A DNA stretch of 64,000 nucleotides from Ruminococcus sp. (GTDB lineage: Bacteria; Bacillota; Clostridia; Oscillospirales; Ruminococcaceae), in contig JAGAJO010000006.1 in NCBI GenBank assembly GCA_017626015.1, positions 62,001-126,000 on the forward strand, in the 5' to 3' direction. Position numbers and translations under genes: made by a program. This document shows, piece after piece, positions 1-64,000 of the stretch. The stretch's first letter is position 1, and every line of letters begins with the position of its first letter. The notes beneath the pieces were generated by a model, which saw only the letters and a program-made list of their open reading frames with translations, was not told the origin of the DNA and did not search any database.

Positions 1-44
1 GTAGACAAATAAAAACCATATCATCAGTAAAGGAGATTTTAGTT

Positions 45-419
45 ATGGCACGAACAAAGAAGGCTGCCGAGGAAGCAGCTGTTAAGGTCGAGGAGATCAA
101 GGAAGAGGTAAAGTCCGTTGCCGAAAAGGCTGTTCCCGTAGTTAAGGAAGCTGCCGCAAAGGCAAAAAGCACCGGAAAGAGAGCTGCTGCTAAGACAAAG
201 GCAGCGGTAGATAAGGCTGTTGCCAAGGACAGCTATTATCTCCAGATCTCCGGAAATGAGATCGATGTTGCAGCCGTAGCAGAGGCTTGCAAGGCTGACT
301 ACAAGGCTAAGGGACACAGAACTCCCAAGGCTGTTACGGTATACATCAAGCCCGAGGAGGGCGTCGCTTACTACACTGTAAACGGCAAAGGCTCCGAGGA
401 TTTCAAGATCAGCTTGTAA
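45..419 (+). CDS. DUF6465 family, histone-H1-like N-terminus
   Basis: A 124-residue cytoplasmic protein in two parts. Residues 1-60 are almost only Lys, Ala, Glu and Val, with AAAKAK- and KTKAA-type runs like the tails of histone H1 and bacterial HU-like proteins. Residues 62-124 form a small compact domain (starting SYYLQISGNEID, ending with the YTVNGKGS segment) that I recognise as DUF6465. No catalytic motif is visible. The start is fixed by AAGGAG at 30-35. A strong terminator follows at once, so the gene is monocistronic. A role in binding nucleic acid is inferred from charge only; the family has no established function. Confidence 0.85.
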   Translation: MARTKKAAEEAAVKVEEIKEEVKSVAEKAVPVVKEAAAKAKSTGKRAAAKTKAAVDKAVAKDSYYLQISGNEIDVAAVAEACKADYKAKGHRTPKAVTVYIKPEEGVAYYTVNGKGSEDFKISL

Positions 420-434
420 TTTTGTAATAAAAAG

Positions 435-470
435 AAAACGGGAGGAACGTACTTTGTTCCTCCCGTTTTT
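435..470 (+). terminator. Rho-independent terminator of the DUF6465 gene
   Basis: A perfect 14-bp stem (AAAACGGGAGGAAC with its complement at 456-469), a 7-nt loop and a T-run. The A-run on the 5' side means it could also end transcription coming from the convergent transporter gene. Confidence 0.9.
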
Positions 471-490
471 TATTATGCGGCAAAGCATAT

Positions 491-1762
491 TCACTTCGCA
501 TTGATGTTTATATACTCCGGCTTCAGCTTCGAGTACATTATCTTCTGACTGGAATAAAGTCCGTAATAGCCTGAGAGCATATAGCTTACTCCGCAGGCGA
601 CTGCAAACAGCACGGTCGCCTGTCCCCCGAAAAGCTCGAAGCTTAAAAATACGGACGCTACCGGACAGTTTACTACGGCGCAGAACATTGCGACAAGCCC
701 TATGGCAGCGCCGAAGCATGGGTCGGCTCCTACCAGCGGGGCGCAGACGCAGCCGAAGGTCGAACCGATAAAGAATGTCGGCACTATCTCTCCGCCCTTG
801 AAGCCTGAACCTATAGAAACGGCAGTGAAGATTATTTTCAGCACAAAGGCAGGATATGCCGCCTCCCCCGTTTCTATCGCAGCGGATATAACGTCTCCGC
901 CGGCGCCGTTGTAATCTCTTGTGCCAACGATCAGCGTCATGGCGATAAGGATCGCCGAGCCGATCAGTATACGCAGGTAGGTGTTTTTCACATGGACTCT
1001 GAAAAGATCGTGGGAATGCTTCATGGTAACGCAGAAAAGTATGGACACCAGTGCGCAAAGAGCGGAAAGCACTCCGACCTGAGTGACGCTTGAAAGAGAG
1101 AGACGGGGGATCTCCGAGCCGATCTTAAAGACTGTCGGCGGAAGTCCCATAATTATGGATACCTTGTACGCCACCAGCGCCGAGGCTATGCAGGGAACAA
1201 GTCCCACATAATAGATCACGCCGACGCTTATGACCTCCATGGCGAAAAAGGTCGCAGTAAGAGGAGTGCCGAAAAGCGCAGAGAAAACCGAGCTCATTCC
1301 GCACATTATAACAAGGCTCATATCCTTTTCGTCAAGATGAAGAAGCTCTCCCGCCATTGCGCCTATGCTGCCGCCAAGCTGCAAAGCCGCTCCCTCACGT
1401 CCTACCGAGCCTCCTACAAAATGCGTAAGCACGGTTGAGACAAATATCAGCGGAGCCATTATTATAGGCACCTTTATACTGGTGCGTATAGAGCTTATAA
1501 TGTGGTTTGTACCAGTTTCCTCGTCTATTTTGCAGGCTCTGTACAGAAATACGATAATAATTCCCGCAACGGGAGCGAGGAAGATCGTCCATGAATGTTC
1601 TCCCCGGAAGCTTGTTACCGTGTTTACCGCCATGTGAAAAAGCGATCCGGTTATCCCTCCTACCACCCCCAGCGCAATAGCAATAGCTACCCACTTTGCA
1701 AAGACCGAGGCATAGGTAAATCCGGAGTCTATTTTTCTTTTTATGTACTGCTTGTTTATCAC
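491..1762 (-). CDS. CLC-family anion transporter, possibly fluoride type (CLC-F)
   Basis: A 423-residue polytopic membrane protein of the voltage-gated chloride channel/antiporter family. The gating-glutamate motif is GREGA at residues 121-125 (Glu123), and the second pore motif is GFKGGEIVP at 320-328. In place of the classical GSGIP chloride motif it has GTNHI (84-88), and near the C-terminus it carries GYYGLYSSQ. The GREG-A/V and GFKGGE-x-P forms with a GIYxSQ-like tail are, to my knowledge, typical of the fluoride-exporting CLC-F branch, so F-/H+ antiport is plausible but not proven. It starts at a GTG 7 nt after GAGGG. No regulatory CBS domain and no crcB-type (fluoride) riboswitch is visible upstream. 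Confidence 0.85.
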   Translation of the reverse strand: MINKQYIKRKIDSGFTYASVFAKWVAIAIALGVVGGITGSLFHMAVNTVTSFRGEHSWTIFLAPVAGIIIVFLYRACKIDEETGTNHIISSIRTSIKVPIIMAPLIFVSTVLTHFVGGSVGREGAALQLGGSIGAMAGELLHLDEKDMSLVIMCGMSSVFSALFGTPLTATFFAMEVISVGVIYYVGLVPCIASALVAYKVSIIMGLPPTVFKIGSEIPRLSLSSVTQVGVLSALCALVSILFCVTMKHSHDLFRVHVKNTYLRILIGSAILIAMTLIVGTRDYNGAGGDVISAAIETGEAAYPAFVLKIIFTAVSIGSGFKGGEIVPTFFIGSTFGCVCAPLVGADPCFGAAIGLVAMFCAVVNCPVASVFLSFELFGGQATVLFAVACGVSYMLSGYYGLYSSQKIMYSKLKPEYININAK

Positions 1763-1844
1763 ATTGATCCCTCAGCTTTGTTGAAAAGAAATCTGTAATC
1801 CATAATTTGGACGTTCTGACCATATTATAAAAAAGCCGGATAAA

Positions 1845-1864
1845 GGGCGGTCTGAGACCGCCCC
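1845..1864 (-). terminator. Hairpin downstream of ridA
   Basis: A 9-bp palindrome (GGGCGGTCT and its complement around a 1-2 nt loop). On the minus strand a T-run follows about 10 nt later (plus 1831-1836), so it is a somewhat atypical terminator for the ilvA-ridA unit. Confidence 0.55.
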
Positions 1865-1894
1865 GCTGTTAAATACTTTTAGCTGTTTGCGGAA

Positions 1895-2269
1895 TTATTT
1901 TTCCGCAATGACCTCTACCTCGACAAGCACGTCCTTGGGAAGCTCCTTGACAGCTACGCAGCTTCTTGCAGGCTTGGAGGTGAAATATTCTCCGTAAACG
2001 CCGTTGAATGCAGCAAAATCGGACATATTCTTAAGAAAACATACGGTTTTGACTGCTTTGTCCATAGATGTCCCTGCCGCCTCGAGAACTGCGGTGAGGT
2101 TTTTGCATACCTGATGAGTCTGTTCCTCGATAGTTGCTGCCTCTACGTTTCCCGTTGCGGGATCGATAGCGATCTGTCCCGATGTGAAAACAAGACCTCC
2201 TACTGTCATTGCCTGAGAATAGGGTCCGATAGCGTCGGGCGCATTCTTTGTATAAACTTTTTCTGCCAT
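1895..2269 (-). CDS. ridA: RidA family 2-iminobutanoate/2-iminopropanoate deaminase
   Basis: A 124-residue cytoplasmic protein of normal family length that forms trimers in known members. It hydrolyses reactive enamine/imine intermediates released by PLP enzymes, above all those of threonine dehydratase. The hallmark GPYSQA motif is at residues 15-20 and the substrate-binding Arg of the ARSCV segment is Arg102, with acidic residues at 117/119. It lies 23 bp downstream of ilvA on the same strand with its own AAGGAG, so the enzyme that makes 2-aminocrotonate and the enzyme that disposes of it are made from one T-box-controlled transcript. Confidence 0.95.
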   Translation of the reverse strand: MAEKVYTKNAPDAIGPYSQAMTVGGLVFTSGQIAIDPATGNVEAATIEEQTHQVCKNLTAVLEAAGTSMDKAVKTVCFLKNMSDFAAFNGVYGEYFTSKPARSCVAVKELPKDVLVEVEVIAEK

Positions 2270-2292
2270 TGTGATCTACTCCTTTTTAATTA

Positions 2293-3495
2293 TTATTTGT
2301 TGACTATTTTAAAGCCCTCGTTTGTAAGAGCCTGACGTATCTCTCTGATATGGTCGTAATTTCTTGTTTCAAGCACTATCCTGAGCAGACACTCGGTAAT
2401 GTCGCTGTCCTCGCTTGCTCTTTCATGGTGGATCGAAACTACGTTTCCGCCCAGATCGGATATTATAGCCGAAACGCCCTTAAGCTGTCCGGGCTTATCC
2501 TCCAGCTGGATGGTAAGAGTATCTGAACGTCCCGATTTGAGCAGACCTCTCTTGATGACTCTTGAAAGTATGGTAACGTCGATGTTTCCTCCCGAAACCA
2601 GACATACCACGTTTTTGCCCTTCAGATCTGGTATCTTGTTAAACATTACAGCAGCGACGGAAACTGCACCCGCACCCTCTGCGATAAGCTTCTGCTTTTC
2701 GATAAGGTGGAGGATAGCGGAGGAGACCTCGTCGTCGGTAACGGTAACTATACCGTCAACATATTTCTTACAGTATTCAAAGGTATTCTCTCCCGGCTCC
2801 TTTACCTTGATTCCGTCGGCAATGGTGTGTACGCTTTCAAGGCATTCGATTTTTCCGTCCTCCAAGGATCTGACCATTGAGGGAGCGCCTTCTGCCTGAA
2901 CTCCGTAAACTCTCACTCTGGGGTTGAGCTGCTTTACTGCGAAGGCAACGCCGGAGATAAGTCCGCCGCCGCCTACAGGAACGACGATAACATCTGCGTC
3001 AGTTACCTGATTGAGTATTTCAAGACCGATAGTACCCTGACCTGCGATGACATTTTCATCGTCAAAGGGGTGGATAAAGGTATACCCCTTTTCATCACGG
3101 AGCCTGATAGCTTCGGCATAGGCGTCGTCGTAAACGCCGGGAACAAGACAAACCTCCGCACCGTAGCCCTTGGTAGCCTCTACCTTTGAGATAGGGGCGC
3201 CGTCGGGAAGGCAGATGATCGACTTTATCCCGTTTTTGGTGGCAGCCAGCGCAACGCCCTGAGCGTGGTTTCCCGCAGAGCAGGCTATAACGCCGTGAGC
3301 CTTTTCCTCGTCGGAAAGCTTTGAAATTTTATAGTAAGCTCCCCTTACCTTAAAAGAACCCGTTACCTGAAGATTTTCCGTTTTAAGAAAAACATTGCAT
3401 TCGGGATTTACCTTTGGCGCATTGATGCAGGCGGTAGGTCTTATGACCTCCTTAAGCACATTTGAAGCGTCGAAAACCTTATCCAGTGTCAGCAT
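2293..3495 (-). CDS. ilvA: Threonine ammonia-lyase (threonine dehydratase) with ACT domain
   Basis: Converts L-threonine to 2-oxobutanoate, the first step of isoleucine synthesis. A fold-type II PLP domain covers about residues 1-315: the Schiff-base lysine lies in SFKVRG (Lys49) and the PLP-phosphate glycine loop GGGG is at 175-178. A single C-terminal ACT domain (about 325-400) suggests allosteric control; the length (400 aa) fits the one-ACT class shared by IlvA and catabolic TdcB enzymes. I start at the second in-frame ATG, because AAAGAGG leaves only 2 nt to the ATG at 3501 but 8 nt to the one at 3495. The isoleucine-type T-box in front argues for the biosynthetic role. Confidence 0.94.
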   Translation of the reverse strand: MLTLDKVFDASNVLKEVIRPTACINAPKVNPECNVFLKTENLQVTGSFKVRGAYYKISKLSDEEKAHGVIACSAGNHAQGVALAATKNGIKSIICLPDGAPISKVEATKGYGAEVCLVPGVYDDAYAEAIRLRDEKGYTFIHPFDDENVIAGQGTIGLEILNQVTDADVIVVPVGGGGLISGVAFAVKQLNPRVRVYGVQAEGAPSMVRSLEDGKIECLESVHTIADGIKVKEPGENTFEYCKKYVDGIVTVTDDEVSSAILHLIEKQKLIAEGAGAVSVAAVMFNKIPDLKGKNVVCLVSGGNIDVTILSRVIKRGLLKSGRSDTLTIQLEDKPGQLKGVSAIISDLGGNVVSIHHERASEDSDITECLLRIVLETRNYDHIREIRQALTNEGFKIVNK

Positions 3496-3518
3496 TTTCA
3501 TTACCTCTTTCCAAATAA

Positions 3519-3550
3519 TAAAAAACTCCGCCCCTGAAACAGAGGCGAAG
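3519..3550 (-). terminator. T-box leader terminator hairpin
   Basis: On the minus strand an 11-bp stem (CTTCGCCTCTG with CAGGGGCGGAG, two G-U pairs) closed by TTT and followed by TTTTTT. Its 5' arm lies just past the T-box core, as expected for the competing terminator. Confidence 0.88.
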
Positions 3551-3809
3551 AAGACCGATCAGAATCAACTGTGAATTCTCCGTGTTACCACTCCGACTTG
3601 CAGAAATAATATCTGAATATTTCTGCCGCTCGTATCTCATTATAACGGTGAGAGACCGGATCGCTTAATCGTTCCTGCCGGAACTTTCAGCAGATCGGCT
3701 CGGGGATGATCCTGAAAGCGAAAACCCTGCGTTCTTTCACCATACGAACGCTCTCTGAGAGGATCTGCGCCGCTTTCACCTTTCCCGTCAAAGCCTTTAC
3801 CTTATCAAC
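3519..3809 (-). promoter_or_regulatory. T-box riboswitch, specifier AUC (tRNA-Ile)
   Basis: An untranslated leader of about 290 nt before ilvA. Read on the minus strand it shows the stem I distal motifs (AGAGAGCG, then GGTGAAAG), a specifier region reading GG-AUC-AUCCCCGAGCC, the T-box core AGTGGTAACACGG (complement of plus 3580-3592), and a terminator hairpin with T6 (plus 3519-3550). These are the ordered parts of a transcriptional T-box. The AUC assignment comes from its position before the CCGAG segment and agrees with the isoleucine-pathway gene downstream. Uncharged tRNA-Ile would favour the antiterminator and raise ilvA-ridA expression. Confidence 0.92.
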
Positions 3810-3815
3810 AAATAA

Positions 3816-3844
3816 ATTATACCACCGAAAAAAAGGATTGTCAA
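3816..3844 (-). promoter_or_regulatory. Sigma-A promoter of ilvA-ridA
   Basis: Consensus TTGACA (plus 3839-3844) and TATAAT (plus 3816-3821) separated by exactly 17 bp. It sets transcription start near 3809, the 5' end of the T-box. Confidence 0.93.
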
Positions 3845-3914
3845 TATCATTTCATCAATTTTATTCTGACTTTATTCCTCATTTTTTATGAATTTTTTTA
3901 CGGACCCTGCAAAA

Positions 3915-5177
3915 TCACTTTTCCAGAGCGTTCATTATTTCTTCCATGCGGCTTACGGCATCGGCGGCAGCCTGCTCGGAGGTCGCTTTTGAGTAATAAA
4001 CGCTTTCGCAGACGTCGTTAAATACGTCGATAATGTCGGCGTTTTCTATGTACGGACTCATTTTTTTCAGCTGGGGATCAGAGTTCATTTTCTGCGCAGC
4101 CTCAAATTCCGTACCGCCCAGCATATCTCTTGCATCCAGTGTTTCCGCAGCGGAGCAGCTCACCGGTATACCTCTTGTTCTGCCCTGGACGGCAGCCATA
4201 TCGGGACTGTTGAGAAGAAAGTCCATAAGCTCAGCCGCAGCCTCGGGATCGCCGCAGTCCTTTTTTATGGCGTAAAGGCTGGAGGGTTTTATATACCAGC
4301 CGTAGGATATATAGTCGTCAGCGGTTATGTAATCGCCGATTTCAAGCTCAAAGCCGCCTGTTTCAGCCTCATTGCTGAAATAGCCTATGTCGGATATCCA
4401 CGAGACCGTTCCCGCCGCTTTAAGCAGCGAAATATCCGAGCGGTCGTAATCCGCCCCCGGGGGAGTTACCTTTTCGTTTAAAAGGCGGCAGCAGAAGTCG
4501 ATCATTATCTTCAGATCTTCATCGGTGAGATCAAAGCCGTTTTTCAAAGCGGGCTTGCCTGTTGTCTGCTCAAGATAGGCGCAGCAGCACATCCATATGC
4601 TTTTTTCGGTAAGCTCCAGCGGGTATACGCCGTCCTTGCTCATTACTTTTGCTGCCGAGAAAAGCTCCTCCCATGTGGAGGGAAGCTTAAGCCCGTAGGA
4701 ATCGTAGAGAGTTTTATTGTATGCGAAGGTCAGCGCATTGAGGCTTATCGGCAGCGCATTCAGCCTTCCGCCTATGATACCGTATTGCAGATCCTCCTTT
4801 GCGAAGTTGGACAGATCGATATGGTCGGAAAGCTCCGACAGGTCGTAAAAGCCCGTTCCGTCGGGGGAATACTCATACAGCCAGTCATAATTGAGCTGCA
4901 TGACGTCCGCCTCGGTACCGGAATATATTTCACAGTTCATTCTGGACTTGAAGCCTTCATATTCCCCGTATTCGGTCCTGACGGATATGTCCTCATGCTG
5001 TTCGCCGAAGATCTTGAGACCTTCAAGCGTACTTTCGTTCCTATCGTCCTTTCCCCACCACGAGTAGGTTATCTCACAGCTCGGCTCCTCATGTATAATT
5101 CTGACTGAGGAGCAGGAGGTTAAGCATAGTGAGCAGCATATGCACGCAGAAATTACTTCTGCCGTAAATCTTTTCAT
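3915..5177 (-). CDS. Extracellular solute-binding lipoprotein (family 1 type)
   Basis: A 420-residue lipoprotein. The signal peptide MKRFTAEV... ends in lipobox LTSC with Cys22 as the lipidated residue. The mature part has the type of a carbohydrate-binding ABC substrate-binding protein: a start ITYSWWGKDDRNE, an internal NALTFAYNKTLYDSYG segment, and a helical C-terminus. The start is the ATG that overlaps the stop of the upstream sensor gene (ATGA), with GGAGGAG 8 nt before it; a longer frame to 5363 only runs into that gene. No permease or ATPase genes lie nearby, so it may present ligand to the coupled membrane sensor instead of feeding transport. The ligand is unknown. Confidence 0.85.
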   Translation of the reverse strand: MKRFTAEVISACICCSLCLTSCSSVRIIHEEPSCEITYSWWGKDDRNESTLEGLKIFGEQHEDISVRTEYGEYEGFKSRMNCEIYSGTEADVMQLNYDWLYEYSPDGTGFYDLSELSDHIDLSNFAKEDLQYGIIGGRLNALPISLNALTFAYNKTLYDSYGLKLPSTWEELFSAAKVMSKDGVYPLELTEKSIWMCCCAYLEQTTGKPALKNGFDLTDEDLKIMIDFCCRLLNEKVTPPGADYDRSDISLLKAAGTVSWISDIGYFSNEAETGGFELEIGDYITADDYISYGWYIKPSSLYAIKKDCGDPEAAAELMDFLLNSPDMAAVQGRTRGIPVSCSAAETLDARDMLGGTEFEAAQKMNSDPQLKKMSPYIENADIIDVFNDVCESVYYSKATSEQAAADAVSRMEEIMNALEK

Positions 5178-6670
5178 CTGAGCTGCTCCTCCTTTGCTTC
5201 GGATCTTCTGTATATCACATAACCTGAGCCGTATTTTTTCTCCGCCTCGTCCAGCGACTGCTTTGCGCATTCGTAAAGATCGTCGTAATCGGCGCTGCTG
5301 TCGGGGTAGACAGCCGCACCCACGGCACATTTTATCATTCCTCTGTCGGAGGTAAGCTCGCACAGGCTCAGCCGCCTGTCAAGCTCCTTCACGCTTTCCA
5401 TGAGATCGTCGTGCGCCTTGAACAGGTCGTATTGGGTGAAATCGGCAAAGATGATAAATTCATTTTCTCCCGTTCTGCCCACTATATTTTTCTTGTCGTT
5501 TTCGCCGTCTGAATACATTTCTCTGATAGTCTGCGAAACGGTAAGTATTGCTTTTTCGGTCTCCTCCGCTCCGAAGCTGTGGGGGATAAGCTCGAAATTT
5601 ATCACCTTAACCAGCGCCAGCATAAGCGTAGAGCCTGAAATGCAGGTCTCGATCTTGTCCGCAATAAGATTTTCGGCGGTTTCCGCACTGTAAAGTCCCG
5701 TAAGCTTATCCACAGCCTTATGGGCGGCTGCCAAACCTTTCGCACTTCCGCTCTGAGGATCTAAAAGCGACGAGCATAATATAAGGATAACGATCGCCGC
5801 CGCAGCCATTACTGCGCTTATTACAGCAGTTTTACGGTAAACCCTTACTGCGCTGCTGTTATCGAGCTCACAGAAGAGCTTCCAGCCGTTTTTAAGTACC
5901 CTTACACATTCTATCTTTTGTCCGTCTACCACCGTGCAGGACTCCGCCGCTTCGTCGTAAATGTGATCGCTGTCTAACGTTTCCCCTGTATTGCCCTCGG
6001 ACGAGTAAACAATACGGTTGTCGGGAGCGGTAAAGTATATTTCCGAGTTTTCCCGCTGCCTTTCGTCGGCGAAAAGCTCCGACAGTTCAGATGTGAAAAA
6101 AGAGGAAACGAACACAGTGCTATCGTTTACACGCCGCAGATGATAGATACGCTTGAAATCGTTGTTTACGCCTGCGACCCAGACGGATCCTTCGCCGTTC
6201 ATAAGCGAGGAGATAAAGGAATAGCTGTCGCTTGTCATTAGCTTTTCCGTGCCGGACGAAAGCCTTCCCGCCGATTCGTTGTTCTTATAGATCAGCGCAA
6301 AATCGCAGTAGCTGTCCATAAGGCTGATCTTGTCTATAAATTCGGTTATTTCGTTCAGGGTAACATTTTTTTCATACCGGTCAAGCTTTTCGTCCGTGGC
6401 GTTGAAGCTTAGCACCAGCGGATCCGAAGTGACGATGCTGCCTGCCCTTTCCAGCTTTTCAAATCGTTCGCCAACGGAGATCTCCATTTGCTCTGCCGCA
6501 GTTATCAGCAGCTTTGCCTGAGAGTCCGTCATTGCGTTGAAATGTCTCCATGCACACACTGATAAGACGCAAAAACATACGGCAGCGATAAGCAGAACGC
6601 CGACGGCGGTAAATTTTATTTTTCTGGTATTTATTTTATTTTCAGACCGTGCCTCGCCGAAATTTTCCAC
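5174..6670 (-). CDS. Membrane sensor with extracellular domain and degenerate GGDEF domain
   Basis: A 498-residue protein. TM1 is about residues 20-41, followed by a 235-residue extracellular sensor region (Cache-like in size and pattern), TM2 at about 280-303, and a cytoplasmic GGDEF-type domain from DKLTGLYSAE. The signature GGDEF reads GENEF inside VGRTGENEFIIF, and the usual metal-binding Asp segment is replaced by LVKVINFE. I therefore expect little or no diguanylate cyclase activity, perhaps nucleotide or protein binding instead. It starts at a GTG 7 nt after GGAGG. Its stop overlaps the start of the solute-binding lipoprotein by 4 nt, so the two are translationally coupled. A TATAAT-like -10 is at plus 6703-6708. 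Confidence 0.8.
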   Translation of the reverse strand: MENFGEARSENKINTRKIKFTAVGVLLIAAVCFCVLSVCAWRHFNAMTDSQAKLLITAAEQMEISVGERFEKLERAGSIVTSDPLVLSFNATDEKLDRYEKNVTLNEITEFIDKISLMDSYCDFALIYKNNESAGRLSSGTEKLMTSDSYSFISSLMNGEGSVWVAGVNNDFKRIYHLRRVNDSTVFVSSFFTSELSELFADERQRENSEIYFTAPDNRIVYSSEGNTGETLDSDHIYDEAAESCTVVDGQKIECVRVLKNGWKLFCELDNSSAVRVYRKTAVISAVMAAAAIVILILCSSLLDPQSGSAKGLAAAHKAVDKLTGLYSAETAENLIADKIETCISGSTLMLALVKVINFELIPHSFGAEETEKAILTVSQTIREMYSDGENDKKNIVGRTGENEFIIFADFTQYDLFKAHDDLMESVKELDRRLSLCELTSDRGMIKCAVGAAVYPDSSADYDDLYECAKQSLDEAEKKYGSGYVIYRRSEAKEEQLR

Positions 6671-6799
6671 ATACTCGCCTCCGTAATAAATTTATTTATT
6701 TTATTATATCACATATTTCAGTATATTTAATTATCTTTTTGTTAATTATCGGGGAATGGCATGAGACCGATCCACATCGGACAGACGAAAAAATTGGAT

Positions 6800-6828
6800 T
6801 TGACAACGGAGAAAAAGTAGTATATAAT
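6800..6828 (+). promoter_or_regulatory. Sigma-A promoter of the LCP gene
   Basis: TTGACA at 6800-6805 and TATAAT at 6823-6828 with a 17-bp spacer, about 35 bp before the start codon. Confidence 0.92.
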
Positions 6829-6867
6829 AATTGTGTGTAGAAATTTCAGAAAGAGAGGAAATATTTG

Positions 6868-8358
6868 ATGAACGGCAATAACGGCGTAAACAAAAACAGC
6901 CGGGTCGCAGCTTCCGGGAAAAGACCGAATCAGGAGTATCCCGGGCAGCCGTATTACGATGAAAACGGAGTTCTGCATTTCCCGGGTACCCAGAACGGCA
7001 CGCCGAGGGTCGATCCCTACGAGGAGGAATACCGGCGGCAGCTGGAGGAATTCAGCCGGCTGAGCGGAGAACAGGCAGAGGGCGGAGTCGATCTTCAGTT
7101 TCACAGCATGAACGAAATTTACGGAGGACGTGAAAACGGAGCATATGGCGCAGGACCGCATAAAGCAGCGCAGAAAGCGCCGCAGAAATCGGCACGGAAT
7201 GCCAAAAGCGGTAATAAAAAAAGCTCCGGACGGAGCGGCGGAGCTTACAGAGGCGAGCAGCTTCAGTTCGGTTCCCACAATTCCGGAAAAAATCAAGGCT
7301 CTTCGGGAGGAAGGTCGGCGTCAAAGAAAAAGAAGGGATCTACCGATCAGAAAAAGGAGCGGCGTGCAAAAGTGGATAAGGATACAAAAAAGAAAAGTCA
7401 TCCTGTCAGGACGTTTTTCAAAACGGTAATTATACTGCTCCTGGTAGTATTTGTGCTGATAAATCTGCTGCTTATACGATATATAGGCATGGTGAATATC
7501 AGAGAACGTGGAGAAAGGACATATACCTCGGCTTCAATGGACGATAAGGCGGTCAGGAACATTCTTCTGATCGGTTCGGATACAAGAGACGAAGATCAGT
7601 ACGGCAGGACCGATTCAATGATACTGCTTTCGCTGAACAGCCGCACCAAGGAGATCGTCATGACCTCGTTCATGAGAGATATGTACGTCAATATCGTCGG
7701 AAAAACGCTTGACGGCGAAAGCATAGACACATGGGACAAGATGAATGCCGCATATGTTTACGGCGGCGCTGAGCTGCTTATGGACACAATAGAATATAAT
7801 TTCGATATCTCTGTTGATGACTACGTTTATATAGATTTTTATTCCTTTGTGGATATCGTAAATGCTGTCGGCGGAATAGAGATAGAGGTCTCGGACGAGG
7901 AAGCGCAGGGAATGAGAGCGCCTATGGGTGAGCAGAATAAGATATTGGGAAATCCCAAGGGTACGGACTATCTCAGCAGCGGCGGAAGGATCCTTATGAA
8001 CGGAAATCAGGCGCTTGCCTATGCAAGACTGAGATATGTTGGCAACGCTGATTTTGAGCGTACCGAAAGACAGCGGGAGGTCATCGGGAAGATAATCGAC
8101 AAGGTGAAATCCTCGGATCCTATTACTATCGACAGATTTGCAAAGTCTGCACTGTCGGATCTTGTAACGAATATGTCAAAGACCGATATGCTTCTGATGG
8201 CGTATCGGGCGGCTTTCTCGCTGAGTTACGAGATCAGGTCCCTGAGAATACCTGCCGAGGGGGATTATTCCTACGGAAACCATAGCGGTCAGTCAACGCT
8301 GGACGTGGATCTCGAAAGCTGCCGTGAGCTGCTGCGCAAGGAGATATACGGAGAATAA
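6868..8358 (+). CDS. LCP (LytR-CpsA-Psr) family cell-wall glycopolymer ligase
   Basis: A 496-residue single-pass membrane protein. Residues 1-180 are an unusually long, disordered cytoplasmic tail rich in Gly, Ser, Lys and Gln (KSGNKKSSGRSGG, SKKKKGS). TM is about 184-205. The extracellular LCP domain starts at residue 230: NILLIGSDTRDEDQYGRTDS carries the conserved Asp/Arg residues that bind the polyprenyl pyrophosphate head group (Asp238, Arg240, Arg247, Asp249), with a further Arg270 in SFMRDM. Such enzymes attach glycopolymers to peptidoglycan. I choose ATG 6868 (9 nt from AGAGG) over the TTG just before it. The long charged tail may be a regulatory or scaffolding region. Confidence 0.93.
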   Translation: MNGNNGVNKNSRVAASGKRPNQEYPGQPYYDENGVLHFPGTQNGTPRVDPYEEEYRRQLEEFSRLSGEQAEGGVDLQFHSMNEIYGGRENGAYGAGPHKAAQKAPQKSARNAKSGNKKSSGRSGGAYRGEQLQFGSHNSGKNQGSSGGRSASKKKKGSTDQKKERRAKVDKDTKKKSHPVRTFFKTVIILLLVVFVLINLLLIRYIGMVNIRERGERTYTSASMDDKAVRNILLIGSDTRDEDQYGRTDSMILLSLNSRTKEIVMTSFMRDMYVNIVGKTLDGESIDTWDKMNAAYVYGGAELLMDTIEYNFDISVDDYVYIDFYSFVDIVNAVGGIEIEVSDEEAQGMRAPMGEQNKILGNPKGTDYLSSGGRILMNGNQALAYARLRYVGNADFERTERQREVIGKIIDKVKSSDPITIDRFAKSALSDLVTNMSKTDMLLMAYRAAFSLSYEIRSLRIPAEGDYSYGNHSGQSTLDVDLESCRELLRKEIYGE

Positions 8359-8395
8359 CGTATCGGCGGTATCAATTTTTCAGAAGGAGATTTTT

Positions 8396-8923
8396 ATGGA
8401 TAATAATAATTCGCCGCGAAACAGCGGCGCTTCGGGAGCTGCTGCGATCATTGTTGTGGGTATTTTCGTGATATGCGTGATATTCCTTTTTGCAAAGGGT
8501 CTGTTTTCCAGCAATTCGGCGGACGCTCCCTCGGGGCTGGATACCGCTACTATCAATACGGACGAGTCGGAGCCTTCGCCGGCGCAGACAAGCAGTACAG
8601 CTCAGGCGGATACATCGATGCCTGAAAGCTCCTCGGCGGACAGCCAGGGTCAGACGTCATCGGAAAGCGCTGCGGATTCTCAGGCAGATCAGTCGCTGGG
8701 AGTAATGTATATAACCGAATATGCTTATCTGCATACGGCGCCCTCCAACGACGCAGAAAACATCGTGTGTATGTCCCCAGGTATCGAGGTCACAGTTCTG
8801 GGATACGAGGATAACGGTTATGTGAAAGTGACATTTATGAATATCGACGGTCAGCTGACGGGATATATCTACAGGGATTATCTGTCTGAAACGCAGACGG
8901 TCAAGCCGGCGTGGGAGAGCTGA
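8396..8923 (+). CDS. Membrane-anchored protein with bacterial SH3-like domain
   Basis: A 175-residue protein with a TM segment at about residues 15-35, a Ser/Asp/Gln-rich spacer (about 40-100) and a C-terminal SH3b-like domain (about 105-170; YITEYAYLHTAPSNDAEN, GYIYRDYL). SH3b domains usually bind peptidoglycan peptides. It lies 37 nt after the LCP gene with a strong AAGGAGA 5 nt before ATG, so the two probably share a transcript and act at the cell wall. A longer in-frame reading to 8324 only overlaps the LCP gene and has no ribosome site. Confidence 0.8.
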   Translation: MDNNNSPRNSGASGAAAIIVVGIFVICVIFLFAKGLFSSNSADAPSGLDTATINTDESEPSPAQTSSTAQADTSMPESSSADSQGQTSSESAADSQADQSLGVMYITEYAYLHTAPSNDAENIVCMSPGIEVTVLGYEDNGYVKVTFMNIDGQLTGYIYRDYLSETQTVKPAWES

Positions 8924-8999
8924 AAGTGAAAATGTGTATGGGCGGAGCAATATCCGCCCGTTGCTGTTTACGGATATCTGCGGGAGAGGTGAGAATCTT

Positions 9000-9680
9000 G
9001 TGGCTAAGAATGCGGCGTATATAACGACCTCCTCGGGGGAAAGAATAGATTTTATACTTGACTGCTCTGACAGGAAGAGTATGTCGCTTTCCGTTCGTGA
9101 GGGAAAGCTGACGGTAAGAACTCCCAGACGGTTTGACAGCGGGGAGGTAAAAGGCTTTATAGAGGACAATCTCGAATGGATCCGCAAAAGTCTGAGTAAA
9201 ACTGCGGAAAGGTGCGGACTTCCCCGTAGCTTTGAAGCGGGAGAGAGGATACGTCTGCTGGGACAGGAGGTTATAATATCTCCGGAGATCTCAGATATAT
9301 ATTTTCCTCCGAGGCTTGAGGGAAACAGGCTTGTTGCGGCGGTTCGCAGCAGGGATCATGCCGTCCGCCAGATAAACGGGTTTATTTATTCCCTTGCTCA
9401 GCGGGAGATCGGGGAGAGCATGGAAAGGCTCTCACGTACCATGGGGCTTTATCCCCGAAAGGTAACTGTCAAATCTCTTGACGCCAGCTGGGGAAGATGC
9501 AGCTCCGGCGGGAATATATCGATAAATTATAAGGTCGTTACATTCCCTAAGAGGTGTATAGACTATGTGTGCGTCCATGAGCTTGCACATCTGCGTTTTA
9601 TGGATCACAGCAGGGATTTCTGGCGGCTGGTGGAAAAATACTGCCCCGACTGGCGTGAGATCAGAGCGGGTATGCGGTAA
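9000..9680 (+). CDS. YgjP/DUF45-type zinc metallopeptidase-like protein
   Basis: A 226-residue cytoplasmic protein of the YgjP/WLM-like group. The zinc motif is HELAH at residues 193-197, with a third ligand His203 in FMDHS. The characteristic SLDASWGRCSSGGNISIN segment precedes it. I start at GTG 9000, about 9 nt after AGAGGTGAG; the upstream ATG at 8934 lacks a ribosome site. The substrate is not established. It lies 76 nt after the SH3 protein and may be co-transcribed. Confidence 0.85.
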   Translation: MAKNAAYITTSSGERIDFILDCSDRKSMSLSVREGKLTVRTPRRFDSGEVKGFIEDNLEWIRKSLSKTAERCGLPRSFEAGERIRLLGQEVIISPEISDIYFPPRLEGNRLVAAVRSRDHAVRQINGFIYSLAQREIGESMERLSRTMGLYPRKVTVKSLDASWGRCSSGGNISINYKVVTFPKRCIDYVCVHELAHLRFMDHSRDFWRLVEKYCPDWREIRAGMR

Positions 9681-9899
9681 AACCGGGTCCTAAGGCGACA
9701 GCACCTGAAGGCGCCGGGATACGGGAATCAATTTTCAAAATACCAAACAAAATTTTGTATGTTTTTGTTGTCCTTTCCCCGCCGTACGGCGGAGAAAGGA
9801 CAACTCAGGCTTCTACATTCCGGACAAAAGTACGATGTTTGGTTATAATTAAAATGTTTGATCGTTAAAATTGATTTCCGTGGCATCATGAAAAATTAT
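9681..9899. other. Intergenic stretch with an isolated palindrome
   Basis: No coding potential seen. It holds a near-perfect inverted repeat at 9767-9804 (GTTGTCCTTTC arms around a GCCGTACGGC core) with no T-run on either side, so it is a poor terminator. The arms-plus-CCCCGCCG layout resembles the palindrome at 17574-17607. Confidence 0.6.
9767..9804. repeat. Palindrome, CCCCGCCG core
   Basis: Inverted repeat: 11-bp outer arms (GTTGTCCTTTC and GAAAGGACAAC) and an inner GCCG/CGGC stem. It may end transcription of the LCP-SH3-YgjP unit, or be the hairpin remnant of an interspersed repeat. Confidence 0.7.
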
Positions 9900-9900
9900 C

Positions 9901-9929
9901 TTGACTTTTAATTGCGGATAGTGTATAAT
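9901..9929 (+). promoter_or_regulatory. Sigma-A promoter of secA
   Basis: TTGACT at 9901-9906 and TATAAT at 9924-9929 with a 17-bp spacer, about 70 bp before the secA start. Confidence 0.88.
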
Positions 9930-10001
9930 ATAAAATGTATTTTTATATCTTTTGGAAAAACAGGGCTTATCACCCGATACAGAATAAAGGTGGCTAGAAC
10001 A

Positions 10002-12722
10002 ATGGGATTACTTGACAAAATATTCGGCAATTACTCTAAAAAAGAGCTTGCTAAAATCGAACCTATAAAGAATAAGGTGCTGGAGCTTGAGGAAAAGTAT
10101 TCGGCTATGTCGGATAAGGAGCTTGGAGAGCAGACCGCTGTCCTCAGAAGCAGACTGGACGAGCTTTCGGGACTTGACGACGTTCTTCCCGATGCCCTTG
10201 CGGTGTGCAGAGAGGCGGCTTACAGAGTTCTCGGCAAAAAGCCTTACCCCGTACAGATCATAGGAGCGATCGTACTGCATCAGGGACGTATCGCAGAGAT
10301 GAAGACGGGAGAAGGAAAGACCCTTGTCGCCTGCCTTGCGGCTTACGCAAATTCCCTGACGGGAAAGGGCGTTCACGTCGTTACGGTCAACGATTATCTG
10401 GCGAAGTTCCAGTCGGAGGAAATGGGTAAGGTTTTTAACTTCCTCAACACCTCTATCGGCTGCGTTCTTACCGGTATGGGCAAGGCTGAGAAGAGAGCGG
10501 CTTACAATGCGGATATCACCTACGGAACCAACAATGAATTCGGTTTTGACTATCTCCGTGACAACATGGTCATCTATAAGAAGGATAAGGTGCAGAGAGA
10601 GCATACCTTTGCTATCGTGGACGAGGTGGATTCCATACTTATCGACGAGGCGAGGACCCCTCTTATCATTTCGGGTCAGGGGGATAAGTCCACTCAGCTT
10701 TATACCCTTGCCGACAGGTTTGCCAAGACACTTAAGCCGGTAACGGTCGTAGAAATGGACGACAAGGCGGACAACGATCTGCTGGACGGCGACTATATCA
10801 TAGACGAAAAGGCAAAGACGGCGACCCTTACCAAGAGCGGAGTTAAAAAGGCTGAGAAGGCGTTCAACGTAATAAACCTTATGGACGCCGACAATATGAC
10901 CCTGGCGCATCATATAAATCAGGCAATAAAGGCTAACGGCGTTATGAAAAACGGCGTGGATTATATCGTCAAGGACGGCGAGGTGCTTATCGTTGACGAG
11001 TTTACAGGACGAGTTATGCAGGGCAGACGTTTCAACGACGGTCTGCACCAGGCTATCGAGGCCAAGGAGAAGGTGGAGGTCAAGAGAGAGTCAAAGACTA
11101 TCGCCACCATTACCTATCAGAATTATTTCAGGCTTTATTCAAAGCTGTCCGGTATGACCGGTACGGCTCTTACCGAGGAGGACGAGTTCAGGGAGATCTA
11201 CAAGCTGGACGTTATCGAGGTCCCCACCAACAAGCCTGTTATCAGGATAGATCACCCCGATGTTGTATACAAGACGGAAAAGGGCAAATACAACGCCGTT
11301 ATCGATCAGATAATCGAGTGTCACAAAAAGGGACAGCCTGTGCTTGTGGGTACTGTTTCCATAGAAAAATCGGAGTATCTGTCAAGACTGCTCAAGAACA
11401 AGGGTGTAAAGCATGAGGTGCTTAACGCCAAATACCATGATAAGGAAGCTATGATCGTAGCTCAGGCGGGCAAGTACGGCGCAGTTACGATAGCTACCAA
11501 CATGGCAGGACGAGGCACGGATATCATGCTGGGCGGAAATGCCGAGTACAGATCTCTGGCGCAGCTCCAGAAGGAGGGCTATACCGAGGAACAGGCATTG
11601 GAGGCTGCAAGCTTCTCAAATACCCAGGACGAGGAGATACTTACCGCAAGGAAGAGGTACAGAGAGCTGTATGCCCAGTATTCGGACGAGATCAAGGAGC
11701 TTGCCGAAAAGGTAAAGGAAGCGGGCGGACTTTATATAATCGGTACCGAAAGACACGAATCGAGACGTATCGACAACCAGCTCAGAGGACGTTCGGGACG
11801 TCAGGGCGACCCGGGAGAAAGCACGTTCTTCCTTTCGCTGGAGGACGATCTTATGAGGATATTTGGCGGAGACAGGATCACCGGAATGATGGATACCCTC
11901 AATGTAGACGAGAACACGCCGATACAGTCCAAGATGCTTTCAAGCGTTATAGAATCCTCCCAGAAGAAGATAGAGGGCAGGAACTTCAATATAAGAAAGA
12001 ACGTCCTAAATTACGATGACGTTATGAACACCCAGCGTGAGATCATTTACGGTCAGCGTCAGATGGTGCTTGACGGCGAGGATCTTCACAATTATATCCT
12101 TGACATGATAAAGGATTTCGTCACCGATTCGGTAAATATGTATATTGTGGGGGATATTCAGGACGACTGGAACCTTCAGGGACTTAAAGAAAGACTTATG
12201 GGTCTTATTACCGTTGAGGACGACTTCAACTACACTCCACAGCAGCTTGACGAGCTGACGAAGGAGGATATCGAGAAGATCCTTCTTGAAAGAGCGCTTA
12301 AGTTCTATGAAAAGAGGGAGGAGGATCTCGGTACCGAGCTGCTGCATGAGATCGAGAGGGTTTGTCTGCTTAAGGTGGTAGACACCAAGTGGATGGATCA
12401 CATAGACGATATGGAGGAGCTTAAGAAGGGAATAGGTCTGCGTTCCTACGGTCAGAAGAACCCTGTTGTCGAGTACCGTATGGAAGGAATGGAAATGTTC
12501 GACGCTATGATCGAGTCTATCCGTGAGGATACAGTAAGAATGCTGTTTACCATTCAGGTAAGGAAAAACACTGCCGCTCCTAAGCGTGAAAATGTGCTTA
12601 AGCCTGCCGAGCATCATAATATGACTGTCCGCAAGGCTAACAAGGTAGGCAGAAACGATCTTTGCCCCTGCGGAAGCGGTAAGAAATACAAAAACTGCTG
12701 CGGAGCAAACGAAGAGCAGTAG
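10002..12722 (+). CDS. secA: Preprotein translocase ATPase SecA
   Basis: A 906-residue motor ATPase that drives post-translational export through SecYEG at the membrane. Walker A is TGEGKT (102-107), Walker B-like DEVD (207-210) is followed by [10 protein letters not shown], the helicase motif [13 protein letters not shown] is present, and the C-terminal zinc-binding SEC-C tail [13 protein letters not shown] (Cys888, 890, 899, 900) is complete. The length is usual for clostridial SecA. I start at ATG 10002 ([10 protein letters not shown]) after AAAGGTGG; a longer frame to 9912 would begin inside the promoter. A hairpin terminator follows. It has its own promoter. Confidence 0.98.
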
Positions 12723-12734
12723 AAGCTTTACAGG

Positions 12735-12760
12735 CAGGACGGCTATGACCGTCCTGTTTT
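12735..12760 (+). terminator. Terminator of secA
   Basis: CAGGACGG / CCGTCCTG stem (8 bp) with a 6-nt loop followed by TTTT. Confidence 0.85.
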
Positions 12761-12804
12761 GAAATAAATTAAAAAAGACAAAATCGAAATCGGGAGCTGG
12801 AATT

Positions 12805-14097
12805 ATGTCAACTGCATTCAGACCTGCGGATATACTTATTCCGCAGAATGTAAATAATGTTAATGATGCTGATAATATTATCAGCATGGAAAAATGGGCG
12901 GTAGTTGCCTGCGACCAGTATACCTCCGAGCCTGAGTACTGGGAGGACGTAAGTAAGATCGCCGGGGACGAAAGGTCTGCGCTGAACCTTATTCTGCCCG
13001 AGGTATATCTTGAAAATTCCGATGTTGACAGACGCATTGACAGGATACACGAAAATATGACCGAATACATAAATTCAGGCATATTCAAGGAATATAAGGA
13101 CAGCATGATATATGTTGAGCGAATACAGTCCGACGGAAAGCTTAGAGCGGGCATCGTGGGCATGATAGATCTGGAGCAGTACGATTATACCAAGGGCTCG
13201 AAGTCCGCAGTCAGAGCCACCGAAGCTACCGTTGTGGAGAGAATCCCTCCGAGGATCAAAGTCCGCAGGGGTGCGCCTGTGGAGCTTCCTCATATTATGA
13301 TACTGATAGATGATACCGACAGAACGGTGGTCGAACCGCTGGCGGATAAAAAATCCGCATTTGAAAAGGTATACGATTTCGACCTTATGAAAAACGGCGG
13401 ACATATCAGCGGGTATGTTATAGACAAGTCCTCTGAGGAAAAGGTGCTTGACGCACTGGAAAAGCTGGGGGATATGGACGCATTCAACGCAAAATACGGG
13501 CTTTCCGAGACTTCACCTCTTATTTATGCTATGGGCGACGGAAACCATTCCTTGGCTACCGCAAAGGAATTTTACGAGGAGCAGAAGCGGCTTAACCCGG
13601 ATAAGGATATGACAAAGGCGGCTTGCAGATACGCTCTTGTGGAAATAGTGAACCTTCATTCGCCCGCCCTTGAATTTGAAGCAATACACAGAATAGTCAC
13701 CGGCGTTGACGTAAACAAGCTTATGGCAGAAATGGTTATGGAGCTTGACCTTGCAGAGGATAAGTCCGCTCAGAAGATAACCGTCGTTCAGGACGGCAGA
13801 CATAAGGATATGTATATCCACAAGCCAAGCTCAAAGCTTACGGTGGGTTCATTGCAGAATTTCCTTGATAAATATATAGGGGAAAACGGCGGCAAGGTGG
13901 ATTATATCCACGGTGCGGAGGTCGTAGACGAGCTTTCAAGGAAGAAAGGCTCCGTGGGATTTCTCCTGCCCGATATGGCAAAGAGCGAGCTTTTCCCTAC
14001 GGTGATCGCAGACGGCGCACTGCCCAGAAAGACCTTTTCAATGGGTCACGCCGAGGACAAGCGTTTTTACATCGAGGCAAGAAGAATTGACGGGTGA
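12805..14097 (+). CDS. DUF1015 family protein
   Basis: A 430-residue soluble protein of the DUF1015 family, recognised by the N-terminal FRPADILIPQN, VACDQYTSEPEYW and the later YAMGDGNHSLATAK and YIHGAEVVDEL segments. These are the conserved blocks of the family, whose biochemical function is not established; members often sit beside serine-pathway genes, but not here. There are no membrane segments and the length is normal. The start at ATG 12805 is preceded by a weak GGGAGCTGG. A 40-codon frame follows 20 nt downstream. Confidence 0.88.
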   Translation: MSTAFRPADILIPQNVNNVNDADNIISMEKWAVVACDQYTSEPEYWEDVSKIAGDERSALNLILPEVYLENSDVDRRIDRIHENMTEYINSGIFKEYKDSMIYVERIQSDGKLRAGIVGMIDLEQYDYTKGSKSAVRATEATVVERIPPRIKVRRGAPVELPHIMILIDDTDRTVVEPLADKKSAFEKVYDFDLMKNGGHISGYVIDKSSEEKVLDALEKLGDMDAFNAKYGLSETSPLIYAMGDGNHSLATAKEFYEEQKRLNPDKDMTKAACRYALVEIVNLHSPALEFEAIHRIVTGVDVNKLMAEMVMELDLAEDKSAQKITVVQDGRHKDMYIHKPSSKLTVGSLQNFLDKYIGENGGKVDYIHGAEVVDELSRKKGSVGFLLPDMAKSELFPTVIADGALPRKTFSMGHAEDKRFYIEARRIDG

Positions 14098-14117
14098 TCC
14101 CGCAGACAGAGGGGCTT

Positions 14118-14240
14118 ATGTATTACTGGGGCAGGAAAAATGTCTCGGGGATAATTACAATGCCTATGACAAAGCATCAGATAATGCATCTCAACGATTG
14201 CGGGAAGATCATTGAATGGTACAATAAGAAAAAACAATAA
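14118..14240 (+). CDS. Small hypothetical protein, 40 aa
   Basis: A 40-codon frame (MYYWGRKNVSGIITMPMTKH...) ending just before the epimerase leader. It has a credible ribosome site (AGAGGGG a few nt before ATG) and sits between two same-strand genes. The composition is basic at the C-terminus (KKKQ), with no membrane segment or motif that I recognise. It may be a real small protein co-transcribed with the DUF1015 gene, or chance; its short length keeps confidence low. Confidence 0.4.
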   Translation: MYYWGRKNVSGIITMPMTKHQIMHLNDCGKIIEWYNKKKQ

Positions 14241-14283
14241 TTATATTCCGACAAAACAAATCTAACAAAAGGAGTAATAAGAA

Positions 14284-15453
14284 ATGATAATTTCAGAGGT
14301 AAAAAAAGAGCTTACCGATCACATAATCCCTTTCTGGAGCAAGCTGAGGGATGATGAAAACGGCGGATTTTACGGCTATATGGGCTACGATCTTACGCTT
14401 GACAAAAAAGCGGACAAGGGAGTGATACTCCATTCCAGAATACTTTGGTTCTATTCAAACGCATATCTTACCCTTAAGGACGAGAGCCTGCTGGACTATG
14501 CAAAGCACGCATATGAGTTCATTAAGGACAAGTGCGTTGACTATAAATACGGCGGAGTTTACTGGATGATGGATTATAAGGGCGAGCCTGCCGACGATAT
14601 GAAGCACACATATAATATCGCATTCGCAATTTATGCGCTTTCCTGTTATTACCGTGCAAGCGGAGATAAGGACGCTCTTGCGCTTGCATATAAGCTGTTT
14701 GACGATGTGGAGAACAATACCCTCGACGAGTACGGTTATCAAGAGGCGTTCGACAGAGAGTGGAATCTTGTTTCCAACGACGCATTGTCGGAAAACGGAC
14801 TTCATGCCGACAAGACAATGAACGCTATACTCCACCTTATCGAGGCTTACACCGAGCTTTATATTGCAGACGGAAACGAAAAGGTCGCCGAGAGACTTAA
14901 GTTCCAGCTTTTCCAGATGAGGGATATCGTGTATACCCCCGAAACCAATGCGCTCAAGGTATTTTTCGATACTAAGTTTGATCTTGTGGGAGATATCCAT
15001 TCCTTCGGTCATGATATAGAAGCTACATGGCTTATGGACAGAGCCTGCGACGCTCTTGGAGACGAGGAGCTGAAAAAGGAATTTTCACAGATGAATCTGA
15101 AGATCTCATCGAATATCAGAAATATCGCACTGGAGGACGGAGCGCTGAACAACGAGCGTGAAAATGACAAGATAGACCGCAAGAGAGTCTGGTGGGTAGA
15201 AGCGGAGTCGGTCGTAGGCTTTATCAACGCATATCAGCACAGCGGTGACAGAGAGTTCCTTGATTGTGCAAGCTCTGTATGGGAGTATATTAAGAGCGAT
15301 ATTATCGACAAGCGTGAAGGCTCTGAGTGGTTCTCGGAGGTTTCCTTCGAGCATAAGCCTCATGACTGGAAGGAGATCGTAGGTCCGTGGAAGTGTCCGT
15401 ATCACAACGGAAGAATGTGCATGGAGGTCATTTCCAGAGGGGTTGATTTCTGA
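14284..15453 (+). CDS. Cellobiose 2-epimerase (AGE superfamily)
   Basis: A 389-residue cytoplasmic (alpha/alpha)6-barrel enzyme that converts cellobiose to 4-O-beta-glucosyl-mannose (and epimerises other beta-1,4 disaccharides such as lactose). The length and the catalytic set match the R. albus enzyme residue for residue: Arg52, His184, His243 and Glu246 (in SFGHDIEATW), and His374 (CPYHNGR). It probably handles cellodextrin or mannan products made by the GH5 enzyme two genes downstream. No GH130 mannosylglucose phosphorylase, the usual next step, is in this window. The stop overlaps the next start (TGATG), so translation is coupled to the PHP gene. Confidence 0.96.
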   Translation: MIISEVKKELTDHIIPFWSKLRDDENGGFYGYMGYDLTLDKKADKGVILHSRILWFYSNAYLTLKDESLLDYAKHAYEFIKDKCVDYKYGGVYWMMDYKGEPADDMKHTYNIAFAIYALSCYYRASGDKDALALAYKLFDDVENNTLDEYGYQEAFDREWNLVSNDALSENGLHADKTMNAILHLIEAYTELYIADGNEKVAERLKFQLFQMRDIVYTPETNALKVFFDTKFDLVGDIHSFGHDIEATWLMDRACDALGDEELKKEFSQMNLKISSNIRNIALEDGALNNERENDKIDRKRVWWVEAESVVGFINAYQHSGDREFLDCASSVWEYIKSDIIDKREGSEWFSEVSFEHKPHDWKEIVGPWKCPYHNGRMCMEVISRGVDF

Positions 15454-16151
15454 TGTACCGCTACGAAACGCATCTTCATACCGCCGAGGGTTCAGCCTGT
15501 GCTTCCGCAAGCGGAGCGGAGCAGGCGAGACGCTATAAGGAGCTTGGCTACGACGGGATAATCGTCACAGATCATTTCTTCAACGGAAATACTGCCGTTA
15601 CCAACTACCTTGACTGGGAGGAAAGAGTAAACCGTTACTGCAAGGGATATGAGAACGCAAAGGCGGTGGGGGACGAGATAGGTCTGAAGGTTTTCTTCGG
15701 TATAGAATATTCCTATTTCGGCGCAGACCTGCTGACCTACGGGGTAGATAAGCAGTGGCTTCTGGAAAACGACAACATATGCGATATCAGCTTTTATCAG
15801 TATGCGGAAAGAGTTCACAAGGCGGGGGGGATACTTGTACACGCTCACCCCTTCCGTGAGGCGGACTGGTATATCCACGAGATAAAGCTTTTGCCGAAGT
15901 GGATAGACGCTGTGGAGGTCTACAACAGCGGAAACTGCAAAGAGGTCTACAATGACCGTGCAAAATGGTATGCAGAGCAGTTCGGATTTGTACAGACGGG
16001 CGGCACTGACAATCATCATCTTTGGGTGGATCCCGGACGCATAAGCGGCATTGAGACGGAGAAGGAGCTTTGCTCCATAGAGGACTATATTCAGGCAGTA
16101 AAAAACGGCGAAGTAACGCCGATAATTCCAAAGCAAAAGGCGGAGGAATAA
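15453..16151 (+). CDS. PHP-domain metal-dependent phosphoesterase
   Basis: A 232-residue cytoplasmic protein of the PHP fold. The first metal-binding motif HLHTAEG is at residues 7-13 (His7, His9), followed by VTDHFF, then HAHPFRE, and C-terminal GTDNHH; these supply the usual metal ligands. Substrates in the family are varied (histidinol phosphate, nucleotides, cyclic phosphates) and cannot be told from sequence. It overlaps the epimerase stop by 1 nt and is 34 bp before the GH5 gene, so it lies inside a sugar-use unit, where a phosphorylated sugar or nucleotide is a possible substrate. Confidence 0.88.
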   Translation: MYRYETHLHTAEGSACASASGAEQARRYKELGYDGIIVTDHFFNGNTAVTNYLDWEERVNRYCKGYENAKAVGDEIGLKVFFGIEYSYFGADLLTYGVDKQWLLENDNICDISFYQYAERVHKAGGILVHAHPFREADWYIHEIKLLPKWIDAVEVYNSGNCKEVYNDRAKWYAEQFGFVQTGGTDNHHLWVDPGRISGIETEKELCSIEDYIQAVKNGEVTPIIPKQKAEE

Positions 16152-16185
16152 GTGATCGGTAATATAACAGGAAAGGAAGATCGCA

Positions 16186-17376
16186 ATGAAAATCAAGAAA
16201 ATTCTGGCTTGCACTCTTGCACTGACAATGGGTATGGTAATGCTTACCTCCTGCGGTGACAAGAAGGACGACAGCAGCAAGTCATCTGGAACGACATCTG
16301 CCGCAGAGAATGACGGCAATTCGGGAGGTTCGGACGTGTCAAAGACTCATACTGACGATCCTATGACGGTCACCTCCGCCAAGGATCTGGTGGCGCAGAT
16401 GAAGTGCGGATGGAATCTGGGCAACACGTTGGACGCAACGGGCGGTTCGGGACTTGACGCAGAGGTATCGTGGCTGCCGACACCTAAGTATACCGATAAG
16501 ACTATGATCGATATGGTAAAGGAAGCGGGCTTCAATGTGCTTAGAGTACCGTGTTCATGGGGAACGCACATGGACGAAACGACCTACGAGGTAGACGGCG
16601 AGTGGATGGACAGAGTGCAGGAGATCGTGAATTACGGTATCGACAACGATATGTTCGTTATCCTCAACACCCACCACGAGGAGTGGTATATGCCGGTAGA
16701 ATCCGACGTTGAGGAGGATCTCAAGCAGTTGGAGGCGCTGTGGAAGCAGATAGCTGAACGGTTCAAGGGCTACGACGAGCATCTTATTTTTGAGGGCGTC
16801 AACGAACCCAGACTCAGGGGGGACGGAGCAGAATGGACAGGGACCTCCGAGTCAAGAGAGATAGTTAACAGGTATGCCAAGACCTTTGTTGAAACAGTAC
16901 GTGCAACGGGCGGCAACAATGCGGACAGATGTCTTATGGTAACTCCGTATGCTGCGTCTTCCTCGCCGACAAATATGCAGGCGCTGGAGCTTCCCGAGCA
17001 GAGCGACAAGCTGATAGTTTCTATCCACGCTTATCTGCCTTATTCCTTTGCGCTGGATACAAAGGGTACCGATGTGTACAATCCTGACGATACGTCTATA
17101 AAGGATCTTTTCTCAAACATCAAGACATATTTCCTCGACAACGATATTCCGGTCATTGTGGGCGAATTCGGCTCCGTGAACAAGGACAATCTTGAGGACA
17201 GGGTGCAATGCCTGACAGATTATCTTACGACCGCCAAGGAATACGGCGTACCGTGTGTATGGTGGGATAATTATGCAAGAGTAGGAAACGGAGAGAATTT
17301 CGGTCTGCTCAGCAGGGGAGAATACGATTGGTATTTCCCGGAAATGATGGAGGTTTTCAAAAACACATATCAGTGA
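16186..17376 (+). CDS. GH5 endoglucanase lipoprotein (GH5_4-like)
   Basis: A 396-residue cell-surface beta-glycanase. The signal peptide ends in lipobox LTSC with Cys23, followed by a Ser/Asp linker (24-60). The catalytic GH5 barrel follows: GWNLGNTLDA (about 85), acid/base Glu207 in FEGVNEPR, and nucleophile Glu327 in VIVGEFGS. The motif pattern fits subfamily 4, which cuts cellulose, xyloglucan or mixed-linkage glucan. There is no dockerin or binding module, so it is held on the cell by lipid and not by a cellulosome. It lies in one unit with the epimerase and PHP genes, with AAAGGAAG before ATG and a strong terminator after it. Confidence 0.95.
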   Translation: MKIKKILACTLALTMGMVMLTSCGDKKDDSSKSSGTTSAAENDGNSGGSDVSKTHTDDPMTVTSAKDLVAQMKCGWNLGNTLDATGGSGLDAEVSWLPTPKYTDKTMIDMVKEAGFNVLRVPCSWGTHMDETTYEVDGEWMDRVQEIVNYGIDNDMFVILNTHHEEWYMPVESDVEEDLKQLEALWKQIAERFKGYDEHLIFEGVNEPRLRGDGAEWTGTSESREIVNRYAKTFVETVRATGGNNADRCLMVTPYAASSSPTNMQALELPEQSDKLIVSIHAYLPYSFALDTKGTDVYNPDDTSIKDLFSNIKTYFLDNDIPVIVGEFGSVNKDNLEDRVQCLTDYLTTAKEYGVPCVWWDNYARVGNGENFGLLSRGEYDWYFPEMMEVFKNTYQ

Positions 17377-17408
17377 TCTGATCATACTGTATGAACGCAT
17401 AAATAAAC

Positions 17409-17445
17409 GGCGGACTGTTCGATATGAGCAGTCCGCCTAATTTTT
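17409..17445 (+). terminator. Terminator of the epimerase-PHP-GH5 unit
   Basis: A perfect 9-bp stem GGCGGACTG / CAGTCCGCC with an 11-nt loop, followed by TAATTTTT. Confidence 0.9.
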
Positions 17446-17607
17446 AGAAAAATCCCATTGGGACATTAAAGCGCAGGTTCAAGTGCGGCGCCGGAGCGCT
17501 TGCAGGGGTATCGTTCCCGCAGGAGCGAAATTCCCTATATGCAGGAGTTTCGCATATAATGATTTATTCAGGGGTATCTCTCCCCGCCGAAGGCAGGGAG
17601 AGATACC
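17446..17607 (-). repeat. Decayed, inverted copy of interspersed repeat family A
   Basis: The first 60 bp read like the reverse complement of the right ends of the copies at 19.5 and 37.3 kb: ATTAAAGCGCAGGTTCAAG and GGAGCGCTTGCAGGGG here, against CTAAAGCGCAGGCTCAAG and AGAGCGCTTGCGGGGG there; CCCGCAGGAGCGAAA is identical. The distal hairpin of the family is replaced by a different 14-bp palindrome (17574-17607, arms GGTATCTCTCCC). The element sits between convergent genes. Confidence 0.8.
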
Positions 17608-17622
17608 TTAATCAGTCTTTTC

Positions 17623-18288
17623 CTAAAGCATTTTTCTTACTACGTCCTTAACCTCTGTAAGCGATGAGCATTTTGCATATAAAAGCTTTGCGGTATCATC
17701 GTCAGGTTCGGACAGATCCGGCACCATGACAGGTATGCATCCCGCATCGTATGCCGATCTTATACCGTTGGGCGAGTCCTCCAGAGCAATACAGCTTTCC
17801 GGCGGAAGCTCAAGGGCTGCCGCTGCCGTAAGATAAATGTCCGGAGCAGGCTTGCCGTTTTTCACCATATTGCCGCAGATCATACTGTCAAAATATCCTA
17901 GCACGCCTACGGAGCTGAGGTACATATCCGTCCTTTCTCTGTCCGTTGCGGTGGCGACAGCGATCTTCAGTCCCGACTCCCTGAGAAACTCCAGCAGGCC
18001 GTCAAGCCCAGGCTTTTTTTCTATTCCGTTGTGCAGGATATAAGCATTCATCAGCTCTATCCGTTTTGCACGGACGTCCCAGTATCTGAAATCCTCGCCG
18101 AATATCTCCTTTAAGTGCGGAATGGCGTATTTCGACGAAAGGGAACGTATACCCAGAACGTGCTCCTTAGTCATGGGATAGCCGTATAAGACTGCCGCCT
18201 CGCACCAGAAACGGGTCAGAAGCTTTTCCGTATCCAGCATAAGACCGTCCATATCGAAAATAACGCCTTTGAGTTTTTTCAAGATCAT
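17623..18288 (-). CDS. HAD-superfamily phosphatase/phosphomutase (beta-PGM-like)
   Basis: A 221-residue cytoplasmic HAD subfamily IA enzyme. Motif I is VIFDMDGLMLDTE near the N-terminus (nucleophile Asp and general acid Asp two residues on), motif II is the VATATD segment, motif III is NGKPAPDIYL and motif IV is CIALEDSPNG. The cap domain is between motifs I and II. The substrate is not determined; sugar phosphates are typical of this branch, which includes beta-phosphoglucomutase. Start choice is uncertain: AGAGGTG lies 2 nt before ATG 18288 and 8 nt before TTG 18282. The gene stands alone, convergent with the GH5 unit. Confidence 0.88.
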   Translation of the reverse strand: MILKKLKGVIFDMDGLMLDTEKLLTRFWCEAAVLYGYPMTKEHVLGIRSLSSKYAIPHLKEIFGEDFRYWDVRAKRIELMNAYILHNGIEKKPGLDGLLEFLRESGLKIAVATATDRERTDMYLSSVGVLGYFDSMICGNMVKNGKPAPDIYLTAAAALELPPESCIALEDSPNGIRSAYDAGCIPVMVPDLSEPDDDTAKLLYAKCSSLTEVKDVVRKML

Positions 18289-18361
18289 CACCTCTGTTAA
18301 AGCCAATAAAATTCTTCATATTTATTATACAATTTTGAATTAAAATTTGCAAGGCTTTAAA

Positions 18362-18390
18362 TTGACTTTTTTTTTGAAATATGGTATCAT
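18362..18390 (+). promoter_or_regulatory. Promoter of the PP2C gene
   Basis: TTGACT at 18362-18367, TATCAT at 18385-18390, spacer 17 bp. The 19-nt string GAAATATGGTATCATTAAA around the -10 recurs exactly in the promoter at 54842-54870. Confidence 0.85.
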
Positions 18391-18467
18391 TAAATTGATA
18401 TCATTTTGTTTTGCTGCGCCGGAATGATCCGGAAGGTGCGGCAATATTATGTTCGGGGCGGATTTTT

Positions 18468-19487
18468 ATGAATTACTATATTTACGGCTATACAGACTCA
18501 GGCAGCGTTCGTGACCACAACGAGGACGCTGTTCTGGTGGATCACAGAGTTTCGGACGGAGGAAGTCTCGAGGCTGCCGTCGCTGCGCCTTTTATTACAG
18601 CCGTATGCGACGGAGTCGGTGGAGAAAATGCGGGAGAACAGGCTTCGGGGCTGTGCCTGGAGGAGCTTGCCCGTGTAAGCTATTCCTCGTCTGCCGATCT
18701 GAAACGGATCCTGCTGGGGATCCACACCGATATAAAGAAAAAGGGCGTAAGCGAAGCAGGCTGCGGTAATATGCAGACTACGCTGTGCGCTCTGGCTGTG
18801 GACGAAAATGGCAAGGCTCTTTGCGTGAACGTGGGTGACAGCAGAATGTACCGCTATGTAAACGGAACGGTAAGACAGATCTCGGTGGATCAGTCCTACG
18901 GACAGTTTATGTACGAAAAGGGACAGATAGACAGCACGGACGAGCTTGCGCCCGAATACCGCAGCGGCATAATTTCCGCTATGGGAAGCTCCCAAAGCGA
19001 TCCCGAGATAGCTCAGACCCCTCTGATAACTGAGTTCGGGGAGGAGCCTGACGATATGATGATCATAGTTTCCGACGGCGTATCTGATTTTGTCAGCGAG
19101 GGTGAAATGGAGATAGGTCTTTCTATGGATCTGCCTGTTTCGGAAAAGATAATAGCCCTTGCAAAGCTTGCCGTAATGAACGGCAGTACAGATAATGTTT
19201 CGGTAATAGGAATAAAGCCGTATATAGACGATGAGGAGCTGAGAGCGCTGACGGTGACGGAATCGCTGGAGAAAACGGTTAATATTGCCGAGGTTCTGGC
19301 GGAAACTGATTCGCTGGGAGATATTCTGTCTATAGATGTAGACGAGATCGTAGGTTCAGGCAATAATGAGGACTCCCGCAGGGAAAGAGTAGGAGAGGAG
19401 GAGCTTGCGCTTGAAACCCACGATCTGTTTATGCAGGCGCAGGCAAGCATCAGCAGACTGAGCAGACTTTTTGACGATAAGAAGTAG
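18468..19487 (+). CDS. PP2C-family serine/threonine protein phosphatase
   Basis: A 339-residue cytoplasmic Mn/Mg-dependent phosphatase. The N-terminal PP2C domain (about residues 1-245) shows SGSVRDHNEDAV (metal Asp20), CDGVGG (Asp48), VGDSRMYRY and IIVSDGVSDF. A C-terminal acidic extension of about 95 residues has no domain I know. It presumably opposes a Hanks-type Ser/Thr kinase, but unlike the common clostridial arrangement (prpC-prkC) no kinase gene is adjacent. I start at ATG 18468 (MNYYIYGYTD), since the longer frame begins in the leader. It has its own promoter; a family A repeat follows. Confidence 0.9.
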   Translation: MNYYIYGYTDSGSVRDHNEDAVLVDHRVSDGGSLEAAVAAPFITAVCDGVGGENAGEQASGLCLEELARVSYSSSADLKRILLGIHTDIKKKGVSEAGCGNMQTTLCALAVDENGKALCVNVGDSRMYRYVNGTVRQISVDQSYGQFMYEKGQIDSTDELAPEYRSGIISAMGSSQSDPEIAQTPLITEFGEEPDDMMIIVSDGVSDFVSEGEMEIGLSMDLPVSEKIIALAKLAVMNGSTDNVSVIGIKPYIDDEELRALTVTESLEKTVNIAEVLAETDSLGDILSIDVDEIVGSGNNEDSRRERVGEEELALETHDLFMQAQASISRLSRLFDDKK

Positions 19488-19504
19488 ATATAGAATGTTC
19501 CTTA

Positions 19505-19739
19505 GGTTGTCAAAAAACTCCACACAAAGCAAGTAAGGGGCAGCCCTCTATCGCAGGGCTTGCCCCTCTTTTCAAACAGTCCACCGGACTGTTTGAAAAT
19601 TCACCCTATGCGGAGCTCCTGCGTATGGGGATTTCGCTCCTGCGGGAGCGACAAGGGGCTCTGCCCCCTTGACCCCCGCAAGCGCTCTAGTGCCGCGCTT
19701 GAGCCTGCGCTTTAGTTTCCCAAAGGGCTTTTTCTACAG
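19505..19739 (+). repeat. Interspersed repeat family A, copy 1 (235 bp)
   Basis: Non-coding and hairpin-rich: GGGGCAGCCCT/AGGGCTTGCCCC, AAACAGTCC/GGACTGTTT, TCGCTCC/GGGAGCGA and a GC-rich right part. By eye about 90% identical over its full length to the copy at 37311-37548, in the same orientation. No transposase or usable reading frame. It lies right after the PP2C gene and may serve as its terminator. Confidence 0.92.
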
Positions 19740-19787
19740 TATTTGGAAGCACTTCACATAATAGTTGTGCGGCGATAGCTAAAAATA

Positions 19788-19825
19788 TCCCACCGAAGCT
19801 AAGGCAGATCAAAGCTTCGGTGGGA
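19788..19825 (-). terminator. Terminator of the Na/Pi transporter gene
   Basis: A perfect 13-bp stem (TCCCACCGAAGCT with its complement) and a 12-nt loop; on the minus strand it is followed by TATTTTTAG. Confidence 0.88.
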
Positions 19826-19858
19826 TCAATTTTGCTTGGATTTACTTGGATAAGGTTA

Positions 19859-20881
19859 TCAGAAGTCGGCGGTTTCCGCTGTAAGGGGACGTTTTTTTAT
19901 TCTGCTGCCGTCCGGTATAATGAACATCACTGCCTTTACCATAAGCCAGATAAGCGGTATCCAGATAATTGTCATGATGACGTTGAACATTGTGTGCGCA
20001 TTGGCGATCTGACGGGAAATGACCTCGATCTCCGCACCCTTTGCCGAAATATGCTCGACGAGAGCGGCAAAGGGTCTGATGAACCAGATAAACAGCATAC
20101 AGCCTGAAATGTTGAATATACAGTGGGCTGCTGCGGTCCTTCTTGCGTCTTTGGACTGTCCCACCGACGCCAGGAGGGCGGTTATCGTTGTGCCTATGTT
20201 GTCGCCGAGGAGTATCGGGATAGCTCCGGTAAGACCTATAATGCTGGATACTCCGTCAGCGGCAGGCTGTGACGAAAGGTTCTGAAGCACTGCGATGGTC
20301 GCAGAGGAGCTTTGCACTATCATAGTCATGACCGTTCCAACGATCACGCCCAGTACGGGGATATCCGACACACGCTTGATAAGATCTGCGAAAACTTCAC
20401 TGGTGGCAAGGGGAGCCATAGCGTCTCCCATAGTTTCTATGCCAAGGAAAAGCAGTCCGAAAGCAAATACCGTCATGCCGATGTTTTTAGTCTTGTCTGC
20501 CTTTGAAATGAAGGAAATGAAGAATCCCGTGAAAATGAACAGGAAAATAAAATCGCTTATTTTAAATGCCAGAAGCTGAGCTGTCATTGTGGTGCCGATA
20601 TTTGCGCCGAGCATGACCGAGATAGCCTGTGGGAGAGACATAAGTCCTGCACTTACAAAGCCGATGACCATTACCGTGGTGGCTGACGAGCTTTGAAGCA
20701 CTGCGGTAGTCAGGGCGCCTGCTACAACTCCCAGCAGCGGATTTTTTGTCAGCGCCGACAGTATCTTCTTCATCTTATCTCCCGCAACCTTTTGCAGACT
20801 GTCGCTCATAAGGTTCATGCCGTAAATAAAGACGGCAATACCTCCCAACAATGAGAAAACCGTTTGTAATGTATTATTCAT
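19859..20881 (-). CDS. Na+/phosphate symporter family protein, without PhoU domain
   Basis: A 340-residue polytopic membrane protein of the Na/Pi-cotransporter (NptA/SLC34-like) family. The two inverted repeats each carry the signature QSSSAT (LQSSSATTVM and VQSSSATIAV), with the GANIGTT and GDNIGTT substrate-site motifs. Many bacterial relatives run to 540-600 residues with a C-terminal PhoU-like domain; this one ends after the membrane part with a short basic tail. It starts at ATG 20881, 5 nt after GGAGG; the first Met of a longer frame lacks a ribosome site. It stands alone between its terminator and a divergent GH2 gene. Confidence 0.9.
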   Translation of the reverse strand: MNNTLQTVFSLLGGIAVFIYGMNLMSDSLQKVAGDKMKKILSALTKNPLLGVVAGALTTAVLQSSSATTVMVIGFVSAGLMSLPQAISVMLGANIGTTMTAQLLAFKISDFIFLFIFTGFFISFISKADKTKNIGMTVFAFGLLFLGIETMGDAMAPLATSEVFADLIKRVSDIPVLGVIVGTVMTMIVQSSSATIAVLQNLSSQPAADGVSSIIGLTGAIPILLGDNIGTTITALLASVGQSKDARRTAAAHCIFNISGCMLFIWFIRPFAALVEHISAKGAEIEVISRQIANAHTMFNVIMTIIWIPLIWLMVKAVMFIIPDGSRIKKRPLTAETADF

Positions 20882-20905
20882 AAATACCTCCAATATATTT
20901 GACAT

Positions 20906-24081
<3,176 letters not shown>

Positions 24082-24157
24082 CGCTTTACCGTCTGCGACT
24101 GCCCGGAAATTATTGCACCGGAGATTAATAAATGTCCTGTCTAAGATAACAAATGAC

Positions 24158-24186
24158 TTGCTTTTCTCATGAAGCTGCTATATAAT
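24158..24186 (+). promoter_or_regulatory. Promoter of the GH51 gene
   Basis: TTGCTT at 24158-24163 and TATAAT at 24181-24186 with a 17-bp spacer. Confidence 0.82.
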
Positions 24187-24188
24187 TA

Positions 24189-24214
24189 ACGTACACAATG
24201 GCTGTGCGGTATTG
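24189..24214 (-). repeat. Solo end fragment of repeat family B
   Basis: Its reverse complement, 26 nt starting GTCAATACCGCACAGCC, matches the left end of the family B copy at 30.39 kb at about 23 of 26 positions. It lies inside the leader of the GH51 transcript. Confidence 0.6.
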
Positions 24215-24239
24215 ACTAAAAAAGAAAAGAGGTTTCGTT

Positions 24240-25727
24240 ATGAAAGAGACTACTATCAGAGTAAACGCAAATAAAAAAAAGAGCAGGATAAATCCCGAAA
24301 TATACGGACATTTTTCCGAGCATCTGGGAAGATGTATTTATAACGGACTGTATGTCGGCGAGGATTCCTCTATCCCCAATTCGGGTGGAGTCAGGAAGGA
24401 CGTTATCGAAGCGCTGAAAAATATTAAGATCCCTGTACTAAGATGGCCGGGCGGCTGCTTTGCAGACGAATACCACTGGAAGGACGGTATAGGCGAAAAG
24501 TCAGCCAGAAAGAAAATGATAAACACCAACTGGGGTCACGTTGTGGAGGATAACAGCTTCGGTACTCACGAATTTATGGAGCTTTGCGAGGAGCTTGGCT
24601 GTCAGCCCTATGTTGCCGGAAATATGGGCAGCGGAACTGTTCAGGAGCTTGCCGAATGGGTTGAGTATATGACCTTTGACGGCGTTTCTCCCATGGCGGA
24701 GCTGAGAAGGAAAAACGGCAGAGAAAAGCCGTGGAAGCTTAAATATCTCGGCATAGGAAACGAAAGCTGGGGCTGCGGAGGAAATATGCGTCCCGAATAT
24801 TATTCTGATCTGTATAAGCAGTATCAGAGCTTCTGCAAGAATTTCAGCGGGAACGAGCTTTACAAGGTCGCCTGCGGTCCAAACGCTGACGACTACAACT
24901 GGACAGAGGTCGTTATGAAAAACCTTAACGAATATCATACAAAGGCTATCTCTCTCCATTACTACACGATCCCCAGCGGAAACTGGAATGCGAAAGGGTC
25001 GGCGACAGGCTTTACCGACGAGGAATACTATGCCACAGTGTCAAAAACCCTTTATATGGACGAGCTTGTGACTAAGCACGGTGAGATAATGGATAAATAC
25101 GATCCCGAAAAGAAGATCGGTCTTATTGTGGACGAGTGGGGCTGCTGGTATGATGTGGAGGAGGGCACCAATCCCGGATTCCTTTATCAGCAGAATACCA
25201 TGCGTGACGCAATAGTTGCGGCGGAAAATCTTAATATTTTCAACGCCCATTCCGACAGAGTTGTAATGGCTAACCTTGCTCAGGCCGTGAACGTTCTCCA
25301 ATCTGTTATCCTCACAGAGGGTGATAAAATGCTTCTTACGCCCACATATCATGTTTTCGATCTGTACAAGGAGCATCAGGGAGCAGAGCTGCTCGAGTCG
25401 GAGTGCGACAGCTTTGAGGTCGGTACAGAAGAATACAAGGCTCCTGCGATCTCACAGTCGGTTTCCGCAGACAGCTCCGGGAATATACTTATCACAGCGT
25501 CAAACTGTTCTCTCAGCGACAGCGTAAGGGTAAAGGTCATGCTTGACGGATTTTCACCGGCAGATGTAAAGGGACGTATCCTCTGCGCAGCTGCGGGAGA
25601 GTTCAACAGCTTTGACTGCCCCGACAAAGTAAAGCCGGCGGACTTCGGCTCAGCCGTGATAGAGGGCGGCTCTGTTGTATTCGAGATGCCTCCGTGCTCC
25701 GTTGTATCTCTTAAGGCATTGAAATGA
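24240..25727 (+). CDS. abfA: GH51 alpha-L-arabinofuranosidase
   Basis: A 495-residue cytoplasmic enzyme that removes terminal alpha-L-arabinofuranose from arabinoxylan or arabinan fragments. The TIM barrel carries the acid/base Glu175 in [11 protein letters not shown] and the nucleophile Glu299 in [10 protein letters not shown], followed by a C-terminal beta-sandwich ending VVSLKAL. Length and residue spacing match characterised GH51 enzymes. It has no signal peptide. AAAAGAGG precedes ATG. Its stop overlaps the next ATG by 4 nt (ATGA), tying it to a small zinc-ribbon-like protein. Confidence 0.96.
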
Positions 25728-25975
25728 GGAAGCCGTGCAGAAAATGCCTTTTAGCGCAGCTTGATCCTGACGAATATACTCAAAATCTGCTTGAGTATAT
25801 AAAAAACTATCCTGCCGACAAACGGGTCAGCGAGGAGGTCTACCGTAAAAGGCTTGAGATATGCCAGAACTGTCCGGAGCTTGCAGGCGGCATATGCGCA
25901 CAGTGCGGCTGCTATGTGGAGCTGAGGGCGTTAAAGCCGTCAATGTACTGCGCAGGAGTAAAAAAGCTGTGGTGA
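25724..25975 (+). CDS. Small cysteine-rich protein (DUF6171-like)
   Basis: An 83-residue protein with paired cysteines: CRKC at 5-8, then CQNC and [10 protein letters not shown] in the C-terminal half, plus a final Cys in MYCAG. The layout suggests one or two zinc-ribbon or rubredoxin-like metal sites; I match it to DUF6171, which has no known function. It overlaps the arabinofuranosidase by ATGA, so it is translated with it, and a good terminator follows. The pairing may be only operon convenience. Confidence 0.75.
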
Positions 25976-25989
25976 AAAAAGATGCTATG

Positions 25990-26024
25990 AAAAATCGGGT
26001 GAACGCCGTTCGTCCGATTTTTTT
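25990..26024 (+). terminator. Terminator of the GH51-DUF6171 unit
   Basis: AAAAATCGG / CCGATTTTT stem with an inner GAACG/CGTTC stem, followed by a T-run. Confidence 0.87.
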
Positions 26025-26027
26025 AGG

Positions 26028-26218
26028 AAATATCGCATAATCATTGTGTGCGTATTGCGCAGTCAGATTTTTCGTCAGATTGCCTAAATTCGACGTAGGC
26101 ATACTAACGTATGTCAAGGAGAATTTGGGTAATATGACGGAAATAGACGCAGCGTTTGATCAAGATCAAACGCCTCAAGACGTACACAAAGCCGTCAGGC
26201 GGTGATTGTGCGATATTT
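26028..26218 (+). repeat. MITE-like interspersed repeat family B, copy 1 (about 190 bp)
   Basis: Inverted ends (AATATCGCATAATCA and its near-complement TGATTGTGCGATATT, one mismatch). The interior is shared with the copy at 30386-30554, including CAGTCAGATTTTTCGTCAG and a CGTACACAAAGCCGTCAGG block. This copy has an extra GCGTTTGATCAAGATCAAACGC palindrome-like insert near the right end. It has no open frame of its own and lies between a terminator and the sigma-factor promoter. Confidence 0.9.
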
Positions 26219-26231
26219 TCTTTATTACTGC

Positions 26232-26260
26232 TGCAACTTTTTATAGGTCTGCTGCGTTTT
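26232..26260 (+). promoter_or_regulatory. Putative ECF-type promoter of the sigma-factor operon
   Basis: TGCAAC at 26232-26237 and CGTTTT at 26255-26260. The -35 AAC and -10 CGT layout (17 nt between them) is that of many ECF sigma promoters, and no sigma-A hexamers are seen here, so autoregulation is likely. Confidence 0.62.
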
Positions 26261-26284
26261 ATATAGTGAAGGGGAGTGAAAAGC

Positions 26285-26746
26285 ATGGAGAGACCGGGCA
26301 GGGAGGAATACGGCAGACTGGTAGAGGAGTACGCCGACATGGTGACCAGACTGTGTGTTATACATACGGGAAATTACACCGATGCCGAGGATTGCTGGCA
26401 GAACGTTTTCTTCAAGCTTTTCAGGGCGCTCGGAAAGTCTGATATCCCCAATGTCAAGGCTTGGCTTATAAAGGTCACGCTCAATGAGTGCCGAAGCGTC
26501 CTGAGATACCGTCTTGGTAAAAGCTCCGTGAATTTTGACGAGGTAACTGCTGCGGCGGAGGACAGCCGTGAGTTTGAAATGCTTGATCTTGTGTTCAGGC
26601 TTCCGCCGAAATACAGGGACGTGATATATTTATATTATTACGAGGAGCTTTCGGTGGAGGAGATATCAAAGGCGACAGGGACAAACATAAATACCCTGAA
26701 ATCCCGGCTGAAAAGGGGCAGAGAAAAGCTTAAGGAGTTTCTGTAA
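26285..26746 (+). CDS. ECF-type RNA polymerase sigma-70 factor
   Basis: A 153-residue sigma factor with only regions 2 and 4. Region 2 is about residues 12-75 (YADMVTRLCVIHTGNYTDAE, then the CWQNVFFKLF and KAWLIKVTLNECR segments). Region 4 is about 95-150, with a helix-turn-helix in YLYYYEELSVEEISKATG and LKSRLKRGREKLKE. ATG 26285 sits 8 nt after GGGGAG, better than GTG 26276. The next gene encodes a single-pass membrane protein that is probably its anti-sigma factor. The regulon is unknown; an ECF-like promoter upstream suggests self-activation. Confidence 0.92.
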   Translation: MERPGREEYGRLVEEYADMVTRLCVIHTGNYTDAEDCWQNVFFKLFRALGKSDIPNVKAWLIKVTLNECRSVLRYRLGKSSVNFDEVTAAAEDSREFEMLDLVFRLPPKYRDVIYLYYYEELSVEEISKATGTNINTLKSRLKRGREKLKEFL

Positions 26747-26776
26747 GCTCTTTGTGAAAGCGGAAAGGAGACGTTC

Positions 26777-28084
26777 ATGAACAATATATTTAAGGTTTTC
26801 GACAGGTATGTAACGCCTGAAAAGTGGAAGAAAGACGCTGTGGAAAAGGCATTTGCCGAAAAGCCAAGGCTTAAAAGAGGTCAGCTTGCGCTGGCAGTTT
26901 GTGCAACAGCGGCGGTCTTAGTCGGACTTGTCACAGCTCCCTTTTTGGCAAGCAGAATGACCGATGTGCCCGATCTGTCTCCGGGGTCTGAAAGCAGTCA
27001 GGCGGACAGCGGGGAGGAGATATCTCTTTACGAGGGAATGCCCTATGACGAGCTGTACAGCTTTATGAAAACGAAGTATGACGAGGTCGTATACGGCATA
27101 GTCCTTGCGCCGAAGGACGACTATTCAAGGATCACTGTGTATACTCACGGTACTCTGCTGAACCAATATGGCGTTGCGGAAAATCAGGTCAGGATCGACA
27201 GCTTTGATATTACCGGCACTGATTATACGGGGGGCGTGGAAAGACCTATGGTCTCTGCCACTATGGGTATTAACGTGGGCGACTGGGTTCTTCTTGGCTA
27301 CAACAGATACTATATCGAATACTGTACCGGATTAGGTCAGATCACCAGAGAAAAGCCGAAGGGATACACTTATTCTGAGGAATATTTTCTGGAGGGATAC
27401 GCAAACTTAGGCAAGAGCCGGGATCAGTCATTTTTAAGGATCGCCGAATGTGCAAAGGCGATCTGCGCAACTGACGATCTTAATGACAGCAGGGTATGCA
27501 GTATTATTCTCGAAACATACAGGCAATGGAATCGTGAGGAGGGTACAGTGGGCTGTGATCCTGACGATGTGCATATAGAGCAGGACTCGGCTTTGTATTA
27601 TGAGGTCACTGAAATGCCAATTCTGGCGGACGCCAGCAAAAACTTTGAAACGACCGACGACGGCTGGCTTAAATATTACGGTTCCTGCTACAAGCACGTT
27701 TTTAGGATACGTGGCGCACCGAATGACGATCTTAGCGGAGCCAAGGCTTTTAAGGTTGGAGACAGCCTGTTCGGGATAGATTTCGGTGAGGAATATACGC
27801 CGGTCATGTTCACAGTGGACGTCCAGAGCGAAGAGACTGTGACCCCGGAAAAAGCCGAGGTGATCCCCGATATTAACGATCCGTCCTGCGTATATCTTTC
27901 GGTCGAGTTTACAGTCAGCGATATGGAGGAATACGGCGTATTTAATAAATGCACCATAAGCTATCATATGACAAACGAAAATGCGTATTATTATAAGGAT
28001 GTCAGTCCCAAGGAGATCGCTGAAAAAATGGAATATGAAAGCAAGTGGACTCTGCGCTATAGATTTGACGGAATGAAAAGGTAA
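26777..28084 (+). CDS. Single-pass membrane protein, putative anti-sigma factor
   Basis: A 435-residue protein encoded 30 bp after the sigma factor. Residues 1-35 are a short cytoplasmic part (MNNIFKVFDRYVTPEKW), a TM is at about 38-58, and the rest is a large extracellular region of about 370 residues with no family I recognise. The cytoplasmic part is too short for a classical zinc anti-sigma domain and lacks the HxxxCxxC motif. Position and topology suggest that it senses an outside signal and holds the sigma factor, but that is inference. GGAAAGGAG precedes ATG. Confidence 0.7.
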   Translation: MNNIFKVFDRYVTPEKWKKDAVEKAFAEKPRLKRGQLALAVCATAAVLVGLVTAPFLASRMTDVPDLSPGSESSQADSGEEISLYEGMPYDELYSFMKTKYDEVVYGIVLAPKDDYSRITVYTHGTLLNQYGVAENQVRIDSFDITGTDYTGGVERPMVSATMGINVGDWVLLGYNRYYIEYCTGLGQITREKPKGYTYSEEYFLEGYANLGKSRDQSFLRIAECAKAICATDDLNDSRVCSIILETYRQWNREEGTVGCDPDDVHIEQDSALYYEVTEMPILADASKNFETTDDGWLKYYGSCYKHVFRIRGAPNDDLSGAKAFKVGDSLFGIDFGEEYTPVMFTVDVQSEETVTPEKAEVIPDINDPSCVYLSVEFTVSDMEEYGVFNKCTISYHMTNENAYYYKDVSPKEIAEKMEYESKWTLRYRFDGMKR

Positions 28085-28109
28085 GACGGATGTCCTGCCA
28101 TAATGATAA

Positions 28110-28148
28110 GCAAAAAACGGACGATCGTCATGATACGTCCGTTTTTGC
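28110..28148. terminator. Bidirectional terminator
   Basis: GCAAAAAACGGACG with the complement CGTCCGTTTTTGC around a 12-nt loop. It is flanked by A- and T-runs, so it serves the anti-sigma gene on plus and the cysteine-cluster gene on minus. Confidence 0.88.
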
Positions 28149-28186
28149 GTTTATTTGATCCTGAAAGCTTAGTGCAACGAAAAAGT

Positions 28187-28690
28187 CTACACCAGTGAGC
28201 TTTTATATTTGTTCTCTTCCACCACCATGATAGGGTACCCGTCAAGATACGGCTTTACTGCCGACGGCGTTTCGTCCGCATAGGCAAAGATCTCAGGTGC
28301 AAGCTCCTTGGCAACGGCTTGGATATCGGCAAGGGGTTTGGTCTGAACAACGGGACAGACAGGGGAAAGCGTTATCACCCTTACTCCGTTGAGAGCCATT
28401 ATCCTGAACGGCCAGATGCGGCAGTCAAAGGGCTTATCGTCGCCCATAATGCAGCCCTTTTCCTGATCGAGAAGGGAGCAGTAATACAGATCGGCGTCAG
28501 GCTCCTTATCCATTTTGAGGAGAAAATGGTCGTCCTTTCGTATGAATTTCTGATCCGGCTCGAAATCCTGCATGATGCGGCTGGCAAGCTTAACAGGAAT
28601 TATAGGCGTTTCCCACAGATCGTAGCTGTCGAAGGTGCAGCACAGCTTGCATTTTGCACATTCATCCCGGGACAGGATCTTACTAAGCAT
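28187..28690 (-). CDS. YkgJ-type cysteine-cluster protein
   Basis: A 167-residue soluble protein with the N-terminal cluster CAKCKLCC (residues about 12-19), then YCSLLDQEKGCIM, FDCRIWPFR and the SPVCPVV segment. This is the CxxCxxCC...C layout of the YkgJ/UPF0153 family, thought to bind zinc or an iron-sulfur cluster; no function is established here. ATG 28690 lies about 8 nt after AAGGAAG. It is convergent with the sigma-factor unit and shares its terminator. Confidence 0.85.
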   Translation of the reverse strand: MLSKILSRDECAKCKLCCTFDSYDLWETPIIPVKLASRIMQDFEPDQKFIRKDDHFLLKMDKEPDADLYYCSLLDQEKGCIMGDDKPFDCRIWPFRIMALNGVRVITLSPVCPVVQTKPLADIQAVAKELAPEIFAYADETPSAVKPYLDGYPIMVVEENKYKSSLV

Positions 28691-28836
28691 AAAACTCACT
28701 TCCTTTATATTTATATGCTCATTTTAACATATCCCATCAAAAAAATCAAGTATCACTTGGGTAATAAGTCTGATCGCTTTGATATTTGCATTTAAGAAAT
28801 AAATTTCACTAGATACAGGTTCTTAATAATGCAAAA

Positions 28837-28872
28837 AGCCCGAAAGAGGTTGTTGGTAACCTCATTCGGGCT
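28837..28872 (-). terminator. Terminator of the first M23 peptidase gene
   Basis: On the minus strand AGCCCGAATGAGGTT pairs with AACCTCTTTCGGGCT (one mismatch) around a 6-nt loop, followed by TTTTT. Confidence 0.9.
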
Positions 28873-28917
28873 GAATTTCTATATGAGTGCAAAGCTGTCA
28901 GCGATCCGCTTATAGCT

Positions 28918-30360
28918 TTATTGTGACACGTCCACATAGTATGCGGGATTTAAAATATATCCCTGATAGCGTATCTCAAAATGCAGATGATCTCCGGTGG
29001 AGAATCCGGTAGAACCCATTTTTCCGATAACGTCTCCCTGCTTGACCTTATCTCCGACTTCAACGTCTACCTCGGTAAGGTGTCCGTAAAGCGTGATAAA
29101 ATCGTTTCCGTGGTCTATTATCACATAATTTCCGTAGCCTCCGCCGCAGCCGCAGGATGCGCTTTTTCCGTAGTCATGAGGACAGGTCTCGCTGGCACGG
29201 ATAACCGTACCGGTCTCGCTTGCGTGTATCTCGCTGCCGTGAGGTCCCATAATGTCCATTCCCTGATGGTATGATCCCCACCTTGCGCCGACTCCCGAGG
29301 TGATGGTATATACTCCCGGAGCGGGCCATGCAAAGCTGTAAACAGGCTCGTCGTCCTCAAGCTTTTCTCCGTTTTTAAGACGTTCTCTGATCTCGTCGTG
29401 CAGCTCGGCAAGCCTTACGTCGGCAAGCGCCATGGTCGCCATGACCTCTTCGTCCCGTGCCGTGGTCACTGAGGAGGAGGATTTAAGTATTCCCGACAGA
29501 TCGCCCTGATACTGAGATTTCTCAAGGTCGAACGCTTCGTTTTCCTCTTTAAGCTCCTTCTGCTTTTCCTCCAGCTTTTTCTTGGTCTCCTCCGAGGACT
29601 GATAAAGCTCGTCCAGCTTTGCCTTTTCGGTTTCGTACTCGGCGTACTGCCTGTCAAATTCAGCCTGCTTGGCGTCAAGCTCCTTCTGCTTGCTTTCGTA
29701 CTGAGCCTTGAGCTTGTACAGATCGTCAAGCATTTTGTCATCGTGCTTTGCAACACGCTTGATAAGCTCCATTCTCATAAGTACGTCATAAAAGCTGTTG
29801 GATTCAAGAATAACTGTTGTATATGAATCCGTTCCGGCAATGTACATTGCCCTCAGCCTTTTTTTCAGACCCTCAACGCCGTCGCTTATGTCTGCGGCAG
29901 TGGCGTCAAGCTCTCGTTTGTTAGTGCTGATCTCCATTTCAAGGGCGGTCATATAGCCGTTGAGAACTTCGATCTTATCGTTGAGTGCGTCGATTTTTTT
30001 CAGTAGTATCGTCTGCTTTCTTTCTTCGTCCTTGATCTGAGAGTCAGCCTGAGACATTTCGTCCTCAAGCTCCGCCTGCTCCTGAGCTATTTCTCTCAGC
30101 CTTTCCGCATATACGGTTATGTCGTAGCTTGGCAGCGGTTCCTCAACGTCGTTTATCCCGTTGCCGTTTTCGTCTATCATACTGCTGTCCGAACCGCTGG
30201 CTGTCTGCTCCGTATTTTCCTGACCGTCCATAACATAGTCTGAACTGTCAAAGTCTGCATTGACGGAAGTGCAGTTAAGTCCGCTTCCCGCAGCGCCTGA
30301 CGTTATTATGACCGCCGCAGCGCACGCAAGAATTTCTTTTAAGCCAAAACGCTTACTCAT
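28918..30360 (-). CDS. Coiled-coil M23 peptidoglycan endopeptidase (EnvC/PcsB-like), paralog 2
   Basis: A 480-residue secreted murein hydrolase. An N-terminal hydrophobic signal (about 8-30) is followed by a long coiled coil (about 70-310) rich in Glu, Lys and Gln heptads. The C-terminal LytM/M23 zinc domain has HQGMD with the first ligands and HLHFE at the last, and GYGNYVIIDHG between them. A Cys-containing loop CPHDYG...CGCGGGYG sits inside the domain in both paralogs here. The coiled-coil part resembles proteins that FtsEX holds inactive at the septum, and ftsEX lies just upstream. AGGAG precedes ATG by 12 nt. Confidence 0.92.
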   Translation of the reverse strand: MSKRFGLKEILACAAAVIITSGAAGSGLNCTSVNADFDSSDYVMDGQENTEQTASGSDSSMIDENGNGINDVEEPLPSYDITVYAERLREIAQEQAELEDEMSQADSQIKDEERKQTILLKKIDALNDKIEVLNGYMTALEMEISTNKRELDATAADISDGVEGLKKRLRAMYIAGTDSYTTVILESNSFYDVLMRMELIKRVAKHDDKMLDDLYKLKAQYESKQKELDAKQAEFDRQYAEYETEKAKLDELYQSSEETKKKLEEKQKELKEENEAFDLEKSQYQGDLSGILKSSSSVTTARDEEVMATMALADVRLAELHDEIRERLKNGEKLEDDEPVYSFAWPAPGVYTITSGVGARWGSYHQGMDIMGPHGSEIHASETGTVIRASETCPHDYGKSASCGCGGGYGNYVIIDHGNDFITLYGHLTEVDVEVGDKVKQGDVIGKMGSTGFSTGDHLHFEIRYQGYILNPAYYVDVSQ

Positions 30361-30385
30361 AGAAAAAAATTACTCCTTTTGATTA

Positions 30386-30554
30386 AGGCAATACCGCACA
30401 ACCATTGTGTGCGTATTGCGCAGTCAGATTTTTCGTCAGATTGCCTGAATCCGACGCAGGCATACTAGCGTATGTCAAGGAGGATTTGGGTAATCTGACG
30501 GGAAAGCAGCAAGCAAGACGTACACAAAGCCGTCAGGCGGTGGCTGTGCTTAAG
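30386..30554 (+). repeat. MITE-like interspersed repeat family B, copy 2 (about 168 bp)
   Basis: Starts CAATACCGCACAACCA and ends GGTGGCTGTGCTTAAG, with imperfect inverted ends. The inside folds as a long hairpin: CGTCAGATTGCCTGAATCC pairs with GGATTTGGGTAATCTGACG. It is inserted between the two M23 genes, 6-8 bp after the stop of the upstream one. Confidence 0.9.
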
Positions 30555-30559
30555 GGCGA

Positions 30560-32038
30560 TCAAACGTAGTCCGAGGGATTGACCGCAACGCCGTTTATCC
30601 TGATCTCAAAGTGCAGGTGGTCGCCTGTGGAATGTCCCGTTGATCCGATAGGACCGAGTACGTCTCCCTTTTCGACGTGCTGACCCTGCTTGACTGTGAT
30701 GCCCTGTGAATGACCGTACAAAGTCCAGTAGCCGTTTCCGTGGTCGATGATACAGTAATTTCCGTATCCGCCGCCGCATCCGCACGAGTAATTTTTACCG
30801 TAATCATGCGGGCAGGTGTTGCTCACAAGTATGACGGTACCAGAAGCGGATGCGCAGATGTTCGCACCTCTTATTCCGGGCGACCAGATGTCGATGCCCT
30901 TGTGGTATGCGCCCCATCTCCAGCCTACGCCGTATGAGATATGGTAAAATCCCGGTACAGGCCATGTGAACATGGACTTTTCGTTATAGTTGTAATCGCT
31001 GTTGTTGGTGGAGGTCTGATTGCCCGTGGTATTTCCGCCGCTGTTTGACGGCTGTGAGCTTCCGGTGTTGTTTCCGGAGCTGCTTCCGGTATTCTGCTGC
31101 TGCTGGGCAAGCTGCTGCTGCTTTTTTATCTCTTCCTGACGCTTGCGCTCCTCTTCCTCAGCCTTTTTCCGGGCTTCCTCTTCCTTTTTCTTGATAGCCT
31201 CCTGCTCCTTGTAAAGCTTCTGGAGCTGTGCTTCAAATTCTTCCTCTTCCTTCAGAATGTCATTCTTATTTCCCTCGTAAAGAGCCTTATCGGCTGCAAG
31301 CTTATCAAGATTAGCCTGGCTCTCGTCAAAGAGGATCTCAAGCTTTTCCTTCTGCTTTTTATGAGCCTCCTCCTGCTCCTGAAGATCTGCCTTGTTCTTT
31401 TCAAGCTTGGCTTTTTCCTCGTTCAGGGCGACCTCGTCAGCCTCATACTGTTTTTTCAGGCTTATAAGATTGTCGATCATTCCGTCGTCATGCTCCGCAA
31501 CTCTTTTGACCAGCTCGATCTTCATAAGCATATCGTAAAAATCCGTTGCGCCTATGAGAATATCCGAATAGGAATTGCTGCCGGAGACATACATTGTGCG
31601 AAGTCTCGACTTGAAGTCGGCAACGCCCGTTTCGATCTCCTGCCTTTTCTCCTCGATCTGTGCGGACTTTTCCTCGATAGAATCCTCCAGAACTCCGATA
31701 TCCTCGTTAAGGGAGACGATAGACGTCTCCAATGTGTAGATAGTCTCCTGCACAGTGGAGATCTGCTCCTCGATAGCAGCCTGATTTTCCTCCTCGGCGT
31801 ATATGTCGTTCTTGGTGTCATCGATCTTCTTGTCAAGCTCCTGCTGTTTTTTCTCCAGCTCTGTAAGCTTGTTTTTTGTGTCGGAAATTTCTTTTTTGGT
31901 TTTGGTCATCTCTGTGCTTTCAGCGGAGGCGGTCTCAGTGTTGACCGCTACCGAACCGTTGCCTGCCAGCACCGTCATAGCAATGATAACGGCTGCCGAA
32001 CACGCCAGCACCCTTTTAAATGCAGATATTCTGTTCAC
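30560..32038 (-). CDS. Coiled-coil M23 peptidoglycan endopeptidase (EnvC/PcsB-like), paralog 1
   Basis: A 492-residue secreted murein hydrolase. A signal/TM segment (about 8-30) precedes a long coiled coil (about 45-310; SDTKNKLTELEKKQQELDKK type). A Gln/Ser/Asn/Gly-rich flexible linker (about 315-360) leads to the C-terminal M23 domain with HKGID, CPHDYG...CGCGGGYG and HLHFEIR. It starts at a GTG 7 nt after GGAGG; the Met 11 codons upstream has no ribosome site. It lies downstream of ftsEX on the same strand, the known partner complex of such hydrolases, and is a paralog of the next gene, which lacks the linker. Confidence 0.93.
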   Translation of the reverse strand: MNRISAFKRVLACSAAVIIAMTVLAGNGSVAVNTETASAESTEMTKTKKEISDTKNKLTELEKKQQELDKKIDDTKNDIYAEEENQAAIEEQISTVQETIYTLETSIVSLNEDIGVLEDSIEEKSAQIEEKRQEIETGVADFKSRLRTMYVSGSNSYSDILIGATDFYDMLMKIELVKRVAEHDDGMIDNLISLKKQYEADEVALNEEKAKLEKNKADLQEQEEAHKKQKEKLEILFDESQANLDKLAADKALYEGNKNDILKEEEEFEAQLQKLYKEQEAIKKKEEEARKKAEEEERKRQEEIKKQQQLAQQQQNTGSSSGNNTGSSQPSNSGGNTTGNQTSTNNSDYNYNEKSMFTWPVPGFYHISYGVGWRWGAYHKGIDIWSPGIRGANICASASGTVILVSNTCPHDYGKNYSCGCGGGYGNYCIIDHGNGYWTLYGHSQGITVKQGQHVEKGDVLGPIGSTGHSTGDHLHFEIRINGVAVNPSDYV

Positions 32039-32123
32039 GTCAAATCCTCCGTCAAGATACGTTTGCGGCATTTTTCTGTATCTTTAAGCCGCATGATTTT
32101 TACACTTTGCTTCTTAAAATCAG

Positions 32124-32157
32124 CGGCAGAAAGCAGGTGTTCACCTATTCTCTGCCG
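32124..32157 (-). other. Two-part inverted repeat between ftsX and the M23 gene
   Basis: CGGCAGA...TCTGCCG outer arms enclose AGGTG/CACCT. There is no strong T-run on the minus strand (TGATTTTAAG further on). It could be a partial terminator or an mRNA-processing hairpin. Confidence 0.55.
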
Positions 32158-32174
32158 TTTGTGCTGTCAAAAAA

Positions 32175-33080
32175 TTAAACTCTGAGATGCTTGCCTGTGC
32201 TTATTGAGGTTCCCACAGCTCCGATAAGTGCGCCTGCCACCAGATATGAAACGCTTACGGGCAGCAGAAGATCGTCAAATGAATAAAGGTTCTGCATACC
32301 TAGAATGCTCCATATGCCGAAGGTGTCGTTGAAAATGTTGTAAACTCCCTCGTATGCAAATTTGGTAAGCAGCAATGCGCATCCGGCGGCTGCCACTCCC
32401 ACGATCATGCCCTCTATAAAGAACGGTATCCTGATAAAGGAGTTGGTAGCGCCAACATATTTCATAATATTGATCTCTTTGCGTCTTGCAAAAACGCTTG
32501 CTCTCGTTGTGTTTGAGATGATGATAAGCGAAACCACCACCAGCGCCAGAACAACGGCGAACGCCACTATCGAGAATATCCTTCTGATATTTATAAGGAT
32601 ATCGGCAAACGCTGTAGGCGACTGGGTAGACTCTACAAAATCAAATGTTTCGATCTGTGTAGTGGTATCGTTCATTATCTGAATGTCCTTTACCGTCAGC
32701 TTGTATGTATCCGGCAGCGGGTTATCGTCCGCATACTGGAAAAAGTCCTTCTCCTCTTCGGTCATTCCCTTCAGCATATTCTGCCATGCTTCTTCCTTGG
32801 TGTAAAGGGAGACCGTATTTACGTTTGGTATGCTGTGGAGCTTTTCCTCCAGAGCCGCCATATCGGAATCGCTTGCGCCGTCCTTTACGATAACGACGAT
32901 CTCGCTCTGATCCTCTATGCCGCCGATAACTCTGGTAAGGCTTATTGCCGTCAGGCAGGATATACCTACCATTAAAAGAGATACCAGAAGTATGCAAAAG
33001 GAAGCGAAGGTCATCATTTTGTTTTTCCAGATCCCTTTAAAGCCCTGCCCCACAAGGTATTTTGCACTACTTGCTTTCAT
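32175..33080 (-). CDS. ftsX: Cell-division permease-like protein FtsX
   Basis: A 301-residue membrane protein with the FtsX topology: TM1 at about 22-44, an extracellular domain of about 125 residues (IEDQSEIVVIVKDG...), then three TM segments (about 170-295). Together with FtsE it forms the FtsEX complex, which passes ATP-driven movement to septal peptidoglycan hydrolases. GGAGG is 5 nt before ATG, within the end of ftsE; the two genes overlap by 14 nt. The two M23 proteins downstream are its probable clients. Confidence 0.95.
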   Translation of the reverse strand: MKASSAKYLVGQGFKGIWKNKMMTFASFCILLVSLLMVGISCLTAISLTRVIGGIEDQSEIVVIVKDGASDSDMAALEEKLHSIPNVNTVSLYTKEEAWQNMLKGMTEEEKDFFQYADDNPLPDTYKLTVKDIQIMNDTTTQIETFDFVESTQSPTAFADILINIRRIFSIVAFAVVLALVVVSLIIISNTTRASVFARRKEINIMKYVGATNSFIRIPFFIEGMIVGVAAAGCALLLTKFAYEGVYNIFNDTFGIWSILGMQNLYSFDDLLLPVSVSYLVAGALIGAVGTSISTGKHLRV

Positions 33081-33756
33081 TTGAACCTCCTATTACCTCG
33101 TCAAAGGCTATGCTGCCTTTATTGATGTTGATTATCCTTCCTCCGAAGTAACGTACAAGGTCATGCTCGTGGGTGACCATAAGTATGGTCGTGCCGCACT
33201 CGTTTATGCCCTTGAGAAGCTCCACTATTTCATATGAAAGCTCGGGATCGATGTTTCCCGTAGGCTCGTCCGCAATAATAAGCTTAGGATCGTTCACCAG
33301 CGCTCTGGCAAGAGCCACACGCTGCTGCTCGCCGCCTGAAAGCTCTGTGGGATAGCATTTTGCCTTTTTTGAAAGTCCGACAAGGCTTATTACATAGGGG
33401 ACACGGCTCCTTATGTATTTAGCCGGAGCGTCGATTACTCTCAGAACAAACGCCACGTTTTCGTATACCGTCATTGTGGGGATAAGTCTGAAATCCTGGA
33501 ATACCACGCCGATAGTCCTTCTGAGCGCAGGGATCTTTCCTCTTCTTAGCTTTTTAAGATTAAAACCGTTTACAAGTACCGTACCGCTTGTGGCGTCTAT
33601 TTCTTTAAGCACAAGCTTTATGAGAGTGGATTTTCCCGCTCCCGACGGTCCTACGACGAATGCAAAGTCGCCGTCGTTGATCTTAAGATTAACATTGTTG
33701 AGTGCGTCCACGCCGCTTGACGAATAGGTCACGGACACATCTTTAAATTCTACCAA
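33067..33756 (-). CDS. ftsE: Cell-division ATP-binding protein FtsE
   Basis: A 229-residue ABC ATPase. Walker A GPSGAGKS is at 36-43, the signature LSGGEQQ at 139-145, Walker B IIADEP at about 160-165, and the H-loop VTHEHD is near the C-terminus. It couples ATP hydrolysis to FtsX. It starts at a TTG 8 nt after AAGGCGGTG, and MVEFKDVSVTY is the usual family N-terminus. It is first in the ftsEX-M23-M23 unit. Confidence 0.96.
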   Translation of the reverse strand: MVEFKDVSVTYSSSGVDALNNVNLKINDGDFAFVVGPSGAGKSTLIKLVLKEIDATSGTVLVNGFNLKKLRRGKIPALRRTIGVVFQDFRLIPTMTVYENVAFVLRVIDAPAKYIRSRVPYVISLVGLSKKAKCYPTELSGGEQQRVALARALVNDPKLIIADEPTGNIDPELSYEIVELLKGINECGTTILMVTHEHDLVRYFGGRIININKGSIAFDEVIGGSNESK

Positions 33757-33810
33757 AATTTTACACCGCCTTATAATATAGGGGGAGCTACGCCCCCGCT
33801 TTCAGGCGCC

Positions 33811-34896
33811 TCAGAACTTAACGGGATTAGCCGATAGGTATTTCTTGACCATAAGTGCGATCTTAAAGATGATAGCATGGTCAAATTCTCTGAGATCAAG
33901 TCCTGTAAGCTTTTTGATCTTTTCAAGTCTGTACACAAGGGTATTTCTGTGTACGAACAGCTTTCTTGAGGTTTCGGAAACGTTAAGGTTGTTTTCAAAG
34001 AACTTCTGGATAGTGAAAAGCGTTTCGTGATCCAGCGACTCGATAGAGCCTTTCTTGAAGACTTCCTTCAGAAACGTTTCGCAGAGGGTAGTGGGGAGAT
34101 GATATATAAGTCTTGCGATACCCAGATTGTCATATGAAACGATATTCTTGTCGGTATCGAAAACCTTTCCCACTTCAAGAGCGATCTGAGCCTCCTTGAA
34201 GGAACGTGCCAGATCCTTTACTCCCTCGATGACCGTACCTATACCTACGTTCACACGGGTATAGAACTCGCTGGAGAGGGTGTCTGAGATGGAGCGTGCA
34301 AGCTTTTCGAGATCCTTGGATTCAACGCCTGCCGCAACCTCCTTTACAAGCACGATATCAGACTCGGTGATGTTGAACACAAAGTCCTTGTTTTTATCGG
34401 GGAAAAGGTTCTGTATTACGTCGTAAGCCGATACGTCGTTGGAGGAAACTATCCTTATAAGAAGGACCACTCTTGAGATATCCGCACTGAAATGCAGCTC
34501 TCTCGCCTTGACATGGACATCGCCCGGCAGGACGTTATCCAGCACGACATTTTTTATGAAGTTGTTTCTGTCGTATTTTTCGTCGTAGTACTGCTTGATG
34601 CTTGAAAGGGTTATAGCGAGTATGCTGGCGTATTTTGCCGCAACCTCGTCCGTGCCTTCCACAAAAACGGCATAGTCCGGCTTCATATGAGCGCCGAAAG
34701 GCTTATAGGTGTATCCGTCACGTACAAATATATCGTGGGAGTCTCCCAAATCCAGCGATACAAATTCGTTCGTGGTGCCGACCTGTGCCAGCTCCGAGCA
34801 GGCAATAATGGTTGCGGTTTCGTCGATGACGCCGATTACGCAGTCAATTGTGTCACGCATCTGATGAACAACGCTTTGAAATAATCTGTTTGACAT
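33811..34896 (-). CDS. CdaR/PucR-type transcriptional regulator
   Basis: A 361-residue regulator. The C-terminal PucR-type helix-turn-helix is at residues 306-335 (VSETSRKLFVHRNTLVYRLE), preceded by a GGDEF-like regulatory fold (about 140-290) and an N-terminal sensory half. This is the CdaR/PucR layout, whose members respond to sugar acids or purines; the effector here is unknown. It has a good sigma-A promoter and stands between ftsEX and ptsH without obvious metabolic targets. A weak GC hairpin (plus 33780-33797) follows its stop. Confidence 0.88.
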   Translation of the reverse strand: MSNRLFQSVVHQMRDTIDCVIGVIDETATIIACSELAQVGTTNEFVSLDLGDSHDIFVRDGYTYKPFGAHMKPDYAVFVEGTDEVAAKYASILAITLSSIKQYYDEKYDRNNFIKNVVLDNVLPGDVHVKARELHFSADISRVVLLIRIVSSNDVSAYDVIQNLFPDKNKDFVFNITESDIVLVKEVAAGVESKDLEKLARSISDTLSSEFYTRVNVGIGTVIEGVKDLARSFKEAQIALEVGKVFDTDKNIVSYDNLGIARLIYHLPTTLCETFLKEVFKKGSIESLDHETLFTIQKFFENNLNVSETSRKLFVHRNTLVYRLEKIKKLTGLDLREFDHAIIFKIALMVKKYLSANPVKF

Positions 34897-35022
34897 AAGT
34901 TATTCCCCTCTACTTGCAATTATTAACATTTTTTTGACGCAGCCCGCTGTATGCCGCATTTCTGCCGGATATTCCGGACAGACGGGCAGAACCGTTACGG
35001 GGCTATACGTCCGCTTACTATA

Positions 35023-35051
35023 ATTATAACAAAAAATGCTGAATTTTGCAA
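35023..35051 (-). promoter_or_regulatory. Sigma-A promoter of the CdaR-type regulator
   Basis: On minus: TTGCAA (plus 35046-35051), a 17-bp spacer, TATAAT (plus 35023-35028). Confidence 0.85.
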
Positions 35052-35296
35052 GTGTTTTATAGTAAAAAGTGCAAAAAAGCAAAAAAACTTTTTACCGGAC
35101 GATCAGACGGTTACAAATACGCCTAATGTATTACAAATTGTAACATATTTTTTTGCTGAATGTGTGAACATATTGTTAAATTACTTTGCTTATTGTGAAA
35201 TATACACAAAATATGCCAGTATATATTCTACACAGAGTAATCAAATTGTAACTTTTTACTGCATATGCTGTATATTTTATGTATTTTTACAGAAAG

Positions 35297-35326
35297 TAAA
35301 AAAAGACCGCCGCGCTTGCAGCGATC
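35297..35326 (-). terminator. Terminator of ptsH
   Basis: On minus: GATCGCTGC/GCGGCGGTC, a 9-bp stem (two G-U) with an AAGC loop, then a T-run. Confidence 0.88.
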
Positions 35327-35358
35327 CCTTTAACATAAATTATAAAGAAACAGTACGA

Positions 35359-35631
35359 TTATCTGGCATCCTCAGAGAAACCGCTGTCTACGAGATCTAC
35401 AAGACCCTTTACCGCAGCTTCCTCGTCAACGCCGTCAGCGATGATCTTGATAGTCGTGCCGCCGACGATACCCAGCGAAAGAATGCCGAGAAGACTCTTG
35501 GCGTTTACTCTTCTGTCTTCCTTCTCGATCCAGATCGAAGATTTGAATTCGTTTGCCTTCTGGATGAAGAACGTAGCCGGACGAGCGTGAAGACCTACCT
35601 GGTTCTGAACAACAACCGTATTCTGTAACAT
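35359..35631 (-). CDS. ptsH: HPr family phosphocarrier protein
   Basis: A 90-residue cytoplasmic phosphocarrier. The PEP/enzyme I phosphorylation site His15 lies in GLHARPA and the regulatory Ser46 in NAKSLLGI, both at the canonical Gram-positive positions, so it can serve both in sugar transport and in HPr kinase/CcpA catabolite control. It is monocistronic with its own promoter and terminator; no enzyme I, EII or hprK is in the window. GGAGAG precedes ATG. The leader is about 115 nt long. Confidence 0.95.
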   Translation of the reverse strand: MLQNTVVVQNQVGLHARPATFFIQKANEFKSSIWIEKEDRRVNAKSLLGILSLGIVGGTTIKIIADGVDEEAAVKGLVDLVDSGFSEDAR

Positions 35632-35750
35632 AAAAATCTCTCCATTCCAAATATATAAAATACTTCAGATTTTTCAATTAAACAAGGCGTGAGACCATTG
35701 CTTTGACCGTGAGCGTTCAGGTCCTGCTGTCCGTTTAATTTGATAAACAT

Positions 35751-35779
35751 ATTATACCCGACAAAATTCGTTAAGTCAA
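35751..35779 (-). promoter_or_regulatory. Sigma-A promoter of ptsH
   Basis: On minus: TTGACT (plus 35774-35779), a 17-bp spacer, TATAAT (plus 35751-35756). It leaves a leader of about 115 nt. Confidence 0.9.
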
Positions 35780-35920
35780 CGCAAAATTTAAACAAAGCGT
35801 ATTTTACGGCTTGATTTTCGTTCAAAATGACTACAATGGGGCAACAATTGCAATGAATTTTATGCACTGCGACGGAACTTATATCTGTTTTGTATCAGTT
35901 TGTACAAAATCTTTTAACAT

Positions 35921-36688
35921 TTATGGTTGTTCTGACGAGCATTGCGCCCCTTCAACTTCGTCAATTTTCACAGCTTTGTGAATTATAGCCAAATCTTCTT
36001 CCGAAAGATCGGCTCTTTCAAGCAGCTCGGGACGTTTCTTAAGGGTGTTGAGCAATGCCTGCTCGTGTCTCCACCGGAGGATATTTGCGTGATGTCCTGA
36101 CAGCAGAACAGGCGGGACAGTCCTGCCGTGCCAGATCTCGGGGCGGGTATACTGAGGGTATTCAAGCAGACCGCTGTAATGACTTTCGTCCTCGTAGCAG
36201 CCGGGGCGGGAGAGTGTACCCTCCAGCATACGCACTATGCAGTCCACAAGGATAAGGGCGGGCAGCTCGCCTCCGGTAAGAACATAGTCGCCTACGGATA
36301 TTTCCTCGTCCACGATCTCCTCGATGATCCTTTCGTCCACGCCCTCATAGTGCCCGCATAATATAAATATGCTGTCGAGCCGGGAAAGTTCCGCAGCCCG
36401 CTGCTGGGTCAGCGTTTTTCCCTGGGGGGACATATAGATGACATGAGGCTTCGGTCTGCCCTCGGTGACGGCAGTGAAGCAGTTATAGATCGGGTCGCAC
36501 TGCATGAGCATTCCCTTTTGCTCGCTGTACGGGGTATCGTCAACACGGCGGTGCTTATCAAGGGTATAATCTCTTATATTGTGGCAGGCGACCGTGAAAA
36601 TATTCCTTTCCCTTGCTCTTCCCACAACGCTTTGTGAAAGATAATTTTCCAGCATTTCGGGGAAAAGCGTAGCTATATCTATATTCAT
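35921..36688 (-). CDS. trmD: tRNA (guanine-N1)-methyltransferase TrmD
   Basis: A 255-residue SPOUT methyltransferase that makes m1G37 in tRNAs to prevent frameshifting. The N-terminal knot domain has the FILCGHYEGVDERI and SVGDYVLTGGELPA segments (the SAM-binding trefoil knot); the C-terminal helical domain follows a linker (SRPGCYEDESHY...). The length is normal. It overlaps rimM by 4 nt (ATGA), the standard partner in ribosome and tRNA maturation operons; rpsP and rplS are not adjacent here. Confidence 0.97.
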   Translation of the reverse strand: MNIDIATLFPEMLENYLSQSVVGRARERNIFTVACHNIRDYTLDKHRRVDDTPYSEQKGMLMQCDPIYNCFTAVTEGRPKPHVIYMSPQGKTLTQQRAAELSRLDSIFILCGHYEGVDERIIEEIVDEEISVGDYVLTGGELPALILVDCIVRMLEGTLSRPGCYEDESHYSGLLEYPQYTRPEIWHGRTVPPVLLSGHHANILRWRHEQALLNTLKKRPELLERADLSEEDLAIIHKAVKIDEVEGAQCSSEQP

Positions 36689-37203
36689 CTGACTTCCTCC
36701 GTATCGTCGAAAAGCCCTTGAAGGGGAGTTATTTTCATTATCCCGCCGGCTATATCAGTTTCGGCAACCACCTGCGGGATAGCGGGGATATAATAGGTTT
36801 TTCCGTCGCCGCTTTTTATATGGTATACGTCGTTGGCTCCGGTCTGGGAGACCTCGGTAAGCTCTCCGTAGATCCTGCCGCTGTCTGCGTCCACCACACT
36901 GAGACCGATAAGATCCTGCACGAAATAGCAGCCGTCCTCAAGCTCCACATCGTTTCTGTCGATATAAAGTATCCTGTTGCGGAGCTTCTGGGCTTCCTCC
37001 ACAGAATCGACGCCTTTTATTTTCATTACCACAATATTTTTTGCTGTACGGGAGCTTTCGATCTCCACTGCCGTGCCGCTTTTATAATAAAGTGTGTCGA
37101 ATCCGCACAGAAAGTCCGTCGTATCGCACCACGGCTGGACCTTTACCTCGCCTTTAAGACCAAATACGGAAACAATTTTTCCCGCCTCCAGAAATCTGTT
37201 CAT
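36685..37203 (-). CDS. rimM: Ribosome maturation factor RimM
   Basis: A 172-residue protein that assists 30S head assembly by binding S19. N-terminal RimM domain (AGKIVSVFGLKGEVKVQPW) and C-terminal PRC barrel (YFVQDLIGLSVVDAD... and YYIPAIPQVV). GGAGG precedes ATG. It is first in the rimM-trmD unit, with a clear promoter. Confidence 0.96.
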   Translation of the reverse strand: MNRFLEAGKIVSVFGLKGEVKVQPWCDTTDFLCGFDTLYYKSGTAVEIESSRTAKNIVVMKIKGVDSVEEAQKLRNRILYIDRNDVELEDGCYFVQDLIGLSVVDADSGRIYGELTEVSQTGANDVYHIKSGDGKTYYIPAIPQVVAETDIAGGIMKITPLQGLFDDTEEVR

Positions 37204-37236
37204 ATGAACGTTACCTCCGACATTTTTTCTGAATAT

Positions 37237-37265
37237 ATTTTAGCACAACATTTAAAATAAGTCAA
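37237..37265 (-). promoter_or_regulatory. Sigma-A promoter of rimM-trmD
   Basis: On minus: TTGACT (plus 37260-37265), a 17-bp spacer, TAAAAT (plus 37237-37242), 34 bp before the start codon. Confidence 0.86.
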
Positions 37266-37310
37266 ACATGAGTCAAACGGATAAGCAAAAGCACACATAT
37301 TATTGGCTCG

Positions 37311-37548
37311 GGTTGTCAAAAAACTTCACACAACGCCAATAAGGGGCAGCCCTCTATCGCAGGGCTTGCCCCTCTTTTCAAACAGTCCACCGGACTGTTT
37401 GAAAATTCACCCTGTGCGGAGCTCCTGCGTATGGGGGAGTTTCGCTCCTGCGGGAGCGACGAAGGGGCGCTGCCCCCTCGACCCCCGCAAGCGCTCTAGC
37501 GCCGCGCTTGAGCCTGCGCTTTAATTCCCCAAAGGGCTTTTACTACAG
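37311..37548 (+). repeat. Interspersed repeat family A, copy 2 (238 bp)
   Basis: Begins GGTTGTCAAAAAACTTCACA and is collinear with copy 1 (19505-19739), including three identical hairpins and the CCCCGCAAGCGCTCTAG block. Small differences: GGGGAGTTTC versus GGGGATTTC, GAAGGGGCGC versus AAGGGGCTC. It stands between the divergent rimM and carA promoters. A 73-codon frame within it is not a gene. Confidence 0.92.
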
Positions 37549-37620
37549 GCTGAGCATGTATTTTACGAGCCGTGCGGCATCGCCTAAAAAAATGATTTAC
37601 ATAAAAAAGCCGCAAACCTC

Positions 37621-37649
37621 TTTACAAAGGAAAATATTTGTGATATAAT
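37621..37649 (+). promoter_or_regulatory. Sigma-A promoter of carA
   Basis: TTTACA at 37621-37626, a 17-bp spacer, TATAAT at 37644-37649. The leader is short, with no room for a PyrR attenuator. Confidence 0.84.
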
Positions 37650-37690
37650 AGTAAACGTAAAAATTTGCGTAAAAAAAGGAGGAGCTTATA

Positions 37691-38764
37691 GTGCAGAAAG
37701 CATATCTGATTCTGGAAAACGGCACTGTTTTTGAGGGTAAGAGCTTCGGCGCTGTGGGAGAGGCTATCGGTGAAATTGTTTTCACAACGGCTATGACGGG
37801 TTATCTGGAAACTCTTACGGATCCCAGCTATTACGGTCAGATCGTCGTTCAGACATTTCCGCTGATAGGTAATTACGGCGTTATTCCCAGCGATTTTGAA
37901 AGCGGCTGTCCTCACGTTAAAGCTTATATTGTCAGAGATTGGTGTCAAGAGCCCAGCAATTTCCGCTGCGAGGGTGATCTTGACATTTTTTTAAAACAGC
38001 ATAACATCGTCGGTCTGTATGGAATAGACACAAGACAGCTCACAAGGATAGTGAGAGAGCACGGCGTAATGAACGGAAGGATCGTTCCCGAGGGAGCGAG
38101 CTTCGGGCTTACGGACATAAAAAATTATAAGATCGAGGATGCAGTGAAGAACACCACCTGCGACAAGGAAACGGTATATACTCCCGAGGGAGAGGTAAAG
38201 AGAAGGGTAGTGCTTTTTGACTTCGGCGCAAAGGCTAATATCTGCCGCAGCCTTGTACAGAGGGGCTGCGAGGTCACGGTAGTACCGGCTTACACCACCT
38301 GCGATAGAGTGGCAGAGCTTGCTCCGGACGGTATAATGCTTTCCAACGGACCCGGAGATCCGGCGGAAAACGTTGAGATAATCGCCGAGCTTAAAAAGCT
38401 TTCGGAAAAGAAAATACCTACCTTCGGCATCTGTCTGGGACATCAGCTGCTTGCGCTTGCTCACGGGGCGAAGACCCATAAGCTGAAGTACGGTCACAGA
38501 GGAGCCAATCAGCCGGCGGAGAACGTTGAAACGGGACGGGTGTATATAACCTCTCAGAACCACGGCTACGCCGTAGTCAACGAGTCTCTTCCGGAATGTG
38601 CGAAGGTCTCATATATAAATGCCAACGACGGCACCTGCGAGGGCGTAAAGTATTTTAACGAGCCGGCGTTTTCGGTACAGTTTCACCCCGAAGCCTGCGG
38701 CGGACCGCTGGACACGGGATTCCTGTTTGACGAGTTTATCGCAATGATAGACGCAAACAAATAA
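37691..38764 (+). CDS. carA: Carbamoyl-phosphate synthase small (glutaminase) subunit
   Basis: A 357-residue class I amidotransferase subunit that releases ammonia from glutamine and channels it to CarB. The N-terminal CarA domain (about 1-150; the TAMTGYLETLTDPSYYGQI segment) precedes the GATase domain with nucleophile Cys248 in GICLGHQ and the His-Glu pair in VQFHPEA. It starts at GTG 37691, preceded by AAGGAGGAG. The gap to the large-subunit gene is 87 nt and contains an imperfect hairpin (GAGCTT/AAGCTC). Confidence 0.97.
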   Translation: MQKAYLILENGTVFEGKSFGAVGEAIGEIVFTTAMTGYLETLTDPSYYGQIVVQTFPLIGNYGVIPSDFESGCPHVKAYIVRDWCQEPSNFRCEGDLDIFLKQHNIVGLYGIDTRQLTRIVREHGVMNGRIVPEGASFGLTDIKNYKIEDAVKNTTCDKETVYTPEGEVKRRVVLFDFGAKANICRSLVQRGCEVTVVPAYTTCDRVAELAPDGIMLSNGPGDPAENVEIIAELKKLSEKKIPTFGICLGHQLLALAHGAKTHKLKYGHRGANQPAENVETGRVYITSQNHGYAVVNESLPECAKVSYINANDGTCEGVKYFNEPAFSVQFHPEACGGPLDTGFLFDEFIAMIDANK

Positions 38765-38851
38765 GCTACAGGCAGCTCCGGAGAAAAGCGTAGGGGAGCG
38801 TCAGAGCTTCCGTCTCAAGCTCTCCGGTCATACACAGAAAGGAAGAATATC

Positions 38852-41800
38852 ATGCCTTTAAATAAAGATATAAAGCGTGTTCTGGTTATCGGCTCGGGAC
38901 CTATCGTCATCGGTCAGGCGGCGGAGTTTGACTATGCCGGCACCCAGGCATGCCGTGCGCTTAAGCAGGAGGGGCTGGAGGTCATACTCATAAACTCCAA
39001 TCCTGCTACCATTATGACAGATAACGCTATGGCGGATAAAATTTATATAGAGCCGCTTACTCTTGAAACGGTAAAGAGAGTTATCAAAAAGGAACGTCCG
39101 GACAGTCTGCTTTCCACACTCGGAGGTCAGACGGGACTGACCCTTTCCATGCAGCTTGCCAAGGAGGGCTTCCTTGACAGGTATAATGTAAGACTTCTCG
39201 GCGCAAAGCCCGAGACAATCGACAAGGCTGAGGACAGACAGATGTTCAAGGACACTATGGAGTCTATCGGTCAGCCATGCATACCCTCACGGGTAGTAAA
39301 TACCGTCGAGGACGCCGTTAAATTTGCAAACGAGCCGGGAATAGGCTATCCGCTTATTATAAGACCCGCTTTTACACTCGGCGGAACGGGCGGAGGTATA
39401 GTTAATAACGAGGAAGAGCTTACCGACATCACAAGAAACGGTCTTTATCTTTCACCTATCACGCAGGTGCTTGTTGAAAAGTGCATTGCAGGCTGGAAGG
39501 AGATCGAGTTCGAGGTAATGAGAGACGCCAAGGGCAACGTTATCACCGTATGCTCAATGGAAAACTTCGATCCTGTGGGAGTGCATACCGGCGACTCGAT
39601 AGTTATTGCACCTGCGGTCACACTTGCGGATAAGGAATATCAGATGCTGCGTTCGGCGGCGCTGAAGATAATAGATACGCTGGAGGTAGAGGGCGGCTGT
39701 AACTGCCAGTTCGCTCTTAATCCCGACAGCTTTGAGTATGCCGTTATCGAGGTAAACCCCAGAGTTTCACGTTCGTCTGCGCTGGCATCCAAAGCGACAG
39801 GCTATCCGATCGCAAAGGTTGCGGCTCAGATCGCTATAGGATACACCCTTGACGAGATCAAAAACGCCGTTACAGGCAAGACCTACGCCTGCTTCGAGCC
39901 TGCGCTGGACTACGTTGTTGTCAAGCTGCCGAAGTGGCCCTTCGACAAATTCGTATATGCAAAAAGAGATCTCGGTACGCAGATGAAGGCTACCGGAGAG
40001 GTCATGTCTATCGGCACGACCTTTGAACAGGCTATCATGAAGGCTGTAAGAGGCGCAGAGATAGGTCACGACTGCCTTATTTCTCCGAAAATGCTGGATC
40101 TTGACGACGAAACTATCCGTTCAAGGCTGCATAATTGTACCGACGAGAGACTTTTCGTGGTCTACGAGGCTCTCAGGAGAGGCTTTGCGGTAGAGGAGAT
40201 CCACGAGATAACCAAAATAGACGAGTGGTTCCTCTGCAAGCTCTGCAAGCTTATAGACATGGAAAGAGAGCTTGCAAAGGGAGATTTCAGCCGTGAGACC
40301 TATATACAGGCAAAGAAGCTGGGCTATACGGATAAGGTTATAGAGAGGATCTCCGGAAAGCCGGTCAAGGATCCCGCTCATGCCGTATTTAAAATGGTAG
40401 ATACCTGCGCTGCGGAGTTTTCGGCTCAGACGCCATACTTTTATTCTACATACGATTCGGAGGACGAGGCTGCGGAATTTATCTCGGCTCACGGACGGGG
40501 CAGCTCCCGCAAGGGAACGGTGATAGTTTTCGGCTCGGGTCCTATAAGGATCGGCCAGGGTATAGAGTTCGACTATGCTTCGGTACACTGCGTATGGGCG
40601 CTTAAGGAGCATGGCTATGAGGTAGTTATCGTAAACAACAACCCCGAGACTGTTTCGACAGACTTCGACACTGCGGACAGACTTTACTTCGAGCCTCTTA
40701 CCAACGAGGACGTTATGAATATCATCCGTGTGGAAAAGCCGGTGGGCGTCGTGGTGGCTTTCGGCGGACAGACGGCTATAAAGCTGACAAAGCACTTAAA
40801 CGAGCAGGGAGTAAGGATCCTCGGCACTCCGCCCGATTCAATTGACGCTGCGGAGGACAGGGAGAGATTTGACGAGCTGCTGGAGCAGCTTAAGATCAAG
40901 CGTCCCGAGGGCTTTACGGTCATGACTGCCGACGAGGCTCTTACGATAGCCAACAGGATACATTATCCCGTGCTTATGAGGCCCTCATACGTTCTCGGCG
41001 GACAGAATATGATAATCGCCTTCAACGATGACGATATAAAGGAGTACATGGAGATAATCCTTTCTCAGGGAATAGAAAATCCTGTGCTTATTGACAAGTA
41101 CCTTATGGGTACAGAGCTGGAAATAGACGCTATATGCGACGGCGAGGATATTCTTATCCCCGGTATTATGGAGCATATCGAAAGAACGGGTATCCATTCC
41201 GGAGACTCTATTGCGGTCTATCCCGCATGGAACGTTTCGGACAGACTTATCAGCAGGATCATCGACTGCTCAAAGAGACTGGCTATCGCACTTAATACAA
41301 AGGGTCTGGTAAATATCCAGTATATCGCATATAAAGAGGAGATCTACGTTATCGAGGTAAATCCCCGCTCTTCAAGGACTATCCCGTACATCTCAAAGGT
41401 AACGGGAGTTCCTATGGTGGATCTTGCCACAAAGTGTATGCTCGGCGAAAAGCTGAGAGACATGGGCTACGGCACGGGACTTTACAGAAATTCTCCCTAT
41501 GTTGCGGTCAAGGTACCGGTGTTCTCCTTTGAAAAGCTTATAGGCGTGGACAATCATCTGGGACCTGAGATGAAGTCTACCGGAGAGGTGCTGGCGGTAT
41601 CAAGCTCGCTGGAGGAGTCGCTGTATAAGGGACTTACTGCTGCAGGCTACAAGCTGGACGCCAAGGGCGGAGTTTTCATAACGGTAAGAGACGCCGACAA
41701 GGCTGAGATACCTCAGACCGCTAAAATGTTTGCGGATCTCGGCTTTAAGATATACGCTACCCACGGCACTGCAAACGTGCTTCACGAGCACGGCATAGAG

Positions 41801-42919
41801 GCTGAGACCGTTGCAAAGATCCACGAGGACGAAAAGAACAATACCCTTACGCTTATCGAGAGCGGAAAGATATCATATGTTATCTCAACGTCCTCAAAGG
41901 GAAGGATCCCCACAAGAGATTCGGTAAAGATAAGACGTAAGACGGTGGAGTGGAATATCCCGTGCCTTACCTCTATAGATACCGCAAACGCCATTGCAGC
42001 CTCCATCAGGAGCAGATATACAGAGTCAACTACGGAAATAGTGGATATCAATAACATGAGAAGCGAAAAGCAGACCTATAAATTCACCAAGATGCAGGGC
42101 TGCGGAAACGACTATATCTACTTTAACTGCTTCGATCAGAGAATAGACAACCCCGAGGGCTTTGCCCTTAACCTTTCCGACAGACACTTCGGCATCGGCG
42201 GTGACGGCGTGATACTTATCTGCCGCTCAAAGGTCGCAGACGCAAAGATGAAGATGTACAATCTTGACGGCTCCGAAGGAAAAATGTGCGGAAACGGCAT
42301 AAGATGCGTGGCTAAGTTCATGCGTGACAACGGACTTGTAAACAGAGACGAGATGACTATTGAAACTCTGTCGGGTCTTATCAAGGTATCGCTGAGCCGT
42401 CATTACGGCGAGGTGAACGGAGCTACCGTTGATATGGGAAAGGCTATCCTCGATCCCAGACTTATACCTGTTGATCTGCCGGAGGACGAAAACGGCAGGG
42501 TCTCGGACAGAGAGGTAAGCATCGGCGGAAAGAATTACAGGATCACCTGCGTATCTATGGGAAATCCTCATGCGGTCGTATTCATGAACAATGTTGATTC
42601 CCTGGACATCGACAGTATCGGTCCTGAGTTCGAGTACGACAAGATCTTCCCGGAGAGGGTCAATGCCGAGTTTATAAAGGTGATAGACGAGCATACTCTT
42701 AAGATGAGAGTGTGGGAGAGAGGCTCGGGCGAGACCTTTGCCTGCGGAACGGGAGCCTGCGCTGCGGTAGTTGCAGCGGTACTCAACGGCTACTGTAAGA
42801 AGGACGAGGAGATCTCGGTGATCCTTAAGGGCGGAACCCTTAAGATCAGGTATACCGACGAGGCTGTTTACCTTACAGGCGATGCGGTAACGGTATTCTC
42901 GGGCGAGATCAGGATCTGA
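38852..42919 (+). CDS. carB-dapF: CarB-DapF fusion: carbamoyl-phosphate synthase large subunit + diaminopimelate epimerase
   Basis: One uninterrupted frame of 1355 codons. Residues 1-1068 are a full-length CarB: two ATP-grasp halves (IGSGPIVIGQAAEFDYAG near the N-terminus and FGSGPIRIGQGIEFDYAS at about 560) and a C-terminal MGS-like allosteric domain. Residues 1069-1355 are a complete DapF, starting with the typical YKFTKMQGCGNDYIY. It has both catalytic cysteines: Cys1146 in MCGNGIRC and Cys1298 in FACGTGACA. The fusion would make carbamoyl phosphate (arginine, pyrimidines) and convert LL- to meso-diaminopimelate. At the junction an ATG at 42056 lies in ATGA; no convincing ribosome site precedes it. 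The next gene, dapL, makes the DapF substrate. AAAGGAAG precedes the CarB start. Confidence 0.93.
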   Translation: MPLNKDIKRVLVIGSGPIVIGQAAEFDYAGTQACRALKQEGLEVILINSNPATIMTDNAMADKIYIEPLTLETVKRVIKKERPDSLLSTLGGQTGLTLSMQLAKEGFLDRYNVRLLGAKPETIDKAEDRQMFKDTMESIGQPCIPSRVVNTVEDAVKFANEPGIGYPLIIRPAFTLGGTGGGIVNNEEELTDITRNGLYLSPITQVLVEKCIAGWKEIEFEVMRDAKGNVITVCSMENFDPVGVHTGDSIVIAPAVTLADKEYQMLRSAALKIIDTLEVEGGCNCQFALNPDSFEYAVIEVNPRVSRSSALASKATGYPIAKVAAQIAIGYTLDEIKNAVTGKTYACFEPALDYVVVKLPKWPFDKFVYAKRDLGTQMKATGEVMSIGTTFEQAIMKAVRGAEIGHDCLISPKMLDLDDETIRSRLHNCTDERLFVVYEALRRGFAVEEIHEITKIDEWFLCKLCKLIDMERELAKGDFSRETYIQAKKLGYTDKVIERISGKPVKDPAHAVFKMVDTCAAEFSAQTPYFYSTYDSEDEAAEFISAHGRGSSRKGTVIVFGSGPIRIGQGIEFDYASVHCVWALKEHGYEVVIVNNNPETVSTDFDTADRLYFEPLTNEDVMNIIRVEKPVGVVVAFGGQTAIKLTKHLNEQGVRILGTPPDSIDAAEDRERFDELLEQLKIKRPEGFTVMTADEALTIANRIHYPVLMRPSYVLGGQNMIIAFNDDDIKEYMEIILSQGIENPVLIDKYLMGTELEIDAICDGEDILIPGIMEHIERTGIHSGDSIAVYPAWNVSDRLISRIIDCSKRLAIALNTKGLVNIQYIAYKEEIYVIEVNPRSSRTIPYISKVTGVPMVDLATKCMLGEKLRDMGYGTGLYRNSPYVAVKVPVFSFEKLIGVDNHLGPEMKSTGEVLAVSSSLEESLYKGLTAAGYKLDAKGGVFITVRDADKAEIPQTAKMFADLGFKIYATHGTANVLHEHGIEAETVAKIHEDEKNNTLTLIESGKISYVISTSSKGRIPTRDSVKIRRKTVEWNIPCLTSIDTANAIAASIRSRYTESTTEIVDINNMRSEKQTYKFTKMQGCGNDYIYFNCFDQRIDNPEGFALNLSDRHFGIGGDGVILICRSKVADAKMKMYNLDGSEGKMCGNGIRCVAKFMRDNGLVNRDEMTIETLSGLIKVSLSRHYGEVNGATVDMGKAILDPRLIPVDLPEDENGRVSDREVSIGGKNYRITCVSMGNPHAVVFMNNVDSLDIDSIGPEFEYDKIFPERVNAEFIKVIDEHTLKMRVWERGSGETFACGTGACAAVVAAVLNGYCKKDEEISVILKGGTLKIRYTDEAVYLTGDAVTVFSGEIRI

Positions 42920-42949
42920 CCTCTCTCGGAAGCTTCCGGGGAGGTCCGC
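42917..42949 (+). other. Inverted repeat between carB-dapF and dapL
   Basis: GACCTC(T)CTCGGAAG with CTTCCGGGGAGGTC. There is no T-run, so it is more likely a processing or stabilising hairpin than a terminator. Confidence 0.6.
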
Positions 42950-42977
42950 TGAAATAATTAAAAAGGAGAAAAAATCA

Positions 42978-44183
42978 ATGGCACAGATAAACGAGAATTT
43001 TCTCAGGCTGGAAAAGAATTATCTTTTCATAAACATCGCAAAGAAGCTCAACGCATTCAAGGAGGCTCACCCTGATGCCGACATCATTAAAATGGGCATC
43101 GGAGACGTTACCCAGCCTATTGCAAAGTGCGTTGTTGAGGCTATGAAAAAGGGCGCAGACGAAATGGGCGTGAAGGAGACCTTCAGGGGCTACGAGGACA
43201 GCGGAGCAGGCTATGATTTCCTGAGAGAGGCTGTTTCCGGATATTATAAGAGCTTCGGAGTGGACATTCCTGCCGACGATATAAGAATAAATGACGGAGC
43301 AAAGTCCGACTGCGGAAATATTGTGGATATTTTCGGAGACGACAACATTGTGCTTGTTACCGATCCCGCATATCCGGTTTATGTGGATACAAACGTTATG
43401 AGCGGAAGAAAGGTCATCTACGCCGATTCAAACGAGGAGAACGGATTTGCGGCAATGCCGGACGAGAACGTAAAGTGCGATCTTATCTATCTTTGTTCCC
43501 CCAACAACCCTACCGGTTCGGTCTATACTAAGGAGCAGCTGAAGGTATGGATAGACTATGCAAAGAAGAATAATGCGGTAATTATTTACGATTCGGCTTA
43601 TGAGGCGTTTATCACGGAGGATAACATACCCAGAAGCATTTTTGCCGTTGAGGGCGCCAAGGAGTGTGCCATCGAAATGTGTTCGCTTTCCAAGACAGCG
43701 GGCTTTACCGGCATGAGATGCGGTTATACGGTAGTTCCTCACGAGCTTATGGCTAAGGCGAGCGACGGTACGGAGGTATCGCTGGCTCAGCTGTGGGGCA
43801 GACGTGAGGGAAGCAAATTCAACGGAGTTTCCTATCCTGTGCAGTGTGCTGCCGCTGCGGTATTCACACCGGAGGGTCAGGAGCAGATAAAGGAAAACAT
43901 CAGATATTACCAGCACAACGCAAAGGTGATATCTGCTGCCTTCGACGAGATCGGTATTAAGTATACGGGCGGAAAAAATTCGCCGTATATATGGTTCAAG
44001 TGTCCGGACGGCATGGGTTCATGGGAGTTCTTTGACTTCCTGCTGGAGAACGCCAATGTTGTGGGAACTCCCGGAGAGGGCTTCGGCAAAAACGGAGAGG
44101 GCTGGTTCAGGCTTACGGCTTTCGGCGACAGAGACAGGACAGTTGAGGCTATGGAAAGGATAAAAAAGCTTCTGGCAAAATAA
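42978..44183 (+). CDS. dapL: LL-diaminopimelate aminotransferase
   Basis: A 401-residue fold-type I PLP aminotransferase that turns tetrahydrodipicolinate directly into LL-diaminopimelate, bypassing the acylated intermediates. The PLP lysine is Lys239 in SLSKTAGFTGMRCG; the CSPNNPTG motif is near 175; the N-terminus NYLFINIAKK is diagnostic of DapL. It lies 58 nt after the CarB-DapF gene, so the next enzyme of the same pathway (DapF) is encoded directly upstream. AAAAGGAG precedes ATG. Confidence 0.97.
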   Translation: MAQINENFLRLEKNYLFINIAKKLNAFKEAHPDADIIKMGIGDVTQPIAKCVVEAMKKGADEMGVKETFRGYEDSGAGYDFLREAVSGYYKSFGVDIPADDIRINDGAKSDCGNIVDIFGDDNIVLVTDPAYPVYVDTNVMSGRKVIYADSNEENGFAAMPDENVKCDLIYLCSPNNPTGSVYTKEQLKVWIDYAKKNNAVIIYDSAYEAFITEDNIPRSIFAVEGAKECAIEMCSLSKTAGFTGMRCGYTVVPHELMAKASDGTEVSLAQLWGRREGSKFNGVSYPVQCAAAAVFTPEGQEQIKENIRYYQHNAKVISAAFDEIGIKYTGGKNSPYIWFKCPDGMGSWEFFDFLLENANVVGTPGEGFGKNGEGWFRLTAFGDRDRTVEAMERIKKLLAK

Positions 44184-44201
44184 TAGCATGAGATAAAACG
44201 G

Positions 44202-44237
44202 TCGGGAGGGCAAAAAATTGCTCTCCCGATTTTTGTT
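44202..44237 (+). terminator. Terminator of the car-dap unit
   Basis: TCGGGAG(G)GC / GC(T)CTCCCGA stem around an A-rich loop, then TTTTTG. Confidence 0.9.
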
Positions 44238-44315
44238 TTCAGTAAGCGGGTTTTGAATTAATAACGCAGGATAATAATACTTTTAATATGATATGAATAA
44301 ATTTTCAAATAACTA

Positions 44316-44344
44316 TTGACAAGTTAAGCGATTAGTGATAAAAT
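44316..44344 (+). promoter_or_regulatory. Sigma-A promoter of the small DivIVA-like gene
   Basis: TTGACA at 44316-44321, a 17-bp spacer, TAAAAT at 44339-44344. Confidence 0.88.
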
Positions 44345-44372
44345 AAATATATATCAAAAAGGGGGAGTAAAA

Positions 44373-44642
44373 ATGGTAAGCAGTTTCAAGCCGTGTTTTT
44401 TCGGAGGGTATAATAAGCTTGACGCCCTTAACGCTATAGACGGACTTACTCAGGAAATATATCAGCTGGAAAATTCTCTGAGCCGGAAGGAACAGGGAAA
44501 ATCCTACGGCATTCCCCCTAAAGCCCCTCAGACCGATATACGGAAAGCTGCATGGGGAGGCTTTGACAAGGACGATGTCGATGCGTTCATTTCGGATCTG
44601 CGCGGCAGGTCGGAGGAGCTGAGAGCCAAGCTCGGCGAATGA
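44373..44642 (+). CDS. Small protein with two DivIVA-like N-terminal motifs
   Basis: An 89-residue protein made of two similar halves. Residues 5-35 (PCFFGGYNKLDALNAIDGLT...) and 58-88 (AAWGGFDKDDVDAFISDLRG...) both show the pattern G-G-Y/F-x-K-x-D-(A/V)-(L/D)-(N/A), a short helix, then Leu. This resembles the membrane-binding start of DivIVA/GpsB/Wag31 (F-x-x-GY-x-x-x-x-V-D-x-F-L), but there is no long coiled coil. Its own strong promoter and AAGGGGGAG make it a real gene. A role in cell-pole or division-site binding is only inference. Confidence 0.75.
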   Translation: MVSSFKPCFFGGYNKLDALNAIDGLTQEIYQLENSLSRKEQGKSYGIPPKAPQTDIRKAAWGGFDKDDVDAFISDLRGRSEELRAKLGE

Positions 44643-44809
44643 ACGCTCCCGGTTTAAATGATAAGGGAAAGCGCTCTGCAAACGTCTGGATCTTATGTGA
44701 TCCGGCAGGAAGCAGGGTGTTTTTTGCGTTATTGGCGGTTATACTGCGTGAAAGCGTGGGGCGATAAATCAGAGCGGTTAAATTTGTGCAAAATGCCATA
44801 CATTTAAAT
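44643..44809. other. Intergenic stretch without recognisable features
   Basis: About 170 bp with no gene, clear terminator or repeat. A small GGATC/GATCC hairpin near 44687-44702 lacks a T-run. Confidence 0.5.
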
Positions 44810-44838
44810 TTGCATTTTCGGATAAAATGTTGTATAAT
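44810..44838 (+). promoter_or_regulatory. Promoter of the MraY-like/lipid unit
   Basis: TTGCAT at 44810-44815, a 17-bp spacer, TATAAT at 44833-44838. Confidence 0.8.
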
Positions 44839-44876
44839 AATATAGTGTATTTATATTTATTAAAAGGAAGATGACA

Positions 44877-45908
44877 ATGATCTATAAATTTCTGTGCGAA
44901 AAGGGACTCTACATACTTATGGACAACGGAAATGCAGCCGTTTCATCGGAGTATGCCAAAAGATATTCGCTGTTTCTGTTCCTTATGATACTCAGCTCCT
45001 TTGCGCTGACCTTTATTGTGCTTAAGACACTTAAGGGTATGCTCCCAAGGGATCAGGGACGTCAGTTCGCCGTGAACGGAGAGCTGTCCGAGGGTAAGCC
45101 GAGGGGCTGCGGAATGCTGTTTATAACAGCGTTCACCCTTTGCTGTGCGCTGTTTATCCCGCTGGAAATAGAAAGCATCATTTACCTTGTGTGCATTTAC
45201 GGCGCTATGCTTACCGGGTATCTGGACGACGCTGCGAAAAAGCCCTGGGGAAATCTCAAAAAGGGACTTTTCGATCTGGTCATCTCTCTGGGCGCAGCGT
45301 TTACCTACTATCATTTCAACGGCTCGGATATACGTGTGCTGCTTTTCGGAATAGATACTCTGCACATTCCCGCTGTACTGTTTATTGTTCTTGCTGGGGT
45401 ACTGGTATGGACCTCCATTAACGTTACCAACTGCTCCGACGGAGTTGACGGACTTTGCAGCACTCTTGTAATGGTGGTGCTGATATCCATGATGCTTATG
45501 CCGGGACTCCTTAAAGGCGCCTTTGCAAGCCTGTCGGCTATCGTTATGATTGGCGTGCTGGCGGCTTATCTGTGGTTTAACTGCCACCCCAGCAAAATGC
45601 TTATGGGCGACGCCGGATCGAGAGCGCTGGGTGTGCTGCTGGCAATACTGTTCCTTGAAAGCAAGGCGCCGTTCAGCTTTATACCTATGTGTATCGTGAT
45701 AATCCTCGACGGCGGACTGGGACTCCTGAAGCTTTCCTTCAGACGCTTTCTCAAGTGGAAAAATTTTATGGAAAAGATCCGCACACCCCTTCACGATCAT
45801 GCAAGAAAGAACAAGAAATGGTCGGATACTCAGGTCGTTACAAGATTTGCTGTCATTCAGCTTGTAGTGGATCTGTGTTATATGGCTGCGGTCAACTGGA
45901 CCGTTTGA
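44877..45908 (+). CDS. MraY-like phospho-sugar transferase (glycosyltransferase family 4)
   Basis: A 343-residue polytopic membrane enzyme of the polyprenyl-phosphate phosphosugar transferase superfamily. Motifs in order: LPRDQGRQFAVNG (like the MraY PREDGP loop), GYLDD, NVTNCSDGVDGL, a GDAGSRALG loop, and PLHDHARKNKKWSDTQVV. The last is the MraY hallmark, where the usual HHH triad reads HDH. It may be the organism's MraY (UDP-MurNAc-pentapeptide to undecaprenyl phosphate) or a relative that uses another nucleotide sugar. It is not in a division/cell-wall cluster, which supports a divergent role. The start is the second ATG (44877), 8 nt from AAAAGGA. Confidence 0.8.
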   Translation: MIYKFLCEKGLYILMDNGNAAVSSEYAKRYSLFLFLMILSSFALTFIVLKTLKGMLPRDQGRQFAVNGELSEGKPRGCGMLFITAFTLCCALFIPLEIESIIYLVCIYGAMLTGYLDDAAKKPWGNLKKGLFDLVISLGAAFTYYHFNGSDIRVLLFGIDTLHIPAVLFIVLAGVLVWTSINVTNCSDGVDGLCSTLVMVVLISMMLMPGLLKGAFASLSAIVMIGVLAAYLWFNCHPSKMLMGDAGSRALGVLLAILFLESKAPFSFIPMCIVIILDGGLGLLKLSFRRFLKWKNFMEKIRTPLHDHARKNKKWSDTQVVTRFAVIQLVVDLCYMAAVNWTV

Positions 45909-45942
45909 TGAAAGTGTTATGTGATAGCTCAATTCTCCGGGA

Positions 45943-47028
45943 GTGAGGAAAATCAAAAAAAGTTTAAAATATATATTAAACGTGGGCTTTATTGCACTTA
46001 TCTGCTGGCTCACCTTCCGTCTGCTGTTTTCGGGACAGGAATTTTCTCAGATAATTTCCGATCTCCGCATAGCGGACAAGCGCTGGCTTGCCGCAGGCGC
46101 TGTGCTGACATTTATGTTTGTTTCGGGCGAGTCGTGGGTAATTTACTATATGCTCGGTCTGTTCGGGCAGAAAACACGTTTTTGCAGGTGCCTGAAATAT
46201 TCGTTTATCGGATTCTTCTTCAGCTATATAACCCCGTCCTCCTCAGGCGGACAGCCCGCCCAGATGTATTATATGAAAAAGGACGGCATAAAGATCGGTT
46301 TTTCCACGCTGATAATGCTTGTTATAACGGTAGCGTACAAATCGGTGCTGGTAATACTGGGCGGTGTGTTCCTGATCTTTAATTTTGATTATGTAAGGCT
46401 CCACATGGGGGGAGTAGGCTGGCTGCTTACGCTGGGATTTTTTCTTAACGCAGCCTTTATTGCAGCGCTTGCATTTATTTTCTTCAAGCCCTCATGGGCG
46501 AGGAAAATGGGTATAAGGCTTGTGAATTTTCTCACGGGACGTAAGCTTGTTAAGCCTAAAAACAACGAGAAATATGTTTCAAAGATCACGAGGATCTGCG
46601 ATACGTACACCATGGGGACAAGCTATATCAAGGAAAATCTTCACACGGTGCTGAATGTGTTTATTATAACCGTTGTGCAGCGTCTTTCGCTGTTTGCCGT
46701 GACGTGGGCGGTATATAAGTCCTACGGGCTGAGCGGCGCAAGCCTTGCAGAGATCGTCTGCCTTCAGGTAATGGTGGCTGTTTCCGTTGAAATGCTTCCT
46801 CTGCCGGGAGCTGCCGGCATCACCGAGGGCTGCTTTGTGTTTGTTTTCGACAAAATTTTCGGCAGTGGGTTTGTTAAGCCTGCGCTGCTTCTTTCAAGAG
46901 GTCTTACCTTTTACGCTGTCCTAATTGTGGGCGGCATAGTGACGCTTGCAGCGCATATTCTGGTTGTGCGCAGCGATAAGAAAATGCTTTCTCCGGATAA
47001 TAATACGGGGAACAGATCAGATAAATAA
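45943..47028 (+). CDS. Flippase-like membrane protein (UPF0104/LPG synthase TM domain)
   Basis: A 361-residue protein with about eight TM segments of the lysylphosphatidylglycerol-synthase TM (UPF0104) family. Typical motifs are FFFSYITPSSSGGQPAQMYY and EMLPLPGAAGITEG. Such stand-alone domains are often called flippases, but the substrate is not known. It starts at a GTG with a close CGGGAG; the site is poor, so low or coupled translation is likely. It lies 34 nt after the MraY-like gene and 20 nt before pssA, so it belongs to a membrane-lipid unit. Confidence 0.85.
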   Translation: MRKIKKSLKYILNVGFIALICWLTFRLLFSGQEFSQIISDLRIADKRWLAAGAVLTFMFVSGESWVIYYMLGLFGQKTRFCRCLKYSFIGFFFSYITPSSSGGQPAQMYYMKKDGIKIGFSTLIMLVITVAYKSVLVILGGVFLIFNFDYVRLHMGGVGWLLTLGFFLNAAFIAALAFIFFKPSWARKMGIRLVNFLTGRKLVKPKNNEKYVSKITRICDTYTMGTSYIKENLHTVLNVFIITVVQRLSLFAVTWAVYKSYGLSGASLAEIVCLQVMVAVSVEMLPLPGAAGITEGCFVFVFDKIFGSGFVKPALLLSRGLTFYAVLIVGGIVTLAAHILVVRSDKKMLSPDNNTGNRSDK

Positions 47029-47048
47029 AAAGGGACGGGAATTTTAAA

Positions 47049-47678
47049 ATGATCGGTTTTTATAATTATTCGGTAATACTTACATATATAGGACTGCTGT
47101 CTTCGGTGTTCGGGATCACCCAGATCATTGAGGGCAACGAGTCGCTGGCTTTCCTTTGTCTGCTGCTGTCGGGAATATGCGATCTGTTTGACGGAAGGAT
47201 CGCCAGAAGCATGAAAAACCGTACGGAGCATGAGAAGGTGTTCGGTATACAGATCGATTCGCTCTGCGATCTCGTCTGCTTCGGAGTTTTTCCGGCGGTA
47301 ATAGGCTATCATTATCAGTCGGTCTATCCTATGAGGCTGGTTTCCTCGCTGCTTATCGTGCTTTGCGCAGTTATAAGGCTGGGCTATTTTAACGTCATGG
47401 AGGAGGAAAGGCAGCGCAATACCACGGAAAACCGCAAGGAATATCAGGGGCTGCCGGTAACTACGGTGGCAATTATCCTGCCGCTTATATATCTTGGTAA
47501 GCATAACATTCCCGAGGCGGCTTTTCCCTATGTTTTTCAGGGCTTTATGATACTGGTATCAGTATTGTTCATTATGAGGATAAACGTGAAAAAGCTGTCC
47601 ATGAAGGGAATACTGATACTTTTTACAATGGGAACTCTTATTCTTCTGGGGTATCTGAAGGTAAATCATATTATTTAA
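47049..47678 (+). CDS. pssA: CDP-diacylglycerol-serine O-phosphatidyltransferase
   Basis: A 209-residue integral membrane CDP-alcohol phosphatidyltransferase that makes phosphatidylserine from CDP-diacylglycerol and serine. The family signature D-x2-DG-x2-AR-x8-G-x3-D-x3-D is complete: CDLFDGRIAR, then FGIQIDSLCD. About six TM segments. It is directly followed by the decarboxylase gene, which settles the serine rather than glycerol phosphate assignment. GGGACGGG precedes ATG. Confidence 0.93.
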   Translation: MIGFYNYSVILTYIGLLSSVFGITQIIEGNESLAFLCLLLSGICDLFDGRIARSMKNRTEHEKVFGIQIDSLCDLVCFGVFPAVIGYHYQSVYPMRLVSSLLIVLCAVIRLGYFNVMEEERQRNTTENRKEYQGLPVTTVAIILPLIYLGKHNIPEAAFPYVFQGFMILVSVLFIMRINVKKLSMKGILILFTMGTLILLGYLKVNHII

Positions 47679-47691
47679 GGGGGAGTGCGCA

Positions 47692-48564
47692 GTGAAATAC
47701 AGGGACAGACAGGGCAGAGAATACAGGATCGACACAAAGCAGGACGAGTTCCTCGCCGCCGCTTACGATTCTTCAATAGGAAGGGGACTTATGAAATTCC
47801 TTTCTCTGCCGATATTCTCAAGGTGCGCAGAAAAGATTTTAAACAGCAGGCTTTCAGCCGGTTTTATCGGCGGCTTTGCTGAAAGAAACGGTATAGATAT
47901 GTTCGATTACGAGCAGAAGGAGTATGTATCCTTCAATGACTTTTTCACAAGGAGGATAAAGCCGGGCAGACGCTGGGTAAACGATAACAGCGGCGTTCTG
48001 GTATCTCCGGCGGACGGAAAGGTTTCAGCATATGAGATAACAAATTCAAATATTTTTGTGGTGAAAAATTCTGTTTACAGTGTTGAAAGTCTTTTGAGAG
48101 ACAAAAAGCTTGCCGGGAAATATATGGGCGGCTACGCTGTCATTATCCGCCTTTCGGTGGACGATTATCACCGTTATATCTACCCCGCAGACGGAGTAAA
48201 AAGTCACGACAGGCATATCAAAGGCTTTCTCCATACGGTCAATCCTGTGGTAAACAGATATCTTCCTTTATACAAGGAAAATTCCCGCAGCTACTGTATG
48301 CTGAGAACGGAGCGTTTCGGAGACGTTATCCAGATGGAGGTGGGAGCGCTCCTGGTGGGGAAGATAACCAATAAGCAGCCGCAGGGAAAGGTAAGGGTAC
48401 ACAAGGGCGAAGAAAAAGGGTACTTTGAATTTGGCGGTTCCACGATCATTCTGCTGCTTGAAAAGGATAAAGCGCAGGTATGCCCCGACTTGCTGAAAAA
48501 CACGTCGGAGGGCTATGAGACCAAGGTCAGACAGGGTGAAGCGCTGGCGGAGGTCCGCAGATAA
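47692..48564 (+). CDS. psd: Phosphatidylserine decarboxylase proenzyme
   Basis: A 290-residue self-processing pyruvoyl enzyme that converts phosphatidylserine to phosphatidylethanolamine. The cleavage motif is FGGSTI near the C-terminus (the Ser becomes the pyruvoyl group); SFNDFFTRRIKPG, SPADGK and DDYHRYIYP are the other conserved blocks. It starts at GTG 47692 after AAGGGGGAG, 13 nt after pssA. The pair shows that this bacterium can make phosphatidylethanolamine. Confidence 0.95.
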   Translation: MKYRDRQGREYRIDTKQDEFLAAAYDSSIGRGLMKFLSLPIFSRCAEKILNSRLSAGFIGGFAERNGIDMFDYEQKEYVSFNDFFTRRIKPGRRWVNDNSGVLVSPADGKVSAYEITNSNIFVVKNSVYSVESLLRDKKLAGKYMGGYAVIIRLSVDDYHRYIYPADGVKSHDRHIKGFLHTVNPVVNRYLPLYKENSRSYCMLRTERFGDVIQMEVGALLVGKITNKQPQGKVRVHKGEEKGYFEFGGSTIILLLEKDKAQVCPDLLKNTSEGYETKVRQGEALAEVRR

Positions 48565-48595
48565 TACGCTATGATTTAGGAGGTTTCTCTGCAAA

Positions 48596-50551
48596 ATGCT
48601 TAATGTTCAACAAATTGACAGAGATTACAGCTATGACGGCAACGATCTGGGAGCGGTCATAGTCGGGGAGGATAAGGACAGAACAGTTTTCAAGACATGG
48701 TCTCCCCTTGCTACGGGAGTGTACCTTAATCTCTACCTCGACGGTACAGGCGACAACCGTATAGAAACTCTGCCTATGGAGCGTACCGACAGAGGCGTGT
48801 GGTATGTGGAGCTTTTCAGAAGCTGCGACGGAGAATTTTATACATATACATACGAATTTGATCACGGAAGGGTCAGGAACGAGACTATAGATATCTACGC
48901 AAAGGCGTGCGGTGTAAACGGCGACAGGGGAGCGGTAGTGGATCTTGATACCACCGACCCATGCGGCTGGGACGACGTACCCAGACCGGTGTGTAAAAAC
49001 GCCTGCGACGCAGTGGTGTACGAGTGTCATGTGCGTGATTTTTCCGCAGACCCGTCATCAGGCGTAGCTACCGGGTACAGAGGAAAGTTTAAAGGCTTCT
49101 GCCAGAGCAGGACACGCTGCGGCGGGGAGGAGACCTGCCTTGACCATTTAAAGGAGCTGGGGATCACGCACGTTCATCTTCTGCCGGTGGAGGACTACGC
49201 AACGGTGGATGAGAGCAGATCTCACAAGCAGCAGTACAACTGGGGCTACGATCCTAAAAACTATAACTGCCTTGAGGGTTCATACTCTACCGATCCGGAG
49301 GATCCAAAGTGCAGGATAAGAGAGTTCAAGGAGCTTGTTATGACCCTTCATAAAAACGGGATCGGCGTTATAATGGACGTTGTGTACAATCACACCTATT
49401 TTACTGAGGAGTCTTCCTTTGAAAAGGCGTTTCCGGGCTACTATCACAGAATGAGGAGTGACGGCAGCTTTTCAAACGGCTCCGGCTGCGGAAATGAAAC
49501 CGCCTCCGATCATCTGATGATGAGAAAATTTATTATAGATTCCCTTAAATTCTGGGCGGAGGAGTATAAGGTGGACGGCTTCCGTTTTGACCTTATGGCG
49601 CTCCACGACATTGAAACGGTCAATCTCATAAGGGACGAGCTTGACAAATTCGATCCGTATCTGCTTATGTACGGCGAGGGCTGGACGGGGGGAGAATCGC
49701 CTCTTTCCTCCGACAGGCTGGCATATAAGTGGAACTCCTACGCTTTCGGCAGGGTGGGACTTTTCAACGACAATATCAGGGACGCTATCAAGGGCGGTAC
49801 CTTTAATCAATACGACATGGGATTTGTCAGCGGCAACAAGAACACCGTTTCGATCCTGCGCAGAGGGATAGCAGGCTCTGTAAAGCACCCTCAGCTTAAC
49901 GACGCTCCGGAGGCTTGCTGGGCATATGAGCCGACGCAGGCTATAAATTACTGTGAGGCGCACGACAACAACACATTATGGGACAAGCTGAAGATCTCGG
50001 CGAAGAATTACTCCGAGCAGGAGCAGATAAAAATGGACAGGCTGGCAGCGGCGATAGTGCTTTTATCCCAGGGAATGCCCTTTATACAGCTCGGGCAGGA
50101 TTTTCTGCGTTCCAAGCCGAGGATACTTGCCGAGGGGGAAGAGCCTAACGATATAAATATATACTGTCACGACAGCTATAATGCTCCGGATTTTACCAAC
50201 TCCATAAAGTGGCACCGTAAAAAGGAATATAAAGAGGTTTTTGAGCATTACAAGGCGCTTATCCGCCTGAGAAAAAGCAGCAGGCTTTTCCGGCTTTCCA
50301 CAAAGGAGGAGGTAGCGGCTCATTTGCAGTTTATGGACAGCGGAGATTGGAATTTTATCGTCTATAAGCTGGAGGACGATAAGGAATGCTATGTCGTTGC
50401 CCTTAATCCCTTTACCGAATGCCGCTGGTTTAATCTCCCTTGGGGAAAATTTTACAGGCGGCTGGACGAAAACGGCAGGATCAACGAGGATATTTGCGAG
50501 GGCAGCGTTTGCTGCGAGCCTATTTCCGCCGTGGTTTTCAAAAGAATATAA
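48596..50551 (+). CDS. pulA: Type I pullulanase (GH13)
   Basis: A 651-residue cytoplasmic debranching enzyme that cleaves alpha-1,6 links in pullulan, glycogen or starch dextrins. A CBM48-like N-terminal domain (about 10-110) is followed by the (beta/alpha)8 barrel with the pullulanase-specific YNWGYDP, the IMDVVYNHT segment, nucleophile Asp332 in GFRFDLMALHD, and acid/base Glu361 in YGEGW. It has no signal peptide. It is 31 nt after psd, so it may be transcribed with the lipid genes, an unusual partner. GGAGG lies 12 nt before ATG. A terminator follows. Confidence 0.95.
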   Translation: MLNVQQIDRDYSYDGNDLGAVIVGEDKDRTVFKTWSPLATGVYLNLYLDGTGDNRIETLPMERTDRGVWYVELFRSCDGEFYTYTYEFDHGRVRNETIDIYAKACGVNGDRGAVVDLDTTDPCGWDDVPRPVCKNACDAVVYECHVRDFSADPSSGVATGYRGKFKGFCQSRTRCGGEETCLDHLKELGITHVHLLPVEDYATVDESRSHKQQYNWGYDPKNYNCLEGSYSTDPEDPKCRIREFKELVMTLHKNGIGVIMDVVYNHTYFTEESSFEKAFPGYYHRMRSDGSFSNGSGCGNETASDHLMMRKFIIDSLKFWAEEYKVDGFRFDLMALHDIETVNLIRDELDKFDPYLLMYGEGWTGGESPLSSDRLAYKWNSYAFGRVGLFNDNIRDAIKGGTFNQYDMGFVSGNKNTVSILRRGIAGSVKHPQLNDAPEACWAYEPTQAINYCEAHDNNTLWDKLKISAKNYSEQEQIKMDRLAAAIVLLSQGMPFIQLGQDFLRSKPRILAEGEEPNDINIYCHDSYNAPDFTNSIKWHRKKEYKEVFEHYKALIRLRKSSRLFRLSTKEEVAAHLQFMDSGDWNFIVYKLEDDKECYVVALNPFTECRWFNLPWGKFYRRLDENGRINEDICEGSVCCEPISAVVFKRI

Positions 50552-50596
50552 GCAGATCCCCCGATCGGTCAAGGTCGGGGGATCTGTTGTTTTGTG
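50552..50596 (+). terminator. Terminator of pulA
   Basis: CAGATCCCCCGA / TCGGGGGATCTG, a perfect 12-bp stem, then GTTGTTTTG. Confidence 0.87.
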
Positions 50597-50604
50597 ATAT
50601 ACGT

Positions 50605-51840
50605 TCAGTCCAGCCAGACGAAATTATTGTCCGAATTTACAAAATCAATATCATAGAGAAATATCACCCTGTCGATATCATTCTGACTGACATATTCCGA
50701 CACGCTCAGCTCTTCCATGTGATAGTACCGCAGGTCGATCATGGATATATGCTTGTACTTGCGGCAGAAATAAGGCATTGCGGCATTTGCGTAGCTGTCC
50801 TTTATGATAAGCACGTTTTCGTCGCTTTCTCCCTGAGTCTCGATCTCTATAAGCGAGAAGTTACCCCCCAGAAATACCGCATATTTGTCCTTCTGGGTTT
50901 TGGGATCCCGTGCGAAAAGACTGTCGCCGACGTATGCTCCGTCCGGCTTTTTCCACTCTGCCGGAGGGGTATCGTGATCTCCTCCGCAGCTTACATAGTT
51001 TACCGTAACGCTGTTTTCGGGATCGCTGTAAAGGTGTATCTCATCTGCCTTTGCCGATGCGTCAGGAGCTTTGGAATAGAGCGTACCGTAAAAATCCGAA
51101 AGCTTTTCCGTCTGGAAGGAGTATTCCGGGACGCTTTCGCCCATAGAGGTCATAAGCGACTCAAAGCCGATCTGAGCGCCCTCAGAGGTCCAGTGGTGGT
51201 CGGTGCGGTAGAATACCTGCGTTTCCTTTTCGGCAGCGTTTTTAAGCTCCTCAAAGGGACAGCAGAGGGTTATGCTGTCCGAAAGGCTTTCCTTTATAAA
51301 TTTAGAAGTATCAAGCTGATCGTCCGTCTGGGTCACTGCGGGAAGCTTATCCGAAAGCACGGAGACCGCATTGGGTACAAGCAGAAAGCTGATGTCCGCC
51401 TTACCGCTGACGCTGTCGGCAAAATCATTTATGCAGCTTATGTTTTTTTCCACCAGAGCCCTGTTTTCCTGATAGTCCTGCAAATAATAGCCGTCGCTCC
51501 CGAAATAAACTCCGTTCTGATAGGTTTTCATAAGAAGCCTGTCCGCAGCCGTTTTTAAGGTAACGAGCTGATCCTTCAGAAACACCTGATCTGACATATA
51601 GGTCTCAATGTCGGAGGTGAATTTACCGTCCTTAAGGCTTTTCAGTGAAAATTCAGGGATCTGCATGAGCGGTCTGTTTTCCATTTCCGAGCGTTCTCTG
51701 TCAGGACTTATTGCTCCTGCGACAGCAAAGCCGAAAATAACTGCTAAAAAGCTTACGGCGGTGATAATGCTCCCCGCCCTGACCTTGGATTCGGGTTTGC
51801 CCGTGGGTCTTGCCGTGGGTTTTGCCGTGGGTCTTCTCAT
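50605..51840 (-). CDS. DHHW/AlgJ-like surface acetyltransferase partner
   Basis: A 411-residue single-pass membrane protein. Residues 1-20 are a cytoplasmic Pro/Thr/Lys/Arg repeat (PTAKPTARPTGKP), a TM is at about 22-44, and the rest is extracellular with an SGNH/AlgJ-like fold. The diagnostic motif is FYRTDHHWTSEG (DHHW), and IIKDSYAN near the C-terminus supplies the Ser region. Such proteins work with MBOAT proteins to O-acetylate exported polysaccharides. It is encoded directly after the MBOAT gene (13 nt), with AAGGAGGGG before ATG. The last gene of its unit. Confidence 0.88.
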   Translation of the reverse strand: MRRPTAKPTARPTGKPESKVRAGSIITAVSFLAVIFGFAVAGAISPDRERSEMENRPLMQIPEFSLKSLKDGKFTSDIETYMSDQVFLKDQLVTLKTAADRLLMKTYQNGVYFGSDGYYLQDYQENRALVEKNISCINDFADSVSGKADISFLLVPNAVSVLSDKLPAVTQTDDQLDTSKFIKESLSDSITLCCPFEELKNAAEKETQVFYRTDHHWTSEGAQIGFESLMTSMGESVPEYSFQTEKLSDFYGTLYSKAPDASAKADEIHLYSDPENSVTVNYVSCGGDHDTPPAEWKKPDGAYVGDSLFARDPKTQKDKYAVFLGGNFSLIEIETQGESDENVLIIKDSYANAAMPYFCRKYKHISMIDLRYYHMEELSVSEYVSQNDIDRVIFLYDIDFVNSDNNFVWLD

Positions 51841-51853
51841 TTTTCACCCCTCC

Positions 51854-53278
51854 TTAAAATCTGAAATACAAAAACGGATTAAAAGCGTTGCCGGCAAGGT
51901 ATGCAGAGCATACGATAAGCAGAGCCACGCTTATCACGGGTATGCACACGCAGCTGTAAAATCCCGGTGAGTTAATAGCAAGCTGATCGCCGATCCTTTT
52001 TATCAATGGCGTGGAGGCTATCACCAGTATCACTATAAGCACAGCGTTCTGTGAAAGCCAGAATACCGTCTGGGAATTTATCAGCGGCAGTCCGCCCATG
52101 CCGAACATATTTTTAAAGTTCTGCAAAAGGGCGGAGGTGTCCTCGTAGGCGAAGATCCCCCAGCCTGTCACAATAAGCAGCAGGGCATAGAGGTGCTGTA
52201 TGATCCCGGGGGTTCTTCCGAGTATCTTAAGCAGAAAGAGCTTTTCACAAAGCAGTATGATACCGAAATATATTCCCCACACCATAAAGTTCCAGTTTGC
52301 GCCGTGCCAGAAGCCTGTGAGGAACCATACGATCATGATGTTTACGCACTGGCGGAGCTTTCCCTTGCGGTTGCCGCCCAGGGGAATATACACATAATCC
52401 CTGAACCAGCTGGAAAGGGAAATATGCCACCTTCTCCAGAAATCGGTGATGGAATCGGAAATATACGGATAGTTGAAGTTCTCCAGAAATTCAAAGCCGA
52501 ACATTTTTCCAAGACCTATCGCCATATCGGAATATCCGGAAAAGTCAAAATATATCTGGAAGGTATATGCGATGATCCCCAGCCATGATGCAGCTACGCT
52601 AAGCTCGTCCTGGGGGGTGTTGGATATGGTTTCAAAAAGTGCGCCGATACTGTTTGCAAGTATGACCTTTTTACCCAGTCCCACGCAGAAGCGCTTTACG
52701 CCCGCTGAGAAGTTATCAAGTGTTTCACGCCGTGAGGAAAGCTGCTCGGCGATATCCTTGTATCTTACGATAGGTCCTGCGATAAGCTGCGGGAAAAGTG
52801 CGACGTAGGTGCCGAGAGCCAGAAAGTTTTTCTGGCTTTTTACCTCCCCCCTGTAAACGTCTATTACATAGGATAGCGTCTGGAAGCTGTAAAAGGATAT
52901 ACCTATGGGAAGCACAAGTCCCAGCGGTCTGACCTGCGTACCGAATATCCCGTTGGCAGCGCCTATGAAGAAATCCGTATACTTGAAAAACAAAAGCAGT
53001 CCGATGTTCCACACAACCGCAGCAAGCATTGAGATAAGGGGCGCCTTCCCGCAGTCGGAGGGATCGCCCTTACGGCTTTTATCAGCGTAAATGCCCGTTA
53101 TATACGCCACCGTTATGGAGGCGATCATAAGCGCTATATAAACAGGCTCGCCCCATGCATAAAACACAAGGCTGAACACAAACAGCACCGCATTGCGGAA
53201 TGCACGGGGTACGATATAATATGTTATCAGGACCAGGGGCAGAAATGCAAAAAGAAACGTTGTACTGGAAAAAAGCAT
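51854..53278 (-). CDS. MBOAT family O-acyltransferase (AlgI-like)
   Basis: A 474-residue polytopic membrane protein. Conserved blocks are MLFSSTTFLFAFLP at the N-terminus, FWRRWHISLSSWFRDYVYIPLGG in the middle, and GFWHGANWNF, whose His is the catalytic residue of the family. It moves acetyl groups across the membrane to extracellular acceptors, as AlgI and DltB do. No dltA/dltC is present, so D-alanylation is unlikely. Encoded between a DUF4358 lipoprotein and the DHHW protein. Confidence 0.95.
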   Translation of the reverse strand: MLFSSTTFLFAFLPLVLITYYIVPRAFRNAVLFVFSLVFYAWGEPVYIALMIASITVAYITGIYADKSRKGDPSDCGKAPLISMLAAVVWNIGLLLFFKYTDFFIGAANGIFGTQVRPLGLVLPIGISFYSFQTLSYVIDVYRGEVKSQKNFLALGTYVALFPQLIAGPIVRYKDIAEQLSSRRETLDNFSAGVKRFCVGLGKKVILANSIGALFETISNTPQDELSVAASWLGIIAYTFQIYFDFSGYSDMAIGLGKMFGFEFLENFNYPYISDSITDFWRRWHISLSSWFRDYVYIPLGGNRKGKLRQCVNIMIVWFLTGFWHGANWNFMVWGIYFGIILLCEKLFLLKILGRTPGIIQHLYALLLIVTGWGIFAYEDTSALLQNFKNMFGMGGLPLINSQTVFWLSQNAVLIVILVIASTPLIKRIGDQLAINSPGFYSCVCIPVISVALLIVCSAYLAGNAFNPFLYFRF

Positions 53279-53299
53279 AGATCAACTCCCGTCCTTATT

Positions 53300-53812
53300 T
53301 TAACCTATAATTTCCTCTGCCTTGGCGTTGTCGCCGGAAATACACATATAAACGCAGCTGCCGTTTACCTTAAGCACAGGGCTTTCCAGCTTGGGAGCCT
53401 GCTCGGGTCTGTAGTCGGTGAAGGTGTTTTTCTGGCTTTCTATCCTTGACTCCAGGGCGGTCTTTATCTCCTCTGCGGCAGCCTCGTCAGAAGCCTCAAA
53501 GCAGGCGATCTCCTCCGGAGTTCCGCCTGAGGAGCTTACATATACCTTTGCGCTTGTATATTTGTCTGCGGGAATGCCCAGTATTTTTTCGATCTTATCG
53601 GCGGTGAACTCAATAAGCTCGTCGTCGTATGAAATATCCGATTTGAGCTTGTCCGCAGTTGCGCAGACGTCCGCAGCCTCTGTGTCTGCATTGGCGTTTG
53701 CGGCAGACGACGCTGACGAGGTCTTGCTGTCATCGGAGCTTGAGCATGATGCAAGGGCGCAGGATACGCTCATAACTGCAAGTAGGGTACATAAAAGCTT
53801 TTTAAAATTCAT
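53300..53812 (-). CDS. DUF4358 lipoprotein
   Basis: A 170-residue lipoprotein. The signal ends in lipobox LASC (Cys23), followed by a Ser/Ala/Asp linker and a compact domain (about 50-168: YDDELIEFTADKIEKILGI, then the AKVYVSSSGGTPEEIACFEA segment) that I recognise as DUF4358. Members are often beside MBOAT/SGNH acetylation genes, as here, but their role is unknown. AAAGGAAA precedes ATG. Confidence 0.88.
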   Translation of the reverse strand: MNFKKLLCTLLAVMSVSCALASCSSSDDSKTSSASSAANANADTEAADVCATADKLKSDISYDDELIEFTADKIEKILGIPADKYTSAKVYVSSSGGTPEEIACFEASDEAAAEEIKTALESRIESQKNTFTDYRPEQAPKLESPVLKVNGSCVYMCISGDNAKAEEIIG

Positions 53813-53836
53813 TTTGATTTTCCTTTCTTTTGTGGG

Positions 53837-54703
53837 TTAGGTGTTATCGATTATAAAATTCTGCCATTTAAGGCAATATTCGCTGGTCATGTGAATGCCG
53901 TCGGTGGAGGCTTCCTCCGGCAGCATACCGTTTGCGTCGGCAACGGCAGAGGAGCAGTCAAGGTATTCTATGCCCTGCTCGGCGGCGACCTCTTTGATAG
54001 CCTGGCTGAAACGCAGAGCGTTTTCGTTGTTCACCGAATCGCCCTTCATATCCTGAGAGGCTGTCAGGGGAAGGATACCCTCCGCATAGATAACGGCGTT
54101 TGGCTGAAGCTCCTTGATCTTCTGTACAAGGGCAGTGTAATGCTCCTTAAAAACGTCGATATACGGCCAGCCAAGCTCGTTCGTTCCGAAATTTATATAG
54201 ACACGTCCGAACTGCTTCTGCTCCAGCGCCTGGGGAATAGTGCCCAGATTGCCGTTATCCAGCGTTACAGAAGCGTCGGTAAGGGCTGTATCTATGTGAA
54301 GTCCCACGGCGCACAGGAAGGTCGCCTGAGGCTTGTCGGTGCTGTTCATAAGACCCACCGTTCTTGAATCACCTATAAATACAGCGTCGGAAAGGTCGTC
54401 ATCGGTATCCATGACGAAATGTACGTCATACCCCGAGCTGTCGTCCTCAGAGGAAACGTCTGCGGCGCTGCTGTCCGCTTTCTTTTTGCCGGATACGTTC
54501 TTTTTTTTCTTTGCCGCAGAGCTGTCGGAAGCCGCAGAGCTGTTGGAAGCGTTTGCAGCCTCCGCTTCTGAGATCTCCAGCTTGGCGGCATAAACAGACC
54601 AGCCTACGGTGAAGATCATACACGCAAGGCACAAAGCCGTTATAAAATTCTGCTGAATACGGACTCGTTTCTTTCTGAGCAGAGCCTTTTTATTCGGATC
54701 CAT
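53837..54703 (-). CDS. Membrane-anchored SGNH/GDSL hydrolase
   Basis: A 288-residue protein with a TM at about 20-42, a low-complexity Ala/Ser/Lys linker (about 45-90), and an extracellular SGNH hydrolase domain. Block I is VFIGDSRTVGL (nucleophile Ser), the block III Asn lies in INFGTNELGW, and block V is STDGIHMT (Asp and His). It probably acetylates or deacetylates a surface glycan together with the MBOAT and DHHW proteins downstream. I start at ATG 54703, 8 nt after AAAGGAAG. First gene of a four-gene unit. Confidence 0.9.
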   Translation of the reverse strand: MDPNKKALLRKKRVRIQQNFITALCLACMIFTVGWSVYAAKLEISEAEAANASNSSAASDSSAAKKKKNVSGKKKADSSAADVSSEDDSSGYDVHFVMDTDDDLSDAVFIGDSRTVGLMNSTDKPQATFLCAVGLHIDTALTDASVTLDNGNLGTIPQALEQKQFGRVYINFGTNELGWPYIDVFKEHYTALVQKIKELQPNAVIYAEGILPLTASQDMKGDSVNNENALRFSQAIKEVAAEQGIEYLDCSSAVADANGMLPEEASTDGIHMTSEYCLKWQNFIIDNT

Positions 54704-54724
54704 AATATATCTTCCTTTTATCAA

Positions 54725-54991
54725 GAGCTGATCATCTGATATTCAAAGCTTTTATCTGTCTGCATTTTGCGTTTATGTGTGTTGAGCCGTTTTACGGTCG
54801 CTATACATACGCTTAATTAGCAACAGATCAATACTGTTTTAATGATACCATATTTCCCGCTGTTTTTCAAGTGGTTTTTTAGCTAAAAATAAATATATTA
54901 AAATCTCTTTTTCGTCAAATCATTACCCATATCGCAGCTGCGTCCTCAATTTACGCCGCAGGACGTTTTTCGGAGGAATAAGATTGATTTT
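54725..54991. other. Intergenic region with the promoter of the surface-acetylation unit
   Basis: No gene is seen. It contains the promoter at 54842-54870, and a hairpin CGTCCT/AGGACG with T5 on plus near 54950-54978 that has no obvious upstream plus-strand gene. Confidence 0.6.
54842..54870 (-). promoter_or_regulatory. Promoter of the SGNH-DUF4358-MBOAT-DHHW unit
   Basis: On minus: TTGAAA (plus 54865-54870), a 17-bp spacer, TATCAT (plus 54842-54847). The 19 nt around the -10 are identical to those of the PP2C promoter at 18.38 kb. Confidence 0.86.
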
Positions 54992-55186
54992 TTAATCATT
55001 ATCGCATGAGGACTGAACTGCCGCAATGACGGAAAGAGCTTCTCCCGCAAGCTGAAGTATGGCTGAAAGAAATTCCAGCTCGTCGGGATCCTTTCCCTCC
55101 GCTATCGCATTGGCAAGAGCCACGGCTATAAGATTCATCTTCTGACCGCAGGCAAGTCCGCTGTCTGAGGCTCCGGAGCTTTTCAT
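54992..55186 (-). CDS. DUF6774-like small protein
   Basis: A 64-residue protein with a central helical stretch MNLIAVALANAIAEGKDPDE followed by LEFLSAILQLAGEALSVIAA. This pattern, helix, acidic turn, helix, fits small clostridial DUF6774 proteins; no function is known. AGGGGGTG lies 8 nt before ATG, so it is probably expressed. It is divergent from the DUF421 gene, with about 100 bp between them. Confidence 0.7.
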   Translation of the reverse strand: MKSSGASDSGLACGQKMNLIAVALANAIAEGKDPDELEFLSAILQLAGEALSVIAAVQSSCDND

Positions 55187-55288
55187 TGTTATACACCCCC
55201 TGCAATAGCATATGCCGAAAACGCATAATCCGTAACATTGCAGGAAACAATACCGTCATACAGAAATTTTCCGAAGGGATTTGATATT

Positions 55289-56008
55289 ATGGAACTCAAC
55301 GAAATTTTTCGCACGGCTGCGGCAACGGTAGGCTCTGCGCTGGTCATGTTTATTATAACCAAGCTTATTGGAAACAAACAGATCTCACAGCTTACCCTGT
55401 TCGATTATATCACAGGTATAACAATAGGCTCCATTGCGGCGGAAATGTCCGTTTCGGACGAGGTGAAGGATTTATGGCAGCCTGTCATAGCTATGATATT
55501 GTACGGAGCGATAGGACTTATCCTTACATGGCTCACCATGAAATCCCTCAGATGCCGTAAATTCATTTCAGGCACGCCGCTGCTGCTTATCGACAGGGGC
55601 AAGCTTTATCCTGAAAATCTCAAAACCGCCAAGCTGGATATAGACGATCTGCTCACCCGTGCAAGGACGGCTGGCTATTTTGACATCACTAAGATAGATT
55701 ACGCCATTTTTGAAAGCACGGGAGCTATTTCCTTTATGCCCATGGCTAAGGAGGCGCCGCTGACGCCTATAGATCTCGGATATGAAAAGGAGGCTGACAA
55801 GCTTGTTGTCAACCTCATTATGGACGGTATAGTTATGGAAGAAAACCTCAGACGCTGCGGAAAGGAAATAAAGTGGCTTTCCAAGCAGCTGAGAGATCAG
55901 GGCTATTCATCGCCCACACAGGTATTTCTTGCTGTTGTGGATAAGGACGATAATGTTACGATATATCCTCAGTCCGAAAAGCAGGACAGAAAAGAGCCGT
56001 TCGATTAG
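55289..56008 (+). CDS. DUF421 (YetF/YdfS-like) membrane protein
   Basis: A 239-residue protein with three N-terminal TM segments (about 8-100; the QLTLFDYITGITIGSIAAEM segment is the family hallmark) and a C-terminal cytoplasmic domain with PLLLIDRGKLYPENL, LLTRARTAGYFDI and the DYAIFESTGAISF segment. The family (YcaP/YetF) has no settled function; Bacillus members are linked to spores and stress. I start at ATG 55289 with GAAGGGA; a longer frame to 55238 lacks a site. It stands alone and is followed by a perfect hairpin. Confidence 0.9.
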   Translation: MELNEIFRTAAATVGSALVMFIITKLIGNKQISQLTLFDYITGITIGSIAAEMSVSDEVKDLWQPVIAMILYGAIGLILTWLTMKSLRCRKFISGTPLLLIDRGKLYPENLKTAKLDIDDLLTRARTAGYFDITKIDYAIFESTGAISFMPMAKEAPLTPIDLGYEKEADKLVVNLIMDGIVMEENLRRCGKEIKWLSKQLRDQGYSSPTQVFLAVVDKDDNVTIYPQSEKQDRKEPFD

Positions 56009-56044
56009 GGTGCGTTGAGCGGTAGTGTCAACACACTAAAGTGA

Positions 56045-56067
56045 TGCCGCACAGCCATTGTGTGCGG
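56045..56067 (+). repeat. Perfect hairpin resembling the left end of repeat family B
   Basis: GCCGCACA-GCCATTG-TGTGCGGC: an 8-bp stem whose loop and inner stem match the left end of family B copies (CCGCACAACCATTGTGTGCG). A GGGTCGTTTTT follows, so it may now act as the terminator of the DUF421 gene. Confidence 0.65.
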
Positions 56068-56083
56068 CAGGGTCGTTTTTCAC

Positions 56084-56677
56084 TCAGCTGTCCTGTGAGA
56101 TAAATTCCGTAAGTCTGACATACAGCTCCGATACGGGAAGTCCCACAACGTTGTAGAAATCCCCATTGATCTTCTCCACCAGCAGAGCGCCCTGACCCTG
56201 TATGCCGTATGCGCCGGCTTTATCCATAGGCTCTCCGGTGGCAATGTATGCGTCTATCTGCTCGTCCGTAAGACTTCTGAAGGTGACCTCGGTGCATACG
56301 CTGAATGAGCTGCTGCTGCCTGCGCAGCTGATAGTACAGCCGGTGATGACCTTATGAGTCTTTCCCGAAAGAAGCTTGAGCATACGCTTTGCGTCCTCCT
56401 CGTCCAAGGGCTTACCCAGTACCTCTCCCTCGCAGATGACCACGGTGTCGCAGCCGATGACCAGCGCTCTGCCGTAAACCTCTGAGATGCATGAGCATTT
56501 CTGTGCGGACAGATATTCGGCGGTCATTTCCGGAGCAGTGCCGGTGGGTACGTCCTCTCCGCAGTCGGAGGGTATCACTCTGAAGGACGAGGTGATAAGC
56601 TGCATAAGCTCCTTCCTTCTCGGCGATGCAGAGGCTAATATCACGTCATACTCGGTTATTTTGTTTTTTGTCGTCAC
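56084..56677 (-). CDS. maf: Maf-family nucleotide pyrophosphatase
   Basis: A 197-residue cytoplasmic house-cleaning enzyme that hydrolyses non-canonical or surplus nucleoside triphosphates (dTTP/UTP type in most Maf proteins). Motifs: ILASASPRRKELM at the N-terminus, VIGCDTVV with the catalytic Asp, LGKPLDEEDA, and the AYGIQGQGA stretch. The start is GTG 56677, 8 nt after a GGAGG that itself lies inside the longer frame; the ATG at 56692 has only a weak A-rich upstream. It is about 30 bp downstream of the SpoIID-like gene on the same strand. Confidence 0.93.
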   Translation of the reverse strand: MTTKNKITEYDVILASASPRRKELMQLITSSFRVIPSDCGEDVPTGTAPEMTAEYLSAQKCSCISEVYGRALVIGCDTVVICEGEVLGKPLDEEDAKRMLKLLSGKTHKVITGCTISCAGSSSSFSVCTEVTFRSLTDEQIDAYIATGEPMDKAGAYGIQGQGALLVEKINGDFYNVVGLPVSELYVRLTEFISQDS

Positions 56678-56720
56678 GTTAAAGACCTCCATTTTTTCTT
56701 TTGTTCACATTATATATTTT

Positions 56721-58139
56721 TTATACTTCCGTGCTGTCGCTAACTTCAGTCTGCACGGGGACTGTTGTAACGGCGGGAGTCTCGCTGCTTGTCTGCGGCG
56801 GCTGAGTTTCCGTTTGCTGAACTGACGTTGAAGCTGACGTAGTGCTTTCATCCGCCGGTTCTGATCCCACGGGGGCGGACGTTACTACAGATGTGGAGGA
56901 GGACTGCTGCCCTCTGTTGACTGCTGAAGCGCTGACCTGAGAAAGTCCCAGCGTTGCGTCCACATAGTAATGAGTGAGTATCTGGTCGTATGTCCAGCCG
57001 TTTTTTGCATAATAGCAGGCTCCCCACTGGGACATTCCCACTCCGTGTCCCCAGCCGTAGGAGGTGAAGGTAAATTCTCCGTCCTTATACGCTATTTCGA
57101 TAGCGTTTGATTTAAGTCCCACAAGATTACAAAGACCGTTTCCTGTAAGCTTGCAGTCGCTTCTGCCGTCTATAGTTACCGTGTCGATATACCTGACGCT
57201 GTAGACCCTGTCTACGGTGAACCATTTTGTAACGTCGTCTGAAAGGGTAATGCTGAATTTATTTTCCAGCAGGGCTTTCACCTCGTCCCTGGAATATTTC
57301 TTTTCTATACCCCAGTTGGGATCCTGATCGTCATATTCGCTTTCGACGCAGCGCAGATACGGGTAATCCACGCCCCAGATATCCTCCGCTGTGGTGGAAT
57401 AGCCTGCGGTAGAGGCTGAATAAACTCCGTTTATGATCTTTCCGCCGTACATCATAGCCTGACCTTCCACCTGAGCAAAGCAGCTGCGCAGCTTGGAGGA
57501 ATATCCGCTTTTCAGTCCTACGGTGGGGGTAAGCCCCAGAGCTTCGTTGAACCGCAGATGGGAATAGGCGGCGACAAACTGCGCCTTTATAGCTTCCTCT
57601 CCCCAGGAGTCGCCTATTTCGTTGTTCACCATCTGCAAAAGCAGCTCGTGGGCGTTCATAGTGACAGTCGAGCCGGAATTTTCATCATGTACAGTGTAAA
57701 ACTCCTCCGTAAGGCTTCTTGTTTCGGTAAAGTTCAGGGGGTCGTTCCTTTCCGGCAGATATATGACCGTATTATCCTCCGGGAACGGCACCTTGAAGTC
57801 ATCGGGGTCGAGCTTCTCTTTTTTCTTTTCGGCTTTTTTGCTTTGGACGGCGGTCATGTCGTATTCTCCGATAGCCGCCTTTTTAAACCTCATAAAGCTG
57901 AGCGCTTCCACGGCGTCCAGCGTATCGGCAGCCTTTGCCTCGATATCCGAGGTGCTTTTTTCCACAGCCTCATTCGTTTTTGCAGCAGCTGTCGGGGTAG
58001 TGACTGTTTCAGCGGAGGGCGGTTTCTTTGATGTGAATGCGCTGTCGGTCAGCATAAGCATTCCGCAGCTGCCCACCATTGCAAAGCCTATTATAAACGA
58101 GCATATGTTTGCGCCCGCAGTTTTCCAGACAGGATCCAT
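56721..58139 (-). CDS. SpoIID/LytB-domain peptidoglycan-processing protein
   Basis: A 472-residue single-pass protein (TM about 12-32) with a Thr/Ala/Lys linker, a central SpoIID/LytB domain (about 155-385) and a Ser/Thr/Gln-rich C-tail of about 80 residues. Conserved: LLQMVNNEIGDSWGEEAIKA with the catalytic Glu region, GVYSASTAGYSTTAEDIWG, YGWGHGVGMSQWGA. SpoIID relatives are lytic transglycosylases acting on denuded glycan. No other sporulation gene is adjacent except a SleB-like hydrolase upstream, so growth-phase wall remodelling is equally possible. GGAAGG precedes ATG. Confidence 0.9.
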   Translation of the reverse strand: MDPVWKTAGANICSFIIGFAMVGSCGMLMLTDSAFTSKKPPSAETVTTPTAAAKTNEAVEKSTSDIEAKAADTLDAVEALSFMRFKKAAIGEYDMTAVQSKKAEKKKEKLDPDDFKVPFPEDNTVIYLPERNDPLNFTETRSLTEEFYTVHDENSGSTVTMNAHELLLQMVNNEIGDSWGEEAIKAQFVAAYSHLRFNEALGLTPTVGLKSGYSSKLRSCFAQVEGQAMMYGGKIINGVYSASTAGYSTTAEDIWGVDYPYLRCVESEYDDQDPNWGIEKKYSRDEVKALLENKFSITLSDDVTKWFTVDRVYSVRYIDTVTIDGRSDCKLTGNGLCNLVGLKSNAIEIAYKDGEFTFTSYGWGHGVGMSQWGACYYAKNGWTYDQILTHYYVDATLGLSQVSASAVNRGQQSSSTSVVTSAPVGSEPADESTTSASTSVQQTETQPPQTSSETPAVTTVPVQTEVSDSTEV

Positions 58140-58206
58140 AGTCTTTTTCCTTCCCGAAATTTCTGATGTATCAGACTTCCTACATATAGTTTATCAAATT
58201 AACAAG

Positions 58207-58245
58207 AAAAGTCAAGACATAAGCACATTCTGTCCTGACTTTTTG
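58207..58245 (-). terminator. Terminator of the SleB-like gene
   Basis: AAAAGTCA(A)GACA / TGTC(C)TGACTTTTT. It is symmetric with a T-run on the minus side. Confidence 0.8.
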
Positions 58246-58294
58246 TGTTTCTAAACAATCTCAAACGCTGTAAAACCTATATTTTTGCGTGTTT

Positions 58295-59416
58295 TTACCA
58301 GTTTTTAAAGTACCTCTGACCGTCGATCTCAAAGCAGAAGTTAAGGCTTTCAAACCATGCGGCGGTAGAACCTCCGCAGTATTTGGGAGCATAATAGTAA
58401 ATAGCTCCGTTTGAATTATCCTCTCCTGCCAGCGCTCTTTTAGCACAGTCGATAGTATTCTGAGAGGGCTTTTTGGAACGGTTATAGTAGCCGTAAATTG
58501 CCGTGAACTGATTGGGAGCTTCAAGCACGCCTGAAACAGAATTGGGGAATGCGCTTGATTTTACTCTGTTTATGACAACGTTTGCCACTGCGATCTTGCT
58601 TTCCTCCGAGCAGTTTCCGACCTCGCCCTGGAGTACGTAGCAAAGCATCTCAAACTCCTCGTCCGTACAGCTTATTACAAAATCCTCATCGGAGGGCTTT
58701 TCCGTCTTTGTAGTCGTTGTAGTGGTCTTTGCGGGAGCCTTGGCTGTCTCCGTAGTGACCTTGCTTGTCTGGGGCTTATTCTTTTTTGAAGTCGTTGTTG
58801 CGGCTGTAGTGGTCTGTGCTGCGGTGGTTTCAGCCTTTGCCGACTCCGGTACCTTTTCGGTAAGATATTCTTCCATTACATAGCCGCTGATATCGCCGTA
58901 GCTTACCTTATACCAGCCGTTAGCGGTCTTTGCGGAGGCTGTTACCTCGTCATCCCTGTCAAGTACGGCAAGTACCTCTGAGTTTTTGTCGTTCTTTGCC
59001 CTGAGATTAACTATGTCGCTAGCGTACAGCTTTATGCTGTCAAGCTTTTCGTCGGCTGCAGCGGTCGTTTTCTTTTCTGTCTTTTTTGTCTCGGAAGCCT
59101 TTGAAGTGGTTTCCGCCGATACTACTTCAACGATCTCATATTCGTTTGCGCTTGCCTTTCTCCATGTAACTGTATCAAGCGCAGTGTATGTATCCTCTTC
59201 TTTTCTCTCTGTTGCGGTTGTCGTGGTCGTTACTTCTGCAGCTTTTGTTTCTTTGCTGTCTGCGTCGGACTCACGTACCTGACTGATAAGTCCGCAAACA
59301 CTGATGGTACCGATAGTCAGTACGCACAGAGCGCCGCTTCCGAGCATTGTTCCTACTTTCCTGATTGACGGCTTAGCAACCTTGCGGTTAGCGTCTACAG
59401 TTTTTTTCTGCTTCAT
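58295..59416 (-). CDS. SleB-like cell-wall hydrolase with SH3b domain
   Basis: A 373-residue secreted protein. A TM/signal is at about 25-48; a Thr/Lys/Glu linker precedes an SH3b domain (about 132-195: LYASDIVNLRAKNDKNSEVL, then ISGYVMEEYL); a long Thr/Lys/Ala-rich spacer follows; the C-terminal Hydrolase_2 (SleB) domain (about 255-373) has EEFEMLCYVLQGEVGN with the catalytic Glu and AIYGYYN. It breaks glycan strands in spore cortex or vegetative wall; a spore role cannot be decided from this window. It lies between a terminator and a sortase gene. Confidence 0.9.
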   Translation of the reverse strand: MKQKKTVDANRKVAKPSIRKVGTMLGSGALCVLTIGTISVCGLISQVRESDADSKETKAAEVTTTTTATERKEEDTYTALDTVTWRKASANEYEIVEVVSAETTSKASETKKTEKKTTAAADEKLDSIKLYASDIVNLRAKNDKNSEVLAVLDRDDEVTASAKTANGWYKVSYGDISGYVMEEYLTEKVPESAKAETTAAQTTTAATTTSKKNKPQTSKVTTETAKAPAKTTTTTTKTEKPSDEDFVISCTDEEFEMLCYVLQGEVGNCSEESKIAVANVVINRVKSSAFPNSVSGVLEAPNQFTAIYGYYNRSKKPSQNTIDCAKRALAGEDNSNGAIYYYAPKYCGGSTAAWFESLNFCFEIDGQRYFKNW

Positions 59417-59499
59417 TTTTTATCACATTACCTTTCCGACAGTCCGGCAAGCCGAACCATCTGACTGCGACCGTGAGAGTAATCGCAGATTATATATTT

Positions 59500-59523
59500 T
59501 ACGCCTGAAAAAGCGGCGTAATA
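59500..59523 (-). terminator. Hairpin downstream of the sortase gene
   Basis: On minus: TTACGCC-GCTTTTTCA-GGCGTAA followed by AATATAT. A weak terminator; a TATAAT follows directly and may belong to the SleB-like gene promoter. Confidence 0.6.
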
Positions 59524-59547
59524 AACAGATCAGATAATCCTTCCGGC

Positions 59548-60621
59548 TCAGTAAGCCCAGCCGAAATCCTTTTTATTGTTGCCGTATATGTTTCTCCAGC
59601 ATTTAGGGAAGTATATATCCTTATTGCTTTTATCCTTATAGGAATCCACAATGTGGTCGAGGTTGTCGTCAGCCGTCATTTTTTTAGCAACTATGACCCA
59701 CCTCAGATCGGAGGTCTCGTTGGAGCAGGTGGAAAGGGAAATATACTTGTCCTCCGCCGTACACTCGATATCGTTTGAATACCATGAACGCTTTTTGACT
59801 TCCTCATACCAGTTGTCGAAATTGTATTCGCCGTCGTCGAAATATCTGTATCCGTTATAGACAAACACGTTTCCGTTATCCTGGTTTTCATAGATGTTTG
59901 CCACAAAGCAGCCTATTATCACATATTTGCAGTTGTTATCATAGATAGTGTTGAACTCTATCACAGGGTATTCCTTAAGGAAATCCACACCCTTTTTGTA
60001 TTCTGCCAGATGAGTAAAGGCGGATCCCACATATCTCATGTGATGTCCGAAGATCGTTATGTTATCGGACTGTCCGTCCTCATTTATGGTAGCCCATGCG
60101 TCGGCGTAGATACTGCCCGATTCGTAATACTCCTTATCAAGATTTTTATAAAGATAATACTTGTTGTCGGAGCCCTGAAGAACAGGGAAGTTTATATATT
60201 CGTCTCCGCTCGAGTTCTTGAAGCCGGGTATCTTTATCCAGCCCACAACGTCCTCGTTACGCTTGAGGAGCTTTTTTGCCCAGTCCTGCACCTCCCTGTT
60301 TTTCTGGGAGCTTTCGGGACTGGATATGTCTATGTTTTCTCCGCCGTCGTTGACGCCGTAGTCTACGTCATCGTCAAAATCAGGTTCGTATTTTACTATG
60401 ACCTCCTGCATATAGGACTTGTCCTGCTCGTCCGCACGGAGAAAATCCTTCAGCTGGTTAAGAGAGATGCAGAACAGAAAGATCGAGAACATAAAAACGA
60501 TCTTTCTTATGACCTCGCCGCTTCCGTCGCCCTTCCATGGTATAAAGTATTTTACAAATCTGATAAAGAAGTTTGAGTTGTCCTTTTCCGTAAGGTTCAT
60601 TGTTTCATTAGACATTGCCAT
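59548..60621 (-). CDS. srtB: Class B sortase
   Basis: A 357-residue membrane-anchored transpeptidase that joins surface proteins to the cell wall. TM at about 40-60 (a cytoplasmic N-tail precedes it), a spacer of about 80 residues, then the class B sortase fold. Catalytic residues: His in IFGHHMRY, Cys in LSTCSNE, Arg in DLRWVIVAK. The N-terminal segment is longer than in typical SrtB. No protein with a sortase signal (NPQTN- or LPxTG-like plus TM) is visible in the window. I start at ATG 60621, 9 nt after GAGG; it overlaps the end of the CinA-type gene by 14 nt. Confidence 0.92.
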   Translation of the reverse strand: MAMSNETMNLTEKDNSNFFIRFVKYFIPWKGDGSGEVIRKIVFMFSIFLFCISLNQLKDFLRADEQDKSYMQEVIVKYEPDFDDDVDYGVNDGGENIDISSPESSQKNREVQDWAKKLLKRNEDVVGWIKIPGFKNSSGDEYINFPVLQGSDNKYYLYKNLDKEYYESGSIYADAWATINEDGQSDNITIFGHHMRYVGSAFTHLAEYKKGVDFLKEYPVIEFNTIYDNNCKYVIIGCFVANIYENQDNGNVFVYNGYRYFDDGEYNFDNWYEEVKKRSWYSNDIECTAEDKYISLSTCSNETSDLRWVIVAKKMTADDNLDHIVDSYKDKSNKDIYFPKCWRNIYGNNKKDFGWAY

Positions 60622-61168
60622 CACCGTTAACCTCATCTTTCACGGCATTACACAGCTCCATCACCATTTCAAGAGCTTTCAGGGTCGTCAGCAAACGTAT
60701 ATCTTTTCTTGTCAGATTTTCGTGATCCTCGTAAAGCTTAAGGTCCCGCACTATCTCTCTGCTTTTGTTCCTTACAGAAACGTAAACGGTACCCACCGGC
60801 TTTTCCTTTGTTCCTCCGTCAGGACCTGCAAGACCGGTTATGCCCACGGCATAATCCGTGCCGAACAGCTTCATTGCACCTGCGCTCATTTCGCTTGCGG
60901 TCTGCGCAGAGTAAACTGTGTATTCGCTGAGAGTCTTCTCACTTACCCCCAGCACCCTGCGTTTTATTTCCTCGGAGTAAGAGCATACGCCGCCGGGAAA
61001 CATTCCCGAAGCGCCGGGTACGTCGGTGATAGTCTGAGCTACCATACCGCCTGTGCAGCTTTCAGCCGTACACAGGGTCAGCCCGCTCTTTATCATATAT
61101 TTTACTACACTTTTTGTAATAATGTCAATACTTTCTGTTACCACTTTGTCACCTTCAGCAAATTTCAC
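60608..61168 (-). CDS. pncC: CinA-family nicotinamide-nucleotide amidohydrolase (PncC-like)
   Basis: A 186-residue protein consisting only of the CinA C-terminal domain, which deamidates NMN to NaMN in pyridine nucleotide salvage. Signature TAESCTGGM (catalytic Ser/Lys region), PGASGMFPGGVCSYS and GITGLAGPDGG, all conserved. Full-length competence-type CinA has an extra N-terminal MoaB-like domain that is absent here. It starts at GTG 61168 with AAGGGGGG 11 nt upstream; another GTG eight codons on, behind GAAGGTGA, is a rival start. It is first in a unit with srtB. Confidence 0.88.
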   Translation of the reverse strand: MKFAEGDKVVTESIDIITKSVVKYMIKSGLTLCTAESCTGGMVAQTITDVPGASGMFPGGVCSYSEEIKRRVLGVSEKTLSEYTVYSAQTASEMSAGAMKLFGTDYAVGITGLAGPDGGTKEKPVGTVYVSVRNKSREIVRDLKLYEDHENLTRKDIRLLTTLKALEMVMELCNAVKDEVNGDGNV

Positions 61169-61455
61169 AGCAAATTGCCCCCCTTTTACTTATATATTGC
61201 ACATAAAAATCAAGGCATTTTTTAATATTATATTAATTCGACAGTAAACGCAAACTAAAAATATCTTATTTTCCAACCTTTTTATGTTACGAATTTGTTA
61301 CCAATCATAGGCTAAATTATTGAGATCATCTATCAAAAAGTCCCATAAAATCGGGCTTTCCGATAAAATACGACATTTGCCGAAAAATATTTCGGTACAA
61401 AAAAACGTACACAAAATTTAAAAAACGGTAACAGCGTAACTTGTCTGTAACCCGC
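61169..61455. other. AT-rich intergenic region upstream of the CinA-type gene
   Basis: 287 bp with no gene. It has several GTTAC/GTAAC strings (GTTACGAATTTGTTACC near 61291, and GGTAACAGCGTAAC followed by GTAACCC near 61427-61452) and no convincing terminator for thiI. Confidence 0.55.
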
Positions 61456-62631
61456 TCAGCCTACCCTGATGATCTCCGTGCGGGTCTCAGCCACAGCCTT
61501 TTGTATCATCGGTTCAAAATCAAATGAAGCCTGCGCCGCCTCCACCTCCTCGGGGACAGGGCGTGTCTTGGGGTGCTTTGGTGTGAATACTGTGCAGCAA
61601 TCCTCGTAGGGGAGTATGGAGGTCTCAAAGGTGCCGATCCTTCTTGCGATCTCAACTATCTCGGATTTATCCATTCCGACGCAGGGGCGGAACACAGGTA
61701 TCCTGCATACTGCGTCGGTGCAGACCATTGCATACATGGTCTGGCTTGCGACCTGACCGAGGCTTTCTCCCGTGACAAGAGCCTGTACGTCTTCGGCTTT
61801 GCATATGCGCTGTGCGATCTCCATCATGAGTCTGCGCATCAGTATGGTGAAAAGCTCCTCCGGGCAGTTGTCTCTGAGGGCTTCCTGTATCTCCGTAAAG
61901 GGTACGCAGTGGAATTTTATATCTCCGCAGTACGCAGTCATAAGCTTAGCGAGCTTCTCGACCTTCATTCTTGCTCTGTCCGAGGTATAGGGCGGAGCTT
62001 CAAAATGTACAGCCTCCACCACTGCGCCTCGTTTTGCCATCATATAGCCTGCAACAGGGGAGTCTATACCGCCGGAAAGCAGCAGCATGGCCTTTCCGCT
62101 GGAGCCTACCGGGATACCGCCTGCGCCGTCAATCTGACCTGCGTGGACGTACGCCTTTTCCTCACGGATCTCTACCGTCACCACAACGTCGGGATGGTGG
62201 ACATCTACCCTGAGATGAGGAAATCTTTCAAGGATCCTTCCCCCCAGCTCGCAGCATATCTCGGGGGATTTAAAGGGAAACTTCTTGTCCGAACGTTTTG
62301 CGTCAACCTTGAAGCTTCTGACCGTTTCCATTGTTTCTTCAATGTAATCGAGGGATCTTGTAAGGATCTCGTCCATGCTTTTTTCCAGCACGCAGCACCT
62401 GCACAGCTTGACTATGCCGAATATTTTTGACAGCCTGTCGGTAACGTCGTCAACGTCGCAGTCGCTGCTCAGCGGTTCGACATACAGCGTAGACTGCGAT
62501 TTAGTTATTCTGAACTGTCCGCAGCTTCTAAGTCTGCGCTTGATGGTTTTCACAAGCATACTCTCGAAGGTGCTTTTGTTAAGTCCCTTCAGAGCTATCT
62601 CGCCGTATTTGCAAAGTATGATCTCATTCAT
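61456..62631 (-). CDS. thiI: tRNA 4-thiouridine synthase ThiI (no rhodanese domain)
   Basis: A 391-residue enzyme that adenylates U8 of tRNA and inserts sulfur; it can also supply thiazole sulfur. N-terminal ferredoxin-like and THUMP domains (about 1-165), then the PP-loop pyrophosphatase domain with LLLSGGIDSPVAGYM. The C-terminal rhodanese domain of the E. coli enzyme is absent, as in Bacillus ThiI, which takes sulfur directly from a dedicated cysteine desulfurase. Such a desulfurase gene lies 84 bp upstream. AAAAAGGAG precedes ATG. Confidence 0.96.
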   Translation of the reverse strand: MNEIILCKYGEIALKGLNKSTFESMLVKTIKRRLRSCGQFRITKSQSTLYVEPLSSDCDVDDVTDRLSKIFGIVKLCRCCVLEKSMDEILTRSLDYIEETMETVRSFKVDAKRSDKKFPFKSPEICCELGGRILERFPHLRVDVHHPDVVVTVEIREEKAYVHAGQIDGAGGIPVGSSGKAMLLLSGGIDSPVAGYMMAKRGAVVEAVHFEAPPYTSDRARMKVEKLAKLMTAYCGDIKFHCVPFTEIQEALRDNCPEELFTILMRRLMMEIAQRICKAEDVQALVTGESLGQVASQTMYAMVCTDAVCRIPVFRPCVGMDKSEIVEIARRIGTFETSILPYEDCCTVFTPKHPKTRPVPEEVEAAQASFDFEPMIQKAVAETRTEIIRVG

Positions 62632-62715
62632 ATTAAAACTCCTTTTTCTGACAGCATTCGACTCTTTTATATTTAATATAGTATAGAATGTTTGTTCCTA
62701 TAGTATCGCTGTATT

Positions 62716-63849
62716 TTATCTCCTCAGCTTTTGCAGCTTTTGCTGTGCTATGGACAACGCATCTGCAAGGGCATCTATATCCGCTTCGGTGGTAGTGACG
62801 GCAAAGCTGACTCTCAGCGTGGTATCGAGGTCCTGAACAGGTATTCTGAACTCCTGCAAAACGCCGCTTTTCTTTCCCTTGGAGCAGGCTGAACCGCTGG
62901 AAACGTATATCCCCTTTTCCTCCAGAAAATGCAGCAGTACCTCGGATTTAAGTCCCTGCACGGAAATGCTGTTGATATACGGTGATTTTTCTCCGGCGTA
63001 ATTTATAGATATCCCGCCGTTTTCCATGCAGCGCTTTGCAAGATAGGCATCAAGCGCACGCATTTTTTCAAGATTTTCACCAATGCTATCCTTAAGCTGT
63101 TCAACCGCTGCGCCGAGACCGCATATAAGTGGGACCGATTCCGTTCCCGAGCGGAAGCCTCTTTCCTGACCTCCGCCAAGCATGAACGGAGGAATGTGAA
63201 GCCCCTTACGGACATAAAGCGCCCCGATACCCTTGGGACCGTAAATTTTGTGACCGCTCACCGATATCATATCGGCGTTAAGCTTTTTTGTCCTTACGGG
63301 CAGCTTCATATAGCCCTGAACGCAGTCGCAGTGGGTGATGACCTGGGGGTATTTTTTCTTTATCATGGAAAAAGCTTTTTCTACCGGCAGGACTGCGCCC
63401 GTTTCGTTATTTACCAGCATACAGGAGACCAGAAACGTATCCTCGTTGACGGCACGGAGGATATCTCCGGCGCTGATGCTTCCGTTTTCATCGGGGGAGA
63501 TCCGCACGATCTCGCAGCCGAGTCTTTCAAGCTCGTCAAAGGGACGTGCAACGGCGGGATGCTCTACTGTTGTTGTTACCGCACGCTTTTTACGCTTTCC
63601 CTGAGATCTGTATGCGCCGAAGATCGCCGTATTGTTGCTTTCGGTGGCGCCCGATGTGAAAAAGATCTCCTCCGCCTGACAGCCGAGAGATTCCGCAACG
63701 ATCTCTCTGGCGTGTGTCACAAGCAGCTCTGCGTCAAGTCCCGCACGGTGGAGGGAGGACGGGTTGCCGAAGACCTCCAGACCGTTTATCACAGCCTTGC
63801 AGACCTCTCCGCTTGGCTTTGTGGTAGCGGCATTGTCCAGATATATCAA
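62716..63849 (-). CDS. Cysteine desulfurase (IscS/NifZ type)
   Basis: A 377-residue fold-type I PLP enzyme that releases sulfur from cysteine as persulfide. Lys201 in SGHKIYGPKG forms the Schiff base; Cys322 in SSGSACSKGKKSG on the mobile loop carries the persulfide. Length and position directly before thiI match the NifZ-ThiI pair of Gram-positives, so it is probably the sulfur donor for tRNA thiolation rather than for iron-sulfur clusters. It starts at a TTG with AAAGGA about 12 nt upstream and has its own promoter. Confidence 0.95.
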   Translation of the reverse strand: MIYLDNAATTKPSGEVCKAVINGLEVFGNPSSLHRAGLDAELLVTHAREIVAESLGCQAEEIFFTSGATESNNTAIFGAYRSQGKRKKRAVTTTVEHPAVARPFDELERLGCEIVRISPDENGSISAGDILRAVNEDTFLVSCMLVNNETGAVLPVEKAFSMIKKKYPQVITHCDCVQGYMKLPVRTKKLNADMISVSGHKIYGPKGIGALYVRKGLHIPPFMLGGGQERGFRSGTESVPLICGLGAAVEQLKDSIGENLEKMRALDAYLAKRCMENGGISINYAGEKSPYINSISVQGLKSEVLLHFLEEKGIYVSSGSACSKGKKSGVLQEFRIPVQDLDTTLRVSFAVTTTEADIDALADALSIAQQKLQKLRR

Positions 63850-63940
63850 TTAAATTCAGATCCTTTCGTAATGTACGCAAATGTCCGTTGAAAAAAACTG
63901 TCCGCCGGACTGTGCGTATTATAAAATCACAATTATAATC

Positions 63941-63969
63941 ATTATAGCACATATTAATAGATTTTGCAA
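63941..63969 (-). promoter_or_regulatory. Sigma-A promoter of the desulfurase-thiI unit
   Basis: On minus: TTGCAA (plus 63964-63969), a 17-bp spacer, TATAAT (plus 63941-63946), about 90 bp before the TTG start. Confidence 0.87.
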
Positions 63970-64000
63970 ATATTTTGGGATAAACTGTAAGAACAGTCCT

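What the first reader, a model, noticed from the sequence alone, without database searches (positions are those of the whole stretch)
38852..42919. In-frame CarB-DapF fusion joining arginine/pyrimidine and meso-DAP synthesis
Seen: one 1355-codon frame covers a full CarB (residues 1-1068) and a full DapF (1069-1355), with both epimerase cysteines (1146, 1298) and both CarB ATP-grasp halves intact. Known: CarB is the ammonia- and ATP-using large subunit of carbamoyl-phosphate synthase; DapF is normally a free homodimer that makes meso-DAP. I know of no described bifunctional protein of this kind. Inference: tethering could couple carbamoyl phosphate supply to wall precursor and lysine supply, or merely fix stoichiometry. 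CarB forms large oligomers, so DapF dimerisation would add a new contact.
Basis: partly seen in the sequence, partly recalled or inferred. Interest (0 to 1): 0.85.

Follow-up and report, generated by a model that had tools for sequence, protein, structure and literature searches.

The report
Carbamoyl-phosphate synthase fused to DAP epimerase
A gut-type bacterium makes one long protein that joins the enzyme starting arginine and pyrimidine synthesis to the enzyme making a cell-wall and lysine building block; the same fusion is found in many relatives, and in a good part of them the second half has lost a catalytic residue yet is kept, which suggests it may act as a sensor.

Summary
The 1355-residue CarB-DapF frame is real. 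In its own 99.5%-complete genome it is the only CarB and only DapF found, and DAP dehydrogenase (Ddh) was not found. It is fused in 27 of 29 genus genomes and 80 of 80 loci kept from a named-genome scan. A CarB tree puts 85 fused rows in one clade with one nested separate CarB: one fusion, occasional splits. The join has fixed length (16 residues in 140 of 143) and no ribosome site for a free DapF. New: 43 of 144 fused DapFs lost the first catalytic cysteine (13 changes on the tree), as did 8 of 8 further Treponema fusions; 24 of 24 free DapFs keep it. Of the 43, 34 keep all nine other residues tested. 39 of 43 genomes carry a second DapF or Ddh. So the domain seems kept for more than epimerisation; most likely a ligand-responsive module on CarB's allosteric end, bifunctional here. 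That step is inferred. Against: one fused copy (G301) lost the pocket; four Treponema genomes show no other route; the link to backup is not significant by independent pairs; constraint on cysteine-less domains is somewhat relaxed.

The parts
37621..37649 (+). predicted promoter of the operon (TTTACA-17-TATAAT, extended -10)
   Evidence: consensus scan only, 11 of 12 matches; 17 promoter-like sites in the region against 8.6 in shuffles
37691..38764 (+). carA, carbamoyl-phosphate synthase small subunit (glutaminase)
   Evidence: NF009475 471.5 bits and TIGR01368 451.5 bits
38852..42919 (+). carB-dapF fusion gene, 1355 aa
38852..42031 (+). CarB part, residues 1-1060
   Evidence: NF003671 match to residues 1-1060
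41651..42031 (+). CarB C-terminal allosteric (MGS) domain; K950, T970, T973, K989 align with E. coli K954, T974, T977, K993
   Evidence: alignment to 1bxr; T977 and K993 as UMP residues from PMC6245113; the roles of K954 and T974 are recalled
42035..42082 (+). junction EIVDINNMRSEKQTYK; ELVDIN-to-FTKM spacing is 16 residues in 140 of the 143 fused proteins where both motifs were found (144 in all)
42056..42916 (+). DapF part, residues 1069-1355
   Evidence: TIGR00652 residues 1077-1353
42287..42289 (+). codon of Cys1146 (first catalytic Cys, Cys73 of E. coli DapF)
42743..42745 (+). codon of Cys1298 (second catalytic Cys, Cys217)
42978..44183 (+). dapL, LL-diaminopimelate aminotransferase, which makes the substrate of DapF
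   Evidence: TIGR03542 514.2 bits, cut-off 364.7
44200..44231 (+). terminator-like hairpin behind dapL
   Evidence: 14-pair stem then T-run, the longest of 6 sites in the scan; 6 sites are not more than the 6.8 expected in shuffles

Best explanation
An old gene fusion put a full DapF onto the C-terminal allosteric end of CarB through a short junction of fixed length. In the window organism (a Ruminococcus-like clostridium, judged by its nearest named relatives) the protein is made as one chain, probably from a carA - carB-dapF - dapL operon, and by gene content is the only CPS large subunit and the only DAP epimerase found, so both halves should be active. The fusion is probably kept because the DapF domain, which closes on its ligand, acts as a ligand-responsive module on CPS: binding of LL-/meso-DAP (or, in some lineages, another diamino acid) shifts the adjoining allosteric domain and tunes carbamoyl-phosphate output to cell-wall/lysine precursor status. 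Where another meso-DAP route exists the first catalytic cysteine is often lost and the domain persists. Shown: fusion, one clade, fixed junction, only copy found, recurrent cysteine loss with pocket mostly retained, purifying selection. Inferred: ligand binding by cysteine-less forms and any effect on CPS.
For: Only copy found in G000: the other CarB match is a 24%-identity ATP-grasp hit; one PF01678 gene; no Ddh; DapB present. Fused CarBs form one clade on CarB columns, 85 fused rows plus one nested separate CarB, 2 label changes (FastTree). Junction spacing 16 residues in 140 of 143. No internal start: 0 of 116 ATG-bearing junctions have an SD core of 4 nt or more and 27 of 143 have Leu codons there, against 19 of 24 free DapFs with such a core. 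Cys73 lost in 43 of 144 fused, 0 of 24 free; 13 changes on the CarB tree; 8 of 8 Treponema fusions among the 12 loci fetched lost it, with a complete pocket, and the 4 free ones kept it. 34 of 43 keep N11, N64, N75, N157, N190, E208, R209, C217 and T219; in 38 dereplicated rows these are 0.87-1.00 conserved against a median of 0.68 per position. dN/dS of cysteine-less DapF pairs 0.02-0.20 in the 8 of 11 pairs that gave a value, 7 of them at 0.02-0.07; intact pairs 0.02-0.07 in 7 of 8. Literature: single Cys-to-Ala mutants of C. glutamicum DapF are almost inactive and DapF closes on DAP (PMC5296763 passages); E. coli DapF activates RppH without catalysis (PMC4227774 passages); CPS effectors bind the C-terminal domain (PMC6245113 passages; PMC4655335 abstract).
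Against: No structure, binding or activity data; structure prediction was off. L180 (G301) is fused with a normal junction but has lost most of the pocket (S, V, F, A, P, N at N11, N157, N190, E208, R209, C217), and L147 partly; 9 of the 43 lack at least one of the nine residues. Cysteine-less domains are somewhat relaxed: 23 of 76 otherwise conserved positions (Cys73 included) are weakened and mean pairwise identity is 0.54 against 0.63. Four Treponema genomes with Cys73 lost show no other DapF and no Ddh yet have DapB, so either a route was missed or the domain still works. Cysteine loss versus backup: 39 of 43 against 22 of 35 genomes, Fisher p 0.005, but not significant by independent pairs (median p 0.5); one of the 39 (G324) rests on a second DapF with an internal stop. 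CarB's own nucleotide-site residues are mostly kept in intact fusions, so no new regulator is needed. CarB can live without the domain (L182).
Confidence: 0.5

Rival explanations
1. Plain bifunctional enzyme: the fusion only co-expresses the two activities at 1:1, with no cross-talk.
For: First cysteine present in the window and in 101 of 144 fused; dapL lies next door; the reactions share no intermediate (established biochemistry). Outside the fused clade G172 has dapF, dapL, carA and carB on one strand within about 6.5 kb, so a simple joining of neighbours is plausible. Splits occur: L182 CarB, L151 DapF.
Against: The domain persists with most of its pocket after losing a catalytic cysteine on many branches and in 8 of 8 fetched Treponema fusions; junction length is nearly invariant.
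Confidence: 0.25
2. Structural module: DapF dimerisation adds or replaces an oligomer contact of CPS, and ligand is irrelevant.
For: L180 keeps the fused domain without its pocket. Six of 80 named fused CarBs have a shortened oligomerisation-domain stretch (26-36 residues where the window has 60).
Against: 34 of 43 cysteine-less domains keep all nine other residues tested, which a pure scaffold would not need.
Confidence: 0.15
3. Cys73-less fused DapF still catalyses something with the remaining cysteine (slow epimerisation or a one-base elimination), so it is a changed enzyme rather than a sensor.
For: Cys217 kept in 42 of 43; four Treponema genomes show no other DapF and no Ddh but have DapB.
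Against: Single Cys-to-Ala mutants of C. glutamicum DapF are almost inactive (PMC5296763 passages); Spirochaetales walls use L-ornithine (PMC3726837 passages), so wall synthesis there need not have meso-DAP; 39 of 43 genomes carry a second DapF or Ddh.
Confidence: 0.1

Closest known systems
CarB, carbamoyl-phosphate synthase large subunit (TIGR01369 / NF003671)
   Same: Whole domain order; residues aligned with E. coli K954, T974, T977 and K993 present; carA adjacent.
   Different: Carries a full DapF on its C-terminal allosteric end; E. coli CarB ends there (1073 residues).
DapF, diaminopimelate epimerase (TIGR00652)
   Same: Both cysteines and all tested pocket residues in the window copy; dapL next door.
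   Different: Not free; no start site of its own seen; in 43 of 144 fused relatives the first cysteine is gone.
E. coli DapF as RppH activator (PMC4227774, passages)
   Same: A DapF that regulates another enzyme independently of catalysis.
   Different: Free protein acting in trans on an mRNA pyrophosphohydrolase; not fused.
Human CPS1 with N-acetylglutamate (PMC4655335, abstract)
   Same: CPS switched by an amino-acid-like effector through its C-terminal domain.
   Different: Effector binds the native domain; no appended enzyme.
NF038284 bifunctional DapF/glutamate racemase
   Same: A named bifunctional DapF.
   Different: 115.1 bits against a cut-off of 350: the window protein is not in this family.

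Membership tests
CarB (glutamine-hydrolysing CPS large subunit) | full-length match above curated cut-off | tested here: met
   TIGR01369 1463.8 bits against 1027; NF003671 1508.5 against 599
CarB (glutamine-hydrolysing CPS large subunit) | two pre-ATP-grasp/ATP-grasp units, oligomerisation and MGS domains | tested here: met
   PF25596 two stretches, PF02786 two stretches, PF02787, PF02142
CarB (glutamine-hydrolysing CPS large subunit) | partner CarA glutaminase | tested here: met
   adjacent carA 37691-38764
CarB (glutamine-hydrolysing CPS large subunit) | carbamoyl-phosphate synthesis | not testable with these tools
   needs an assay
DapF (diaminopimelate epimerase) | match above curated cut-off over the whole length | tested here: met
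   TIGR00652 284.9 bits against 114.65, profile 2-268 of 270
DapF (diaminopimelate epimerase) | two catalytic cysteines | tested here: met
   Cys1146 and Cys1298 in the window; the first is missing in 43 of 144 fused relatives
DapF (diaminopimelate epimerase) | DAP-binding residues (N11, N64, N75, N157, N190, E208, R209, T219) | tested here: met
   all present in the window; roles from the C. glutamicum mutants in PMC5296763, matched to this numbering by motif
DapF (diaminopimelate epimerase) | homodimer | not testable with these tools
Bifunctional DapF/glutamate racemase (NF038284) | score above cut-off 350 | tested here: not met
   115.1 bits
Ligand-sensing regulatory pseudoenzyme | catalytic residue lost with ligand pocket retained | tested here: inconclusive
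   not so in the window copy; met in 34 of 43 Cys73-less relatives, not met in L180
Ligand-sensing regulatory pseudoenzyme | ligand alters partner activity | not testable with these tools
   needs kinetics

The most novel reading that the evidence does not exclude
A diaminopimelate epimerase was captured once as an added, DAP-reading regulatory domain of carbamoyl-phosphate synthase: bifunctional where it is the only epimerase, and turned many times into a catalytically dead DAP (or diamino-acid) sensor that ties pyrimidine/arginine supply to cell-wall precursor supply.
Probability: 0.4. Interest if true: 0.85.

Novelty: new variant of a known kind. Interest (0 to 1): 0.7.

Why it matters
If right, CPS, a textbook allosteric enzyme at the branch of arginine and pyrimidine synthesis, has in a large group of gut and rumen bacteria a further input from the cell-wall/lysine pathway; UDP-sugars and meso-DAP meet in the same wall precursor. 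It would also be a case of an enzyme repeatedly turned into a sensor after fusion, with intact, cysteine-less and decayed stages in public genomes. Even read conservatively, one protein that appears to be the only source of two basic activities is a notable trap for annotation.

Tried and rejected
Assembly or frameshift artefact: rejected. Internal start making a free DapF: rejected as a general feature; that comparison favours free genes somewhat, because the best candidate start within 25 residues was taken for them. Origin from neighbours: of the 23 separate DapF loci fetched, none shows carB in the fetched stretch (some clipped by contig ends), 21 show dapL and 2 show carA; but G172, whose CarB lies outside the fused clade, has dapF, dapL, carA and carB in a row, so fusion of neighbours remains plausible. 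Pathway of the fused CPS from the neighbours of the second CarB in two genus genomes (10 of the 18 frames listed were scanned): uninformative (an asparagine synthase beside one, a metal ATPase near the other). ARG-box pattern: 2 hits, neither before carA, 0.69 expected; Rfam: none in 33000-49000 at E 0.5. Replacement of CarB's own nucleotide site by DapF: not supported; in 46 intact fusions K950 stays in 45, T970 in 46, K989 in 46 and T973 in 39. Among 38 Cys73-less forms K950 stays in 28 and K989 in 27, and 12 rows of one tree region have Tyr at 1012 (Gly at 1014 and His at 1028 also number 12).

Rows dropped or doubled: the 144 fused proteins include genomes held in two collections (L119 with L073, L120 with L090, L010 with L032, L019 with L033 share coordinates). 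Trees used 84 fused rows dereplicated at 90% from 139 of over 1250 residues; L173, L180, L196, L198 and L199 were left out of the separate CarBs, L180 being put back as fused; L180 is not among the 144. The list was cut, so class counts are lower bounds: 38 of 293 genomes (35 whole, G037 and G068 cut by contig ends, G140 with CarB in two frames but an intact junction), plus G301 found, in 19 of at least 74 families. Ddh was sought in 78 genomes; the lists behind one search were typed by hand. Weak Ddh matches (G037, G061, G133, G195, G322) were not counted as Ddh.

Papers: PMC4227774, PMC5296763, PMC6245113, PMC3726837 and PMC8142540 seen as passages (the last not used); PMC4655335 as abstract and outline; others only as search listings.
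Full report
What is there. The frame 38852-42919 (+) encodes 1355 residues without a stop. Residues 1-1060 match the CarB models and 1077-1353 the DapF model, each far above the curated cut-off, with the expected domains. carA lies upstream and dapL, LL-diaminopimelate aminotransferase, downstream. A promoter-like site at 37621-37649 and a 14-pair terminator-like hairpin at 44200-44231 would frame carA - carB-dapF - dapL as one operon; these are consensus matches, and terminator-like sites are no more frequent here than in shuffles (6 against 6.8).

It is not an artefact. In the genus, 24 of 29 genomes have the whole fusion and 3 more have it cut by a contig end; G027 has the pieces on different contigs at 70% completeness and G007 showed only another CarB. 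A scan of named genomes kept its best 80 loci and all 80 are fused in frame, among them Ruminococcus albus KH2T6, Sporobacter termitidis DSM 10068 and Treponema sp. C6A8. In a sample of 293 genomes of the class at least 39 are fused, in 19 of at least 74 families (list truncated). In a sample of 59 genomes of the genus of Treponema sp. C6A8, 34 have a DapF match and 25 of these lie in frames of 1309-1501 codons.

In the window's genome (99.48% complete) the fusion is the only CarB found (the next match is a distant ATP-grasp protein) and the only DapF found; DAP dehydrogenase was not found and DapB is present. So the protein should supply both carbamoyl phosphate and meso-DAP. Most other genus genomes carry a second, separate CarB of 44-55% identity.

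One origin, fixed join. On a tree from CarB columns alone (FastTree) 85 fused rows form one clade with one nested separate CarB, L182, whose frame still ends in YLVDINH. The DapF tree (IQ-TREE quick) is weaker, with 29 of 105 inner branches starred; it places 7 of 24 free DapFs inside the fused group. One of these, L151, starts with a relic of the junction (KNMREARMKLEFTKMQ); L152 and L153 sit directly behind carA with no carB between. The junction keeps 16 residues between ELVDIN and FTKM in 140 of 143 cases. Five of the seven separate CarBs nearest the clade (L172, L174, L175, L176, L179) end in a similar '(V/I)DI(T/N)' tail, so the join added only a few residues. Outside the clade G172 has dapF, dapL, carA and carB in a row, which suggests how the two genes came together. 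At the junction Met, 0 of 116 have an SD core of 4 nt and 27 of 143 have a Leu codon instead: one chain is made.

The surprise. In 43 of 144 fused DapFs (38 of 84 dereplicated) the first catalytic cysteine (Cys73; window 1146) is Gly, Ala, Ser or Phe; in 24 of 24 free DapFs it is Cys. Of 12 further Treponema loci fetched, 8 of 8 fused have Ala with the full pocket and 4 of 4 free have Cys. On the CarB tree the state changes 13 times (84 rows, 38 lost). Of the 43, 34 keep all nine other residues tested; in dereplicated rows these stay at 0.87-1.00 against a median of 0.68 per position. The domain is still somewhat relaxed: 23 of 76 positions conserved elsewhere (Cys73 included) are weakened. 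dN/dS of such domains is 0.02-0.20 in 8 of 11 pairs with a value, 7 of them at 0.02-0.07, like intact pairs; several dS are near saturation. Single Cys-to-Ala mutants of C. glutamicum DapF are almost inactive, the retained residues are those that hold DAP, and DapF closes on it (PMC5296763 passages).

Context of the loss. A second DapF or Ddh is present in 39 of 43 genomes with the cysteine lost and in 22 of 35 with it kept (Fisher p 0.005, but independent pairs give no significance, so kinship may explain it; one of the 39, G324, has a second DapF with an internal stop). The four without are Treponema-labelled; the order Spirochaetales uses L-ornithine in its wall (PMC3726837 passages), yet these genomes have DapB, so their lysine route is unexplained.

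How it probably works. CPS effectors bind the C-terminal domain of CarB (PMC6245113 passages), and in human CPS1 a ligand there changes both distant phosphorylation domains (PMC4655335 abstract). A DapF that closes on ligand, attached to that domain at fixed distance, is well placed to transmit a signal. E. coli DapF already activates another enzyme, RppH, without catalysis (PMC4227774 passages). I therefore favour a bifunctional enzyme whose second half also reports ligand to the first, turning into a pure sensor where catalysis is covered elsewhere. The transmission step is inference. L180, fused but with a ruined pocket, shows that at least one lineage keeps the domain without DAP binding, which favours a structural role there. 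CarB's UMP-site residues mostly remain in intact fusions and are less constant in Cys73-less ones.

Verdict. Both parts are known families; the architecture, its breadth and the recurrent cysteine loss were not found in print (open-licence PMC papers only).

Noticed in passing
L180 (G301): A fused CarB-DapF whose DapF pocket is ruined (N11, N157, N190, E208, R209 and both cysteines replaced) while frame and junction are kept.
   Followed up: partly
L152, L153 (G116, G262): carA followed directly by a free dapF, with carB found elsewhere; L152 has no ATG, GTG or TTG before FTKM in the dapF frame. Looks like loss of the carB part from a former fusion.
   Followed up: partly
L183 / G172 contig C39: dapF, dapL, carA and carB in a row, all separate, in a genome whose CarB lies outside the fused clade.
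   Followed up: partly
L085, L098, L103, L106, L097: The fusion appears in Treponema-labelled genomes in two separate places of the tree and in one Fibrobacterota MAG, which suggests horizontal transfer (binning errors possible for MAGs).
   Followed up: partly
L090, L091, L097, L106, L109, L110: Six of 80 fused CarBs have a shortened stretch of the oligomerisation domain (26-36 residues where the window has 60).
   Followed up: partly
G330, G341, G400: Genomes with two long, fused-type DapF frames.
   Followed up: no
L161, L163, L165, L166, L167: Free DapFs of one family with GN(C/S)YIY in place of the usual GNDYIY.
   Followed up: no
G256: Same family as the window, estimated 100% complete, no PF01678 match at all, and a separate CarB that is the nearest outside the fused clade.
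   Followed up: partly
window:44871-45905: MraY-like protein well below the mraY cut-off (83 against 192 bits), with pssA-like and phosphatidylserine decarboxylase-like genes further down.
   Followed up: no
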